Source of the DNA: a virus
Direction: 5' to 3' (one strand)
Length of the DNA: 46,099 nucleotides
IMG/VR virus record: IMGVR_UViG_3300017771_000020
Location: 1 to 46,099 of that record
Below the pieces are notes generated by a model, which worked only from the letters and a program-made list of their open reading frames with translations, ran no database searches and was not told the DNA's origin. Of the stretch, positions 1 to 46,099 are shown in pieces (the first letter of the stretch is position 1; each line of letters opens with the position of its first letter). Position numbers and translations under genes: made by a program.

Positions 1-162
1 CCAATGTGGATGCAATGGCATGATTACGATTTTGGTGCGATATTTGGTGTTAAGATAAAGGACAATCTTGGAGTTTTCGCAGAAGGCAAATATTTATATT
101 ATTGGGAACGTCCTGCTTATGATATTAAGTTAGGCATAAATTATCAGTGGATGGGATTTTAA
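1..162 (+). CDS. C-terminal end of a probable outer-membrane beta-barrel protein (partial)
   Basis: An open frame enters from the left edge and stops at TAA 160-162, giving 53 residues. The visible tail alternates hydrophobic and polar residues (for example GVFAEGKYLYYW and DIKLGINYQWMGF) and ends in Phe, as many outer-membrane barrel proteins do. No start is visible, so the full size and family are unknown. The next gene starts one base after this stop and encodes a lipoprotein-like protein, which fits an envelope-directed cluster. It could also be a soluble beta-rich virion protein; the barrel reading is inference from strand pattern only. Confidence 0.5.
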   Translation, partial: PMWMQWHDYDFGAIFGVKIKDNLGVFAEGKYLYYWERPAYDIKLGINYQWMGF

Positions 163-163
163 A

Positions 164-739
164 ATGAGAAAGTTAGTATTATTATTAAGTGCTGCTATGT
201 TTTTACACTTTAGTTGTGAAGACAGTAGAGTAGAAGAGAAACTAGAAGAAAACATTGAGATGTGGGTAAATGGTTCAGAGTTTAATGTTCGTGAGTATTA
301 CGAAAGTATTACAACATACGGAGCTGCTGTTACACAAGAAGACGGATCTATAAAAAAGATATTTGTATTGCACTTTCAAAGAGAAGACGGAAGAGTTACA
401 CCTGAGAAAGAACACTATGCTTTAATTATGTATGATGATGCAGGCCAAGACAATGGTCAGTTAATAGATACAAAATTATATTTAGGTGGTACACAAATGG
501 ATTCATTACTACTACAAACTACAAGTGGTAGAATTACATTAGAGATTGTTGGATTATCTGATTTTACAGAATTTGCTCAAGCATCAATACAAAAATATGA
601 AGATGGTAAAATTAGTGGTATTGCAGACGGATACTTTTTCAATCCATATAGAAATGAAATGCAACACGGAATAATTATTTTTGATAACTTAGTAGTAGGG
701 ACAGATCCTGAAGCTACATTTTATCAGGGAGTATATTAA
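164..739 (+). CDS. putative exported lipoprotein, unknown function
   Basis: The 191-residue product begins with a classical export signal: basic MRK, a hydrophobic run to about residue 16, then HFSC with Cys18 followed by acidic residues (CEDS). The Cys suggests lipidation by the host, but the lipobox is imperfect: His at -3 and Phe at -2 instead of the usual Leu/Val and Ala/Ser. The remainder is soluble, acidic and apparently beta-rich, with no family I recognise. It sits between a probable barrel protein and a small cytoplasmic-looking protein, overlapping the next gene by one base. A role in altering the host envelope or excluding other phages is possible but unproven. Confidence 0.6.
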   Translation: MRKLVLLLSAAMFLHFSCEDSRVEEKLEENIEMWVNGSEFNVREYYESITTYGAAVTQEDGSIKKIFVLHFQREDGRVTPEKEHYALIMYDDAGQDNGQLIDTKLYLGGTQMDSLLLQTTSGRITLEIVGLSDFTEFAQASIQKYEDGKISGIADGYFFNPYRNEMQHGIIIFDNLVVGTDPEATFYQGVY

Positions 740-978
740 TGGCAGATTTAAAACTGGAAAGAGGTAAAACTAAGATTTTGCAAGCTGAAGGCGATAAGTA
801 TAAGAGAGGTTTATTAGTAAAACTGCTAGAAGACGGCGGGTATAAAGTTGCTTACTGGTATGAAGATGCAAGTAAAGTAGCACCTGTTGAAATGATAGTA
901 GATGGTGATAGCATTAAAAAAGATGCGAATGTAGTAGAATTAAAGTTTCACCCTAAAGATTATTATAAGGACAAATAA
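739..978 (+). CDS. small hypothetical protein (79 aa)
   Basis: A 79-residue, mixed-charge protein without signal peptide or membrane segment. The middle (KRGLLVKLLEDGGYKVAYW) looks like paired beta strands, as in a small SH3-like or all-beta fold, but I do not recognise a family. The start overlaps the last base of the preceding stop and is preceded by GGGAG, so translation is probably coupled. The stop overlaps the next ATG in a TAATG arrangement. No function assigned. Confidence 0.6.
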   Translation: MADLKLERGKTKILQAEGDKYKRGLLVKLLEDGGYKVAYWYEDASKVAPVEMIVDGDSIKKDANVVELKFHPKDYYKDK

Positions 979-1556
979 TGAACGGTGACGTTAAAATAGG
1001 AAAGCTACTTTGTGAAGAAGACATAATCACAAAGAGACAGCTAAATCAGGCTTTACAGGCTCAAGTCAAAGGTGACAAAAGATCTTTAGGCGAGATACTA
1101 GTAGATAAAGGTTTTTGCTCACTAGAAGATATTACAGAAGTGCTGTTAAAAACTGATTCTCATCATGAAGAAAAGCAAGAAGAGATTTCAGAAAAGATAG
1201 AAGCAAAAGAAGAGCCAACTGAATTAAGTGAGGATACAAAGTTTTCAATGTCAATCGGCACAATGATAGGTGTTGGAACAGCAATAGCTTCTGTTGTAGG
1301 AGTTTATTATATGCTTATTGGTGAGATAGAAGAAGCAAAAGAATTACCGAGTCTGGAAACACTTTATAAAGCGGAATACCCTTCAAGGCCAGAAGGTTAT
1401 AACTGGCCCAGATCCTATGAGCAGTATAAGGATCAAGTAGGAACACTTCAAGATGACATGGATGATATGTATGAAACTGTTGAAGAGTTAGAGGAATTAA
1501 TTAAAGATTTACAGAAAGAAGTACGAGACCTCGAGAAGAGGAAACGTGACAAGTAG
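978..1556 (+). CDS. membrane-anchored MshEN-like domain protein with C-terminal coiled coil
   Basis: Residues about 5-58 resemble the MshEN / type II secretion ATPase N-terminal domain: KIGKLLCEEDIITKRQLNQA is followed by SLGEILVDKGFCSLEDITEV, the two-helix repeat with the LGEIL signature. Some MshEN domains bind cyclic di-GMP; whether this one does is unknown. An acidic linker (about 62-88) leads to one hydrophobic segment (about 92-115), and the tail (about 150-190) is a charged coiled coil rich in E, D, K and L. There is no secretion ATPase domain, so this is a stand-alone sensor or adaptor-like piece held in the membrane. Neighbours are also envelope-directed. Family call is by motif only. 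Confidence 0.55.
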   Translation: MNGDVKIGKLLCEEDIITKRQLNQALQAQVKGDKRSLGEILVDKGFCSLEDITEVLLKTDSHHEEKQEEISEKIEAKEEPTELSEDTKFSMSIGTMIGVGTAIASVVGVYYMLIGEIEEAKELPSLETLYKAEYPSRPEGYNWPRSYEQYKDQVGTLQDDMDDMYETVEELEELIKDLQKEVRDLEKRKRDK

Positions 1557-1565
1557 GAGTTAGTT

Positions 1566-1937
1566 ATGAGAAAGTTGCTTTTATTTTTATTTCTGTTTGC
1601 TTCATTAGGGGCACAAGTAACAGACAAAAATTTTAAAGATAAAACAGGTGATGGAGTCGCGGTTGTTGTTTTCACTTCAAAGTGGGCAGAAAGCGACGGA
1701 ATGGACTATGTTAAAGGTGTAAAAGGACATGAAGATGCAGTTGTAATTAAAGCAGCTTCAGAAGACACCAAAAAAGTTTGCAAGAAATTAAGGTTAAGAA
1801 ACTTTCCTTCTATAGCTTTGTTTGTCAATGGTGATAAAATAGACACTTGGAAAGGTGACATGGATGGAATAATAGAAGTTGAACCTAAAGATATTAAAGA
1901 AGCAATAGAAGATGCAATAGGTGGAGATGTATTCTAA
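1566..1937 (+). CDS. exported thioredoxin-fold protein lacking the CxxC active site
   Basis: The 123-residue product starts with a signal peptide (MRKLLLFLFLFASLGAQ) and continues with a thioredoxin-like layout: strand VAVVVFTSKW, a helix, then NFPSIALFVNGD with the conserved cis-proline at about residue 81. Where thioredoxins carry WCxxC there is W40-A-E-S-D, so no redox cysteine pair is present; the only Cys (about 72) lies elsewhere. It is therefore probably a periplasmic binding or scaffolding version of the fold rather than an oxidoreductase. An AGGAG site lies upstream of the ATG, and the end overlaps the next start by one base. Confidence 0.55.
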   Translation: MRKLLLFLFLFASLGAQVTDKNFKDKTGDGVAVVVFTSKWAESDGMDYVKGVKGHEDAVVIKAASEDTKKVCKKLRLRNFPSIALFVNGDKIDTWKGDMDGIIEVEPKDIKEAIEDAIGGDVF

Positions 1938-2335
1938 TGATCAAGTTAAAAGATCTATTATTTGAGCAGCTAACAGACAATGATATTAAAGTTGGTGATG
2001 CTTATCATGTAAAAAGCCATATTGGCTATATGGTAAATTTTGTATATGAAAAAGAAAGAAGGGGTGGAGCAATACAAGTTGAATACCAATTTAAGCCCCA
2101 ATATGGGGATCCCGGATTTATGGCAGTTGGTTCAGGACCAGCTGAAAGTGTTGATGGATGGGGCAAGAATAAAAAAATTAAAGTTACATCTAAGATGAAA
2201 AAAATGATGATGAAAACTCTAAAAGATGCTATTGACAGTAAGTACAATGGCTCTGAAGAGACAGATGTTTTATTAAGAAACAGAGGAATGGTTGGATCAC
2301 TATACGCAGTATTAGGTTGGACCAAGAGGCTATAG
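1937..2335 (+). CDS. putative internal head protein with capsid-targeting-like leader
   Basis: The 132-residue protein begins MIKLKDLLFE-Q. In T4, internal head proteins carry a ten-residue leader (as I recall, MKTYQEFIAE) that gp21 removes after an [LI]xE motif; here LFE ends exactly at residue 10. Two other genes in the window start with the same MIKLKDL. The rest is soluble and basic toward the C terminus (KKIKVTSKMKKMMMK), consistent with a DNA-associated cargo protein, but I do not recognise a family. The leader interpretation is inference from motif and spacing; hypothetical otherwise. Confidence 0.55.
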   Translation: MIKLKDLLFEQLTDNDIKVGDAYHVKSHIGYMVNFVYEKERRGGAIQVEYQFKPQYGDPGFMAVGSGPAESVDGWGKNKKIKVTSKMKKMMMKTLKDAIDSKYNGSEETDVLLRNRGMVGSLYAVLGWTKRL

Positions 2336-2345
2336 GAGAAAAGTT

Positions 2346-2759
2346 ATGGGATTATTAAGTACATTAGCAAAAGGTGCAGGAAGTTTATTGGGCGGAGATG
2401 CGCTTAAAGACGTAGGAAATATAATAGACGACCTACATACATCAGGTGAAGAAAAAGCCGCTGCTAAGGAAAGAATTACACAGATAATAGCTCAAGCAGA
2501 ACAAGCTGCTCAAGCACAAGTATCAGCAAGATGGGAAGCCGACATGAAACACGGCAGCTGGTTATCAAAAAATATAAGACCACTAACATTAATCTTTCTT
2601 ACAGTGATATTTACTATATTAAGCATCTTTGATGGCAATCTAGGAGAGTTCACGATCGGTGCAGCATATGTACCAGTTTATCAAACTCTACTAATGACCG
2701 TTTATGCTGCTTACTTTGCTGGAAGATCAATAGAAAAAGTTAAGAAGGTGACAAAATAA
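2346..2759 (+). CDS. holin-like membrane protein (GTA/3TM holin type)
   Basis: The 137-residue protein has an N-terminal amphipathic Gly/Ala stretch, a helical segment rich in Ala and Gln (about 34-62), then SWLSKNIRPLTLIFLTVIF, the characteristic lead-in to the first strong membrane segment (about 79-95), and a second one (about 104-126) before a basic tail. This W-L-S-K-x-x-R-P-L pattern is typical of the three-transmembrane holin family found in gene transfer agents and many phages. It would sit in the inner membrane and release or admit the endolysin at lysis. The endolysin is far away, at 26052. AGGAG lies just before the start. Confidence 0.65.
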   Translation: MGLLSTLAKGAGSLLGGDALKDVGNIIDDLHTSGEEKAAAKERITQIIAQAEQAAQAQVSARWEADMKHGSWLSKNIRPLTLIFLTVIFTILSIFDGNLGEFTIGAAYVPVYQTLLMTVYAAYFAGRSIEKVKKVTK

Positions 2760-3679
2760 TGAATGAATCAGTTTATAAGTTTAGAAGAATGACAGCTTCA
2801 GATATGGACGAGTTAGATGCTCAGTTGAGTAGAGACAATGTAAAGGGAACACCTGATTTTGACAAGATGACTTATACCATTCACAGCCCTAAAAAATCTG
2901 TGTATTTAGATTATTATATAAAAACTAAATATAAGAAATTCAAACCAAAAAGAATTAGAGAATCTGTAGAGTCTGTAAATGAAAACGATAGAGAGACTTA
3001 TAAGCAGTATTTTAAAGACAATAAATATTTTAGAAAAGAAATGATTAAAATTGAAAAGTATGCTAAAGGTGTGCAATCATATATGAAAAGAGGTGACTTT
3101 GGTTTTGCAACACAGATACTTGGAGACATTAAATTTCAAGTTGATAATGTGCTAGAAGAAATAGCAGATGAATTTGATAGACCAGATTTAGTAGACCATG
3201 TATTGCGCGAGTCACCTGAAAAGCAACCTGACTACTATAAAGGGCTTTCTAAAAAAGATAAAGAAGAGAGAGAAAGAGTTATTAAGCGTAGATCAAAAAT
3301 GGATAGCGACGACCCTAAGGCTTATAAGGGCTTCCGCTCTGACAAAGGTGTGAAGTCAACCAAGAAGTCTCAATACACGTCTAAATTTAAAAAAATGTTT
3401 GGTGAGTTATCAGAAGAAGATAAAAAAACTGTAACAGAAAAATTAAATGCTAAAATTCGTAAGTCATTAAAGAATAAAGCTAAAAAAGCAAATGCACCAA
3501 TGGGAGCACTAACAACAATTTATAACAAAGGTCTAGCAGCTTGGAGAACAGGACACAGACCGGGTGCTAATCAACATGCATGGGCAATGGCAAGAGTTAA
3601 TTCAGTTTTAACTGGTGGCAAAGCAAGAAAAGTTGATGCTGCACAGTGGAAACAGATTTCTAAACACAGGAAAAAATAA
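2759..3679 (+). CDS. phage protein with C-terminal DUF5824-like domain
   Basis: A 306-residue, strongly basic protein. The C-terminal part (about 246-300) contains ALTTIYNKGLAAWRTGHRPG followed by QHAWAMARVNSVLTGG, a conserved block I associate with DUF5824-type domains found in T4-like phages of aquatic bacteria. The N-terminal half is charged and helical, and the centre (about 165-245) is Lys-rich and low in complexity. No catalytic motif is evident. It overlaps its neighbours on both sides by one base, so it is part of one transcription and translation unit. A virion-internal role is plausible because the surrounding genes look like head cargo, but this is inference. Confidence 0.5.
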   Translation: MNESVYKFRRMTASDMDELDAQLSRDNVKGTPDFDKMTYTIHSPKKSVYLDYYIKTKYKKFKPKRIRESVESVNENDRETYKQYFKDNKYFRKEMIKIEKYAKGVQSYMKRGDFGFATQILGDIKFQVDNVLEEIADEFDRPDLVDHVLRESPEKQPDYYKGLSKKDKEERERVIKRRSKMDSDDPKAYKGFRSDKGVKSTKKSQYTSKFKKMFGELSEEDKKTVTEKLNAKIRKSLKNKAKKANAPMGALTTIYNKGLAAWRTGHRPGANQHAWAMARVNSVLTGGKARKVDAAQWKQISKHRKK

Positions 3680-4134
3680 TGTCAGTATATGAAAATAAAG
3701 GACCTTGCTGGACAGGTTATAAGCAAGTAGGCATGAAAAAAGGAAAGAAAGGTAATCAAGTTCCTAACTGTGTTAAGGAGCATTGTGGATGTGAGTCTGA
3801 TCATTACGATGTCTATAATGAAGAAGCAGGCACAGGTTATACTCTATCATTTCCCAGGCTTTCAGAAGATCTTAAAGAAGCAGAGTATCAAGGACGAAAA
3901 GTAAAATTAAATAAACCTATGCAGGGCGACAAGAAAAAATTTAAAGTATACGTTAAAAATAAAAAAGGCAATATTGTTGTAGTTCATTTTGGACAAGGTG
4001 GTGACGCAAAAGGCGGCACAATGAGAATTCGAAAATCAAATCCAAAAGCAAGAGCATCATTTAGAGCAAGACATAATTGTGATAACCCAGGACCAAGATA
4101 CAAAGCTCGTTATTGGTCATGTAAGGCGTGGTAA
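3679..4134 (+). CDS. cysteine-containing phage protein with conserved basic C-terminal domain
   Basis: The 151-residue protein has two parts. The N-terminal piece (CWTGYKQVGMKKGKKGNQVP followed by NC) and an HCGC cluster suggest a small metal-binding unit. The C-terminal domain (about 76-151) contains KFKVYVKNKKGNIVVVHFG and then ASFRARHNCDNPGP and ARYWSCKAW, a recurrent module of marine T4-like phages sometimes attached to head proteins. Between them LSEDLKEAE offers [LI]xE sites of the kind gp21 cuts. Function unknown; a structural or DNA-binding role in the head is a guess from context. Confidence 0.5.
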   Translation: MSVYENKGPCWTGYKQVGMKKGKKGNQVPNCVKEHCGCESDHYDVYNEEAGTGYTLSFPRLSEDLKEAEYQGRKVKLNKPMQGDKKKFKVYVKNKKGNIVVVHFGQGGDAKGGTMRIRKSNPKARASFRARHNCDNPGPRYKARYWSCKAW

Positions 4135-4135
4135 T

Positions 4136-4417
4136 ATGAATTTAAAAGAATTTTTAAAATTAAGTGAAGCATATGATCCTAAAGAATATGCAGCAACAAA
4201 GCGCGATGTTAAAAAATTAGAAATGAAATGTAAAAAAGCAGAAAAGCTTTTAGCAGATATTTCTAAAGATTTTGTAAAAATACACAACGGTGCCCCATCA
4301 AGCCATACAGTATTATACAATCATAAATATAAATTTAATGACCTTGCAAGAGATGCATCGGTCCTGTTTGATAGTTGGTTTAGTTTTCTATATGAAGACG
4401 GTGACTATATAAAATAA
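4136..4417 (+). CDS. small hypothetical protein with capsid-targeting-like leader
   Basis: I place the start at ATG 4136, just after the upstream stop (TAA 4132-4134), rather than at an in-frame ATG at 4079 that would overlap the preceding gene by 56 bases. The 93-residue product begins MNLKEFLKLSE-A, an amphipathic leader ending in LSE before Ala, like the T4 gp21 cleavage context. The remainder is helical (AATKRDVKKLEMKCKKAEKL) with an acidic tail. No known family. Candidate head cargo. Confidence 0.5.
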   Translation: MNLKEFLKLSEAYDPKEYAATKRDVKKLEMKCKKAEKLLADISKDFVKIHNGAPSSHTVLYNHKYKFNDLARDASVLFDSWFSFLYEDGDYIK

Positions 4418-4429
4418 AAGGAGACAGTT

Positions 4430-4768
4430 ATGCCTGCAGATAGTAAAATAATAGATAAAGTAAAAGACTCTAATGGTGATTATCACATACAAGATCAAAA
4501 GCACCAAATAAATACAGAGTTAATCGGTATAATAAAATTTAGACAAAACAAAAAATGGTTAATTAGTATTGTTGTTGTTTCACTATTTGCTACAATATTA
4601 GGGCTCATGATATGGTTTATGAGTAGTGGTGTTGATGTGATGGGTGGATGGAAAGAAATATTATTGTTAATGTTAGGTGGTTTCGTTGGATCTTTTGCTA
4701 AAGTCATTGACTTTTGGTTTAATAACGCTGAAGACGACGTAAAATTACTAGAACATGCAGACGATTAA
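4430..4768 (+). CDS. two-TM inner-membrane protein, possible holin or antiholin
   Basis: 112 residues with a hydrophilic N terminus (1-42), two hydrophobic segments (about 43-64 and 74-95) and an acidic C terminus. The start has a clear AAAGGAG site seven bases upstream. Size and topology fit class II holins or phage membrane accessory proteins, but no holin family signature is visible. It is one of three small membrane proteins in the first 8.5 kb (with 2346-2759 and 8184-8477), so a lysis role is possible but not assignable. Followed by an intergenic gap with a candidate promoter motif. Confidence 0.45.
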   Translation: MPADSKIIDKVKDSNGDYHIQDQKHQINTELIGIIKFRQNKKWLISIVVVSLFATILGLMIWFMSSGVDVMGGWKEILLLMLGGFVGSFAKVIDFWFNNAEDDVKLLEHADD

Positions 4769-4789
4769 TAACTTTTTCTATAAAAAAAC

Positions 4790-4798
4790 ATATTTATT
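4790..4798 (+). promoter_or_regulatory. ATATTTATA-like motif upstream of 4821 gene
   Basis: ATATTTATT lies 22 bases before the ATG in the 52-base gap. It matches eight of nine positions of a motif that is exact in four other intergenic gaps of this window. The reverse complement of ATATTTATA contains the T4 late promoter consensus TATAAATA. The motif is seen directly; the promoter role is inference. Confidence 0.3.
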
Positions 4799-4820
4799 AA
4801 TATAACGGAGAGAGCAGCGT

Positions 4821-6434
4821 ATGTCATATTATAGCGAAGCCATTGCGAAACACATGTACACACATTTGGCTACAGAGGGGAAAGAAGAGTATCAAAAATT
4901 CTTTAGGTCTGCTCTTAAAAAATTCAATATAAAGTCACCAGCAGAATTAGACGACTCTAAGAAAAAAGAGTTTTTTAATTATATAGAGAAAAATTACAAA
5001 GCTAAAAATGAAGACTTGGTTGGTGAAGGTGTTTTAAAAGAAAATCCTGCTGTTATAGCAACAGCTGCTCGTATGGCGATACAAAATGCTCAAGGAAAAA
5101 AAGTTTCTGTTAATACAGCAAGGCAGAAAGATTATGGTAAAAAAGATCCTTCTGCACACAAAAAAGCAAAAAGCATCTTTGATAAAATTAAAGACAAGTT
5201 TAAAAAGAAAGAAAAGCCAAAAAAGAAAGAAGCACCTAAAAGCCAAAGCAAATCAGCAGCACAAAAATATGCAGATTTATATAGTGGAGGAGCAAAAGTA
5301 GAATCTACTAAAGAGTATGGTAAGACTCTTGATAAGATGGCAAGTGATAGAAAGATTAAGAACATATCCAAGAAAGATAGAGAGTTACTAGCAAAACTTG
5401 CACAGATGATGAAGACTGCAAATGAAGGTAAGCTTAGTTCTAAAATAAGAAAAGCCATACTTGTTGCAATAGGCATGAGTGGTAATATGACAGGTGCAGT
5501 TAAGAAGATTGAAAAGATGGCAAAAGGCTTATCTGATGATCCTAAAGTTATGGCTGCTTTAAGAATTGCTAATGAAAATATAAATGAGAACGGAAGAGCA
5601 ATTATGAAGTCTATTTCTAATGCAAATAAAGGTGCAATCGCTACAGGCGGTGTTTATGCTCCTTATATTAAGATGGGAAGAAATTCTTGGAAGCAAAAGA
5701 AAACAGGAACTAAGTCTCACGATGATGGAATATTCGATGCAATAGGCACATTTAAAGATTTTGAGATTAAAGAAGCTTTAGATCCATATAAAGATTTTGA
5801 CGGTTCACCAAAAGAAGACTACAATTTAAATCTCGGTGCTTTCGTAGATGAGTATCAAAAGTTTTTAAAGTTTATGAAAAAACATAAAGAAGTTCCAGAT
5901 AAAAATAAAAGAGAGTGGGCCTTAGCAATTAGAAAAAAAGTTGGTCAAGGTATGTTTAATGGACATATTCATGGTTTTGAAGATGTATCAGATTTACTAT
6001 CTATGGGTGATAAATTCAGAAATTTAAAAGAGGGCACCCTTAACGAACTTGACTGGAATCATGATATGAGCAGGATGTCTAGTGAAATAAATAAAGTCAT
6101 GAAGATGGCTGGAATTAAAGTTCAAAAGCATGTACCTTATAAAAGGGCAAATATGGGCGGTGATTCTGCACTATATGGTGCATTTATTACGACAAAAGAC
6201 AAAGACGGTGAAGAGACAATTTTGCCAATAGAAGTAGATAGAAAAGGCATTGTAAGGTATGCAGGAGGTCCTAGTAAATGGCATCCGTTAGAGAAGATTG
6301 GTATGCTTAATATGAGTCATGCTAAGCCAGACGACTATTTAAAATTTAAAACTTATGCAAGAACAAAAGCTTATTTAAAACAATTTAAAGGGATGCCAGG
6401 CTTTGGTCAGTCATCAATATCAAGGAAGAAATAA
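4821..6434 (+). CDS. large basic hypothetical protein of the head-cargo region
   Basis: 537 residues. The first about 60 form a conserved-looking helical unit (EYQKFFRSALKKFNIKSPAE followed by KKKEFFNYIEKNY) that recurs, in my recollection, at the start of proteins in marine T4-like phages. Residues about 95-150 are Lys/Pro/Ser-rich and probably disordered. The rest is mixed alpha/beta without a catalytic signature I recognise. LKEN and similar [LI]xE sites are present near residue 70. It opens a new unit after a 52-base gap with a promoter-like motif and a GGAGAG site, so it is probably expressed late. Function unknown; virion association is inferred from neighbours. Confidence 0.55.
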   Translation: MSYYSEAIAKHMYTHLATEGKEEYQKFFRSALKKFNIKSPAELDDSKKKEFFNYIEKNYKAKNEDLVGEGVLKENPAVIATAARMAIQNAQGKKVSVNTARQKDYGKKDPSAHKKAKSIFDKIKDKFKKKEKPKKKEAPKSQSKSAAQKYADLYSGGAKVESTKEYGKTLDKMASDRKIKNISKKDRELLAKLAQMMKTANEGKLSSKIRKAILVAIGMSGNMTGAVKKIEKMAKGLSDDPKVMAALRIANENINENGRAIMKSISNANKGAIATGGVYAPYIKMGRNSWKQKKTGTKSHDDGIFDAIGTFKDFEIKEALDPYKDFDGSPKEDYNLNLGAFVDEYQKFLKFMKKHKEVPDKNKREWALAIRKKVGQGMFNGHIHGFEDVSDLLSMGDKFRNLKEGTLNELDWNHDMSRMSSEINKVMKMAGIKVQKHVPYKRANMGGDSALYGAFITTKDKDGEETILPIEVDRKGIVRYAGGPSKWHPLEKIGMLNMSHAKPDDYLKFKTYARTKAYLKQFKGMPGFGQSSISRKK

Positions 6435-6435
6435 C

Positions 6436-7098
6436 ATGAAAATTAAAAAATCAGACATAGCCGAGATGGTAAAACAAGAAGTTGCATCACTTAAAAAAGA
6501 AGATGTTACACTTCCAGCAAATATTAAAAGATTTATGGATAAGTTAACCAGTGCTTTAAAAGACAAAGGCCTTAATAGAAAAAGGCAGACTGCGATACTA
6601 GGTGGTGTTATAGATTCACTTGGCATCGATCCTAGCCAGCTTATGAGGATGGTCAGAATGTCAAAGAAGGGCATGGAAGTGAAATCACGTAATTTACCTG
6701 AAAATAAAGAAAATATTACTGAGAACAAACTGTCTAAAGAACAGATGAAATTTGCAAAACCTATTTTTGCTGCAGCAGCTAAAAAAGGTGGATTTAAGAT
6801 TAAGAAAATGACAATGTACCGTCAACCACAAGCAGAAATTGCAGTATACAAATATGGAAAAGATAGTGGTAGCCTGTGGAGTGTTTGGGGAACAACTTTT
6901 ACTAAATCAGAAGCAATGGCAATAAAAAAACTTATTGAAAAGACAGATTCTGATATGATCTCTGGAGAACCTTCTTACAGACCGAAAGTAAAAGTTGGAA
7001 CAGATACTGAATATATGGATCTTTGGGTAGCTGCTCAATTCGCTGGTATAAAATACGATCGCGATGAGTATGACAGATTATTTAGGAGTAAAGACTAA
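6436..7098 (+). CDS. hypothetical protein with capsid-targeting-like leader
   Basis: ATG 6436 follows the previous stop by one base and has AAGGAAG at good spacing, so it is preferred over an in-frame ATG at 6403 inside the upstream gene. The 220-residue product begins MKIKKSDIAE-M, with IAE ending at residue 10, the same position and sequence as the IAE of the T4 internal-protein leader. The N-terminal half is helical and basic; the C-terminal half (about 95-220) looks alpha/beta, with GSLWSVWGTTFTKSEAMAIK. No recognised family. It overlaps the next gene by one base. Confidence 0.5.
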   Translation: MKIKKSDIAEMVKQEVASLKKEDVTLPANIKRFMDKLTSALKDKGLNRKRQTAILGGVIDSLGIDPSQLMRMVRMSKKGMEVKSRNLPENKENITENKLSKEQMKFAKPIFAAAAKKGGFKIKKMTMYRQPQAEIAVYKYGKDSGSLWSVWGTTFTKSEAMAIKKLIEKTDSDMISGEPSYRPKVKVGTDTEYMDLWVAAQFAGIKYDRDEYDRLFRSKD

Positions 7099-7394
7099 TG
7101 ATTAAATTAAAAGATTTACTAAAAGAGAGCATTGGCGGTTTAGTTACTATTCCTGCAATAAATGCACCTATGAATTATGAAGAGAGAAAGCCAGTACAGG
7201 AATTAGAATACACGCCTGGTGATCTTGATTCTGTTAATAAAAAATCTCAAGAATTAGGTAAACTATTTAGAAAAATGGCAAATCAGATTTCTAGAGATCT
7301 AGATAGTAAAGAAAATAGAGCAGTTGGTCAAACACTAAAAGCTTACAACGCTTATTTTGCAGAACTTAAAAAGATGAACAAGGCACTAAAATGA
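7098..7394 (+). CDS. small putative internal head protein (MIKLKDLLKE leader)
   Basis: 98 residues beginning MIKLKDLLKE-S; LKE ends at residue 10, which fits the gp21 [LI]xE rule. After the leader comes a short Gly/Pro-containing stretch and then a helical body (SQELGKLFRKMANQISRDLD). The body has no family I recognise. Its start overlaps the stop of the preceding gene, and its TGA overlaps the next ATG (ATGA), indicating translational coupling within a row of similar small genes. Confidence 0.55.
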   Translation: MIKLKDLLKESIGGLVTIPAINAPMNYEERKPVQELEYTPGDLDSVNKKSQELGKLFRKMANQISRDLDSKENRAVGQTLKAYNAYFAELKKMNKALK

Positions 7395-7726
7395 TAAAAT
7401 TAAAAGATTTAATTGCAAATTCTTCACAAAAAGGACATATATCTCAACATCATCCAGCTGCAGCTTTTGCGCCTACTAATACTGTACAGGAAGGACCTGC
7501 TGAAGATGACATGAAATCAGCAGAAAAACTTAGACACGGATTAGAAGATGCTATCAGCATCATAGACAAGCAGATGATTATGATTGATCAAAAGCTATCT
7601 AGTTTTAATTCTCCAGGTCTAAAACACGCTTTCACAGATGCCTTAAAAGCAGGATTAAAAAGACAGGGTAAGTTTGAATGGAAGGTTGCATCAAAAAGAT
7701 TAAAAGATTATTACAAAAAAAATTAA
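7391..7726 (+). CDS. small hypothetical protein with MIKLKDL leader lacking the cleavage Glu
   Basis: 111 residues starting MIKLKDLIANSSQ. The first seven residues are identical to those of the 1937 and 7098 genes, but residue 10 is Asn, not Glu, so the leader may not be cut or may be cut elsewhere (VQEG near residue 34). The remainder is a helical protein with a basic C terminus (GLKRQGKFEWKVASKRLKDY). It overlaps the preceding gene by four bases. Probably a diverged member of the same cargo group; no enzymatic motif seen. Confidence 0.5.
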   Translation: MIKLKDLIANSSQKGHISQHHPAAAFAPTNTVQEGPAEDDMKSAEKLRHGLEDAISIIDKQMIMIDQKLSSFNSPGLKHAFTDALKAGLKRQGKFEWKVASKRLKDYYKKN

Positions 7727-7742
7727 AGTCACAATAGGTGAC

Positions 7743-7749
7743 ATAAATA
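7743..7749 (+). promoter_or_regulatory. candidate T4-like late promoter core (ATAAATA)
   Basis: CATAAATA lies in the gap before the lysine-rich peptide genes, about 20 bases upstream of the preferred ATG at 7770. It matches seven of eight positions of the T4 late consensus TATAAATA. No upstream -35 box would be expected for this class. The assignment is by motif and position only. Confidence 0.35.
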
Positions 7750-7769
7750 AGATGAACGGAGGTAGTAAG

Positions 7770-7964
7770 ATGAAAGACGTATTAAAGTTATTATTATCAG
7801 CAGTCATACTTTTCGCTGCTGTCCCAACTGTCAATGCAGCTGATATGAATATGGCTGGGATGGAAGAGATAAAGAAGAAGAAAAAGAAAAAAGGTAAGAA
7901 AATGCAAAAAGGCAAGAAGGGAAAGAAGAAGGGCTTCTTTTCTAAAATGTTTGGTAGCAAATAG
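7770..7964 (+). CDS. exported lysine-rich small peptide, copy 1
   Basis: The start at ATG 7770 is preferred over ATG 7752 because CGGAGG (7757-7762) sits seven bases before it and because the resulting protein begins directly with a signal peptide (MKDVLKLLLSAVILFAAVP, then cleavage likely after TVNA). The 64-residue product has a mature part with MAGMEEI followed by a run of Lys and Gly (KKKKKKKGKK and further K/G) ending GFFSKMFGSK. It is a close tandem paralogue of the next gene. A strongly cationic exported peptide could act on the outer membrane or peptidoglycan at lysis, like the phage disruptins, or bind DNA; neither is shown. Confidence 0.65.
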   Translation: MKDVLKLLLSAVILFAAVPTVNAADMNMAGMEEIKKKKKKKGKKMQKGKKGKKKGFFSKMFGSK

Positions 7965-7974
7965 AAAGGACTAA

Positions 7975-8184
7975 ATGAAGAACATACTTAAAGTATTACT
8001 TTCAGCTTTTATTCTTTTAGGATCAGTTCCAACATTACAAGCAGATAATTCTGCAGGTATGGAAGAGATTAAAAAGAAGAAAAAGAAGAAGGGCAAAAAA
8101 ATTAAAGGTAAAGAAGGCAAAGGTAAAAAAGGCGGAGCTTGGGGTAATTGGAAAGCCAAGTGGAAGAAGAAGAAAGATAAATAA
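7975..8184 (+). CDS. exported lysine-rich small peptide, copy 2
   Basis: 69 residues: signal peptide MKNILKVLLSAFILLGSVP with likely cleavage near LQA, then SAGMEEIKKKKKKKGKK, shared almost exactly with copy 1, then a K/G/W-rich tail (GAWGNWKAKWKKKKDK). The Trp-Lys tail resembles membrane-active cationic peptides. It is separated from copy 1 by ten bases holding an AAAGGA site and overlaps the next membrane-protein gene by one base. The pair clearly arose by duplication. Function is inference; no homologue recognised. Confidence 0.65.
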   Translation: MKNILKVLLSAFILLGSVPTLQADNSAGMEEIKKKKKKKGKKIKGKEGKGKKGGAWGNWKAKWKKKKDK

Positions 8185-8477
8185 TGAATAATCCTATAGC
8201 AAAATTTTACCAATGGCAAGTAAGTAGTGGAGCATTAGATGGTTGGACATCCTATCATTTGGCTGCTGGGCTATTTATTGCTAAAGTTGCACAATGGCTA
8301 GGAGCAACAGACTTCTGGGCTGTCATGTGGGTTGTTATTATCGGTGTTGCATGGGAAATCTTTGAAGTATATGTTGAAGGTACTGAAGAAACTTATGGCA
8401 CAAAAGAAAGATGGGCATATAATACAGGTGCTGATCTATTCGTGGAGATAGCAGCAGCATGGTGGATGGTACTTTAA
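8184..8477 (+). CDS. small multi-span membrane protein
   Basis: 97 residues with hydrophobic segments at about 23-39, 43-61 and 80-97, Trp-rich throughout. The AWEIFEVYVEG segment followed by YNTGADLFVEIAAAW recalls small membrane families with a W-E-x-x-E and a D-x-x-x-(N/E) helix, as in YjdF-like proteins, but the match is by eye. It starts on the last base of the lysine-rich peptide gene and may belong to the same lysis-related group. It ends within the next gene, which overlaps it by 19 bases. Confidence 0.45.
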   Translation: MNNPIAKFYQWQVSSGALDGWTSYHLAAGLFIAKVAQWLGATDFWAVMWVVIIGVAWEIFEVYVEGTEETYGTKERWAYNTGADLFVEIAAAWWMVL

Positions 8478-9316
8478 AATCTTATCGACATTTTCGTAAG
8501 TATACTGATCCTGAAATCAGAGATGAGCAGGACGAGTATTTTGATAATGATGCTACAAAGCAAACTGCACCCGGTCTTTTTCGTGATAGAGATGATATAA
8601 CCTATTATATAAAAGACTCTAGACTAGAACTTCTAGATATGGATGAGTTACGATTATTAAAAAACTCTGATGTTGCAGAAATATTAAAACACGATAAAAA
8701 AGATATTAGACTAAAAGCTGCTATAAAGCTAGCTAAGCATTATGGCAAAGACTATAAGTCTATTCTTAACGCATTTAGAAATGATCACAAGCTTCCTCCT
8801 CCTTTAGTTATAAGAGACAAACAAGATAATTTATACTTAATGTCAGGTAATACTAGAATAATGTTGGCAGCTGCATTAGGATTTAATATGCCGGTGAAGA
8901 TTGTTAAGTACAAGAAAACTCTACAGACAGAAAATTTTAAGCTTAACAAATCAAAGATGATAGATGTTGCTAACTGGTTGGTTAAACAGCATAAGCTAAG
9001 ATCAAAAGTTAAAATATCTAGAAGTACTAATATGAGAGGCAACTACTATTGGGATACTGATACTATAGTAATCGATAATAATCCGAGTGATATGTTAGAT
9101 TTTGTAGAAACAATTTTACATGAAATAGATCACGCAATTGTGAGGAAAAAATTAGGTGCAAACAAATACGAAGTACAATATACAAAAGCTGGTCAAGAAG
9201 CTGTTGATAAAGGGAAAGACTTCCACGACGACAACCCATTCGAAATACAAGCAGAGAAGTATGCTGAGAAGAATGGTAAAAAATGGCTTAAAAAAATATT
9301 GCATTTTCTAAAATAG
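8459..9316 (+). CDS. ParB-like domain fused to a HExxH zincin-like domain
   Basis: 285 residues. The middle (about 115-160) has PPLVIRDKQDNLYLMSGNTR followed by IMLAAALGFNMPVKIVKY, matching the ParB/Srx-like fold whose SGNTR-type motif binds nucleotide in the family. Residues about 210-230 read ETILHEIDHAIV with H221-E-x-x-H225, the zinc protease signature, and NPFEIQAEKYAE about 35 residues later could supply the third ligand. Two catalytic-looking domains in one small phage protein is unusual. The start overlaps the membrane gene by 19 bases. It is the last gene before the 212-base AT-rich gap. Activity unproven. Confidence 0.55.
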   Translation: MVDGTLKSYRHFRKYTDPEIRDEQDEYFDNDATKQTAPGLFRDRDDITYYIKDSRLELLDMDELRLLKNSDVAEILKHDKKDIRLKAAIKLAKHYGKDYKSILNAFRNDHKLPPPLVIRDKQDNLYLMSGNTRIMLAAALGFNMPVKIVKYKKTLQTENFKLNKSKMIDVANWLVKQHKLRSKVKISRSTNMRGNYYWDTDTIVIDNNPSDMLDFVETILHEIDHAIVRKKLGANKYEVQYTKAGQEAVDKGKDFHDDNPFEIQAEKYAEKNGKKWLKKILHFLK

Positions 9317-9528
9317 CAAGTATATATATTATCGTACATGTACAAGGTTTTAGTTAATTCTGAAATTATAATCTCAACAAAACTGATATAATAGTGTATT
9401 TTGAGTTATAATTTTTAATTTAATTTTAGCTAATAACTACTAAAGCTAAAGCTTATAGCTATAATAAGTTATTTTAAATTAAAAACTAAAACACTACAAA
9501 AACAACTAAAACTAAAGGTTTAAACAAT
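9317..9528 (+). other. AT-rich non-coding gap, candidate early promoter or origin region
   Basis: No gene is visible in 212 bases. The stretch contains GTACATGTAC (9334-9343, a perfect palindrome), TATAAT-like boxes (for example GATATAATAG and GAGTTATAATTT), repeated AGCT words around 9430-9465, and A-rich direct repeats of AACTAAAAC shortly before the nuclease gene. It separates the cargo/membrane genes from the replication island, so it probably carries the promoter of that island. No well-spaced -35 box is obvious. An origin is possible but not supported beyond composition. Confidence 0.35.
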
Positions 9529-9885
9529 ATGAAGCCTAGAAGCGCTAAAGCAAAAGGTAAAAGGTTACAAAATAAAGTTACACAACTATTACAAGAAAAA
9601 TATTCTTCAGTATTAGAAGCAGGAGATTTTAAGTCTACTACTATGGGTGAACATGGTATGGATGTACAATTATCCCCTTCAGCTAGAAAACATTTTCCTT
9701 ATGCAATAGAATGTAAAAATCAAGAGCAGCTAAATATCTGGAAGAGTATGGAACAAGCAGAAAAGAACTGTGAAGGCTTAACTCCTCTTCTGATATTCAA
9801 ACGTAATGGAACTAAAATATATGCAGCTCTAGAGATTAGTGACTTTTTAAATATATTAGATGGAAATAAAGAACAGACTAAGTAG
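9529..9885 (+). CDS. PD-(D/E)xK-type endonuclease / resolvase-like protein
   Basis: 118 residues, compact, starting with a basic helix (KAKGKRLQNKVTQLLQEKY) typical of small restriction-fold nucleases. The catalytic pattern is visible: a Glu/Asp in VLEAGDF, Asp in HGMDVQLS, and IECKNQE, the E-x-K strand, followed by WKSMEQAEKN and LLIFKRNGTKI as the closing strands. Such enzymes cut or resolve DNA; the adjacent primase and recombination genes fit a role in replication or recombination intermediates. The exact substrate cannot be told. The 3' end overlaps the primase gene by 26 bases. Confidence 0.65.
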   Translation: MKPRSAKAKGKRLQNKVTQLLQEKYSSVLEAGDFKSTTMGEHGMDVQLSPSARKHFPYAIECKNQEQLNIWKSMEQAEKNCEGLTPLLIFKRNGTKIYAALEISDFLNILDGNKEQTK

Positions 9886-10777
9886 TATACTAGATAACGT
9901 TTTTAAGAGTAAAAGCGTATCAGGTGGTGCTAATGAGATAGCTTATTGTTGTCCATTCTGCAATCATCATAAACCTAAGCTACAGATTAATGTAGAAACA
10001 CAACAGTGGCATTGCTGGGTTTGTGATGCTAAGGGTAAGTCAGTATTTAGCTTGGCTAAGAAACTAAAAGCAGCTAAGTCTATTTATCAAGAACTAGAGG
10101 CTATATACAAAAACTCTAAATTTAGTAAAAGCAAATATGTAAAAGATTCCTTTGTAAAGCTACCAGAGGAATATATTCCAATGGCATTCTTAAAAAGTGA
10201 CTCTCTCTCCTATGGACATGCTAAGAAGTACTTAAATAAAAGAGGAATAACAGAAGAAGACATTATCAAGTACAGCATAGGATATTGTGTAGACGGTGAC
10301 TATGGAGGAAGAATAATTGTTCCTTCATATGATTCAAATGGCAATTTAAACTATTTCGTAGCTAGATCTTTTTACAATTCACCTCTAAAGTACAAAAATC
10401 CACCAGCACCAAAAGATACTATAATATTTGACATGTATATAAATTGGAATATGCCTGTAATATTATGTGAAGGTGTTTTTGACGCGATGGCTATTAAAAA
10501 GAATGCAGTACCACTTTTAGGAAAGACAGTACAAGATACACTACTTAAAAATTTAATTAATAATACAAAAGAAGTTATAGTATGTCTAGATGCAGATGCA
10601 CAAGACACTATCTACAAGGTTACAGAAAAACTACTTAGAAATGGAGTTAAAGTTTCTAGAGTAAATTTAACGAAAGGCGATCCTTCAGACTTAGGGTTTA
10701 AAGTAATGAATTTTGCTTTAACAAAAGCAATACCGGTAAACGAATACGACTTAATAAGGCAAAAAATAAACATATGA
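9860..10777 (+). CDS. DNA primase (zinc finger plus TOPRIM; T4 gp61-like role)
   Basis: 305 residues. The N terminus carries a zinc-binding module, C31-P-F-C34 with C52-W-V-C55, which reads template DNA in primases. The TOPRIM catalytic core is clear: VILCEGVFDAMA with Glu204, then VIVCLDADAQD with Asp244 and Asp246, which bind the metals. This is the family that makes RNA primers for lagging-strand synthesis; in T4 the enzyme (gp61) works with helicase gp41, which is not in this window. It overlaps the upstream nuclease gene and shares an ATGA with the recombination gene downstream. Confidence 0.85.
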   Translation: MEIKNRLSSILDNVFKSKSVSGGANEIAYCCPFCNHHKPKLQINVETQQWHCWVCDAKGKSVFSLAKKLKAAKSIYQELEAIYKNSKFSKSKYVKDSFVKLPEEYIPMAFLKSDSLSYGHAKKYLNKRGITEEDIIKYSIGYCVDGDYGGRIIVPSYDSNGNLNYFVARSFYNSPLKYKNPPAPKDTIIFDMYINWNMPVILCEGVFDAMAIKKNAVPLLGKTVQDTLLKNLINNTKEVIVCLDADAQDTIYKVTEKLLRNGVKVSRVNLTKGDPSDLGFKVMNFALTKAIPVNEYDLIRQKINI

Positions 10778-13700
10778 AAATAAAAACAAAATTCAGATCA
10801 CTCAAAAAGATATACCACATATCTGATATTCAAATAAGAAATTTAAAACGACATAAAGAATTTGAGCAATGTTTTGAAAACCTATACACTTTTCTTAGAA
10901 AAGATCCTGATAACTCTGTAGTCTACATAGGTGGCGATATCGCTCACAGTAAAACAGATATGTCTCCAGAGCTGGTAGATCAGCTTTCTAGACTGTTTAA
11001 GAATTTAGCCGATATATGTCCCACTCTTTTAATCGCAGGAAATCATGATTGTAATTTAAACAATAGATCTAGGCTGGATGTACTAACACCAATTGTACAG
11101 AATTTAAATCACTCTAATTTACACTACTTAGATAAGACAGATGTGTACTATATAGGTGATGTTGGCTTTGCTGTTTTAGAAGTAAGAGATGATGAAGCAA
11201 ATCTACCAGATCCTAGTACAATTAAAGCAAAAACAAAAGTATTATTATTTCATGGTACTGTTGATAAATCACAGACAGACTTGGGTTTTGCATTACCTTC
11301 TGCTGTTAAACTAAAAGACTTTGATGGTTATGATATGGTAATGCTAGGTGATATTCACAAAATGCAGACAATGCAAGAATACAAAGAAGGAAAAGTTAAA
11401 AAGCCTGCTGTAAGATATTGTGGTTCATTAGTACAACAAAATCACGGAGAAACTTTACTAGGCCACGGAGTATCTGTATGGGATGTTAAGACAAGATCAT
11501 TTGTACACCAAGAAATAGAAAATGAGTACGGATATTACACTATGGATATTGATAGTGGACTAGTACCAAAAGTAGATGATTTACCAAAGCAAGCAAGATT
11601 AAGATTAAGGGTTAAGAACACTTCGCCGTCTGATTTAAAAAAAGCGCTTACTGTTATTAAGCATAGGCACAACATAAAAGAAATGTCTATTATAAGAGAG
11701 GACAATTATAAGGTTGATGCCGGAAATTCTTCAACTGTAGACTTTGGTGATGTATCAGACACTGATGTACAGAATGGATTAATAGAAAACTATCTAAAAA
11801 CAAACACAACAGCAGATGACAACACCATAGAAAAAGTTAAAAAAATTAATAAAGAGCTTAGTAGTGCTATTATAGGAGAAGAAATCTCTAGAAATATAAA
11901 CTGGAAACCTACAAGATTTGAGTTTTCTAATATGTTTAGTTACGGAGAAGATAATGTAATAGACTTTAAAAGATGTAATGGAATTGCAGGATTATTTAGC
12001 CCAAATGCAAGTGGTAAGTCAAGTATATTAGATGCAATAACATTTTGTTTATTTGATAAATCAACTAGAGCTTATAAAGCAGAAAATGTTATGAATCACG
12101 CAAAATCTGATTTTAGCTGTAAGCTAGAATTTGATGTAGGGAATGATCAGTATGTAATTGAAAGAAGAGGAAGAATACAAAATAATAAAGTAGCATCAAC
12201 AAGAGTTGATGTAGAATTTTATAGACTAGATGATGGAAAAAAGTTTTCATTAAATGGTGATCAAAGAGCATCTACAAATAAAAATATTAGAAAACTAGTA
12301 GGCACATATGAAGATTTTATAATGACTAGCTTTTCATCACAAGGCAATTCAGACATGTTCTTAGGTCTAAATCAGACAGAGAAGAAAGAAATATTAGGTA
12401 AGTTTTTAGGCTTATCTGTTTTTGATCAACTATATAAACTTGCAAAAGAAGAGTCTAGCGGCCTTCAAGCAATGTTAAAAAACTTTTTAGATGCAGATTA
12501 TGATCAACAAATAAGTGATATTGAAAATGAGATGGATGCAGTTATAGAGGTAATTGAAAAGCTTAATATTTCACTTCATGAAAAAGAAGAATCTAGAGAT
12601 GTTTTTAAAGATAAGATTATCGACCTTGTAAAAGTTATAAAACCAATTGACAGTACATTAAGATCAATAGACGAATTAGAAAATGAATATTCAAACACAG
12701 ATGCAAATTTACAGTCACTAACTGCAAGATTAGAATCAACAAAGACGCAGCTTCAAAATGCTAAAAAAGATGAAGAAATACTTAAAAATAGAATAAGTTC
12801 AGAGAAGTATGTAGATATTGATTCTAGGTTGACTGAACATGAACTGCTAGTAACACAAAAAGACGAAACAAAAGTAGAAGTTAATTCTTTAAAAGTTGAA
12901 GTAAAGAACAAACTAGAGAAAATAAATAAGCTAGGTGATCTAGACTATGATCCTAACTGTGAAAAATGTGTTAATAATATCTTTGTCAAAGATGCGATAC
13001 AGACAAAAGAAGCTTTGACAAATGATAAGCAGAGGGCAGGAACATTAGTGGCAAAGCTAAAAACACTAGAAAATAAAATACAGATAAATAATGATGTTTT
13101 AGAAATACACAGAGAATTTAAAAGCTTAAACTTAGAATTAAGTAATACTACATCTAACATAACCACATTTGAAAGAAGAATTAAAGAAATAAAAGATTCA
13201 TCAAAAACTGCAAAAGCATTAAAAAGCACTGTAAAAAGTGAAATTAAAAGAAGTCAGTCTTATCAAAAAGACATAGACTTTAATACTGAGATACAAGAAA
13301 AAATAGATGATGCAAAAAATTCAGAGTCAATTATCAATACTGAAATAAAGGCAATGAATAATGATATACAGCAGTATGTTGGGAAAAAATCTGCGCTAGA
13401 ATCTAAAAAAGAAGAAATAATACAAGTTATAAATAAAGTTACAGACTTAGAACAAAAGTACGAAGCATATAAATATTACTTGATGGCAGTTGACAAGAAT
13501 GGTGTTAGCTACGATTTAATTTCTCAAGTCTTAATAAATGTAGAGACAGAAGTAAATGATATACTTGCACAAATAGTTGATTTCCAAATCATATTCGAGA
13601 TGGATGGAAAGAATATTAACAACTACATAGCTTACGGTGATGATAAGTCTTGGTCACTAGAAATGGCATCTGGTATGGAAAAATTTATTTCAACTCTTGC

Positions 13701-13938
13701 AATTAGAATTGCACTGACAAATATATCAAACCTACCTAGACCTAATTTTATTGCTATTGATGAAGGATGGGGAACAATGGACAGTGATAACTTAAATTCA
13801 CTATACCAATTATTTCAGTATCTAAAAAATATATTCCAATTCTCATTAATAATATCTCATATAGATACAATGCGAGATTTTACAGATATTCTACTTGAAA
13901 TAAAGCAAGAAGAAGGACTTAGTAAAATAGTATTTTAG
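10774..13938 (+). CDS. single-chain gp47-gp46 (SbcD/Mre11 - SbcC/Rad50) fusion
   Basis: 1054 residues. Residues about 1-270 are a calcineurin-like nuclease: HISDIQIRNLKRH, YIGGDIAHS, AGNHDCN, LFHGTVD and MLGDIHK are the metal-binding motifs of Mre11/SbcD/gp47. From about 385 a Rad50-type ATPase begins: FSNMFSYGEDNVIDF, Walker A FSPNASGKSS (about 408-417), long coiled coils, a zinc hook C729-E-K-C732 at the apex, the signature MASGMEKF (about 964-971) and Walker B FIAIDEGWG (about 991-999). In T4 these are separate genes 47 and 46. The complex processes DNA ends for recombination-dependent replication. No frame break is seen at the junction, so the fusion is real in this sequence. Confidence 0.9.
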   Translation: MKIKTKFRSLKKIYHISDIQIRNLKRHKEFEQCFENLYTFLRKDPDNSVVYIGGDIAHSKTDMSPELVDQLSRLFKNLADICPTLLIAGNHDCNLNNRSRLDVLTPIVQNLNHSNLHYLDKTDVYYIGDVGFAVLEVRDDEANLPDPSTIKAKTKVLLFHGTVDKSQTDLGFALPSAVKLKDFDGYDMVMLGDIHKMQTMQEYKEGKVKKPAVRYCGSLVQQNHGETLLGHGVSVWDVKTRSFVHQEIENEYGYYTMDIDSGLVPKVDDLPKQARLRLRVKNTSPSDLKKALTVIKHRHNIKEMSIIREDNYKVDAGNSSTVDFGDVSDTDVQNGLIENYLKTNTTADDNTIEKVKKINKELSSAIIGEEISRNINWKPTRFEFSNMFSYGEDNVIDFKRCNGIAGLFSPNASGKSSILDAITFCLFDKSTRAYKAENVMNHAKSDFSCKLEFDVGNDQYVIERRGRIQNNKVASTRVDVEFYRLDDGKKFSLNGDQRASTNKNIRKLVGTYEDFIMTSFSSQGNSDMFLGLNQTEKKEILGKFLGLSVFDQLYKLAKEESSGLQAMLKNFLDADYDQQISDIENEMDAVIEVIEKLNISLHEKEESRDVFKDKIIDLVKVIKPIDSTLRSIDELENEYSNTDANLQSLTARLESTKTQLQNAKKDEEILKNRISSEKYVDIDSRLTEHELLVTQKDETKVEVNSLKVEVKNKLEKINKLGDLDYDPNCEKCVNNIFVKDAIQTKEALTNDKQRAGTLVAKLKTLENKIQINNDVLEIHREFKSLNLELSNTTSNITTFERRIKEIKDSSKTAKALKSTVKSEIKRSQSYQKDIDFNTEIQEKIDDAKNSESIINTEIKAMNNDIQQYVGKKSALESKKEEIIQVINKVTDLEQKYEAYKYYLMAVDKNGVSYDLISQVLINVETEVNDILAQIVDFQIIFEMDGKNINNYIAYGDDKSWSLEMASGMEKFISTLAIRIALTNISNLPRPNFIAIDEGWGTMDSDNLNSLYQLFQYLKNIFQFSLIISHIDTMRDFTDILLEIKQEEGLSKIVF

Positions 13939-14111
13939 ACGCTTTCGCTTTTAAGTACGTTTTTCTTAGAAACTGACTCTATTCTGACTTTGTGATCTAG
14001 CATCATTCTATTTAAAAAAGAACTAAAACTACGATAGTCGCTAATCGCATTCTTTTTTATCCAATCAGATAATTCAACATCTAAATAAACACACATACGT
14101 GATCTTTTCAT
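13935..14111 (-). CDS. small ribbon-helix-helix DNA-binding protein
   Basis: Reading the minus strand from ATG at 14111-14109 to TAA at 13937-13935 gives 58 residues beginning MKRSRMCVYLDVELSDWIKK. The pattern of a basic start, a short beta strand (RMCVYLD), helix (ELSDWIKKNA), a turn, and a second helix (SFSSFLNRMMLDH) is the ribbon-helix-helix fold of Arc/CopG-type repressors. AAGGTG (minus strand, 14122-14117) provides a ribosome site. It is the only convincing minus-strand gene and overlaps the end of the gp47-gp46 gene by four bases. It is divergent from the giant fibre gene, so autoregulation and control of that gene is a reasonable inference. Confidence 0.7.
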   Translation of the reverse strand: MKRSRMCVYLDVELSDWIKKNAISDYRSFSSFLNRMMLDHKVRIESVSKKNVLKSESV

Positions 14112-14225
14112 GTGTACACCTTGTTTTAAGTTAAGTATAACAATGGTATAATAATTATATAACTTTTTAAAAAATAATTGTACATAATTTATTTTCGAAA
14201 TAATTATCTACAAACCGATTAATAT
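14112..14225. promoter_or_regulatory. divergent regulatory region between RHH gene and giant fibre gene
   Basis: 114 AT-rich bases hold the starts of two divergent genes. On the + strand GTTAAGTATAAC (outer GTTA/TAAC arms) and a second TATA...TATAAC block about 20 bases later look like paired half-sites, a common arrangement for ribbon-helix-helix operators. TAATTTATT upstream of the fibre ATG resembles the ATATTTATA motif of other gaps. No GGAG lies before the fibre start at 14226. The elements are seen; their roles are inferred. Confidence 0.35.
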
Positions 14226-17200
14226 ATGTCAAAGATCCAAAAAACAGCATTCTTACAAAATTTACAAGATATAGACGTATTTGAAAACGAAGAGGGAATA
14301 ACCTCTAAGTATTTCAATATTACTGATATACCTTTAGAGTTACCAATGGGAAAATCTTCGATGCTCATTATGGGATCGAAGTTTTTAAAGAATGATATTG
14401 TTTTAAAATTAGAATTAGTAGATAGTCTTGGAAATGCAGTATATCTAGAGCCTGTATTTGATTATGAAGAAAGTGGTGGTGTAAGAGTTGGTATCGAAAT
14501 CTATAAAGGCACTGCTGCAGGTTCTGCAACTTTAACAATACTGGGAGAACTAGACCCTACTACTTATGAAGGCGTAATTCCTCCAGAAGCACAGGGAATT
14601 TACAATGTAAAATACACACGGCCGTTAACTATAAACAAAACAATAGCAAATGATAGGCCAATAAGATTTTATAAAAAGCCAGAAGTAAGTGTTACAGAGA
14701 TAATAAAAGGTCAAGTAGCATTAACATCAACATCTACAGGATCAAACGTACAAAATGTAGGTTACATAGAAGGATTTCCAGTACCAAACACAGAAGGAAA
14801 TCAATTCACAATAGATGGTGATAATTTTGGAGAAGTTCAGTCTTATAATGATCAGGTATACGGATTTAGCCCAATAGGAAATTATGAATCTTATGACGCA
14901 TCTGACCCAAGATATACATTTAAAATAGGTGAAGCAGACTTTTCATCTTCTATGGTTGGTGGAACACTAACAATTACACAGCCAAATGCGCTAACACCAT
15001 TTCAAACTTCTAGCAATACAGTAATTCCTTCTTATTCTTCTAGAATAACAAAAGTAATAAACAAAAAGACTATTGAAGTTCAAAAACCTTTTGGAGTTTA
15101 TGATTCAGGAAGTGGATTTTATAGAATTGCTGGAATAGGATCAGGATCATATCAGATAAACTGGCCTAAAGAGCATGAGTATGATACAAGTAGTATTAAC
15201 TTTAAATCTTTTGCTGATGTAAGGCTTAAAAAATTAAGAACTTTTTCTGGTGATATAAATAGAGTAGCAGCTTATATAAAAAATAATGGACCTTTTAGTA
15301 ACTGGGAAAAAGTTGTTGATACACCTGTTGAATCTCCAGAATTACTATTAGATCCAACATCAATGACTGGTACATCAAGAATAGGTGTATTTAGTTCTGA
15401 CTCTGTAATAAACACTTATTGGACTGCAACAGGAGGACAATTTGGAACAGAAGAATCAGCAACAGTTCAAACATTCTCAGATAATGAGTATTTATCAGAT
15501 TCTGTATTTGTATCTGCATCAGCAGCATCTATGCTTGATAATGACAGTAATGAGTGGATAAAATTACAGCTCAAGCAAAACTATTCTATGAGTTTCATAG
15601 AAAATACAGAGTACAGAATAAAAGCAAAGCTTTTCTGTGACAACACAAACGGTTTACAAAACTCTGTCAAGGCTGTATTCCACATGTCAGGTTCTGCTTT
15701 TGGAATGTCACCGTCTTTATCAGACGCAAATTATGGTAGGGCAATAGCAAAAGTTCAATTTGATAATATTGCTGATAAAACAGAACAACAAGATTTAGAG
15801 GCAACATTTGTACCAGACTCTTCCGGTAATGCAATACTTCAAGTAAGATTTACAGGTGGACATTGGCATATGTCACAGGTGTCTATAAAGCCAAATTCAG
15901 ATACAAATTTTTCTCCTGAATTTATAAGATTAATTGCACCTGTACCACCACTCCAAACAAGACCAGATAGTTTAGATTTTGCATTTGAATTTTATGATAT
16001 AAATAATAATAAAGCAAAAACTGTATTAACTACAATACCTGATAATCCTAATGGTGTAGAATTCGCAGGTGAGAATATGAATATTCTCGGTGATGACAAT
16101 ATGATAGGAGGATCTGTATTTGTAGGTGGTGATGCAATAGGAGCTGGTATTCAGTTTGGTGGTGTAAACTCAACATTGCCAGAGACAGGAGAATCAGCAG
16201 CAGAAGGATCAGGATTTATAAGGTCAGTAAAATATCAAGGATTTACATCTGCAAGCTTAAGCACAGACAATACAGGTTTTATGATTTACAGTGGTTCTGT
16301 TTTACCAGACTCAGGTGACAATTACTCAGGTGTTGGCTTAGAATTAGTTGGAGAAAGCGGAAGCCTTAGATTTGGAACAAAGCCTTCTAGATTTGAAGTA
16401 ATAGCTGATGCATTCTTTGTTGGTAGTAAAAACACACAGTTTATTTCTGGTTCAGGAGGCATTATAGAAATAAGCTCATCAGCATTTCATTTATCATCTT
16501 CAGGAGATGTAATAATATCTGGATCAGTAACCGCAGTAGAAGGTAACATAGGCGGCTGGCAAATAGTTGATAATAAATTAAGTGGTAGTAATGCAACTTT
16601 AGATGCACTTGGATCTGCATTATATAAGTCTGATGAAGGACCAACCACAAATCCAAATGACGGATACTATATTGACTTTACACCTTCTGATAGTAATCAA
16701 TATTTTGTAAGATTTGGGTCAAACTTTGCTGTATCATCTTCAGGCGTTTTAGTTGCAAGTGGTGCAATAATTGAAGGCCAGTTGACAGCATCAACTGGTA
16801 AGATAGCAGATTGGAATATTGGTTCCAATACAATAAGTAAAGCAACTAATAATAAATTTACTGGTCTATCATCTGCAGGTGATACTAGATTTTTTGCTGG
16901 TGCAACATCTTTAACTAATAGCGGAAGTGCACCGTTTAATATAAAGTCAGATGGATCAATAACAGCATCAAATTATAGATTTGACGGTGATGGTTTAATT
17001 ACTGGATCTGTTACTGTTGGAGAAAGTGTTACTATACTTGGTGCAATATCTGCTAATACAATAAATACACCAGCAGCAGGACCATTTAAAGCAACAATAA
17101 ATAGTCAAGGATTTGCAAGATTCGTATCAGCATCTATCGGTGGGTGGCATGTAGATTCAGATTCTATATTTACAGGTGACAAAGTCACAGACGCAGGTTA

Positions 17201-20200
17201 TGCAGAGTCTGGAAGCATGACAATAACAGGAAGCGGTGGAATACATGCAAATCAGTTTATAATATCTTCATCTGGTGAAGCATTTTTTAAAGGTGAATTA
17301 GACAATACTGCAAAATTTGGTGGCGGTGCAGGTGGTGTTAGATTTAACGACTTCTTTGAAACAGAGACAGTTGAAGGAGTGCCAAGAATAGTACAAAAAC
17401 CTACAGCAGTTCTTAAAAGTGCTACAGGACAAATTTTATCTGCAAATGATTTAAGTGGTAGTTATGGTGAAGCTAATGTATCTGCATCATTTTCAATAAG
17501 TGCATCTGGAGTTTCAATAGAGCAGGCAGATATATCAACACAAAAAGCACAAATCTCTGGACAAAGTGCTCAATCATCAGCGACTTCTGCGACATCTGCT
17601 GAAGGATCTTCACAAACAGCAAACCAAAAAGCACAAGCAGCTAATACAAGTGCACAAAGTTCTGATTCTAGTGCACAGCTATCAAATCAAAAAGCGCAAA
17701 TCTCTGGACAAAGTGCACAATCTTCTGCAGGATCAGCACAATCATCTGCTGTATCAGCCACAGTAGCAGATGCTTCTGCCTCAGCTGCAAATACTGCTGC
17801 ACAAAGCTCTAATCAGAGTGCTCAATCTTCTGCAACAGGAGCTTCACAATCTCAAGCTGGTGCTACTTCAGCACAACAAGGCGCAGGAGTATCGCAACAA
17901 GGAGCACAATCAGCAGCTAGTTCTGCAACAACATCTGAGGCTTCTGCACAGGCTTCTACACAAGCAAAATCAGATGCTCAGAGCGCTAAGACACAGGCAC
18001 AAGTTGCTTCACAACAATCAAACCAATTTAGACAAGGAGCATTAGTTGCAAAAGAATCATCAGCAACTTCTAGTTTCGCAGCAAGAGACTCTGCTTCATT
18101 TTCAGAGACAAAAGCACAACAATCAAATCAGTTTGCACAGTCATCTGCTACATCAGCAACAACTTCTGAGGGGTCAGCTCAGAGTTCTAATTCAAGTGCA
18201 CAAACAGCAAATCAAAAAGCACAACAAGCAGCATCATCTGAAGGAGTAGCTTCTACTGGTGCACAACAAGCAGCAAGTTCTGCTACAACATCTGAGGCAT
18301 CAGCACAAAGTTCAAACCAAGCTGCTCAATCTTCTAATCAAAGTGCACAGGGCGCTAATACATCAGCTCAAAGCTCTAATCAAAGTGCTCAATCATCAGC
18401 AACTGGAGCTTCACAATCTCAAGCTGGTGCTACTTCATCACAGCAAGGAGCATCAACATCTCAACAAGGAGCAGGAGTATCACAACAAGGGGCGCAATCA
18501 GCAGCTAGTTCTGCAACAACATCTGAGGCATCAGCACAAAGTTCTGCAACTTCAGCAACTGTTGCAGATGCTTCGGCATCAGCAGCAAATACATCAGCTC
18601 AAAGTTCAAATACAAGTGCTCAATCATCAGCAACTGGAGCTTCTCAGTCTCAAGCAGGTGCCACATCAGCTCAGCAAGGAGCATCTGTTTCTCAACAGGG
18701 TGCACAATCTTCTGCAACATCTGCACAATCATCTGCTGTATCGGCAACTGTTGCAGATGCTTCGGCATCAGCAGCAAATACATCAGCTCAAAGTTCAAAT
18801 ACAAGTGCGCAAGGAGCAAACCAATCAGCACAAGGAGCAAATACATCTGCACAACAATCTCAGGCAGGAGCTGCATCAGCTCAGCAAGGAGCATCGGTTT
18901 CACAGCAAGGAGCTCAGTCTTCAGCAACATCTGCTACATCAGCAGAAGGATCAGCACAAAGCTCTAATCAAAGTGCTCAATCATCAGCAACTGGAGCTTC
19001 ACAATCTCAAGCAGGAGCTACTTCAGCACAGCAAGGAGCTCAATCTTCTGCAGGATCAGCTACATCAGCAGCAGGATCAGCAACAGAAGCAGATGCTTCG
19101 GCATCAGCAGCAAATACCTCAGCACAAAGTTCTAATCAGAGTGCTCAATCTTCTGCAACAGGAGCTTCACAATCTCAAGCTGGTGCAACATCATCACAAC
19201 AAGGAGCATCAACATCTCAGCAAGGTGCAGGAGTATCACAGCAAGGTGCACAATCATCAGCAGCTTCAGCAACTACATCTGAGGCATCAGCACAAAGTTC
19301 AAATCAGTCAGCTCAAGGTGCATCAGCATCTTCACAAGTTGCAAACCAGAAAGCTCAAGTTGCTAATCAGTCTGCACAATCATCAGCAGGATCTGCACAA
19401 TCTTCAGCAGCATCGGCAACAGTAGCAGATGCTTCGGCATCAGCTGCAGAAAGTTCTGCACAAAGTTCAAATCAAGCTGCACAAACATCACAATCTGGTG
19501 CATCAACAGCACAACAAGGTGCTTCAACTTCACAAGCTGGTGCATCAACAGCACAACAAGGTGCTTCAACTTCACAAGCTGGGGCTTCTACTTCACAGCA
19601 AGGTGCACAATCATCTGCAGCTTCAGCAACTACATCTGAGGCATCAGCACAAAGTTCAAATCAGTCAGCTCAAGGATCAAATTCATCTGCACAATCTTCT
19701 GCAGGATCTGCAACAACTGCAAATCAAAAAGCACAACAGGCAACTACATCAGCAACAGGTGCATCACAATCAGCACAATCTTCAGCAGCATCAGCAACTG
19801 TGGCGGACGCTTCAGCATCAGCTGCAGAAAGTTCTGCACAAAGTTCAAATCAAGCTGCACAAACATCACAATCTGGTGCATCAACTGCTCAGACAGGAGC
19901 TTCACAAGCTCAAGCTGGTGCTTCAACTGCACAACAAGGAGCTCAGTCAGCAGCAAGTTCAGCAACATCTGCTGAAGGATCTTCTCAAACAGCAAATCAA
20001 AAAGCTCAAGCTGCAAATTCATCAGCACAAAGTTCAAATTCAAGCGCACAATCTTCTGCAACAGGAGCTTCACAATCTCAAGCAGGAGCTACTTCAGCTC
20101 AGCAAGGTGCACAATCAGCACAAGCTGGAGCATCAACAGCACAGCAAGGAGCTTCAACATCTCAACAAGGAGCTTCAACTTCACAAGCTGGAGCATCAAC

Positions 20201-23200
20201 AGCACAGCAAGGAGCACAATCCGCTGCTAGTTCTGCGACAACATCTGAGGCATCAGCACAAAGTTCAAACCAAGCTGCACAATCATCTCAAGCAGGAGCA
20301 TCTTCATCTCAACAGGGTGCACAAAATTCAGCAGGATCTGCATCAGAATCTGCACAATCCGCGGCACAGTCTGCAACAAAAGCATCACAAGCTGCATTAC
20401 AAGCTCAAGGAGCAGCAGCATCTGCATCAGCAGCGGAAGATGCTGCGCAGCAAGCCGCAACAAAAGCTCAACAGGCATCAACAGCTGCACAGCAGGCATC
20501 TACAAAAGCATCTGATGCAGAAAGTTCTGCACAACAAGCAGCAGCCAAAGCACAAAATGCATCAAATTCTGCACAAACAGCAGCAATAGCAGCAACAGCT
20601 GCAGCAGCATCCGCATCACTAGCTTCTACATCATCTCAGCAAGCATCTACTGTTGCAACACAAGCATCACAAATTGCATCACAAGCAGCAGCATCAGCAA
20701 CCGCAGCGGCTCAAGAAGCAGCAGCTTCATTGGCATCTGCACAACAATCAGATGGGTCTGCTCAATCATCTAGTCAGAGTGCACAGGGCGCTAATCAATC
20801 AGCACAATCTTCTGCAGGATCTGCAACAACTGCAAATCAAAAAGCACAAGCAGCTAATGCAAGTGCTCAAAGTTCTGATTCTAGTGCACAAGGTGCAGCT
20901 GGATCAGCTACAACTGCTAATCAAAAAGCTCAACAAGCATCTAGCTCTGCTCAGACATCAGCAGTATCTGCAACCTCAGCAAATTTATCAGCAACAGAAG
21001 CAGACGCATCTGCATCAGTAGCAAATCAAAAAGCACAAATAGCCCAACAAGGCGCTTCAACATCTCAGTCAGGTGCAAGTACTGCACAATCAGGTGCTGC
21101 AACGGCACAGAGTGGAGCAACATCAGCACAACAAGGAGCAAGCTCTGCAAATACTTCTGCACAATCTTCTGCAGGATCGGCTACAACTGCTAATCAAAAA
21201 GCGCAAATTTCTAATCAAAGTGCACAATCATCAGCAACTTCTGCGACATCTGCTGAAGGATCTTCTCAAACAGCAAATCAAAAAGCACAGCAAGCTTCTG
21301 CATCATCAACAACTGCAAACCAAAAAGCACAGCAAGCTTCTAGTTCAGCTCAATCTTCTGCAGGCTCTGCTACATCAGCAGCAGGATCAGCAACAGAAGC
21401 AGATGCTTCGGCATCTCTAGCTAATCAAAAAGCACAAGTAGCTCAGCAAGGAGCAAGTACTGCTCAAAGTGGTGCTGCAACTGCACAGTCAGGAGCTACT
21501 ACTTCACAACAAGGTGCTGCATCTTCTCAGTCAGGAGCTCAATCAGCTGCTAGTTCTGCGACATCTGCTGAAGGATCTTCTCAAACAGCAAATCAAAAAG
21601 CTCAAGCTGCAAATTCATCAGCACAAGGAGCCGCAGGATCTGCAACAACTGCAAATCAAAAATCACAAGATGCAAATGCAAGTGCACAATCATCAGCAAC
21701 TGGAGCTTCTCAGGCTCAAGCTGGTGCTACATCGGCACAGCAAGGAGCAAGTACTGCACAGAGCGGAGCATCAACTGCTCAGACAGGAGCTTCACAAGCT
21801 CAAGCTGGCGCTACATCGGCACAGCAAGGAGCACAATCTTCTGCAGGATCTGCTACATCAGCAGCAGGATCAGCAACAGAAGCAGAAGCATCAGCTTCAT
21901 TGGCAAATCAAAAAGCTCAAGCTGCAAATGCATCAGCACAAGGAGCTGCAGGATCAGAAACAAATGCAAACACTTCAGCACAACAAGCTCAATCAGGAGC
22001 AAGTACTGCGCAGACAGGTGCTTCACAAGCTCAAGCAGGTGCTGCATCTGCTCAGACAGGCGCTTCACAAGCTCAAGCAGGAGCAAGCTCTGCACAACAA
22101 GGAGCTAATTCTTCAAATGCATCTGCACAGACTTCTGCAGTAGCAGCAACTTTTTCAGCAGCATCAGCATCAGTTTCAACAACAAGTGCACAATCTTCAG
22201 ATGGATCTGCACAAAATTCAGCAGCATCAGCTGCAGAATCTGCAGCGTCTGCAAATACTTCGGCACAAAGTGCAAGTCAGTCTGCAACCAAAGCATCTGA
22301 AGCAGCAGAAAGTGCACAAGCTTCAGCTAACTCAGCAAGTCAGTCTGCTGGTGTTGCTACATCAGCCGCACAAAGTGCAAGTCAATCTTCTAGTTCAGCA
22401 ACAGCTGCAGCAGCATCTGCAACGACATCTGCACAAGAAGCTAGTGATTCTGCTGGTTCAGCAGCGACAGCTGCAACTAAATCACAACAAGCAGCAACTG
22501 ATGCAACTACAGCTTCACAAAAAGCTTCACAAGCTTCAACAAATGCAACTGCAGCTTCACAATCTGCAAATACTTCTGCACAATCAGCAGCTGGATCAGC
22601 AACTAGTGCAAATCAATCAGCAACAAAAGCATCACAGGCTTCAACATCCGCAGCAGCATCTGCAGCATCAGCATCAGCAGCATCAACAAGTGCACAACAA
22701 GCATCAACAAAAGCACAACAAGCTGCAGTACAAGCTCAGAACGCTGAGGGAGAAGCAGAAAATGCAGCTCAAGAAGCAGCAGATTCTGCAACAAAAGCAC
22801 AACAAGCATCAGCATCTGCAACTGCAGCTTCACAATCTGCATCAAACTCTGCAACATCTGCAGCAAACTCTGCAACAACAGCACAACAAGCTGCAAGTAT
22901 AGCAACACAAGCAGCAGCATCTGCAACCGCAGCAGCTAATGAAGCAGCAGCATCATTGTCATCTGCACAGTCTTCGGATGGATCTGCTCAAAATGCAAAT
23001 TCAAGCGCACAAGGTGCAGCTCAAAAAGCAACCGATGCAACAAGTGCTGCTCAACAAGCATCGACAAAACAATCACAAGCTTCAACACTACAATCACAAA
23101 GCTCAACATTAAGATCACAAAGTTCTGCAATATCTTCTTCTACAAATTTAAGAGCTGATGGAATTCAAGCCATATTATCAGGATCATTAGGAGCTAGCAC

Positions 23201-25685
23201 TTCAGTAGTGACACTACCTAATGTTATTGCAACAGGATCCGGTACAATAGCAGGATGGACTATAGATTCCGATGCAATATTTGTAGGTACAAAAGACACA
23301 AGCGGTTTTACAAGTGGCAACGGTCACATGACTATATCGTCTACAGGTGCAATACACGCTCCAAAATTTTATATAGATAGTTCTGGTAATGTAGAATTAG
23401 AAGGAACCGTTACTGCAACTGCTGGTGCAATTGGCGGATTTACAATTGCAAATAGTGATATTACTGGTAGTGGCGGTAAGTTAGTTACCAGCAATAGGTC
23501 AACTAACAACTTCGGAACAGGTACAACTTATAATACAACAAAAAGAGTAGAGCTTCTTCCAAGCAATATACAGATTCGTACTTATGTAGGTCATCCGCTT
23601 TCAACAAACGGAATTGATCAGTCAAGAATAATTTTTGATGCTGCTTCTACAGCATCATTTAACTTTTCTAATGGAGAGACTAATACTAAAATTAACACTG
23701 CCAAATTAAGACTAGAAAATATAGAAATTGGAAAATATGATACTAGTGACAATTTCACCGGCAAAAGCTTGTATATAGGAGTCGGTGGTGGTAGTGTAGG
23801 CTCAATTAGAAACAATATCAATGATGCATCTTCTGCATATGCAATCATAAAGCCAGACAATACCAATGCAGGTTGGATTGTAGGACAGAAATTATCTGTA
23901 GGAACTGTTGTTGCATTTACATCTACTGTTTATCAGTCAGGTTATAGATTTAGTGTTAATGGCTCATCTTATTTTAGTGACTATCTTGTTGCATTAGGTG
24001 GTATTCATGTTGGTGGAACAGGAGATCCTGGAACTGATAATCTATTTGTTGATGGTTTCACATACTCACTTGGTGGTCTTCACGTCGGAGGAACATCAAA
24101 TCCAGGAACTGATAACTTAGCTGTTGATGGTTACACATACTCACTTGGTGGTCTTAATGTTGGTGGAACATCAGATCCAGGTGATGATTGCTTACGAGTG
24201 ACTGGTCACGCGACTTTTGGAAAAGATACAACAGACAGTAATACTGTTACGGTTTATGTATCCAGTAATGCAGGAGATCAAGGTATACAGTTTTTAAGAG
24301 ATGATTCTTCTACAACTTCTGGTGAAGGTATGGGTGCAATAGGTTTTGATACTATTGATGGAGGAGCACCAACAGATATTTTTAAATCATCTGCATTAAT
24401 ATCAGGTCATGCATCAGAGACTATGGGTACGGGTGATAAGGGTGGCCAAATAAGATTTTACACAAAACCAACTGATGCAGATGCTTCCACCAGTGCAACT
24501 TTAAGGGGTAAATTTAATGCTTCAGGACAGCTTATATTGGAAAGCGATCTTTCAATTGTTCAAGCTAAAAAGTTTTATCTTGATGATGTTAGCAATACGT
24601 ATATCCACTCTCCAGGCTCTGATCATATAGACTTTGTAGCAGGTGGAGCAACATATCTAGCAATAGACCAAGACAATTCAAATACTGTTATTAGAGCAGA
24701 TCTTTTTCTTGCAGGAAGTTCAACAACAATAGATTCCGGAGCGTATGGCTCAAATTACATAAGGCTTTTTAATAACAACGGTCACAGCTATATGGATTTC
24801 TTCGGTGGAGACATGTATTTTAGAGAAAATGGTAGTGCAGTAGGATTAATGATTGAAGATTCTACAGCTTATGTTGGCATTGGACATTCAGATCCAAATG
24901 CTCCACTAGATGTTAGAAAGAATCAATCAAATGACGCATATATAGGTATTTTTAGAAATTCAAGTTCATCTGATTCTGGAAACTCATACATACTAAACTT
25001 ATGGCATTCTCAAGAAGATTCAACAAACCAATTCGATACAGGTGAGCACTGGATTCAATTTTCAGATAATAGCGGAACATTCTTAGGAGAAATTACTAGT
25101 CGAGTGACTTATACCACATTTACAGGAGGTCACGTGTCACAAATTATAAGTGGTTCAGCTGCAGACAATGAAAATGAGATGAAAGCTTGGAAGCCTGGTA
25201 TGATCGTAAAAGCAACAGGAAACTTAAATGTAACTGGAAGCACTTTAGATTTAGCTTGGCCGGAAGTTACTGTTACAACAACTCAAAAAGACAAAGCTGT
25301 AATGGGTGTCTATAGTGATATAAAGCCGGGTAGTGGTTCAAATTGGGTGGGCCCATGGAATAACAAAAGCGCAGTAAGCAGTTCTACAGGAGACTGGGGT
25401 ACAGGACATAATATGCATGGTTTAGATCCTGTAAAACCAGCATTGGACTATAATGCGGTTGGTGAAGGAATGATGTTGGTTACAGATACTAATGGAAATA
25501 TAGAAACAGGCGATTATATCTGTTCATCTACAAGAACTGGTCACGGTGAAAAGCAAGACGATGACTTACTACACAATTACACAGTAGCAAAAGCTACACA
25601 GCCTTATAACTTTGCATCTGCTAGTAATGATGCAGACTTAGGCTATAAATCAGTATTAATTGCATGTACTTATCATTGTGGGTAA
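14226..25685 (+). CDS. giant tail fibre with Ala/Ser/Gln heptad-repeat stalk (3819 aa)
   Basis: The N-terminal part (1 to about 1100) is beta-rich and probably attaches to the virion. Residues about 385-570 look like a jelly-roll carbohydrate-binding module, followed by repeated GW-type modules (IGGWQI near 775, ADWNIG near 861, GGWHVD near 973). Residues about 1108-2974 are heptads such as AQSSNQS, AQSSATG and ATSAQQG, with Ala at position 1 and Ser/Ala at position 4, as in an alanine-rich coiled coil; lambda Stf has a comparable Ala/Ser-rich stalk. GW-type modules resume (AGWTID near 3008), then three 25-residue units (HVGGT...PGTDNL...VDG) and a tip ending YKSVLIACTYHCG. No ribosome site is visible. 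Most likely a long side or tail fibre. Confidence 0.75.
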   Translation: MSKIQKTAFLQNLQDIDVFENEEGITSKYFNITDIPLELPMGKSSMLIMGSKFLKNDIVLKLELVDSLGNAVYLEPVFDYEESGGVRVGIEIYKGTAAGSATLTILGELDPTTYEGVIPPEAQGIYNVKYTRPLTINKTIANDRPIRFYKKPEVSVTEIIKGQVALTSTSTGSNVQNVGYIEGFPVPNTEGNQFTIDGDNFGEVQSYNDQVYGFSPIGNYESYDASDPRYTFKIGEADFSSSMVGGTLTITQPNALTPFQTSSNTVIPSYSSRITKVINKKTIEVQKPFGVYDSGSGFYRIAGIGSGSYQINWPKEHEYDTSSINFKSFADVRLKKLRTFSGDINRVAAYIKNNGPFSNWEKVVDTPVESPELLLDPTSMTGTSRIGVFSSDSVINTYWTATGGQFGTEESATVQTFSDNEYLSDSVFVSASAASMLDNDSNEWIKLQLKQNYSMSFIENTEYRIKAKLFCDNTNGLQNSVKAVFHMSGSAFGMSPSLSDANYGRAIAKVQFDNIADKTEQQDLEATFVPDSSGNAILQVRFTGGHWHMSQVSIKPNSDTNFSPEFIRLIAPVPPLQTRPDSLDFAFEFYDINNNKAKTVLTTIPDNPNGVEFAGENMNILGDDNMIGGSVFVGGDAIGAGIQFGGVNSTLPETGESAAEGSGFIRSVKYQGFTSASLSTDNTGFMIYSGSVLPDSGDNYSGVGLELVGESGSLRFGTKPSRFEVIADAFFVGSKNTQFISGSGGIIEISSSAFHLSSSGDVIISGSVTAVEGNIGGWQIVDNKLSGSNATLDALGSALYKSDEGPTTNPNDGYYIDFTPSDSNQYFVRFGSNFAVSSSGVLVASGAIIEGQLTASTGKIADWNIGSNTISKATNNKFTGLSSAGDTRFFAGATSLTNSGSAPFNIKSDGSITASNYRFDGDGLITGSVTVGESVTILGAISANTINTPAAGPFKATINSQGFARFVSASIGGWHVDSDSIFTGDKVTDAGYAESGSMTITGSGGIHANQFIISSSGEAFFKGELDNTAKFGGGAGGVRFNDFFETETVEGVPRIVQKPTAVLKSATGQILSANDLSGSYGEANVSASFSISASGVSIEQADISTQKAQISGQSAQSSATSATSAEGSSQTANQKAQAANTSAQSSDSSAQLSNQKAQISGQSAQSSAGSAQSSAVSATVADASASAANTAAQSSNQSAQSSATGASQSQAGATSAQQGAGVSQQGAQSAASSATTSEASAQASTQAKSDAQSAKTQAQVASQQSNQFRQGALVAKESSATSSFAARDSASFSETKAQQSNQFAQSSATSATTSEGSAQSSNSSAQTANQKAQQAASSEGVASTGAQQAASSATTSEASAQSSNQAAQSSNQSAQGANTSAQSSNQSAQSSATGASQSQAGATSSQQGASTSQQGAGVSQQGAQSAASSATTSEASAQSSATSATVADASASAANTSAQSSNTSAQSSATGASQSQAGATSAQQGASVSQQGAQSSATSAQSSAVSATVADASASAANTSAQSSNTSAQGANQSAQGANTSAQQSQAGAASAQQGASVSQQGAQSSATSATSAEGSAQSSNQSAQSSATGASQSQAGATSAQQGAQSSAGSATSAAGSATEADASASAANTSAQSSNQSAQSSATGASQSQAGATSSQQGASTSQQGAGVSQQGAQSSAASATTSEASAQSSNQSAQGASASSQVANQKAQVANQSAQSSAGSAQSSAASATVADASASAAESSAQSSNQAAQTSQSGASTAQQGASTSQAGASTAQQGASTSQAGASTSQQGAQSSAASATTSEASAQSSNQSAQGSNSSAQSSAGSATTANQKAQQATTSATGASQSAQSSAASATVADASASAAESSAQSSNQAAQTSQSGASTAQTGASQAQAGASTAQQGAQSAASSATSAEGSSQTANQKAQAANSSAQSSNSSAQSSATGASQSQAGATSAQQGAQSAQAGASTAQQGASTSQQGASTSQAGASTAQQGAQSAASSATTSEASAQSSNQAAQSSQAGASSSQQGAQNSAGSASESAQSAAQSATKASQAALQAQGAAASASAAEDAAQQAATKAQQASTAAQQASTKASDAESSAQQAAAKAQNASNSAQTAAIAATAAAASASLASTSSQQASTVATQASQIASQAAASATAAAQEAAASLASAQQSDGSAQSSSQSAQGANQSAQSSAGSATTANQKAQAANASAQSSDSSAQGAAGSATTANQKAQQASSSAQTSAVSATSANLSATEADASASVANQKAQIAQQGASTSQSGASTAQSGAATAQSGATSAQQGASSANTSAQSSAGSATTANQKAQISNQSAQSSATSATSAEGSSQTANQKAQQASASSTTANQKAQQASSSAQSSAGSATSAAGSATEADASASLANQKAQVAQQGASTAQSGAATAQSGATTSQQGAASSQSGAQSAASSATSAEGSSQTANQKAQAANSSAQGAAGSATTANQKSQDANASAQSSATGASQAQAGATSAQQGASTAQSGASTAQTGASQAQAGATSAQQGAQSSAGSATSAAGSATEAEASASLANQKAQAANASAQGAAGSETNANTSAQQAQSGASTAQTGASQAQAGAASAQTGASQAQAGASSAQQGANSSNASAQTSAVAATFSAASASVSTTSAQSSDGSAQNSAASAAESAASANTSAQSASQSATKASEAAESAQASANSASQSAGVATSAAQSASQSSSSATAAAASATTSAQEASDSAGSAATAATKSQQAATDATTASQKASQASTNATAASQSANTSAQSAAGSATSANQSATKASQASTSAAASAASASAASTSAQQASTKAQQAAVQAQNAEGEAENAAQEAADSATKAQQASASATAASQSASNSATSAANSATTAQQAASIATQAAASATAAANEAAASLSSAQSSDGSAQNANSSAQGAAQKATDATSAAQQASTKQSQASTLQSQSSTLRSQSSAISSSTNLRADGIQAILSGSLGASTSVVTLPNVIATGSGTIAGWTIDSDAIFVGTKDTSGFTSGNGHMTISSTGAIHAPKFYIDSSGNVELEGTVTATAGAIGGFTIANSDITGSGGKLVTSNRSTNNFGTGTTYNTTKRVELLPSNIQIRTYVGHPLSTNGIDQSRIIFDAASTASFNFSNGETNTKINTAKLRLENIEIGKYDTSDNFTGKSLYIGVGGGSVGSIRNNINDASSAYAIIKPDNTNAGWIVGQKLSVGTVVAFTSTVYQSGYRFSVNGSSYFSDYLVALGGIHVGGTGDPGTDNLFVDGFTYSLGGLHVGGTSNPGTDNLAVDGYTYSLGGLNVGGTSDPGDDCLRVTGHATFGKDTTDSNTVTVYVSSNAGDQGIQFLRDDSSTTSGEGMGAIGFDTIDGGAPTDIFKSSALISGHASETMGTGDKGGQIRFYTKPTDADASTSATLRGKFNASGQLILESDLSIVQAKKFYLDDVSNTYIHSPGSDHIDFVAGGATYLAIDQDNSNTVIRADLFLAGSSTTIDSGAYGSNYIRLFNNNGHSYMDFFGGDMYFRENGSAVGLMIEDSTAYVGIGHSDPNAPLDVRKNQSNDAYIGIFRNSSSSDSGNSYILNLWHSQEDSTNQFDTGEHWIQFSDNSGTFLGEITSRVTYTTFTGGHVSQIISGSAADNENEMKAWKPGMIVKATGNLNVTGSTLDLAWPEVTVTTTQKDKAVMGVYSDIKPGSGSNWVGPWNNKSAVSSSTGDWGTGHNMHGLDPVKPALDYNAVGEGMMLVTDTNGNIETGDYICSSTRTGHGEKQDDDLLHNYTVAKATQPYNFASASNDADLGYKSVLIACTYHCG
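18555..18807 (+). repeat. exact long direct repeat spaced by 189 bases within the heptad array
   Basis: A block of about 65 bases starting GCAACTGTTGCAGATGCTTC begins at 18555 and again at 18744 with identical sequence over its length. The offset of 189 bases equals nine 21-base units, a higher-order repeat of 63 residues. Such exact copies indicate recent duplication or gene conversion. Confidence 0.8.
19495..19578 (+). repeat. perfect 42-base tandem duplication within the heptad array
   Basis: A 42-base unit beginning CTGGTGCATCAACAGCACAA occurs twice back to back (19495-19536 and 19537-19578) without a difference, encoding the same two heptads (ASTAQQG ASTSQAG) twice. A third, partly matching unit follows. 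This is the clearest sign of recent slippage or unequal recombination. Confidence 0.85.
23997..24200 (+). repeat. three 75-base repeats in the distal fibre domain
   Basis: Units start at 23997, 24072 and 24147 (exact 75-base spacing) and encode GGxHVGGTxxPGTDNLxVDG-like 25-residue modules; the third is shortened and changes to PGDDCLRV. They lie just beyond the heptad stalk and probably form a beta-structured shaft or tip segment. Confidence 0.75.
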
Positions 25686-25708
25686 AATTTTTTATTTTTT
25701 AAAAAAGT

Positions 25709-25717
25709 TAATAAATA
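25709..25717 (+). promoter_or_regulatory. candidate late promoter core (TAATAAATA)
   Basis: TAATAAATA occurs in the 69-base gap after the giant fibre gene, about 37 bases before the next ATG, and resembles the T4 late consensus TATAAATA. It lies inside an inverted repeat with GTTAAT (25707-25712) and ATTAAC (25721-25726) arms. Role inferred from motif and location. Confidence 0.3.
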
Positions 25718-25754
25718 TATATTAACAAACTAACTTAACATAAGGAGAATACAA

Positions 25755-26042
25755 ATGGCAGTATCTAAAAAAGTCCGAATTCCTGGCACATTTAGACTAG
25801 AGGTGGGAAACCACTCTTGTGTACACGAAGATCCAGAAGGAACTTTTGGTGGCGGATATGAATCAGGTTCTGTTGAAGATTATCTCTCTAAAAGTAAGAT
25901 GTGTGTTGTAGAAGCGCCTAACGGCGGTGATGACTTTGAAATTGAATGTTTCATAGTCGCACAAAACTTCTTCACAGGATTCCCATCTTACTCAGGAGAT
26001 AAGAACGCAGAAGGCTGTAAAGTATACGTTGAAGAAAAGTAG
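25755..26042 (+). CDS. small hypothetical protein downstream of the giant fibre
   Basis: 95 residues, acidic and Gly-rich, with three Cys (HSC, KMC, IEC) plus EGCKVYV near the end, but no metal-binding spacing I recognise. There is no signal peptide or membrane segment. A strong AAGGAGAA site precedes the start, implying high expression. Its position directly after the fibre gene and before the endolysin fits a small virion or fibre-assembly protein, but that is only context. Confidence 0.55.
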   Translation: MAVSKKVRIPGTFRLEVGNHSCVHEDPEGTFGGGYESGSVEDYLSKSKMCVVEAPNGGDDFEIECFIVAQNFFTGFPSYSGDKNAEGCKVYVEEK

Positions 26043-26051
26043 GAGAATACA

Positions 26052-26528
26052 ATGAAAACATCATTTGATGAAATAATCGAAGTTGTCCTACACCACGAAG
26101 GCGGATATGTAAACGATCCTAAAGATCCGGGCGGTGAAACTAATTACGGAATATCTAAGCGTGCCTATCCAGATGTAGACATTAAAAATCTTACAGAAGA
26201 TGGTGCTAAAGATATTTATAGAAGAGATTACTGGGAAAAGTATCGATGCGATGAGCTTTCTGAAGATCTCCGACACATATATTTTGACATGTGTGTTAAT
26301 ATGGGTGCTGGACGTGCAACAAAAATAATGCAAGAGACAGCAAACGCTAAAGGAGCTAATCTAAAAGTAGACGGAGGCATGGGACCAAAAACAGTAGCAG
26401 CAATGCAAAACGTAGAATTAAAAAGAGTTAGAGCGTATAGAGTAAAATACTATGCAAATCTTATCGTAAGAAAACCTGACTTAGAAAAATTCTACTACGG
26501 TTGGTTTAACAGAAGCTTAGAAGTTTAG
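26052..26528 (+). CDS. endolysin, GH108-type N-acetylmuramidase
   Basis: 158 residues. The N terminus has HHEGGYVNDPKDPGGETNYG, the glycoside hydrolase 108 signature, with Glu16 as the catalytic acid. The C-terminal half contains LKVDGGMGPKTVAAMQNV, matching the small peptidoglycan-binding domain usually paired with it. The enzyme cleaves the glycan strands of peptidoglycan and has no signal peptide, so it needs a holin for release; candidates lie at 2346 and 4430. It is preceded by TAGGAGAA and is part of a short run with its two small neighbours. Length is normal for this family. Confidence 0.88.
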   Translation: MKTSFDEIIEVVLHHEGGYVNDPKDPGGETNYGISKRAYPDVDIKNLTEDGAKDIYRRDYWEKYRCDELSEDLRHIYFDMCVNMGAGRATKIMQETANAKGANLKVDGGMGPKTVAAMQNVELKRVRAYRVKYYANLIVRKPDLEKFYYGWFNRSLEV

Positions 26529-26538
26529 GAGAAACATA

Positions 26539-26817
26539 ATGGCATTAGAAGACACAATAACACCAGAAGTAAGACCTCTTGGAAGTCCTGTAGGAAGATT
26601 CGCAGAGTCTCCCCTAGCAGCAACTTCTATGGGATCTGAAACTTATGATAATCCTGCAGATTCACTTGCAAGAGAGGGAGCATCAGTAACTGGAATACCA
26701 GGCAAAGATCCTAAAAAGCAATTTTCGCCTGTTGGAAGACACAATCAAGAATCTAGAACATTTGGAACAGGAACACCTGCTGATTTAAGTAAAAACGATC
26801 CGTTTGGCAATCTTTAG
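26539..26817 (+). CDS. small Gly/Pro-rich hypothetical protein
   Basis: 92 residues, low in complexity and rich in Gly, Pro, Ser, Thr and Asp (EVRPLGSPVGRFAESPL and GKDPKKQFSPVGRHN), so probably largely disordered. GSPVGRF and FSPVGRH look like an internal short repeat. TAGGAGAA precedes the start. Not recognised. It could be a small virion decoration or linker protein, but nothing beyond position supports this. Confidence 0.5.
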   Translation: MALEDTITPEVRPLGSPVGRFAESPLAATSMGSETYDNPADSLAREGASVTGIPGKDPKKQFSPVGRHNQESRTFGTGTPADLSKNDPFGNL

Positions 26818-26825
26818 AATAAAGA

Positions 26826-29423
26826 ATGTCAGACTACATTAAGAGGCTCGTTAATGAAGCAGTATACGGTGTAGACTGTTTAGTTTTAGATAGCACAACT
26901 ATACAAGAGTTCTTAGAGTGGAGAGAAAATCTTCATGAAGTAAGTAATGTACAGAGCGTGTATTCAGACGAAGGTTTATATGACTTTTTTATTGGGTTTA
27001 AAGACTACGAAAGAATATCAAAAGACGATGCTGCTAAAGTTATGGGCTGGCCAGTTGTAAATTACATCATAGATAACAAAGCAGATGATCCATTTTATCA
27101 GATGGATATGTTAGATGATGATGAGCTTCTAGGAAGATCAAATACTGTATCTTATGGTGGCACAATTGCTACAGGTGATAGCTCTTTAAAGACAGGTGAC
27201 TATAAGTGGATGAAGCAGATGGAGGGACTTATTGATACTTTAGGCTGGGAAGTCATCGATTGGATTGGGTGTGGTGTTGATAGAAAGAGTCAGGTAGTAG
27301 TCATCCCAACTAAAGATCAAAAAGTAAACGAAGCCATAAAAATATCAGTAAGAGAAACAATAAAAAAAGTTGACAACAAGTATATTGTTTACCCTGAAAA
27401 GGGTGGAAAAAGATTAGGAACACATAGCACAAAAAAGAAAGCAATGGCACAGCTAACTGCCATAGAACTTTCTAAGAAGGGTATAAAAAAAGAATCAGAT
27501 GAATACACATTTGGTCCTGACTGGATACCCACTAGTTTGTCTCAAAGAAAAAAGATGAAACGCATACACAGAAAACTAAATAGAAGTATACGAGAACAAG
27601 AAAATAATATTAAAAAAATTGTTGCTGTTTATCCTGGAAGGTTTCAACCATTTGGTCCACATCATAAAGAAACATATGACTTCTTAAAAAAGAGATTTGA
27701 TGAAGTTTATATTGCAACAAGTAATAAACAAGGAGGCAACAGACATCCTATGAGCTTTGCACAAAAGCGAAAACATATGATAAAGATGGGAATTCCTTCA
27801 AAATCTATAGTACAAGAAAAACAGCCATATATACCTAAGGGCTTACTATCAAAGTATGATTCTGAATCAACTGCTGTGGTCTTCGCAGTTGGTGCGAAGG
27901 ATGAGGGCAGACTCTCAAGTGGCAAGTACTTTAAGAAATATAGAAAAAACTATATGAGGCTAAAAGGTTACGAAGAAAACGGTTATACTTTACAGGCGCC
28001 ACATGTATCAGTAAAGGTTGGGGGACAAGAAATAAGTGGTACAACAATGAGAAAGCTTTTAGGATCAGAAAAATATGATCTAAAATTAAAAAAGAAATTT
28101 TTTAAGAAAATGTTTGGTTACTTTGATCAAAAAACATTTGATCTTTTTGTCACGTCATTTAAAGAATCAGTAATTAAGTCACTTATAAAAGAAGGCGGCG
28201 CTTATGGACACATGGCACATCCTTTTGATGATTACGCTTTGACTTTTGGAGAATTAAAAGATATAATAGACTTAGGACTACAAGGCAGTTTAGATAAAGA
28301 AGAAGCAGTAACTGAAAAATTAGATGGTCAAAATATTATGATTTCAGCAATAAACGGAAAAGCTGTTGCTGCTAGAAATAAGGGCGACTTAAAAAGAGGC
28401 GGAATGAGCTTAAAAGGTGTACAGGCAAAGTTTGCTAATCATATTCCTAGTGTTAGAGATGCATTTGTATTTTCAATGAGAGATATTGCAAATGCTGTAG
28501 AAAAAATGTCAAAGAAAGATCAAGTAGCACTGTTTAATAATGGTATGAACTGGGCAAATATAGAAATTATTTATCCAGAAAATTTAAATGTAATAGACTA
28601 TGATGGTCCTGCAACAATAGTTTTTCACGGTATCTTAAAATATAGTGATGCATGGGTTCCTTCTGGTGAGGTAAGATCAGGAGGAAAGAGAATAGCAGAC
28701 ATTATTAATAAAGTCAATAAAGGAATAAAGACTAAGTTCGCATTTAAAGGACCAAATGTAATAAAACTACATAAACCAAAGAACTATGGAAGGCTAAGGA
28801 AAAAATATATCGGATCTTTGAACAAGTTGCAGAATATATATAGACTAAAGGATAGTGATACCTTATCGTTATATCATCAACACTTTTGGTTAGAATATAT
28901 TTTAAATGGCGCAAATTCTTCTGACTATAAAAATTTACCAGACAATGTTTTATATCCTCTTATGAAAAGATGGGCATTCTCTGATAAAAGTTACAAAATG
29001 ACTGAAATTAATAAATTAAAAGAAGACTATCCTAAGTTTGTTGACTGGGTAAGATCAACAGAAAAAATAGATCATGCAAAAATGCTTAAAGATAATATGA
29101 AACCATTCGAAGAAATATTCTTTGGAGTTGGTGCTGAAATATTAGCAAACGCCAGTAATTATCTTAGTGCAAATCCAGAAAAAACAGCAAAGAAACTAAG
29201 AGATGATCTAGATAAAGCATCAAAAGCTTTGTTAGCTAAGAAAGATTTTTCTAATATTGACAAGCTAAAAGCACAACTTAAAAAACTAAAAGCAATGCCA
29301 GCACTAAAAAAAGCTGCACCGTCAGAAGGACTAGTGTTCAAGTATAACGGCAAAGTTTATAAATTTACAGGATTCTTTGCACCAATTAATCAAATTCTAG
29401 GTTTAGAAAAATTCTCGAGGTAG
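26826..29423 (+). CDS. dual nucleotidyltransferase: HIGH-type domain fused to ligase-like KxDG domain
   Basis: 865 residues. An N-terminal leader-like start (MSDYIKRLVNE-A) is followed by an unassigned acidic region and a small DUF2188-like unit (KYIVYPEKGGKRLGTHSTKK, about 188-207). Residues about 265-430 form an NMNAT/cytidylyltransferase-like domain: VYPGRFQPFGPHH, the HxGH-type nucleotide site with His279 and His280, and ISGTTMR (403-409), the second signature. Residues about 460-860 resemble the covalent nucleotidyltransferase (RNA/DNA ligase) fold: EKLDG with Lys498 as the expected adenylated Lys, WANIEIIYPEN as possible motif III, EGLVFK (834-839) as motif IV and VYKFTG as motif V. It may act in NAD or RNA-end metabolism; the substrate is unknown. 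Confidence 0.7.
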   Translation: MSDYIKRLVNEAVYGVDCLVLDSTTIQEFLEWRENLHEVSNVQSVYSDEGLYDFFIGFKDYERISKDDAAKVMGWPVVNYIIDNKADDPFYQMDMLDDDELLGRSNTVSYGGTIATGDSSLKTGDYKWMKQMEGLIDTLGWEVIDWIGCGVDRKSQVVVIPTKDQKVNEAIKISVRETIKKVDNKYIVYPEKGGKRLGTHSTKKKAMAQLTAIELSKKGIKKESDEYTFGPDWIPTSLSQRKKMKRIHRKLNRSIREQENNIKKIVAVYPGRFQPFGPHHKETYDFLKKRFDEVYIATSNKQGGNRHPMSFAQKRKHMIKMGIPSKSIVQEKQPYIPKGLLSKYDSESTAVVFAVGAKDEGRLSSGKYFKKYRKNYMRLKGYEENGYTLQAPHVSVKVGGQEISGTTMRKLLGSEKYDLKLKKKFFKKMFGYFDQKTFDLFVTSFKESVIKSLIKEGGAYGHMAHPFDDYALTFGELKDIIDLGLQGSLDKEEAVTEKLDGQNIMISAINGKAVAARNKGDLKRGGMSLKGVQAKFANHIPSVRDAFVFSMRDIANAVEKMSKKDQVALFNNGMNWANIEIIYPENLNVIDYDGPATIVFHGILKYSDAWVPSGEVRSGGKRIADIINKVNKGIKTKFAFKGPNVIKLHKPKNYGRLRKKYIGSLNKLQNIYRLKDSDTLSLYHQHFWLEYILNGANSSDYKNLPDNVLYPLMKRWAFSDKSYKMTEINKLKEDYPKFVDWVRSTEKIDHAKMLKDNMKPFEEIFFGVGAEILANASNYLSANPEKTAKKLRDDLDKASKALLAKKDFSNIDKLKAQLKKLKAMPALKKAAPSEGLVFKYNGKVYKFTGFFAPINQILGLEKFSR

Positions 29424-29425
29424 TT

Positions 29426-29965
29426 ATGAATAGTGAAGATAGAGCATTAAAAAATATTTTACGAGGAAGACCGGTTGAAAAACCTATTATGGTCGGATAC
29501 GAAGGAAAAAAGCAGAAGTCTGGAGATCAAAAGAGCAGATTAACAGATATAATGGCTGCTGCTAGAATGCCGTGGTTCTGTCCTAGCTGTAAAAAAATAA
29601 TGAAAAAGAAGCTTGATAATAAAATGTGGAATTTATTTAATCATTGTTTTGAGTGTCAAATTGAAAAAGAACACGAAATGAGAACAAGAGGTGTTTTTAA
29701 GCAGTGGGAAGCAAAAAAAGTCTTAGTTAATAAAAGAAGTATTATAGAAAATCAGATAAAAGAAATACAAGAATTTATTAACATAGGTGATACAGAAATT
29801 GTAGAACCTGTCAATGTAGATACAGGATTTGTTCACGTTGAAAAATATGAATTAGATAGCAAAATAAAGAAAGAAGCAGAAGAAGCATTAGTATCATTAG
29901 ATGCTGCGCTTACAAATGTCAACAAGACAATCAAGAAATTAGATGAAGAACTCGAAGAAAATTAG
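29426..29965 (+). CDS. zinc-ribbon coiled-coil protein beside the terminase
   Basis: 179 residues. WFCPSCKKIM and HCFECQIE (C52-x-x-C55, C74-x-x-C77) form a zinc ribbon. The rest is charged and helical, with probable coiled coil at about 95-120 and 145-179. The gene overlaps the large terminase by 23 bases, the usual place for a small terminase subunit, yet it does not look like T4 gp16. It may be a functional substitute that recognises DNA for packaging, or a transcription-linked zinc protein; the sequence does not decide. Confidence 0.6.
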   Translation: MNSEDRALKNILRGRPVEKPIMVGYEGKKQKSGDQKSRLTDIMAAARMPWFCPSCKKIMKKKLDNKMWNLFNHCFECQIEKEHEMRTRGVFKQWEAKKVLVNKRSIIENQIKEIQEFINIGDTEIVEPVNVDTGFVHVEKYELDSKIKKEAEEALVSLDAALTNVNKTIKKLDEELEEN

Positions 29966-31514
29966 AGACGGAATAAAACAAGAGTATGTAAAATGTGCTC
30001 TTGATCCAATATACTTCATGAAGGAGTACTGTTATATTCAGCATCCTGTCAAAGGAAAAATGAAATTTAACTTGTATCCATTTCAAGAAAAGACATTAGG
30101 GGCTTTAAAAGACCACGATTATAATATTATCTTAAAAGCGAGACAGCTAGGTATATCTACATTAAGTGCTGGCTACTCTCTATGGTTAATGAATTTTCAT
30201 TTAGACAAAAACATATTAGTAATTGCTACAAAACAAGAAGTTGCAAAAAATCTTGTAACTAAAGTAAGAGTAATGCACAAAGAATTACCTAATTGGTTAA
30301 AACAGGGTTGTGTAGAAGACAACAAATTATCTTTAAGATATAAGAACGGATCACAAATAAAGGCAATATCATCAACAGGTGAAGCAGGTAGATCTGAAGC
30401 ACTGTCTCTACTAATAATTGATGAGGCTGCATTTATTAAGAATATTGATGAGATATGGGGTGCAGCTCAACAAACATTAGCAACAGGTGGTAAGTGCATT
30501 GCATTGTCAACACCTAACGGAATGGGAAACTGGTTTCACAAGACATGGTCTTCTGCAGAAACAGGTGAAAATAATTTTAACTTTATTAGGCTACACTGGA
30601 CAGTACATCCTAATAGAGGGCAGCAGTGGAGAGATGATCAAAATGCGCTATTAGGACCAGACATGGCAGCACAAGAATGTGACTGTGACTTCATAAGCTC
30701 TGGACAAACTGTAATACCTGGCCCTATCTTAAAAGAGTATCAAGACAATTTTGTAACAAAATATACAGAAGATAGATACGGTGGAAATATGTGGATATGG
30801 AAACATCCAGAGCCTAGTAAAAAATATTTAATGTCTGCTGATGTTGCTCGTGGTGATGGAGCAGACTATTCTGCATTCCACATACTAGATTTAGAAACAC
30901 TAGAGCAGGTTGCAGAATATAAAGGAAAAGAAGATACTACAAGATATGCAAGTATATTAATGTCTGTAGCCACAGAATATAATGATGCCTTACTGGTTGT
31001 TGAAAATAACAATGTAGGTTGGGCAGTTTTACAGTCACTTATAGATAGAGACTATAAAAATTTATTTTGGATGAAAAAAGATTTAAAGTATGTTGACGCA
31101 AATAAGCAACATACAAACAAATATAGAAATGAAAACAAGTATATGGTGCCGGGATTTACAACAAGTATGAAAAGCAGGCCTCTAATAATTGAAAAGCTGG
31201 CACAATTTATTAGAGAGAAGTCAATTAAAATTAACTCAATAAGATTGGTAGAGGAATTATTTGTTTTTATATTTAATAATGGGAAAGCGGAAGCTCTTAA
31301 AGGATACAACGATGATTTGGTTATGAGTATGGCAATAGGACTTTGGATAAGAGAAACCGCACTAAAACTACATGCAGAAAATATTGCTCTACAAAGAGAA
31401 GCAATAAAAGGCGTAGATGCAAATTCAGGTGTCTATACCGTAGAGGAAGAAGAAGACTACGGTTGGAAGCAACATGTAGGAGACAAAAAAGAATCACTAA
31501 CTTGGTTAATATAA
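29943..31514 (+). CDS. 17: large terminase, packaging ATPase-nuclease (gp17-like)
   Basis: 523 residues with both gp17 domains. The ATPase has the Walker A-type KARQLGIST (65-73), Walker B LLIIDEAAF with Asp160 and Glu161, and the coupling motif CIALSTPNG. The nuclease has SADVARGDGADYS with Asp300, LLVVENNNVG, and NDDLVMSMAIGLW near the C terminus, supplying the acidic metal ligands of the RNase H fold. It pumps DNA into the prohead through the portal and cuts the concatemer. It is followed one base later by the portal gene; sheath and tube genes, which separate 17 and 20 in T4, are not between them. Confidence 0.93.
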   Translation: MKNSKKIRDGIKQEYVKCALDPIYFMKEYCYIQHPVKGKMKFNLYPFQEKTLGALKDHDYNIILKARQLGISTLSAGYSLWLMNFHLDKNILVIATKQEVAKNLVTKVRVMHKELPNWLKQGCVEDNKLSLRYKNGSQIKAISSTGEAGRSEALSLLIIDEAAFIKNIDEIWGAAQQTLATGGKCIALSTPNGMGNWFHKTWSSAETGENNFNFIRLHWTVHPNRGQQWRDDQNALLGPDMAAQECDCDFISSGQTVIPGPILKEYQDNFVTKYTEDRYGGNMWIWKHPEPSKKYLMSADVARGDGADYSAFHILDLETLEQVAEYKGKEDTTRYASILMSVATEYNDALLVVENNNVGWAVLQSLIDRDYKNLFWMKKDLKYVDANKQHTNKYRNENKYMVPGFTTSMKSRPLIIEKLAQFIREKSIKINSIRLVEELFVFIFNNGKAEALKGYNDDLVMSMAIGLWIRETALKLHAENIALQREAIKGVDANSGVYTVEEEEDYGWKQHVGDKKESLTWLI

Positions 31515-31515
31515 T

Positions 31516-33312
31516 ATGGCAAAACAAGATACATTTTACGATAGAATACAACGCTTATTTTCATCAAATGTTATAGTAAGAAACATAGGTGGAAAAAAGC
31601 TAAGAGTTATAGACACTGATGAAATTCAGGCTGGCTCTAAATCTTTAATGGATAGATACCAGAGGATGTTTTCAACACAAGGATCTGGTGGCTACATGCA
31701 ATTTGCAGGTGAGCTAGCAAAATCACAAAGACTGGCATTATTTAGAGACTATGAAGCAATGGATGATGATTCTATAATATCATCAGCATTAGACGTATAC
31801 GCAGATGAATCAACAATGAAATCTGAGTATGGCAATGTTTTAGAAATACAGTCTAATAACTCACAGATACACGAAATATTACATAACTTATTTTATGATA
31901 TTCTTAATATAGAGTTTAATTTATGGCCGTGGATAAGAAATCTTGTAAAGTATGGTGACTTTTTCTTACATTTAGAAATAAAAGAAAAATATGGAATTAT
32001 TAATGTTGCGCCATTTTCACCTTATGATATGGCAAGGATAGAAGGATATGATCCTGAAAACCCACACGCCGTAAAATTTGTAATGGATGCATCAGACCCA
32101 TCAGGTGGCGGCGGAAGAAAATCCAGAACAGAATTTGAAAATTTTGAAATAGCACACTTTAGAATGTTATCAGATTCGAACTATATACCTTACGGAAAGT
32201 CTATGATCGAAGGGGGTAGAAAAGTTTGGAAACAATTAAGTCTTATGGAAGATGCTATGTTGATTCATAGAATTATGAGAGCACCAGAAAAAAGAATTTT
32301 TAAGATTGATATTGGTAACTTACCACCAAGTGAAGTAGACAGCTACATGAAGCGTATTATGGACAAGATGAAAAAAGCTCCTGTTGTAGACGAACAAACA
32401 GGTCAGTATAATTTAAAGTATAATATGCAAAACATTACTGAAGACTTTTATCTACCAGTTCGTGGTGGTGATAGCGGAACTCAAATTGAATCACTACCTG
32501 GCTTGACTTATGAAGCTGTTGAAGATATTGAGTACTTAAGAAATAGAATGCTAGCTGCATTAAAAATACCAAAAGCTTTCTTAGGATATGAAGAAGGAAT
32601 AGGGTCAAAAGCAACACTTGCTGCAGAAGATGTTCGTTTTGCAAGAACAATAGAAAGAGTCCAGAGAATAGTTATCAGTGAGCTAACTAAAATAGCAGTA
32701 GCTCATTTATATTCTCAGGGATATACAGATGCCGCATTAGTTGATTTTGATTTGAACCTAACAAATCCTTCTACAATATATGAGCAAGAAAGACTAGAAC
32801 TATGGGAAAAGAAAAATACTATTGCCAGAGATATGAAAGCAGAAGCACTAGTATCTAAGCAATGGATATATGATAATGTATTTAACTTTACTGCAGAGGA
32901 TATTTCAAAAATACAAAAAGAAGTAATTGAAGATAAGAAGCAAGAATTTAGACTTTCAACAATAGAAAATGAAGGATCTGATCCTGCAAACCCACCACAG
33001 ACAGACCAAATGGATAGTTCTCCTAGAAAAAAAGAGAAGAAAAAAGAAGATGAGAAAAGAGTATCTAGCAGAGACGTTGAAGACAGAGAAACTTATGGTG
33101 TAAGAGATGTGTTGGGTAAGTATGATTATGCTCATTCAACAAAAAAAGACAATACACCTAGCATAGGCCATAATCATAGAAAAAGCCCACTAGCGTTAGC
33201 ACACTTTGACAGAATCAAAAAAGATTTTGAAAACAAAGAGAAGAAAATGCTTAATGAGGTAGAAAAAATTGAAGATAAGCTGGAGAATAAAAATAATGGC
33301 AAAAACAAATAA
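31516..33312 (+). CDS. 20: portal protein (gp20-like)
   Basis: 598 residues, close to T4 gp20 in size. The N-terminal and central regions show portal features: SALDVYADESTMKSEYGNVL, FNLWPWIRNLVKYGDFFLHL, and APFSPYDMARIEGYDPEN, followed by MIHRIMRAPEKRIFKIDIGN and a stem/clip region with PVRGGDSGTQIESLPG. The C terminus is acidic and Lys-rich, possibly disordered (about 495-598). Twelve copies form the DNA channel at one head vertex, dock the terminase and start prohead assembly. Placement between terminase and protease genes agrees. Confidence 0.93.
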   Translation: MAKQDTFYDRIQRLFSSNVIVRNIGGKKLRVIDTDEIQAGSKSLMDRYQRMFSTQGSGGYMQFAGELAKSQRLALFRDYEAMDDDSIISSALDVYADESTMKSEYGNVLEIQSNNSQIHEILHNLFYDILNIEFNLWPWIRNLVKYGDFFLHLEIKEKYGIINVAPFSPYDMARIEGYDPENPHAVKFVMDASDPSGGGGRKSRTEFENFEIAHFRMLSDSNYIPYGKSMIEGGRKVWKQLSLMEDAMLIHRIMRAPEKRIFKIDIGNLPPSEVDSYMKRIMDKMKKAPVVDEQTGQYNLKYNMQNITEDFYLPVRGGDSGTQIESLPGLTYEAVEDIEYLRNRMLAALKIPKAFLGYEEGIGSKATLAAEDVRFARTIERVQRIVISELTKIAVAHLYSQGYTDAALVDFDLNLTNPSTIYEQERLELWEKKNTIARDMKAEALVSKQWIYDNVFNFTAEDISKIQKEVIEDKKQEFRLSTIENEGSDPANPPQTDQMDSSPRKKEKKKEDEKRVSSRDVEDRETYGVRDVLGKYDYAHSTKKDNTPSIGHNHRKSPLALAHFDRIKKDFENKEKKMLNEVEKIEDKLENKNNGKNK

Positions 33313-33316
33313 CTTT

Positions 33317-33325
33317 ATATTTATA
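33317..33325 (+). promoter_or_regulatory. ATATTTATA motif upstream of 33351 gene
   Basis: An exact ATATTTATA lies in the 38-base gap after the portal gene, 25 bases before the next ATG. The same nine bases recur in gaps before gp22, the neck gene and a fibre gene. Promoter role inferred. Confidence 0.35.
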
Positions 33326-33350
33326 GACGATAACTTAGCTAAGGGTTTAA

Positions 33351-34190
33351 ATGAAGCATTCTAAATACAGAAATACAGGGCTTTTATTTGAATTGCTGAC
33401 AAGGCAAATTACTACTGACATTTTAAACAATGAAAGCAGTTCTAAAGCATCAGCAATACTAAAAAAGCATTTTAATAAGAAATCACAACTTTTTAAAGAG
33501 AACCAGCTTTTTAATGTTATACTTGAGTCTAAGTTCAAAGACGAAAATAAAGCAACTCATCTTGTAGAGACAACACAAAAAGCATATTCAAAAGTTATTA
33601 ATTTAAAGAATATTAAAATAGAAAAGTATAACTTAATAAAAAGTATAAAAGAAAATTTTAATTTAGAAGATTTTTTCAAGTCTAGAGTAACTAATTATCG
33701 ACTTCTTGCAGCTATACATAACGTTATATCTGAAAATTATGAAAATCCAGTTGTAAGTTCTAAAAGCCACTTTACACTTTTAGAGTATATGACAAGGAAA
33801 TCAGAGAGTAAAGAATCAGAAATACTTCAGTCTCTTAGAAAAGAAAATAAAGACTTAAGACATATAACATATAAGATTCTTGTAGAAAAATTTAACAACA
33901 AATATAAGTCTCTTAATAAAGAGCAAAAAGATGTACTAAGAGAATACATAAATAATATTACCAGCACATCAGGCCTTAGCGACTTTTTAGAGGGCAGATT
34001 TAAAGACATATCTTTTAATCTTAAAAAGCAGCTTCCAAAAATAGAAGATAAAGTCATTAAGATAAAAATTAAAGAATGTATTAATTTAGTTAACAAAACA
34101 AAATTTAAAAATACAGAATCAACTGTAAATGTACTAAAGCTGATGAGATTTTATCAGTTATTAGAGGATGTAAAGAATGCAACTAGATAA
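33351..34190 (+). CDS. conserved-context hypothetical protein between portal and protease
   Basis: 279 residues, mostly helical and basic, starting MKHSKYRNTGLLFELLTRQI. A protein with this opening is, from memory, regularly found at this place in marine T4-like head cassettes, but its function is unknown. No catalytic or membrane motif is seen. Asn/Lys/Ser-rich helices (ILKKHFNKKSQLFKENQLF) suggest a structural or assembly role. It overlaps the next gene by 14 bases, which argues for shared stoichiometry with the head core proteins. Confidence 0.6.
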   Translation: MKHSKYRNTGLLFELLTRQITTDILNNESSSKASAILKKHFNKKSQLFKENQLFNVILESKFKDENKATHLVETTQKAYSKVINLKNIKIEKYNLIKSIKENFNLEDFFKSRVTNYRLLAAIHNVISENYENPVVSSKSHFTLLEYMTRKSESKESEILQSLRKENKDLRHITYKILVEKFNNKYKSLNKEQKDVLREYINNITSTSGLSDFLEGRFKDISFNLKKQLPKIEDKVIKIKIKECINLVNKTKFKNTESTVNVLKLMRFYQLLEDVKNATR

Positions 34191-34605
34191 GCTAAGAGAG
34201 TTTATAAGAGAGCTTATTAAAAAAGAACTAGCAGAAGCCAGTGTTACAGGTGGAATTGATGGAGGTGCAGGACAGCCAAAAACACCTTACGCATTTAAAA
34301 ATCCAAAAGATGACGATAAAGATGAAGACGAATTAAAATTATCAGATGGTATGTCAATTGTAAAAGAAAATTACTACGCATGGAGAAATGATGACTCTAT
34401 GTCAACAAAGCAAAAATTAGCAAAGTCTATGACAGAAATAAGAGATGGTATAACAATGCTAGAAAGAGCAGTAAAATATAATGTTAAACTTAAAAACGAA
34501 ATGAGATTTGAGTCTGATAGCTATATGAAACGAACAAAAAACGCTCTTGGTAAAATATCAGAAAAACTTTTAAGACTTTCAGCAAGAGTAAAGGACATGG
34601 TATAA
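34177..34605 (+). CDS. putative prohead core or internal protein (position of T4 gp67/68)
   Basis: 142 residues. The N terminus MQLDKLREFIRELIKKEL followed by AEAS is an amphipathic helix with two possible gp21 sites, FIRE-L (residue 12) and LAE-A (residue 20), the second an especially good match to the T4 rule. A Gly/Asp-rich linker follows, then a helical C-terminal region (TKQKLAKSMTEIRDGITMLE). It lies just before the protease gene, where T4 has the small core proteins 67 and 68, so a core role is likely, though sequence similarity to those is not evident. Confidence 0.55.
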   Translation: MQLDKLREFIRELIKKELAEASVTGGIDGGAGQPKTPYAFKNPKDDDKDEDELKLSDGMSIVKENYYAWRNDDSMSTKQKLAKSMTEIRDGITMLERAVKYNVKLKNEMRFESDSYMKRTKNALGKISEKLLRLSARVKDMV

Positions 34606-35192
34606 TGGAAAAACAATTATTAGTCAACACAATTCCTTTTGATATATCAAGAGAGAAGATTCAAGAGTCTATAAATACTAATGGCAAGCTTGTTGTGAAG
34701 GGTGTATTACAAAGAGCAGAAGCTAAAAATCAAAATGGTAGAGTTTACCCAAGAGAAATACTCGTAAGAGAGGCTAAAAAATACACATCTGAGTTTATAA
34801 AAGAACGAAGAGCTATGGGTGAATTAGATCATCCAGACTCATCAGTAGTTAATTTACAAAATGTATCACATAATGTATTAGAAATGCATTGGTCAGGAAA
34901 TGATTTAGTAGGAACTGTTGAAGTCTTATCCACACCAGCAGGAAACATTTTAAAAGAATTATTTAAAGGCGGAATCAAATTAGGTATAAGCTCTAGAGGC
35001 TTAGGATCAATAAAACAAGAATCTGCAGGTGATGAAGTACAAGGCGACTTTGAATTAATAGCATTCGATTTCGTATCAAACCCTTCAACACACGGCGCTT
35101 TTCTAAGTCCAGTTAATGAATCAGTTCAAAAAGTTGATCGTAAGTGGACAAAAGTAGAGACATCAATAAGAAATATTTTAACAGGAAAATAA
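34605..35192 (+). CDS. 21: prohead core protease (gp21-like)
   Basis: 195 residues. Motifs of the T4 gp21 (peptidase S77) family are visible: LVVKGVLQRAEAKNQNGRVY, RRAMGELDHPDSS with catalytic His76, and GGIKLGISSRGLGSI with the nucleophile Ser (129 or 130). The C-terminal part (IAFDFVSNPSTHGA) is also typical. The enzyme sits in the prohead core, removes leaders from the capsid protein and internal proteins after [LI]xE, and degrades the scaffold, making room for DNA. This makes it the expected processor of the leader-bearing proteins in this window. Confidence 0.9.
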   Translation: MEKQLLVNTIPFDISREKIQESINTNGKLVVKGVLQRAEAKNQNGRVYPREILVREAKKYTSEFIKERRAMGELDHPDSSVVNLQNVSHNVLEMHWSGNDLVGTVEVLSTPAGNILKELFKGGIKLGISSRGLGSIKQESAGDEVQGDFELIAFDFVSNPSTHGAFLSPVNESVQKVDRKWTKVETSIRNILTGK

Positions 35193-35193
35193 T

Positions 35194-35676
35194 ATGAAGC
35201 TAAAAGACATTATAAAAGAAGAACTAGGTGGATTCGTAGGTTTATCACCAATTCATAAGTTAGAAAGCAAAGTTGTTGAACAAGACAATGCTTCCCTTCT
35301 TAAAATTGCCAAAGAGTTAGTAGCAAAAGAACAAGACGATAAGCTTATGAATAGAGAAGATCTTATAAGTAGTGTCAATGAGTTTTCTTCATATGGTCCG
35401 TCAATATACAAAAAGCATAATCTTGCTGAAGTAGCTAAAAAGTTTAGTGAAATCGCAGCAGCAGCACAAAAACATGTTGTTTCTGAAACAGAAGATTGGT
35501 TTGATAGAGTTACAGTTCAGAGAAATATGACTGATCTTAAAAAACAGGCAGGCCAATTTAATAAAATTGCTAATGAAGCACAAGCAATGCAAGACAGGAT
35601 GGCAGCTTTATATGAAGATATGGGCGGAATATTAAATCGTTATTTTGAAATTAAAGAGATACAAAAAGAGGACTAA
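35194..35676 (+). CDS. putative head core/cargo protein with LKDIIKE leader
   Basis: 160 residues beginning MKLKDIIKE-E, closely related to the MIKLKDLLKE leader of genes 4-28 kb away, with IKE ending at residue 9. The body is an extended helical protein (AAAAQKHVVSETEDWF and FNKIANEAQAMQDRMAALYE), suggesting a coiled-coil core component. It lies between protease and ribosomal S21 genes in the head cassette, which strengthens the reading of this leader type as a capsid-targeting tag. Family not recognised. Confidence 0.6.
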   Translation: MKLKDIIKEELGGFVGLSPIHKLESKVVEQDNASLLKIAKELVAKEQDDKLMNREDLISSVNEFSSYGPSIYKKHNLAEVAKKFSEIAAAAQKHVVSETEDWFDRVTVQRNMTDLKKQAGQFNKIANEAQAMQDRMAALYEDMGGILNRYFEIKEIQKED

Positions 35677-35874
35677 ATGGCTATAGAAGTTAAGGTTATA
35701 AACAACAAGATAGAGTTTGCACTTAGAAAATTTAAAAAGAAAGTAAAAGATTCAGGTATACTACATGAATTACAAGAACGTCAGTTCTATGTAAAACCCT
35801 CAGCAATAAAAAGAGACAGAAGAGCTAAGGGTAGATTAAGGGCACAAATACGTTCAAAAAAAGCGTTACTTTAA
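35677..35874 (+). CDS. rpsU: phage-encoded ribosomal protein bS21
   Basis: 65 residues. The body KIEFALRKFKKKVKDSGILH followed by ELQERQFYVKPSAIKR and a basic tail matches bacterial S21, including the (F/Y)E-ALR-(R/K)FK start, the E-x-(R/Q)-x-x-(E/Q)FY-x-KPS centre and the Arg/Lys end. S21 binds the 30S subunit near the 16S 3' end and aids initiation. Phage S21 copies are known from marine phages and are proposed to replace the host protein and favour phage mRNAs. Here it lies inside the head cassette, one base after the preceding stop, implying late, high expression. The C terminus is a little shorter than most host versions. Confidence 0.9.
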   Translation: MAIEVKVINNKIEFALRKFKKKVKDSGILHELQERQFYVKPSAIKRDRRAKGRLRAQIRSKKALL

Positions 35875-35886
35875 AATATATCTAGT

Positions 35887-35895
35887 ATATTTATA
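35887..35895 (+). promoter_or_regulatory. ATATTTATA motif upstream of scaffold and capsid genes
   Basis: An exact ATATTTATA lies just after the S21 gene in the 125-base gap, 104 bases before the scaffold start. This is the longest leader of the five copies and would place a hairpin and the AAAGGAGAA site on the transcript. Promoter role inferred. Confidence 0.35.
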
Positions 35896-35908
35896 TCTAA
35901 ATCTAATG

Positions 35909-35927
35909 CACCTACATTCGTTAGGTG
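35909..35927 (+). other. hairpin in the scaffold/capsid mRNA leader
   Basis: CACCTA (35909-35914) and TAGGTG (35922-35927) are perfect inverted repeats around a seven-base loop. There is no following T-run, so it is not an intrinsic terminator. It could stabilise or regulate the late mRNA for the abundant scaffold and capsid proteins. Confidence 0.4.
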
Positions 35928-35999
35928 TTCCTAATTAATCGAACCTGATTATAGTTCCCAATAACTATACAATGTAAAACCTCTTAAAGGAGAATCCAA

Positions 36000-36998
36000 A
36001 TGGATAAATTATTGCAAGATGCAATTGCTGATGCAAAAGCAGTACGCGAAACTGCGTTAGCAAATGCTAAACTAGCACTCGAAGAGGCCTTTACTCCACA
36101 TCTGAAATCAATGCTTTCTAAAAAGCTACAAGCTGAAACAGAAGGCGAAGATGAGGAATCACACGATGAGAGTGTCGAAGTAGAAGAAGCTATGGAAGAC
36201 GAAGACGAAGAATCTAAGGACGAGTCCGTAGAGGAAACGAATGAGGAAGCTGTAGAAGAAACTATGGAAGACGAGGATGAAGAGAAGAAGGACGAAGTAT
36301 ACAATGACGAAGAAATGGAAGACGAAGGTATGCATGATGAAGAAATGGAAGACGAAGAGTCTGAAATGGAAGACGAAGCACCTGAAGATGACGAAGACGA
36401 CGACATTGGCGAAGTCCTTAAGCAGTTAGAGGCCGAAATGGCTGACGAAGATGAAGATCATAAAGAAGAAGGCTACCACGGAGAAGAAGAAGACGAGAAA
36501 GATGAGTCTGTTTCTGAAGAAATGGAAGACGAAGATGAAGACATGGATGAAGAAATCGATCTTGATGAGATCATCAAAGCTCTAACTGAGGAAGATGAAG
36601 AAGAGGAAGAAGAAGAAAAAGCTGAAGAAGCTATGGTACCTGCTGCTGAACTCGATGAGTACAGACAAACAGTACAGTATCTGAAAGATAAGCTTTCTGA
36701 AGTTAATCTTCTTAACGCAAAGCTACTTTATACTAACAAGTTATTCAGAAGCAGAAATGTATCTGAAGAGCAAAAGATGAAAGTTATCGAACAATTTGAC
36801 AGAGCTGCTAACGTACGCGAAGTTAAACTTGTTTTTACAACTTTCGCTGAATCTATTGCACGTAAGCCTGTTAATGAGTCAGCTAAGCGCGTTTCTAAAG
36901 CTTCTAAACCAGTAGCTTCTACTGAATCTAAAAAACCGATCATCGGTGAAAATACGGACTTCAAAAGCCGTATGAAGAAACTAGCTAACATTATTTAA
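36000..36998 (+). CDS. 22: prohead core scaffold (gp22-like)
   Basis: 332 residues. The N-terminal helix (DKLLQDAIADAKAVRETALA) is followed by a very acidic, low-complexity region (about 48-217) of repeated E/D/M blocks such as EEAMEDEDEE. The C-terminal helical region has DEYRQTVQYLKDKLSEVNLL and FRSRNVSEEQKMKVIEQFDR, features of T4-like gp22. It forms the inner core around which gp23 assembles and is later cut to peptides by gp21; LEE-A and other sites are present. It lies directly before the capsid gene with an AAAGGAGAA site. The acidic block is longer than in T4. Confidence 0.85.
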   Translation: MDKLLQDAIADAKAVRETALANAKLALEEAFTPHLKSMLSKKLQAETEGEDEESHDESVEVEEAMEDEDEESKDESVEETNEEAVEETMEDEDEEKKDEVYNDEEMEDEGMHDEEMEDEESEMEDEAPEDDEDDDIGEVLKQLEAEMADEDEDHKEEGYHGEEEDEKDESVSEEMEDEDEDMDEEIDLDEIIKALTEEDEEEEEEEKAEEAMVPAAELDEYRQTVQYLKDKLSEVNLLNAKLLYTNKLFRSRNVSEEQKMKVIEQFDRAANVREVKLVFTTFAESIARKPVNESAKRVSKASKPVASTESKKPIIGENTDFKSRMKKLANII

Positions 36999-37011
36999 TT
37001 GGAGAAACTCA

Positions 37012-38616
37012 ATGTCTTATAACAATCAATTGAAAGACGTAATGGGCGGATACAATCCTCATAATGAGCTTCTATCTTCCTCTCGTAAATTGGTTTCTAA
37101 ATGGGAGCCAACAGGTCTTTTAGAAGGTCTAAATACAGAGAGTGAAAGTGCCGGTATGGCTGTTCTCTTGGAAAACCAAGCAAAACAGTTAATCGACGAA
37201 GCTTCACAGGTGGGAACTTCAGCAAATCAAGAACAGTGGAGCGGTGTTGCTCTACCATTAGTTCGTAGAATTTTTGCTGAACTATCATCACAGGAATTTG
37301 TTTCTGTTCAACCAATGAACTTACCTAGTGGTCTAATTTTTTACTTAGACTTCAAGTATGGTTCAACACAACAGGCTGGAAAATTACACGCGAAGAGCAC
37401 AGATCTTCACGGTAATACTTCTAGTTCTGGCGACCCTAGTGGCGGTCTTTATGGCGCCGGTAAATGGGGTTATTCTATAAATGACAAGAACGCATCAGCT
37501 ACAGTTGCTATCGCAGCTTCTGCATCTGCTGCAGACGTACGTCATGACGCTAACCTATCAGCTTCTGCTGTTGCTGGTGAACTTTCACTAGTTACTTTTA
37601 CAGCTCCTGCTGATGGTGACAAAGACGGTGTCAAGGCATGGTCAATTACTGGTTCAGCTGCTGTTAAAGTTGCTGCATTCTATCCAGCATTCACATCTAT
37701 TAGCGGTAATACCGTTACTATGATCGTTTCTGGTTCGCTTGCTAATACTAACACAGTTGACGTACAGTATCATGCTGCACCTGGTGAAACATCACGTGGT
37801 GACTTCGAAACTTCATTTGCTTCTGAAGGATCTAATCCTGAAGAAGACAATATAGGTATACCAGAAGTCGACATACAGATGAAGTCAATCGCTATTACTG
37901 CAAAAACACGTAAGTTAAAAGCTGTATGGACTCCTGAGCTAGCTCAAGACCTTAACGCTTATCACGCTGTTGATGCTGAAGCAGAATTGACTGCTATGCT
38001 TTCTGAATACGTTTCTATGGAAATAGATTTGGAAATCATCGACATGTTAAAACTTGGTGCTTCTGCTAAAACCGAAAACTGGTCTGCTAAAGTTGGTTAT
38101 GAAATCAACGCTGCAGGTTCTGCTTTCGAAAGCACAGCTGCTAACGCTTCTGCTTACACAAAAGGTGAGTGGTTCCAAACTCTTGGTAACAAGATACAGT
38201 CAGTTTCTAATGCAATCCACAAGAAGACATTACGTGGTGGTGCTAATTTCATGGTGATCTCACCTGAAGTTGCTACTATCATCGAGTCTATCCCAGGATT
38301 CGCTAGCGATTCTGATGGGGACGCAACTAAGTCCTACGCAATGGGTGTACAGAAGATTGGTGCATTAAATAACAGGTTTAACGTTTATAAGAACCCATAC
38401 TTACAAGATGATCAGATTCTTGTTGGTTTTAGAGGTGCTCAGTTCCTTGAAACAGGTGCTGTTTATGCTCCTTACGTTCCTATGATCTTAACACCAGTTG
38501 TTTATGATCCAACTAACTTCACTCCTCGTAGAGGCGTGATGACAAGATATGCGAAGAAGATGGTTCGTCCGGAATTCTACGGTCTTGTTAACGTTGCTGA
38601 TTCAGGACTTGTGTAA
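37012..38616 (+). CDS. 23: major capsid protein (gp23-like)
   Basis: 534 residues, close to T4 gp23. WSGVALPLVRRIFAELSSQE, NLPSGLIFYLDFKYG and the C-terminal FTPRRGVMTRYAKKMVRPEF are family features of the HK97-fold T4 capsid protein. The N terminus is a probable propeptide: KQLIDE-A ends at residue 63, matching the gp21 rule and near the known T4 cut at residue 65. A Ser/Ala/Gly insertion region around 150-250 probably forms a surface domain. Codon use is visibly richer in GCT/GTT/TCT than neighbouring genes, as expected for the most abundant phage protein. GGAGAA precedes the start. Confidence 0.93.
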   Translation: MSYNNQLKDVMGGYNPHNELLSSSRKLVSKWEPTGLLEGLNTESESAGMAVLLENQAKQLIDEASQVGTSANQEQWSGVALPLVRRIFAELSSQEFVSVQPMNLPSGLIFYLDFKYGSTQQAGKLHAKSTDLHGNTSSSGDPSGGLYGAGKWGYSINDKNASATVAIAASASAADVRHDANLSASAVAGELSLVTFTAPADGDKDGVKAWSITGSAAVKVAAFYPAFTSISGNTVTMIVSGSLANTNTVDVQYHAAPGETSRGDFETSFASEGSNPEEDNIGIPEVDIQMKSIAITAKTRKLKAVWTPELAQDLNAYHAVDAEAELTAMLSEYVSMEIDLEIIDMLKLGASAKTENWSAKVGYEINAAGSAFESTAANASAYTKGEWFQTLGNKIQSVSNAIHKKTLRGGANFMVISPEVATIIESIPGFASDSDGDATKSYAMGVQKIGALNNRFNVYKNPYLQDDQILVGFRGAQFLETGAVYAPYVPMILTPVVYDPTNFTPRRGVMTRYAKKMVRPEFYGLVNVADSGLV

Positions 38617-38646
38617 GCTAATTTAGCTTTTTAAGTCTTAATCTAG

Positions 38647-38677
38647 AAAAAGGGGCTCTTGTTTGGGCCCCTTTTTT
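38647..38677 (+). terminator. Rho-independent terminator after the capsid gene
   Basis: AAAAAGGGGC (38647-38656) pairs perfectly with GCCCCTTTTT (38667-38676) around a ten-base loop and ends in a run of six T. It is by far the most GC-rich stem in the window and closes the head transcription unit. Confidence 0.9.
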
Positions 38678-38705
38678 GTTTTCGTAATCTATTCCCAATT
38701 ACACG

Positions 38706-38714
38706 ATATTTATA
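38706..38714 (+). promoter_or_regulatory. ATATTTATA motif upstream of the neck gene
   Basis: An exact ATATTTATA lies 29 bases before the ATG at 38744 and downstream of the capsid terminator, a place where a new promoter is required. This is the best-supported copy for a promoter role. Confidence 0.45.
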
Positions 38715-38743
38715 AAAGGAAACATTTCTAATCGGAGAATAAA

Positions 38744-39904
38744 ATGGCAGTAACTATATGGTCAGGAACCAGCACTTTCGCTGCAGGTCAAACTCCTTAT
38801 GGATTTTATGACACTGATAACGCATTCACATCATCAGCAGATCAGTTTGCAGACTGGTCAGCAAAAAGATTAGGTTATCCAATAGTAGATGTTGAAATGC
38901 AGTCAGGATCTTTTTATGCATGTTTTGAAGAAGCAGTTACAGAATATTCTGCTCAAGTCAATCAATTTAATATAAGAGATAACATGCTTCATTTGCAAGG
39001 TCAATCAACAGGATCTGAGCTGACAGGTAGAAAAATAACACCTACTTTAGGAAGAACAATATTTTTAAGTCAGCAATATGGAACAGAAGCAGGAGCAGGT
39101 GGTTATGTTGACTGGAAAAAAGGTAGTATAAGCGTTGTAAGCGGAAGTCAAGAATACGACTTAAATTCATTATACTCAGAAGTTTCTGAATCTGGCAAGG
39201 CAATAGAAATTAAAAAAGTTTATCATGATGCACCTGCAGCAGCAAATAAGTATTATGATCCGTATGCAACTACAGGTACAGGAACTGCAAATTTTGTAGA
39301 TGGATTTTTTGGAACAGGACAGTTTTCTCCTGCTGTATCATTTGTAATGATGCCAGTATTTGAAGATTTATTAAGAATGCAAGCTATAGAATTAAATGAT
39401 CAAATGAGAAAGTCTGCTTATTCTTTCACTCTAATTAATAATAAGCTGAGTATCTTTCCGAACCCAACAACAGACTATAAAGTATGGTTCGACTATATTA
39501 TTACAGAAGAAAGAAATAATACTCTAATAACAGGAAGCGGAGAACCTGAGTTGGGGTCTGTAATATCTGACTATTCAAATGCACCATATAATAATATGAC
39601 ATACGAGTTTATAAATGATGTAGGAAAACAGTGGATTAGAAAGTACGGATTAGCTCTTTGCAAAGAGCTTCTTGGCAACATAAGAAGTAAATTTGGTGCA
39701 ATTCCAATACCTAATTCAGAGGTTAATATGGATGGTGAGACACTAAGATCAGAAGCAGCCACAGAAAAAGAAGGTCTAATTGCAGAATTAAGAGAGACCT
39801 TAGAACAGACTAGTAGAAAAATTCTAATGGAAGCTGATAGTGAAGAAAGCACAAGATTACAGGAGAAGCTTAACAAAGTACCACTTAATATCTATATAGG
39901 ATAA
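38744..39904 (+). CDS. putative neck / head-completion protein (gp13-like position)
   Basis: 386 residues, soluble. The N-terminal part has helical FEEAVTEYSAQVNQFNIRDN, reminiscent of head-tail adaptor proteins, then a beta-rich middle (SVVSGSQEYDLNSLYSEVSE) and FVMMPVFEDLLRMQAIELND. The C-terminal helices WIRKYGLALCKELLGNIRSK and GLIAELRETLEQTS look like a packing domain. It is the first gene after the capsid terminator and is followed by a gp14-like and two gp15-like genes, the order expected for neck proteins. I call it gp13-like by position; sequence evidence is moderate. Confidence 0.55.
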   Translation: MAVTIWSGTSTFAAGQTPYGFYDTDNAFTSSADQFADWSAKRLGYPIVDVEMQSGSFYACFEEAVTEYSAQVNQFNIRDNMLHLQGQSTGSELTGRKITPTLGRTIFLSQQYGTEAGAGGYVDWKKGSISVVSGSQEYDLNSLYSEVSESGKAIEIKKVYHDAPAAANKYYDPYATTGTGTANFVDGFFGTGQFSPAVSFVMMPVFEDLLRMQAIELNDQMRKSAYSFTLINNKLSIFPNPTTDYKVWFDYIITEERNNTLITGSGEPELGSVISDYSNAPYNNMTYEFINDVGKQWIRKYGLALCKELLGNIRSKFGAIPIPNSEVNMDGETLRSEAATEKEGLIAELRETLEQTSRKILMEADSEESTRLQEKLNKVPLNIYIG

Positions 39905-39908
39905 TTTA

Positions 39909-40397
39909 ATGGCTGGTAGATTTATAAGAACAAGAGACTTAGAATTCTTTGACACAGTAAACAAAGAATTAGTAGGAGATCCTGTCAATTCAAAAGACGG
40001 GATTATTAATCAAGAAGTCGTAATATACAAAGTAGACATATACGAAACATCTACTAATATCTATGGTGAAAGCTCATCTGGTAGAACATATAAAAAAGGT
40101 GTTAAGTTAAACTGTATCATAGAAGCAGAGGATTTTGATTTTGAAACTACAGAATTCGGACCTGATTTAAATCAGAGCGGTACATTTTCTTTTTTGAGAC
40201 AATCATTAATAGATGCAGGAAATTTTGTTCCAGATATTGGCGATGTAATTGACTGGAATTACACATATTGGGAAATTAGTTCAATAAACGAGAATCAGCT
40301 CGTTGGAGGAATGCAAGAAAACAATCATTCAGTAGTTTTATCTGCTTATTTATCAGAACCAACGAGGCTTAATATACAAAGACTGAGGTCTAGCTAA
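39909..40397 (+). CDS. putative neck protein (gp14-like)
   Basis: 162 residues. VVIYKVDIYETSTNIYGESS, KKGVKLNCIIEAEDFDFETT, EFGPDLNQSGTFSFLRQSLI and PDIGDVIDWNYTYWEISSIN followed by ENQLVGG resemble the conserved body of T4-like gp14, in particular the EFGPD and GDVI-W-N-YWEI blocks. It is shorter than T4 gp14. It would close the head connector and offer the tail docking surface. It abuts the upstream gene and shares one base with the gp15-like gene downstream. Confidence 0.6.
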   Translation: MAGRFIRTRDLEFFDTVNKELVGDPVNSKDGIINQEVVIYKVDIYETSTNIYGESSSGRTYKKGVKLNCIIEAEDFDFETTEFGPDLNQSGTFSFLRQSLIDAGNFVPDIGDVIDWNYTYWEISSINENQLVGGMQENNHSVVLSAYLSEPTRLNIQRLRSS

Positions 40398-41167
40398 TGC
40401 CTAAGATAATACCACCTCAATTACAAACTAAACAAGATAAGATAAATAGAGGAAACGAGGTAAGAAGAGACACTGACAAAACTAGAAATATTTCAGTTGG
40501 CCTTTTAGAAGTAGATTCCGCACTATTTTATTATTTTGAACACGTTATAAAACCAGAAATTGAAGAAGCAGGTGAAACTGTAAAAGTACCATTAGTATAT
40601 GCAAACGCAGAAAGATGGAAGTCAATAAGAAAAGAAGGTTACACAAGAGATCATAAAAATAAAAGGCTTACACCAGTTATAGCATTTAGAAGAACAAGCT
40701 TTGCCAAAGATACTAATATGCCAGTAGATAAGCTAGACCCTTTAAATCCAAAAATACACAGGACATATCAAGCACAGTATACAAGAGAGAATAGGTACGA
40801 TAAGTTTTCTGCAACACAAGGAATTATACCAAAAAATGAATATTATTCTGTAGCAGTACCAGACTATGTAACTTTAAGCTATGACTTTATAATATGGACA
40901 AATTTTACAGACCAGATGAATAGCATAGTTGAAAAGATTAACTGGTCAGAAGGGTCTTACTGGGGTGATGAAAGTAAATTTAAGTTTAGAGCGACAATAG
41001 ATAGTTTTGAAGACGCAAGTGAGTATGAGACAGCAATAAGAAATATAAAGACAAATTTTTCTGTAACAATCTACGGCTACTTATTGCCAGAAACATTTAG
41101 TAATATAACAACAACAGAAAAATACTTTACAAAAAAGAAAATAATGCTTAACGAGACAGCAGAATGA
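40397..41167 (+). CDS. gp15-like tail completion / sheath stabiliser, copy 1
   Basis: 256 residues. LSYDFIIWTNFTDQMNSIVE, INWSEGSYWGDESKFKFRAT, IDSFEDASE and NIKTNFSVTIYGYLLPE correspond in order to the T4 gp15 layout (a tail-end ring protein with YDLSIFTRYEDDMFQIVEQ in T4). The protein caps the head-proximal end of the tail. It is a close paralogue of the next gene over about 235 residues and overlaps it by four bases. In T4 there is a single gp15, plus gp3 as tube terminator, so the two copies may divide those jobs; that is inference. Confidence 0.65.
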   Translation: MPKIIPPQLQTKQDKINRGNEVRRDTDKTRNISVGLLEVDSALFYYFEHVIKPEIEEAGETVKVPLVYANAERWKSIRKEGYTRDHKNKRLTPVIAFRRTSFAKDTNMPVDKLDPLNPKIHRTYQAQYTRENRYDKFSATQGIIPKNEYYSVAVPDYVTLSYDFIIWTNFTDQMNSIVEKINWSEGSYWGDESKFKFRATIDSFEDASEYETAIRNIKTNFSVTIYGYLLPETFSNITTTEKYFTKKKIMLNETAE

Positions 41168-42276
41168 GCAAACTAGTACCAGTAAATAGACAAGTCAGAA
41201 CTGACAAAGTCAACAGAGGCAGAGAACTAACTCGTACAGGTGATAAAGTAAGAGGCGTTACAGTTGGCTTGCAAGATATTGACTCTGCATTATTTTGGTA
41301 TTTTGAAAATATTATAAAGCCTGATATAAGAGAAGCAGGAGAAAGAGTAAAAGTACCAGTAATTTATGCTAATCCTGAAAGATGGGCTTCAATACAAAGG
41401 TATGGATTCATAAGAGACAATAAAAGAAAAATTATGGCTCCTGTTATAGCTTTTAGAAGAACTTCTATGACTAAAGATACAAACATACCTGTAGATAAAT
41501 TAAACGCGACTGATCCTAAGATTCACTATATTATGCAGTCACAATATTCAAAAGTCAACAGATACGACAAATATTCTGCAACAAGAGGAAAAATTAAAAA
41601 ACATGAAATGTACTCAGTTGCAGTTCCAGACTATGTAGTATTGTCTTATGACTTTACTGTATGGACAAACTATACTGATCAGATGAACGGTATAATAGAA
41701 AAAATAAATTGGTCAGAGGGTTCTTACTGGGGTGAAGAGGGAAAGTTTAAATTTAGAGCAAACATTGATAGCTTTGAAGATGCAAGCGAGTTTGATTCTA
41801 ATATAAGAAATATAAAGACAAATTTTTCTGTAACACTCAACGGTTATCTTTTGCCAGATGCTTATCCTCCAACAGCTGACACAACACAACAGTTTATCAC
41901 GCCTTCTCAATTGACAATGAATGAAAATGGTGACTCTACAATACTTAGTGGAGACGAATCATTGCCGGGTGATGGGACAACAATATTACCAAATAATCCT
42001 GGCGGAGTTCAAAATACAACTACAGGCACAGGTGCATCACAAGGAACATTTGGTGAGACACTCACACTCCAAGCAGGCTCAAACTTAGTTTTTTCAGACA
42101 TCTTATTTGATGGATCTAATCCAGTCACTGCAACAATAGCAATGTCAGATACGCCTGTCTTTACATCAGTGTCAGCATCTTCATTCTCTTCAGAGGGAAC
42201 AGCATCTTTTGCAGCATTGGTTGTTGACGGTGATGCTGTTGGTCCTGGACAAGAAATTGATGGTGGTACTTTTTAA
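41164..42276 (+). CDS. gp15-like tail completion protein, copy 2, with fibre-like C-terminal extension
   Basis: 370 residues. The first about 235 follow copy 1 closely: VGLQDIDSALFWYFENIIKP, FRRTSMTKDTNIPVDKLNAT, INWSEGSYWGEEGKFKFRAN and RNIKTNFSVTLNGYLLPDA. After residue about 240 comes an unrelated Ser/Thr/Gly/Asn-rich extension with FGETLTLQAGSNLVFSDILF and SVSASSFSSEGTASFAALVV, which resembles sequences in the fibre genes downstream. The extension could display a beta module or link to fibres. Overlap with copy 1 points to coupled translation. Confidence 0.62.
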   Translation: MSKLVPVNRQVRTDKVNRGRELTRTGDKVRGVTVGLQDIDSALFWYFENIIKPDIREAGERVKVPVIYANPERWASIQRYGFIRDNKRKIMAPVIAFRRTSMTKDTNIPVDKLNATDPKIHYIMQSQYSKVNRYDKYSATRGKIKKHEMYSVAVPDYVVLSYDFTVWTNYTDQMNGIIEKINWSEGSYWGEEGKFKFRANIDSFEDASEFDSNIRNIKTNFSVTLNGYLLPDAYPPTADTTQQFITPSQLTMNENGDSTILSGDESLPGDGTTILPNNPGGVQNTTTGTGASQGTFGETLTLQAGSNLVFSDILFDGSNPVTATIAMSDTPVFTSVSASSFSSEGTASFAALVVDGDAVGPGQEIDGGTF

Positions 42277-42298
42277 AAAGTTTAATACTTATCTATAA

Positions 42299-42334
42299 GG
42301 CTATATAGCCGCAAACATATGAGTATATACTCAT
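42299..42334. promoter_or_regulatory. two adjacent perfect palindromes before the 42363 fibre gene
   Basis: GGCTATATAGCC (42299-42310) and ATGAGTATATACTCAT (42319-42334) are perfect palindromes eight bases apart in an 86-base gap. TTATCTATA (42289-42297), one base off the TATTTATA core of other gaps, lies just upstream. They may be operator sites or mRNA hairpins; no T-run follows. Confidence 0.4.
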
Positions 42335-42362
42335 TCAAATAACTTAGGAGTGCTATTAGATA

Positions 42363-42815
42363 ATGGCTCAAACTGTTAAGATAAGAAGATCCGCAGTAGC
42401 GCATAGAGTACCAGATACTAACTCACTTGAATTAGGAGAGTTAGCTGTCAATACTAAAGATGGTAAACTCTATTTTGTAAAAGAAGATGGAGACAAGTCT
42501 GTAGAACAAATTCTCACAACGTCTTCAAATATTACAGGATCTTTGCAAATCGATCAACTTACATTAAATGATTCATTTAGTTATGGAAATACAGTTTGGA
42601 ACGAGACTAGCGGCATTAATCAACTATCAGGGTCGAGCTTTCAGTTCAGGTCTGGAACACCTCCAGAACTACAGATACATAATGGTAACGATGAAGTTAT
42701 CTTTAAAGTAGATGACAAAATAGTTGTACTAGGTGAAAGAGATACAACACCAGCAGCAGTTGCAGGAGGAATGTTTTACTCAGGCAGCGGTGAATGGTTT
42801 CTTGGATTTGAATAG
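42363..42815 (+). CDS. short fibre-type protein
   Basis: 150 residues. The N terminus VKIRRSAVAHRVPDTNSLEL followed by GELAVNTKDGKLYFVKEDG is a common opening of phage fibre and baseplate-attached proteins. The rest is beta-rich with Ser/Gly (LSGSSFQFRSGTPPELQIHN) and ends FLGFE. Much shorter than a full adhesin, so it may be a hinge or adaptor between the gp15-like region and the longer fibres that follow. TAGGAG lies upstream. Confidence 0.6.
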   Translation: MAQTVKIRRSAVAHRVPDTNSLELGELAVNTKDGKLYFVKEDGDKSVEQILTTSSNITGSLQIDQLTLNDSFSYGNTVWNETSGINQLSGSSFQFRSGTPPELQIHNGNDEVIFKVDDKIVVLGERDTTPAAVAGGMFYSGSGEWFLGFE

Positions 42816-42852
42816 TATATATAAAAAAAAGAATTTATTGTATAATAAAACA

Positions 42853-42861
42853 ATATTTATA
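42853..42861 (+). promoter_or_regulatory. ATATTTATA motif upstream of the 42895 fibre gene
   Basis: An exact ATATTTATA lies 33 bases before the ATG in an 79-base gap, followed by TAGGAGAA. Same motif as in the gaps before the 33351, scaffold and neck genes. Promoter role inferred. Confidence 0.38.
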
Positions 42862-42894
42862 CATAGAACTAGATTTGCTTAATAGGAGAATATA

Positions 42895-44292
42895 ATGGCA
42901 ACATGGAAAAAAGTGGTCGTAAGTGGCTCAAACGCACACCTCAATCGACTAACATTATCAACAGAATTAGGAATACCAGAAGGTGGTACAGGTGCGACAT
43001 CAGCAGCTGCAGCTAGAACTGCACTCGGTGTAGATGCGGCAGGGACGGACAATTCAACAGCAGTAACAATTGCATCAGGATTATCTACCCCTGACTATAT
43101 TACAATTAATGGACAAGAGATCACTCCAGCTCTAATTGACTTGGCAAATGATGTCACAGGTGTTCTTCCTTCAGCAAATTTAGACGCAGATACTGCTCAT
43201 CTAAGCACTGATCAGACATTCTCTGGTAATAAGACATTCTCAGGAAATTTAATTGCACAAGGAAATGTAGACTTAGGTAATGCTACAAGTGACACAATCA
43301 CAGCAACAGGTAGATTTGATTCTCCACTTGTCCCGTCAACTGACAGCGCAAGAGATTTAGGTACTACATCATTATACTGGGCAAATGCATATGTTGATGC
43401 AATAACTACAACAGGAAATATTAATGCGGGCGGAATGATCTCAGGATCTTTTATTAGTTCTTCTAGAGATATTCATATTAAAGATCTTGCAGTTTCTGCT
43501 TCAATAGCATCTTTATCTGCGGCATCTGGTGAATCTAATGAATCTTCATTTAAAACAATTCAAATATCAACTAATATGGGTGCATCACCAGTTGTAGCTG
43601 ATTCTGATGCTGATACACTAGCATTTGCTGAAGGTGCAGGTATGGCAATTTCAACTAATGCCGGTACTGATCAAATAACATTTGCTGTTGATGGTGTACT
43701 AGAAGACCTAGATACATTAGGCGCAGCAAGTGCTAATGGAGAATTTATTGTAGCAACAGGAGCAGGTGCATTTGCATATGAGTCTGGAAATACAGCAAGA
43801 ACATCTCTAGGATTAGGAACAACTGACGCACCAACATTCGCTACTGTTAACACAGGACAAGGCGCAAACGAACTTTATGCGATGAATCAGAACGTCAGAA
43901 CTTCTGACAGTCCTACATTCGCATCACTAACACTATCAGGAGACTTGGTAGTTGAAGGTGATACAACAACTTTATCAACTACAAACTTAACAGTTGAAGA
44001 TAGATTTGTTTTTATAGCAACAGGATCTGCAGGTGCTAATGTAGATGGTGGTATCGTTGTTCAGAGTGGATCATCAGCAGACACAGGATCAGCAATTTAT
44101 CATGATTCTAATTCACAAAGATGGGCAGTTGCTAAGACAGTAAAATCAGAAGCAACGGCAGTCAATCCACTTCAGTTTGTAACAACTGCTACAGTTGATC
44201 AACAGAATCCAGGATCAGGTGACGGTCACTATGGAATTGGTGAAATGTGGGTCAACTATCAGGACGAAGATGTTTGGATAAGGACAAGTTAA
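42895..44292 (+). CDS. tail fibre protein with WKKVV N-terminal module
   Basis: 465 residues. It opens MATWKKVVVSGSNAHLNRLT, a module shared with the 44613 gene. Typical fibre repeats follow: IPEGGTGATSAAAARTALG (residues about 28-46), TDQTFSGNKTFSGNLIAQGN, SARDLGTTSLYWANAYVD and ARTSLGLGTTDAPTFATV. The C terminus, with AVNPLQFVTTATVDQQNPGS and MWVNYQDEDVWIRTS, is compact. No enzymatic motif is seen. Likely a trimeric fibre or its proximal part, attached through the WKKVV module. Confidence 0.75.
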   Translation: MATWKKVVVSGSNAHLNRLTLSTELGIPEGGTGATSAAAARTALGVDAAGTDNSTAVTIASGLSTPDYITINGQEITPALIDLANDVTGVLPSANLDADTAHLSTDQTFSGNKTFSGNLIAQGNVDLGNATSDTITATGRFDSPLVPSTDSARDLGTTSLYWANAYVDAITTTGNINAGGMISGSFISSSRDIHIKDLAVSASIASLSAASGESNESSFKTIQISTNMGASPVVADSDADTLAFAEGAGMAISTNAGTDQITFAVDGVLEDLDTLGAASANGEFIVATGAGAFAYESGNTARTSLGLGTTDAPTFATVNTGQGANELYAMNQNVRTSDSPTFASLTLSGDLVVEGDTTTLSTTNLTVEDRFVFIATGSAGANVDGGIVVQSGSSADTGSAIYHDSNSQRWAVAKTVKSEATAVNPLQFVTTATVDQQNPGSGDGHYGIGEMWVNYQDEDVWIRTS

Positions 44293-44312
44293 AATAGTAA
44301 GAGAGGTTACAC

Positions 44313-44534
44313 ATGGCTTTAATAGCTAAAAATAAAGCTAAGGTATTACTTGATGATGTCCTCAAGTTTGATAAAACAGAACTAGAATTCTTATACAAGC
44401 TTATACAATCATCAATGATTCCAGGCAAATATCTTAATCAAGCAGTAAGTGTAAGATCTAAGATCGAAAACATGTACAAAGTATCTGATATGGGATCAGA
44501 GCTTACTGCTACGATTTTGGAAGAAAATAAGTAA
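44313..44534 (+). CDS. small helical protein between fibre genes
   Basis: 73 residues: LIAKNKAKVLLDDVLKFDKT followed by ELEFLYKLIQSSMIPGKYLN. Mostly alpha-helical, mixed charge, with no signal or membrane segment. Its position between two fibre genes suggests a fibre assembly factor or small baseplate component, but I recognise no family. GAGAGG precedes the start. Confidence 0.5.
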   Translation: MALIAKNKAKVLLDDVLKFDKTELEFLYKLIQSSMIPGKYLNQAVSVRSKIENMYKVSDMGSELTATILEENK

Positions 44535-44546
44535 TTAAACTATTGG

Positions 44547-44570
44547 CTCGAGAATAGGCATATTCTTGAG
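44547..44570 (+). other. hairpin between the small protein and the last fibre gene
   Basis: CTCGAGAATA (44547-44556) and TATTCTTGAG (44561-44570) form a ten-pair stem with one G-T pair around the loop GGCA. A second short stem CTCTAAAGAG follows near 44578. There is no T-run, so these are more likely mRNA processing or stability elements than terminators. Confidence 0.4.
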
Positions 44571-44612
44571 AAGTGGGCTCTAAAGAGTAACCAACCGTAG
44601 GAGAAAAATTAA

Positions 44613-46099
44613 ATGCCAAGCTGGAAAAAAGTTGTCACATCAGGCAGTTCTGCCCATTTAAATCACGCAACAGCAAGCGGAAACATAAGTGGTTCAGCAA
44701 CCTCAACTGGTTCGTTTGGCTCACTAGTTGCTGCAGGTAACGTAACTGTTACTGGTACTGTTGATGGGAGAGATTTACAAACTGACGGCACAAAATTAGA
44801 CGGAATAGAAGCTAGCGCAACTGCAGATCAAACAGCAGCAGAAATTAAAACGCTTGTTGGCAATGCATCAGACTCAAATGTTTTTACAGATGCTGACCAT
44901 ACAAAACTAAACAACATAGAGGCAAGTGCTGATGTAACAGACACAGCAAATGTAACAGCTGCTGGTGCTCTAATGGATTCTGAAGTTGATGCTGATATAA
45001 AGACTTTAGTATTACCGGCAAGTACAACAATATCAGCTTTTGGTAGAACTTTAATTGATGATGCCGCTGCTAGTAATGCAAGAACTACTTTAGGACTAGG
45101 CAGCTTATCAACATTAAGCAGTATTGACATTTCTAGTAATACAAATTTAGTTGCTGGAACAAATATTACTTTAAGTGGAGACACATTAAATGTTGACGAT
45201 GCGTTTCTTAAAAACAATGCTGATGATACAACAAGCGGAACAATAACTGCAGCCGGATTTATTTCTTCAGGCAATGTCGGCATCGGAGAAACAAGTCCTG
45301 ATGAACTACTACACATAAAATCATCCACTTCATCCAAACCAGTCATAAAATTAGAAAATGCAGGTGATGTTACAAATGGTGCTCAACTTCATTTTGTAAT
45401 GTCAACAACAAGTGAGGGTGATAACGATATACCAGGTACTATAAGATTCAAAGGAATGAATAGTGCTAACGCAGAAACAGAGTTTTCTACGATATACACA
45501 AAAAACATAGATATAACAGATGGTACTGAAGATAGTGAGATGCACTTTAGAACGATGGCTAATGGTACTTTAGGTTCTACAATGATGATTCAGTCAGATA
45601 AGGTCGGCATCGGCATAACCTCGCCTACTCATACGCTACATGTAAAAGGTCCTGGTAATACTAATCAAAATCTTTTCCTTATTACAGATAGCGATGATAA
45701 TAATCAATTTAGAATAGATAATTCATCTGCCGATGGTTCTCCTCATATGAGATTGTATGATACAAGTGGCGCTTCAAAAGTAGTATTTAGCAGCAATGGC
45801 GATTCTAAAATTATGGGAGGAAATGTCGGCATCGGCACAGATAGTCCTGATAAACTTCTTCATCTTTATCAAACTGGTAATAACGCTAATCTTTTAGTAG
45901 AAACAGATAACCACTCAGGTATTCAAATAAAAGGTGGAAATTCTCACGATAGATATGTTAGTTTTATGCAAGCTAACGGCTCTGTTGGTGGTAAGATTGG
46001 TTGGGATCATAGTTCTCAAGTAATAAAAATTAATGCAGTAGATAGTTTTGCTTCTACTCACCTTGTTGTTGATGTAAATGGAAAGGTCGGCATCGGCAC
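44613..46099 (+). CDS. tail fibre protein, 3' end beyond the window (partial)
   Basis: A frame opens at ATG 44613 after GTAGGAGAA and stays open for 495 complete codons to the window edge. The start MPSWKKVVTSGSSAHLNHAT matches the 42895 fibre. Repeated units include DGIEASATADQTAAEIKTLV, NARTTLGLGSLSTLSSIDIS and four copies of the NVGIG..SPD.LLH or KVGIG type, a motif common in phage fibres and also seen in the giant fibre. The C-terminal tip is not visible, so host-binding or chaperone domains cannot be judged. Confidence 0.75.
   Translation, partial: MPSWKKVVTSGSSAHLNHATASGNISGSATSTGSFGSLVAAGNVTVTGTVDGRDLQTDGTKLDGIEASATADQTAAEIKTLVGNASDSNVFTDADHTKLNNIEASADVTDTANVTAAGALMDSEVDADIKTLVLPASTTISAFGRTLIDDAAASNARTTLGLGSLSTLSSIDISSNTNLVAGTNITLSGDTLNVDDAFLKNNADDTTSGTITAAGFISSGNVGIGETSPDELLHIKSSTSSKPVIKLENAGDVTNGAQLHFVMSTTSEGDNDIPGTIRFKGMNSANAETEFSTIYTKNIDITDGTEDSEMHFRTMANGTLGSTMMIQSDKVGIGITSPTHTLHVKGPGNTNQNLFLITDSDDNNQFRIDNSSADGSPHMRLYDTSGASKVVFSSNGDSKIMGGNVGIGTDSPDKLLHLYQTGNNANLLVETDNHSGIQIKGGNSHDRYVSFMQANGSVGGKIGWDHSSQVIKINAVDSFASTHLVVDVNGKVGIG
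45276..46097 (+). repeat. four dispersed GTCGGCATCGG copies in the last fibre gene
   Basis: GTCGGCATCGG starts at 45276, 45603, 45825 and 46086, each encoding the VGIG part of fibre repeats; three of the four continue with C. The words are GC-rich against an AT-rich gene and keep identical codons. Confidence 0.75.

Follow-up and report, generated by a model that had tools for sequence, protein, structure and literature searches.

A phage fibre gene encoding a stalk of 266 alanine/serine heptads in a single register

The repeats of lambda-type side tail fibres (PF03406, Phage_fiber_2) are Ala/Ser-rich stalk repeats within a phage fibre. The closest described stalk is the PCoil of the E. coli prophage fibres EPclA and EPclB, in which the heptad 'Ala-X-X-Ala/Ser-X-X-Ser' recurs almost without Leu or Ile. 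PCoil is reported to be alpha-helical by circular dichroism, to melt near 50 °C, to be a trimer by light scattering and to measure 14-16 nm by electron microscopy for 116 residues, with lengths that vary by multiples of seven (PMC3368898). Among long structures on phage particles, tail hairs of 119 nm are reported for phage CBB (PMC5259590).

Here we describe a fibre gene in a 46 kb virus record (IMG/VR IMGVR_UViG_3300017771_000020; its 46,099 nucleotides are called the window below), the product of which carries the A-x-x-A/S-x-x-S pattern, with few large hydrophobic residues and between globular parts, over 266 heptads. As with PCoil, the lengths of relatives differ in steps of seven, seen here in one full-length stalk pair (196 = 28 x 7 residues). 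The two differ in size, with 88-116 residues described for PCoil (PMC3368898) and 1867 here, and their flanks are not homologous by the tests run here. The flanks of the lambda-type side tail fibre also differ from those in the window, and PF03406 gave no match at E≤0.1 with the whole protein and none at E≤10 with three stalk slices; PF11839 (Alanine_zipper) likewise matched neither the protein nor the three slices. It should be noted that another long Ala stalk, that of L259, likewise gave no match, so that the filtering may hide sequence of this sort from the search. A further likeness is to YadA-type adhesins such as the bacterial protein L340, trimeric surface fibres with long Ala heptad stalks; some of the sampled bacterial stalks are of a length similar to that in the window. 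The fibre described here differs in being virus-encoded and without an autotransporter anchor, and the Pfam models of the YadA head, stalk and anchor had no match in it, with L340 serving as the positive control.

The length of the stalk was placed in a sample of viral stalks scored in the same way, for which 211 loci (L097-L307) were taken; two had no ORF and 14 of the other 209 were dropped for hydrophobic content. Among the matches listed, the 195 loci that were kept have a median of 34 heptads, a 90th percentile of 44 and a maximum of 85, values that are lower bounds since many of these loci are contig fragments. At 266 heptads, the stalk in the window is about three times as long as any other sampled phage stalk outside its own close relatives. 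Ala-heptad patterns matched widely in viral and in cellular collections, so such stalks are common. A scan of bacterial genomes (at least 119 loci, of which 97 could be scored and 85 entered the median) gave, among the matches listed, stalks of 216 and up to 341 heptads, L399 being the longest, where top entries from one Pseudomonas stutzeri contig may overlap. The bacterial proteins L340, L357, L363, L384, L388 and L403 have very long Ala/Ser heptad stalks, of 84 to about 300 heptads. When five bacterial proteins were tested in Pfam, only L340 (84 heptads) matched the YadA stalk, anchor and head; Alanine_zipper matched L340, L384 and L363, L403 fell just under its cut-off and L388 matched nothing. 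We read the long bacterial stalk proteins as trimeric adhesins, the longest of them by the look of their C ends. Because the bacterial lengths are comparable, the stalk in the window is extreme for a phage and not for biology. What is new, as far as the present searches of sequences and papers reach, is this length in a phage, common only to a few near relatives, while the kind of stalk is already known and common in phage fibres.

Layout of the fibre gene and register of the stalk

The open reading frame at 14226..25685 starts with ATG and codes for 3819 amino acids and a stop (Table 1). Residues 1108-2974 form 266 complete heptads and 5 further residues in a single seven-residue register, in agreement with the original prediction of a 3819-residue fibre with about 266 heptads in one register. 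Ala occupies position 1 in 92% of the heptads, position 4 is Ala or Ser in all 266, and position 7 is Ser (51%), Gly (26%) or Lys (11%) in 88%. The combination of Ala at position 1 with Ala/Ser at position 4 is found in 246 of the 266 heptads in the chosen frame, against 79 of 266 in the next-best of the seven frames. At period 3.5 Ala reaches a spectral power of 241, compared with a maximum of 7.9 in 1000 shuffles (periods 3.5 and 7), and Ala in the stalk has no power at periods 2, 3, 3.6, 3.667, 4, 11 and 15. The composition had been predicted to be almost only Ala, Ser, Gln, Thr, Asn and Gly, and these six make up 92% of the stalk. There is hardly any large hydrophobic core residue, and Pro is entirely absent from the 1867 stalk residues, while the N part has 43 in 1107 aa and the C part 20 in 845 aa. 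As structures of the stalk, beta repeats were rejected for the lack of power at period 2, and collagen for the lack of power at period 3 and of Pro.

Table 1. Features of the fibre gene, with residues of the protein and nucleotide positions in the window
Feature	Residues	Positions	Strand	Remark
N-terminal beta domain	10-160	14253..14705	+	AF2 pLDDT mostly 71-90; aligned in ten sequences
Jelly-roll beta-sandwich, before stalk	369-559	15330..15902	+	VIA-align
GW-type module before stalk	968-1029	17127..17312	+	Homologous to post-stalk module
Heptad stalk A-x-x-(A/S)-x-x-(S/G/K), 266 complete heptads	1108-2974	17547..23147	+	
Six atypical heptads	1248-1289	17967..18092	+	K/S/R at position 1
Stalk block overlapping the 15-heptad block best conserved against the sister	2043-2178	20352..20759	+	
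Stalk exit	2949-2990	23070..23195	+	Conserved in sister and in L292
GW-type module after stalk	3005-3066	23238..23423	+	
25-residue tandem repeats, 75 bp period, 2.5 copies		23997..24181	+	Beta type by look of sequence
C-terminal conserved domain, ends ACTYHCG	3593-3819	25002..25682	+	Encoded by 14 IMG/VR loci

The core is not uniform along the stalk. Specifically, all six heptads at 1248-1289 have Lys, Ser or Arg at position 1 together with more hydrophobics, which is probably a local change of the core and possibly a register shift or joint, and a comparable departure is visible by eye in the sister protein (L009/L017, see below). A further three heptads, at 2949-2963, have Gln, Gln and Arg at position 1. 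The term unbroken therefore applies to the spacing of the heptads and not to the composition of the core throughout.

The N-terminal beta domain, conserved in relatives, is the probable virion attachment end of the protein, and the C-terminal conserved domain its probable tip or trimerisation end. Among INPHARED phage records the N part has one remote match (LR756508, 28.7%), and the same collection gave none for the C part and, with the low-complexity filter on, none for a stretch of 254 residues that spans the entry into the stalk. Within the model of the N part, the only usable fold match is that of the jelly roll, which VIA-align superimposes on CBM16 2zew (Z 12.2, rmsd 2.5 Å, 134 aligned) and on meprin 4gwm (Z 12.5, rmsd 3.1 Å, 145 aligned). 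The modelled domain thus resembles carbohydrate-binding and MAM domains by fold, a likeness that proves no function. The top Foldseek matches of the N model in the PDB, which are big beta proteins unrelated to it and for the most part have TM-scores close to 0.1, were rejected, and the nearest folds in a viral library belong to three proteins, all uncharacterized, from uncultured Caudovirales phages. GW-type modules are found at residues 775, 860 and 971 before the stalk and at 3008 and 3069 after it; they had been predicted on both sides, and the pair that flanks the stalk is homologous (score 152 against a shuffle maximum of 80). A PDB sequence search found no match for two stalk pieces and, for the C end, only a weak and unrelated ketosynthase (E 0.049), while NCBIfam had no match for the three proteins tried. 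Because no Pfam model matches the C-terminal domain in the window, a role for it as a chaperone is hypothetical.

Relatives with and without the stalk

Among the relatives examined, long stalks are found only in a sister contig, in L004 and in L292. The sister, contig 3300020421_000050, comes from another sample and has a stalk of about 290 heptads by two scorings (L009/L017; L001, L016, L309, L439, L443 and L444 are this same contig). L004 is of the same population as the window (99.8% identical), with 44 of 45 heptads visible before the contig ends, and L292, which was found by pattern, shows 44 heptads in its visible part. A complete scan of the viral collection for QQG-type heptads gave 10 stretches, which are like that of the window only in L292 and the sister contig, the remainder being of 12-19 heptads and of other types.

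Relatives that share either flank were found with and without the stalk. The C-terminal 227 residues have 14 IMG/VR relatives, with a stalk in L009 and L004, short Ala coils in L013 and none in 11; of these, L002, L003, L005-L008 and L014 are truncated on the 5' side, which leaves only L010, L011, L012 and L015 as complete ORFs without a stalk. For the N part, 155 relatives were found and 80 kept, all of which were scanned (ORFs of at least 300 aa, score above 60); one of the 80 has a long stalk (L017) and one has 7 heptads (L048), and many may end before the stalk site. L018, L020 and L021 are 56-67% identical to the window protein over most of the N part and carry other beta modules at the stalk site. 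The stalk-less relatives (L010-L012 and L015 by the C end; L018, L020 and L021 by the N end) are therefore homologous in their N or C parts and share GW/beta modules, but differ in having beta modules and no heptad stalk in the part seen, which supports the idea, put forward in the original prediction, that the repeat entered an ordinary fibre or expanded inside one. L292 (2-2287) agrees with the window in its stalk exit and in the order of the genes downstream but ends in Peptidase_S74 (E 1.8e-15), for which Pfam gave no match in the window protein. Peptidase_S74 is a chaperone of trimeric fibres. Between these two loci, stalk and tip have been swapped as modules.

The comparison of full-length stalks is limited to one pair, the window and L017, in which the sister is longer, between fixed anchors and at the same site, by exactly 28 heptads. 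When the two are aligned residue by residue with no constraint on the gaps, seven divides the length of 16 of the 18 gaps, and the remaining ones, of +1 and -1, lie about 20 residues from each other. For the stalk as a whole their dN/dS is 0.34; it is 0.16 in the 630 codons that align best and 0.07 in the N part. When the stalks are aligned by heptads, the identity is 0.14 and 0.48 in the end blocks and 0.94 near residue 2060, from which a block of 15 heptads is 94% identical to the sister. The 266 heptads have 150 peptide forms and 233 DNA forms, and with so few DNA-identical heptads a young DNA duplication is ruled out as the origin of the stalk. DNA periods of 42, 63 and 168 bp, all multiples of 21, are also found in places. 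Together, the indels, the dN/dS values and the heptad forms indicate that the repeat is old, is selected as protein and changes in length by whole heptads.

Hint/intein-like domains lie inside the fibres of L017 (residues ~3285-3435, just after the stalk) and L048 (near the C end), and the window protein has no such match. With the Intein_splicing model, L017 gives E 9e-8 and L048 gives 2e-5, two matches that fall under the Pfam cut-off, and the region in L017 also matches AXH (8e-12) and Vint (5e-4). By eye, neither domain has a Cys, Ser or Thr after the closing His-Asn, as in cleaving rather than splicing types.

Proposed structure and role of the fibre

We propose that the open reading frame encodes a giant fibre on the virion of a marine, T4-like phage, an explanation that, taken as a whole, we consider likely. 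Its N-terminal beta part would contain the probable virion anchor, a CBM-like jelly roll and GW modules. The stalk would be one continuous, parallel, left-handed alpha-helical coiled coil of 266 heptads, most likely trimeric and with an Ala/Ser core, and would be followed downstream by a GW module, short beta repeats and the conserved C-terminal domain. We propose that the stalk acts as a spacer that keeps the tip some 225-280 nm past the N-terminal part, allowing receptor contact at a distance, and that its length changes by whole heptads (21 bp) so that the register is kept.

That the stalk is a continuous helical, most likely trimeric rod is in our judgement probable. A helical coiled coil is well supported by the period of 3.5, the absence of Pro, the whole-heptad length changes, the measured PCoil proteins and an AF2 helix that is confident in part only. 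The strongest structural support for helix and trimer comes by analogy from PCoil. In the AF2 monomer model of the stalk end, made from a shallow alignment with 13 other sequences, helices span 2701-2873 and 2891-2970 with one break of 17 residues between them, at pLDDT 72-78 over the first 70 residues and ~37-68 thereafter. At the stalk start the model is helical at 1130-1162 and 1179-1199 with a pLDDT of only 22-43, and the C-terminal part is mostly below 50; in the model of the stalk end it is mostly below 40, too poor for a fold search. The stalk had been predicted to be a continuous coiled coil of about 280 nm; the helical part of that prediction is well supported, but the length depends on a rise of 1.5 Å per residue. 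The 1867 residues would give 276 nm at 1.48 Å per residue and 225-258 nm when scaled from the PCoil micrographs (PMC3368898). We have less confidence that the full 225-280 nm would be displayed on the virion than we have in the helical rod itself.

The repeats could instead be mostly disordered or only partly helical, forming a flexible entropic linker that is shorter and thinner than a rod. This would suit a stalk rich in Ser, Thr, Gly and Asn with hardly any large hydrophobics, whose Gly content (6.2%) is at the 93rd percentile of the 195 viral comparators, whose mean helix propensity is poorer than that of 85% of them, and along which the AF2 confidence drops. An Lpp trimer engineered to have an all-Ala core is also described as reaching only some 20% helicity in solution, where it does not trimerise (PMC4137666), and the Ala-containing repeats of mycobacteriophage Tweety gp54 are likened to intrinsically unstructured proteins (PMC2884959). 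The instability of the all-Ala model core and the high Gly content of the stalk thus leave room for kinks or disorder. A linker is nevertheless unlikely in view of the strict period of 3.5, the complete lack of Pro, the invariable Ala or Ser at position 4 and the preservation of the heptad by 16 of 18 indels, and heptads of the same type are reported from measurement to be helical and trimeric (PMC3368898).

It is less probable again that the helical chain folds back or packs antiparallel, whether Alacoil-like or as a tetramer as in honeybee silk, to give a thicker and much shorter fibre. Ala-rich heptads are described as also forming antiparallel tetramers in honeybee silk (PMC12284834), and a turn might be formed by the six heptads at 1248-1289. 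On the other hand, phage stalks of the same type are reported as trimers with a length that fits the number of residues (PMC3368898), the stalk relative L292 carries the S74 chaperone, and the AF2 helices are long, with the single 17-residue break. An assembly error or neutral repeat slippage without a role, as might be suspected of low-complexity sequence from a metagenome in which two loci nearly identical to the window (L002, L003) start downstream of the stalk, is highly improbable given a sister from another sample with a similar but separately diverged stalk, the dN/dS of 0.16-0.34 and few DNA-identical heptads, the 0 mismatches in 1026 nucleotides between the independent contig L004 and the last 342 stalk residues, and exact direct repeats (the longest 71 bp in the window stalk and below 61 in the sister) that are too short to mislead assembly easily, so that the stalk length is not an obvious assembly artefact.

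We tentatively suggest, short of holding it to be the likelier case, that this lineage has stretched one polypeptide to a continuous coiled coil about a quarter of a micrometre in length, with a reach that is tuned by the gain or loss of whole heptads and that lets the phage probe at long range for marine hosts that are sparse or covered by a capsule. Such a probe would do on a virus what the stalks of trimeric adhesins do on bacteria. If it is present on the virion, the fibre would be an extreme of phage fibre length from a single polypeptide and a natural test, over hundreds of heptads, of an Ala/Ser core that is weak in short model peptides. With a sister that is 28 heptads longer, it becomes possible to test whether fibre length is a reach that can evolve, a question for which the stalk-less relatives are natural controls, and the stalk repeats are a ready-made long spacer.

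Gene neighbourhood

The fibre gene, which is known from a metagenome contig, is located between a nuclease/ATPase gene and, past one small gene, an endolysin gene. It is encoded in the same window as T4-type head genes: Terminase_6N, Portal_T4 (Gp20), Peptidase_S77 (prohead protease) and the Gp23 capsid protein all lie downstream of it. No tRNAs were found in the window. The open reading frame at 10774-13938 combines a calcineurin-like phosphoesterase (12-196) with an SMC/AAA_23 ATPase part (from ~382) and is an apparent fusion of both Mre11/Rad50-type (T4 gp47/gp46) nuclease subunits. Between the endolysin and terminase genes, 26826-29423 encodes an 865-aa protein with a cytidylyltransferase-like domain (268-357), and a similar ORF is present in L292. 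Three further short fibre-like genes lie near the end of the window (42363-46099). One of them, at 42895-44292, is fibre-like by the look of its sequence alone, and PHROG tail fiber matches were found at 42363-42815 and from 44613 onward, the latter gene being cut by the end of the contig.

Follow-up and report, generated by a model that had tools for sequence, protein, structure and literature searches.

The 46-kb window analyzed here (the whole stretch of 46,099 nucleotides, a fragment of an IMG/VR virus record) encodes an 865-aa protein (26826 to 29423, plus strand) that, according to predicted structures, very probably carries two folds on one polypeptide: an NMNAT-like nucleotidyltransferase (NTase) and an Rnl1-like ligase-type domain. 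The analysis suggests that this protein of a marine bacterial virus is a repair kit packed in the head and injected with the DNA. We consider it somewhat probable that the product of the ORF is a cargo precursor that comprises several enzymes and is targeted to the capsid of a T4-superfamily myovirus. It would be processed by a protease and serve NAD and RNA repair; packaging, cutting, both enzyme activities, and the role are what we infer for the phage of the window. The ORF starts with ATG and contains no internal stop codon, and the motifs GPHH, ISGTTMR, EKLDG with Lys498, EGLVFK, and VYKFTG all lie where the original prediction had placed them. Since the window also contains genes for a terminase large subunit (29943 to 31514), a portal protein (31516 to 33312), an S77 (gp21-type) prohead protease (34605 to 35192; Pfam Peptidase_S77, 2.3e-28), and a gp23-type major capsid protein (37012 to 38616), all on the plus strand, its source is a T4-superfamily myovirus. 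Among cultured phages, Microcystis phage Mel-JY01 and Flavobacterium phage immuto come closest in terminase and capsid protein, with about 50% identity.

Comparison with its homologs suggests that the ORF is a modular precursor, all parts of which are given here on the plus strand. A leader (aa 1-38, 26826 to 26939), delimited by motif conservation, ends in the putative prohead-protease site LHE38^V and is followed by the ND domain (aa 39-168, 26940 to 27329), which was traced by HMM search and has no assigned function. A linker (aa 169-179, 27330 to 27362) with the candidate sites VNE169^A and VRE177^T leads to two small basic modules, one of them PHROG 3684-like (aa 180-222, 27363 to 27491) and the other of the form TFGPDW...RSIRE (aa 223-255, 27492 to 27590), which is present in 21 family ORFs and directly followed by the putative site IRE257^Q. 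The HIGH-superfamily (NMNAT-like) NTase (aa 256-447, 27591 to 28166), delimited by Pfam, AlphaFold, Foldseek, and PDB profile matches, contains GPHH (aa 277-280, 27654 to 27665), a variant of HxGH, and the NMNAT C-terminal motif ISGTTMR (aa 403-409, 28032 to 28052). After a short linker (aa 448-456, 28167 to 28193) that ends in IKE456^GG, the chain closes with the Rnl1-like ligase-type nucleotidyltransferase domain (aa 457-865, 28194 to 29420). This domain, in which helices are inserted between motifs III and IV, comprises Lys498 (28317 to 28319), the predicted nucleotidyl-acceptor lysine of motif I (EKLDGQN) and an invariant K in the alignments, as well as motif IV, EGLVFK (aa 834-839, 29325 to 29342), with Lys839.

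The NTase half matches Pfam CTP_transf_like at aa 268-357 above the curated cutoff (E 2.5e-5), and its profile finds the archaeal NMNAT MJ0541 among PDB sequences (E 6e-6). The AlphaFold model (pLDDT 89.4, pTM 0.84; the NTase and ligase alignments comprised 50 and 55 sequences, respectively) has the HIGH-superfamily alpha/beta fold, a feature of NMNATs of the NadM/NadR type, and its best Foldseek match in the PDB is Francisella NadM (2r5w; E 2.6e-6), followed by PPAT and NadD folds. The C-terminal SxTxxR signature of NMNATs is present as ISGTTMR, and GTxxR occurs in 112 of 114 relatives. The HIGH site had been predicted from the motifs, and the NMNAT-type fold bears this out; the first residue of HxGH, however, is a glycine, so that the NMNAT signature HxGH (or TxGH) is absent from the NTase of the window, which has GPHH. 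Most relatives share this variant (GxHH in 95/106, HxGH in 11/106). Because GPHH takes the place of HxGH, NMNAT catalysis is in doubt, and the modeled fold points to an NMNAT-like enzyme of uncertain exact chemistry.

The ligase-type half is more divergent. Pfam RNA_ligase matches aa 494-525 weakly and below the cutoff (E 0.0075), the single-sequence PDB search with the window protein gave no match, and the ligase-half profile retrieved chance matches only from the PDB sequences and did not reach the PDB ligases. A search of the S-PM2, S-SCSM1, immuto, and T4 genomes with the ligase profile gave no match. In hhalign comparisons the similarity to T4 Rnl1 and Rnl2 taken singly was weak, and an alignment with 26 Rnl1 sequences (P = 0.011) is supporting only. 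The AlphaFold model (pLDDT 89, pTM 0.84) is more informative: nearly all of its top 20 Foldseek matches in the PDB are RNA or DNA ligases (archaeal RNA ligases, T4 Rnl1, Rnl2, and DNA ligases), yet their E values are 0.016 or higher and none reaches 0.001. Against a viral structure library, the model first matches phage proteins named cytidyltransferases (1e-35) and then the RM378 RNA ligase and RnlA. The lysine and DG of motif I (EKLDGQN), the glutamate of motif III (NIEIIYP...NVIDY), and the EG of motif IV are invariant in the ligase alignments, Lys839 of motif IV is K in 83 of 102 relatives and M, I, V, Q, or N in the other 19, and motif V reads KVYKFTG in the window protein. In Rnl1 a helical domain comes after motif V. 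The ligase model lacks such a C-terminal domain and instead has a long helical region between motifs III and IV and a single helix after motif V. Judged by fold and the majority of motifs, the two halves resemble an NMNAT-type NTase and an Rnl1-type ligase, but as neither HxGH nor the Rnl1 domain layout was found, neither half is filed as a member of the respective family. The predicted structures thus agree with the original proposal of two different nucleotidyltransferase folds on one chain, at E 2.6e-6 for NMNAT/PPAT and 0.016 at best for the ligase.

The motif residues of both domains are conserved over 25-55 relatives, and where dS is unsaturated the dN/dS ratio ranges from 0.03 to 0.08 for the NTase and from 0.05 to 0.15 for the ligase. 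Both domains are under purifying selection and are therefore maintained. Taken together, the Pfam scores, the conservation, the AlphaFold and Foldseek folds, and dN/dS values of about 0.03-0.15 place the motifs beyond chance.

By sequence comparison, the window protein belongs to a large mosaic family in which junctions with protease motifs are the places where modules are rearranged, separated, or newly joined. A first scan of IMG/VR yielded 45 loci, and confirmed relatives number at least 500 by the ligase profile and at least 556 by the NTase profile. Named records with relatives are nearly absent and comprise Mel-JY01 and two uncultured jumbo phage genomes. NTase and ligase occur on one chain in at least 111 distinct metagenomic phage ORFs of 637-2463 aa. 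The domain order differs among relatives: the NTase may precede the ligase, the ligase comes first in two genome contigs (L232 and L233) and some 60 additional IMG/VR ORFs, and in two loci (L130 and L131) the two domains are encoded by adjacent genes, the ligase gene having its own leader-like start (MKTLSEDLIKRFLKE-S and MYKLTDDKIEQFLVE-S, respectively). The ND domain, searched for with an HMM of aa 39-168 of the window protein, is found in nearly all relatives; in other clades it lies between NTase and ligase. Extra domains include P-loop kinases (9 ORFs), HD domains (8), CCA-enzymes (4), Nudix domains (3), and a zinc-protease-like domain (1). Small, mostly basic modules are exchanged among the relatives, and between 0 and about 1000 aa are inserted between NTase and ligase. 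In the immuto genome, a ligase homolog was not found; by eye and with the NTase HMM, this phage has only a Pol-beta-like/NMNAT/metallopeptidase-like protein.

The joint occurrence of NTase and ligase in over 100 proteins, in two fused orders, and as adjacent genes indicates that their functions are linked. This linkage, together with purifying selection on both domains, would also be expected of an uncut bifunctional enzyme whose halves share a substrate, such as RNA ends capped with NAD or a nucleotide, whether in virions or in infected cells. However, the permuted order, the split genes, and the inserts of widely varying length (0 to about 1000 aa) are ill-suited to a shared active assembly, and the linkers contain protease motifs, so we regard such an enzyme as unlikely. 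Such rearrangement of modules at junctions with protease motifs favors separable cargo modules over one bifunctional enzyme.

The net charges of the basic modules, the NTase, and the ligase range from +4 to +21. Such charges would suit a mainly structural or core protein, in which largely inactive enzyme-derived modules and basic peptides fill the prohead core and condense DNA; the altered HxGH, the motif IV lysine that is not universal, and the wide size range of the family would fit as well. However, the motif I lysine, the motif III glutamate, the EG of motif IV, and SGTxxR are kept almost without exception, dN/dS is lowest in the two enzyme domains, and the modules added in relatives are recognizable enzymes. 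A predominantly structural role is improbable on these grounds, the least probable of the explanations considered.

The genomic context links the gene to head assembly. As originally noted, the ORF lies just upstream of the packaging genes: the terminase gene begins 0.5 kb downstream and the S77 prohead protease, the presumed processing enzyme, is encoded in the same operon. Among the relatives, a terminase gene follows the family gene within the head operon in 145 of 151 loci. Mass spectrometry of virions has revealed NMNAT-like or cytidylyltransferase proteins in the cyanophages S-SCSM1, S-SZBM1, and S-CREM2, and S-CBWM1 is cited for such a protein too (PMC9602691; PMC9146016; PMC10665884). 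The virion protein S-SCSM1_91 (PMC9602691) is matched by the NTase HMM of the family (E 2.8e-6) and starts with MKSFLQFLKE-A, a T4-type capsid-targeting leader. Similar starts (MKSF/MKNF...E-A/T) occur in the NTase homologs of S-SM2, P-SSM2, P-TIM68, S-SRM01, and S-T4, and resemble MKTYQEFIAE-A at the beginning of T4 IPII and IPIII. The genes of the virion-proven cyanophage NTases are not close to the terminase gene, and the neighbor, in S-SCSM1 at least, encodes a non-ligase protein; S-SCSM1_90, itself a virion protein, was considered as the missing ligase partner and rejected on testing. The S-PM2 genome has a short ligase-like ORF, p138 (KVTTKWDGAPAV), in front of the cytidyltransferase p139, and the 591-aa UniProt entry A0A0M6VVW4, one of the fold matches, may represent p138 and p139 read as one.

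Annotations of homologs in cyanophages list them among the auxiliary metabolic genes, as cytidylyltransferase or NMNAT (PMC9146016), and the authors of the S-CREM2 proteome allow that such proteins could contaminate CsCl-purified virions (PMC10665884). The window protein might accordingly be a cytosolic, late-expressed auxiliary metabolic protein for NAD or CDP-compound synthesis that is not packaged. However, this would leave the constant position of the gene among the head and packaging genes (145 of 151 loci), the prohead-protease motif in the leaders, and the independent detection in virions of several cyanophages without explanation, and a pathway to NAD or CDP-compounds has no role for the ligase domain. 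We therefore hold such a metabolic function to be quite unlikely. By analogy with the cyanophage virion NTases and the leader of S-SCSM1_91, the window protein is probably virion cargo, as had been proposed from its N-terminus.

T4 gp21 cleaves after L/I-X-E (PMC9026906). A leader ending in this motif is a feature of gp21-processed internal head proteins and is present in the window protein at Glu38, and the second feature, an S77 prohead protease, is encoded by the same phage. All 17 sequences in the clade of the window protein retain [ILV]xE before YSDEGL (shuffled mean 5.1, maximum 11), in the form [LI]xE. The original prediction had placed the end of the leader at NE11-A; in close relatives this position varies among E, Q, D, and S, and [LI]xE is kept at Glu38 in 17/17, so that Glu11 is unsupported and was rejected as the main cleavage site. 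Other ORFs of the window start with leaders that likewise end in Glu, namely MKLKDIIKE^E (35194 to 35676), MIKLKDLLKE^S (7098 to 7394), and MIKLKDLLFE^Q (1937 to 2335), all on the plus strand, and the major capsid protein has a candidate site, IDE^A, ahead of the gp23 core.

Putative cleavage sites also occur between the modules. In the 20 aa that precede a domain, an [ILV]xE motif is present in 66 of 84 distinct segments for the NTase and in 81 of 105 for the ligase, compared with 12% of segments inside domains. In a non-redundant set the motif was found before the NTase in 33/42 cases (20 +/- 3 in shuffled linkers), before the ligase in 45/57 (32 +/- 3.4), and in 36/48 leaders (20 +/- 3). 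Seven of the ten [ILV]xE motifs of the window protein fall into its leader and linkers, which make up 68 of 865 residues (hypergeometric P 1.4e-6, for linkers picked after the domains had been seen). As the sequences are related, none of these motif counts, the one at Glu38 included, represents independent trials. Many relatives have ELLLMGG before the ligase, with no Glu at that place. LxE is a short motif in which the linkers are rich, and the excess over shuffled linkers is clear but modest. Judged from these sequence patterns, prohead-protease cleavage between the modules has about an even chance of being correct.

If the protein is such a cargo precursor, its N-terminal leader would steer it into the prohead core, where the linkers would be cut by the phage S77 prohead protease at sites of the [LI]xE type (Glu38, 169/177, 257, and 456). 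Inside the head, this would leave the ND domain, the NMNAT-like NTase, the Rnl1-like ligase, and the small basic peptides, all of which would pass into the host together with the DNA. RNA and NAD destroyed by host defence would thereby be restored: the NTase could use ATP and a mononucleotide to regenerate NAD or a related dinucleotide, and the ligase could reseal host-cleaved RNA, such as tRNA, from the first minutes and ahead of phage gene expression. The P-loop kinase, CCA-adding enzyme, HD, and Nudix domains of the relatives would then perform other steps of RNA or NAD repair. A combined role in RNA and NAD repair is offered tentatively. The enzymes that T4 injects, Alt for example, are single ones, and in giant phages subunits of RNA polymerase are injected. 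If the proposed mechanism is true, one leader would load a chain of repair enzymes that the maturation protease separates, which would extend the theme of injected enzymes to modular cargo and explain the recurrent NMNAT-like proteins in cyanophage virions, so far without a clear role. The cargo reading also suggests RNA repair before any phage gene is expressed, and it makes predictions that are testable on cultured phages: neo-N-termini after LxE, a leader able to carry foreign proteins, and a function of ligase Lys498. RNA repair and NAD synthesis are known themes of phage counter-defence (PMC7824862). More speculatively, many uncultured marine T4-superfamily phages might encode a true, capsid-targeted polyprotein of RNA and NAD repair enzymes (kinase, CCA enzyme, HD, Nudix, NMNAT-like NTase, and ligase) that the maturation protease cuts in the prohead and that is injected as a kit for counter-defence; the cut sites would then be the points at which modules are exchanged.

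Among known phage proteins, the "cytidylyltransferase like protein" of Mel-JY01 (WWT39297.1, PP395634) is similar in having an NTase followed by a ligase (37% identity over 69% of the window query) and is encoded 2.5 kb upstream of the terminase. Unlike the window protein, it has neither an ND domain before the NTase nor basic modules; its motif IV reads EGIVFN, and the annotation leaves the ligase part unnamed. The cyanophage "cytitidyltransferase"/NMNAT proteins of T4-GC 190 (S-SCSM1_91, S-SM2_161, P-SSM2_194, and S-PM2p139) share the NTase superfamily (family HMM, E 2.8e-6 for S-SCSM1 and 8e-10 for S-PM2) and an LxE-ended leader, but are not located ahead of the terminase, and the S-SCSM1 protein lacks a ligase domain. 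NadM-type NMN adenylyltransferase/Nudix enzymes have the NTase fold, GRFQP, and SGTxxR in common with the window protein, which however has GxHH for HxGH and a ligase where NadM has Nudix; a few relatives in the family carry Nudix too. T4 RNA ligase 1 (RnlA) and the RM378 RNA ligase are fold-search matches of the ligase, and motifs I, Ia, and III of T4 Rnl1 are in register with those of the window protein (EKLDGQN; NIEIIYPENLNVIDY against NFEFVAPTNRIVLAY). The window ligase differs from Rnl1 by the helices between motifs III and IV, by having no C-terminal domain of that type, and by the missing second motif V lysine, and the statistics of the match are marginal. In the giant phages SPN3US and phiKZ many head proteins are cut after Glu by the prohead protease and then ejected (PMC5694885; PMC10052503). 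These cuts take off propeptides, and the protease also cleaves itself; several enzymes cut from one precursor are not described in the giant-phage reports (PMC5694885; PMC10052503). In T4, the gp21-cut proteins IPII, IPIII, and Alt, which carry a capsid-targeting sequence, share with the window protein the L/I-x-E at the leader end and the S77 protease. The leader of about 38 aa in the window protein differs in sequence from those of the T4 internal proteins, and the T4 capsid-targeting sequence MKTYQEFIAE is absent from it. Alt is an enzyme delivered with the DNA, and its likeness to the window protein lies in the proposed cargo role. The T4 internal head proteins, however, consist of a single module behind one leader, whereas several enzymes are chained by motif-bearing linkers in the protein described here.

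Among the relatives of the 865-aa protein (26826-29423), the fullest repair set was observed in a 2463-aa protein encoded at positions 2896-10284 of the related locus L143, whose single chain contains a P-loop kinase, the head domain and the RNA-binding domain of a CCA enzyme, an HD domain, the HIGH-superfamily nucleotidyltransferase (NTase), the mobile third domain ND, and the ligase. In cyanophage S-PM2 (locus L325, 3025-4804), a short ligase-like ORF (p138) ends just ahead of the cytidyltransferase ORF (p139). Judging by a 591-aa UniProt entry, the two may belong to a single protein, and a frame break may be present in the deposited record. A ligase-NTase fusion ORF (locus L233, 7998-10406) belongs to a MAG assigned to candidate division WOR-3, in which its contig is 2.8 Mb long; it may represent a prophage, a misassembly, or a cellular copy.

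Gene 183 of Flavobacterium phage immuto (locus L234, 7132-9855) encodes another multi-enzyme protein, without ligase. Its 907-aa product, as read by eye, combines a Pol-beta-like NTase, an HxGH NTase, and two HExxH metallopeptidase-like regions, and the gene occupies a head-operon position comparable to that of the 865-aa ORF.

Elsewhere in the window, the DUF5824 protein (2759-3679) matches in its C-terminal residues 231-294 the tail of PHROG 3041, annotated as 'cytidyltransferase'. It apparently has a basic module in common with another NTase family. The short CWxGY...PNCV module at 3679-4134 is repeated in 14 other ORFs of the related loci and was also recognized by eye in S-PM2 p142. The 3819-aa ORF (14226-25685), with an endolysin gene downstream, has homologs of its C-terminal part in a small number of related loci. 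Finally, the 1054-aa ORF at 10774-13938 carries Metallophos (residues 12-196) and SMC_N/AAA (residues 382-599) domains, and the product looks like a one-protein fusion of counterparts of T4 gp47 and gp46 (Mre11/Rad50).
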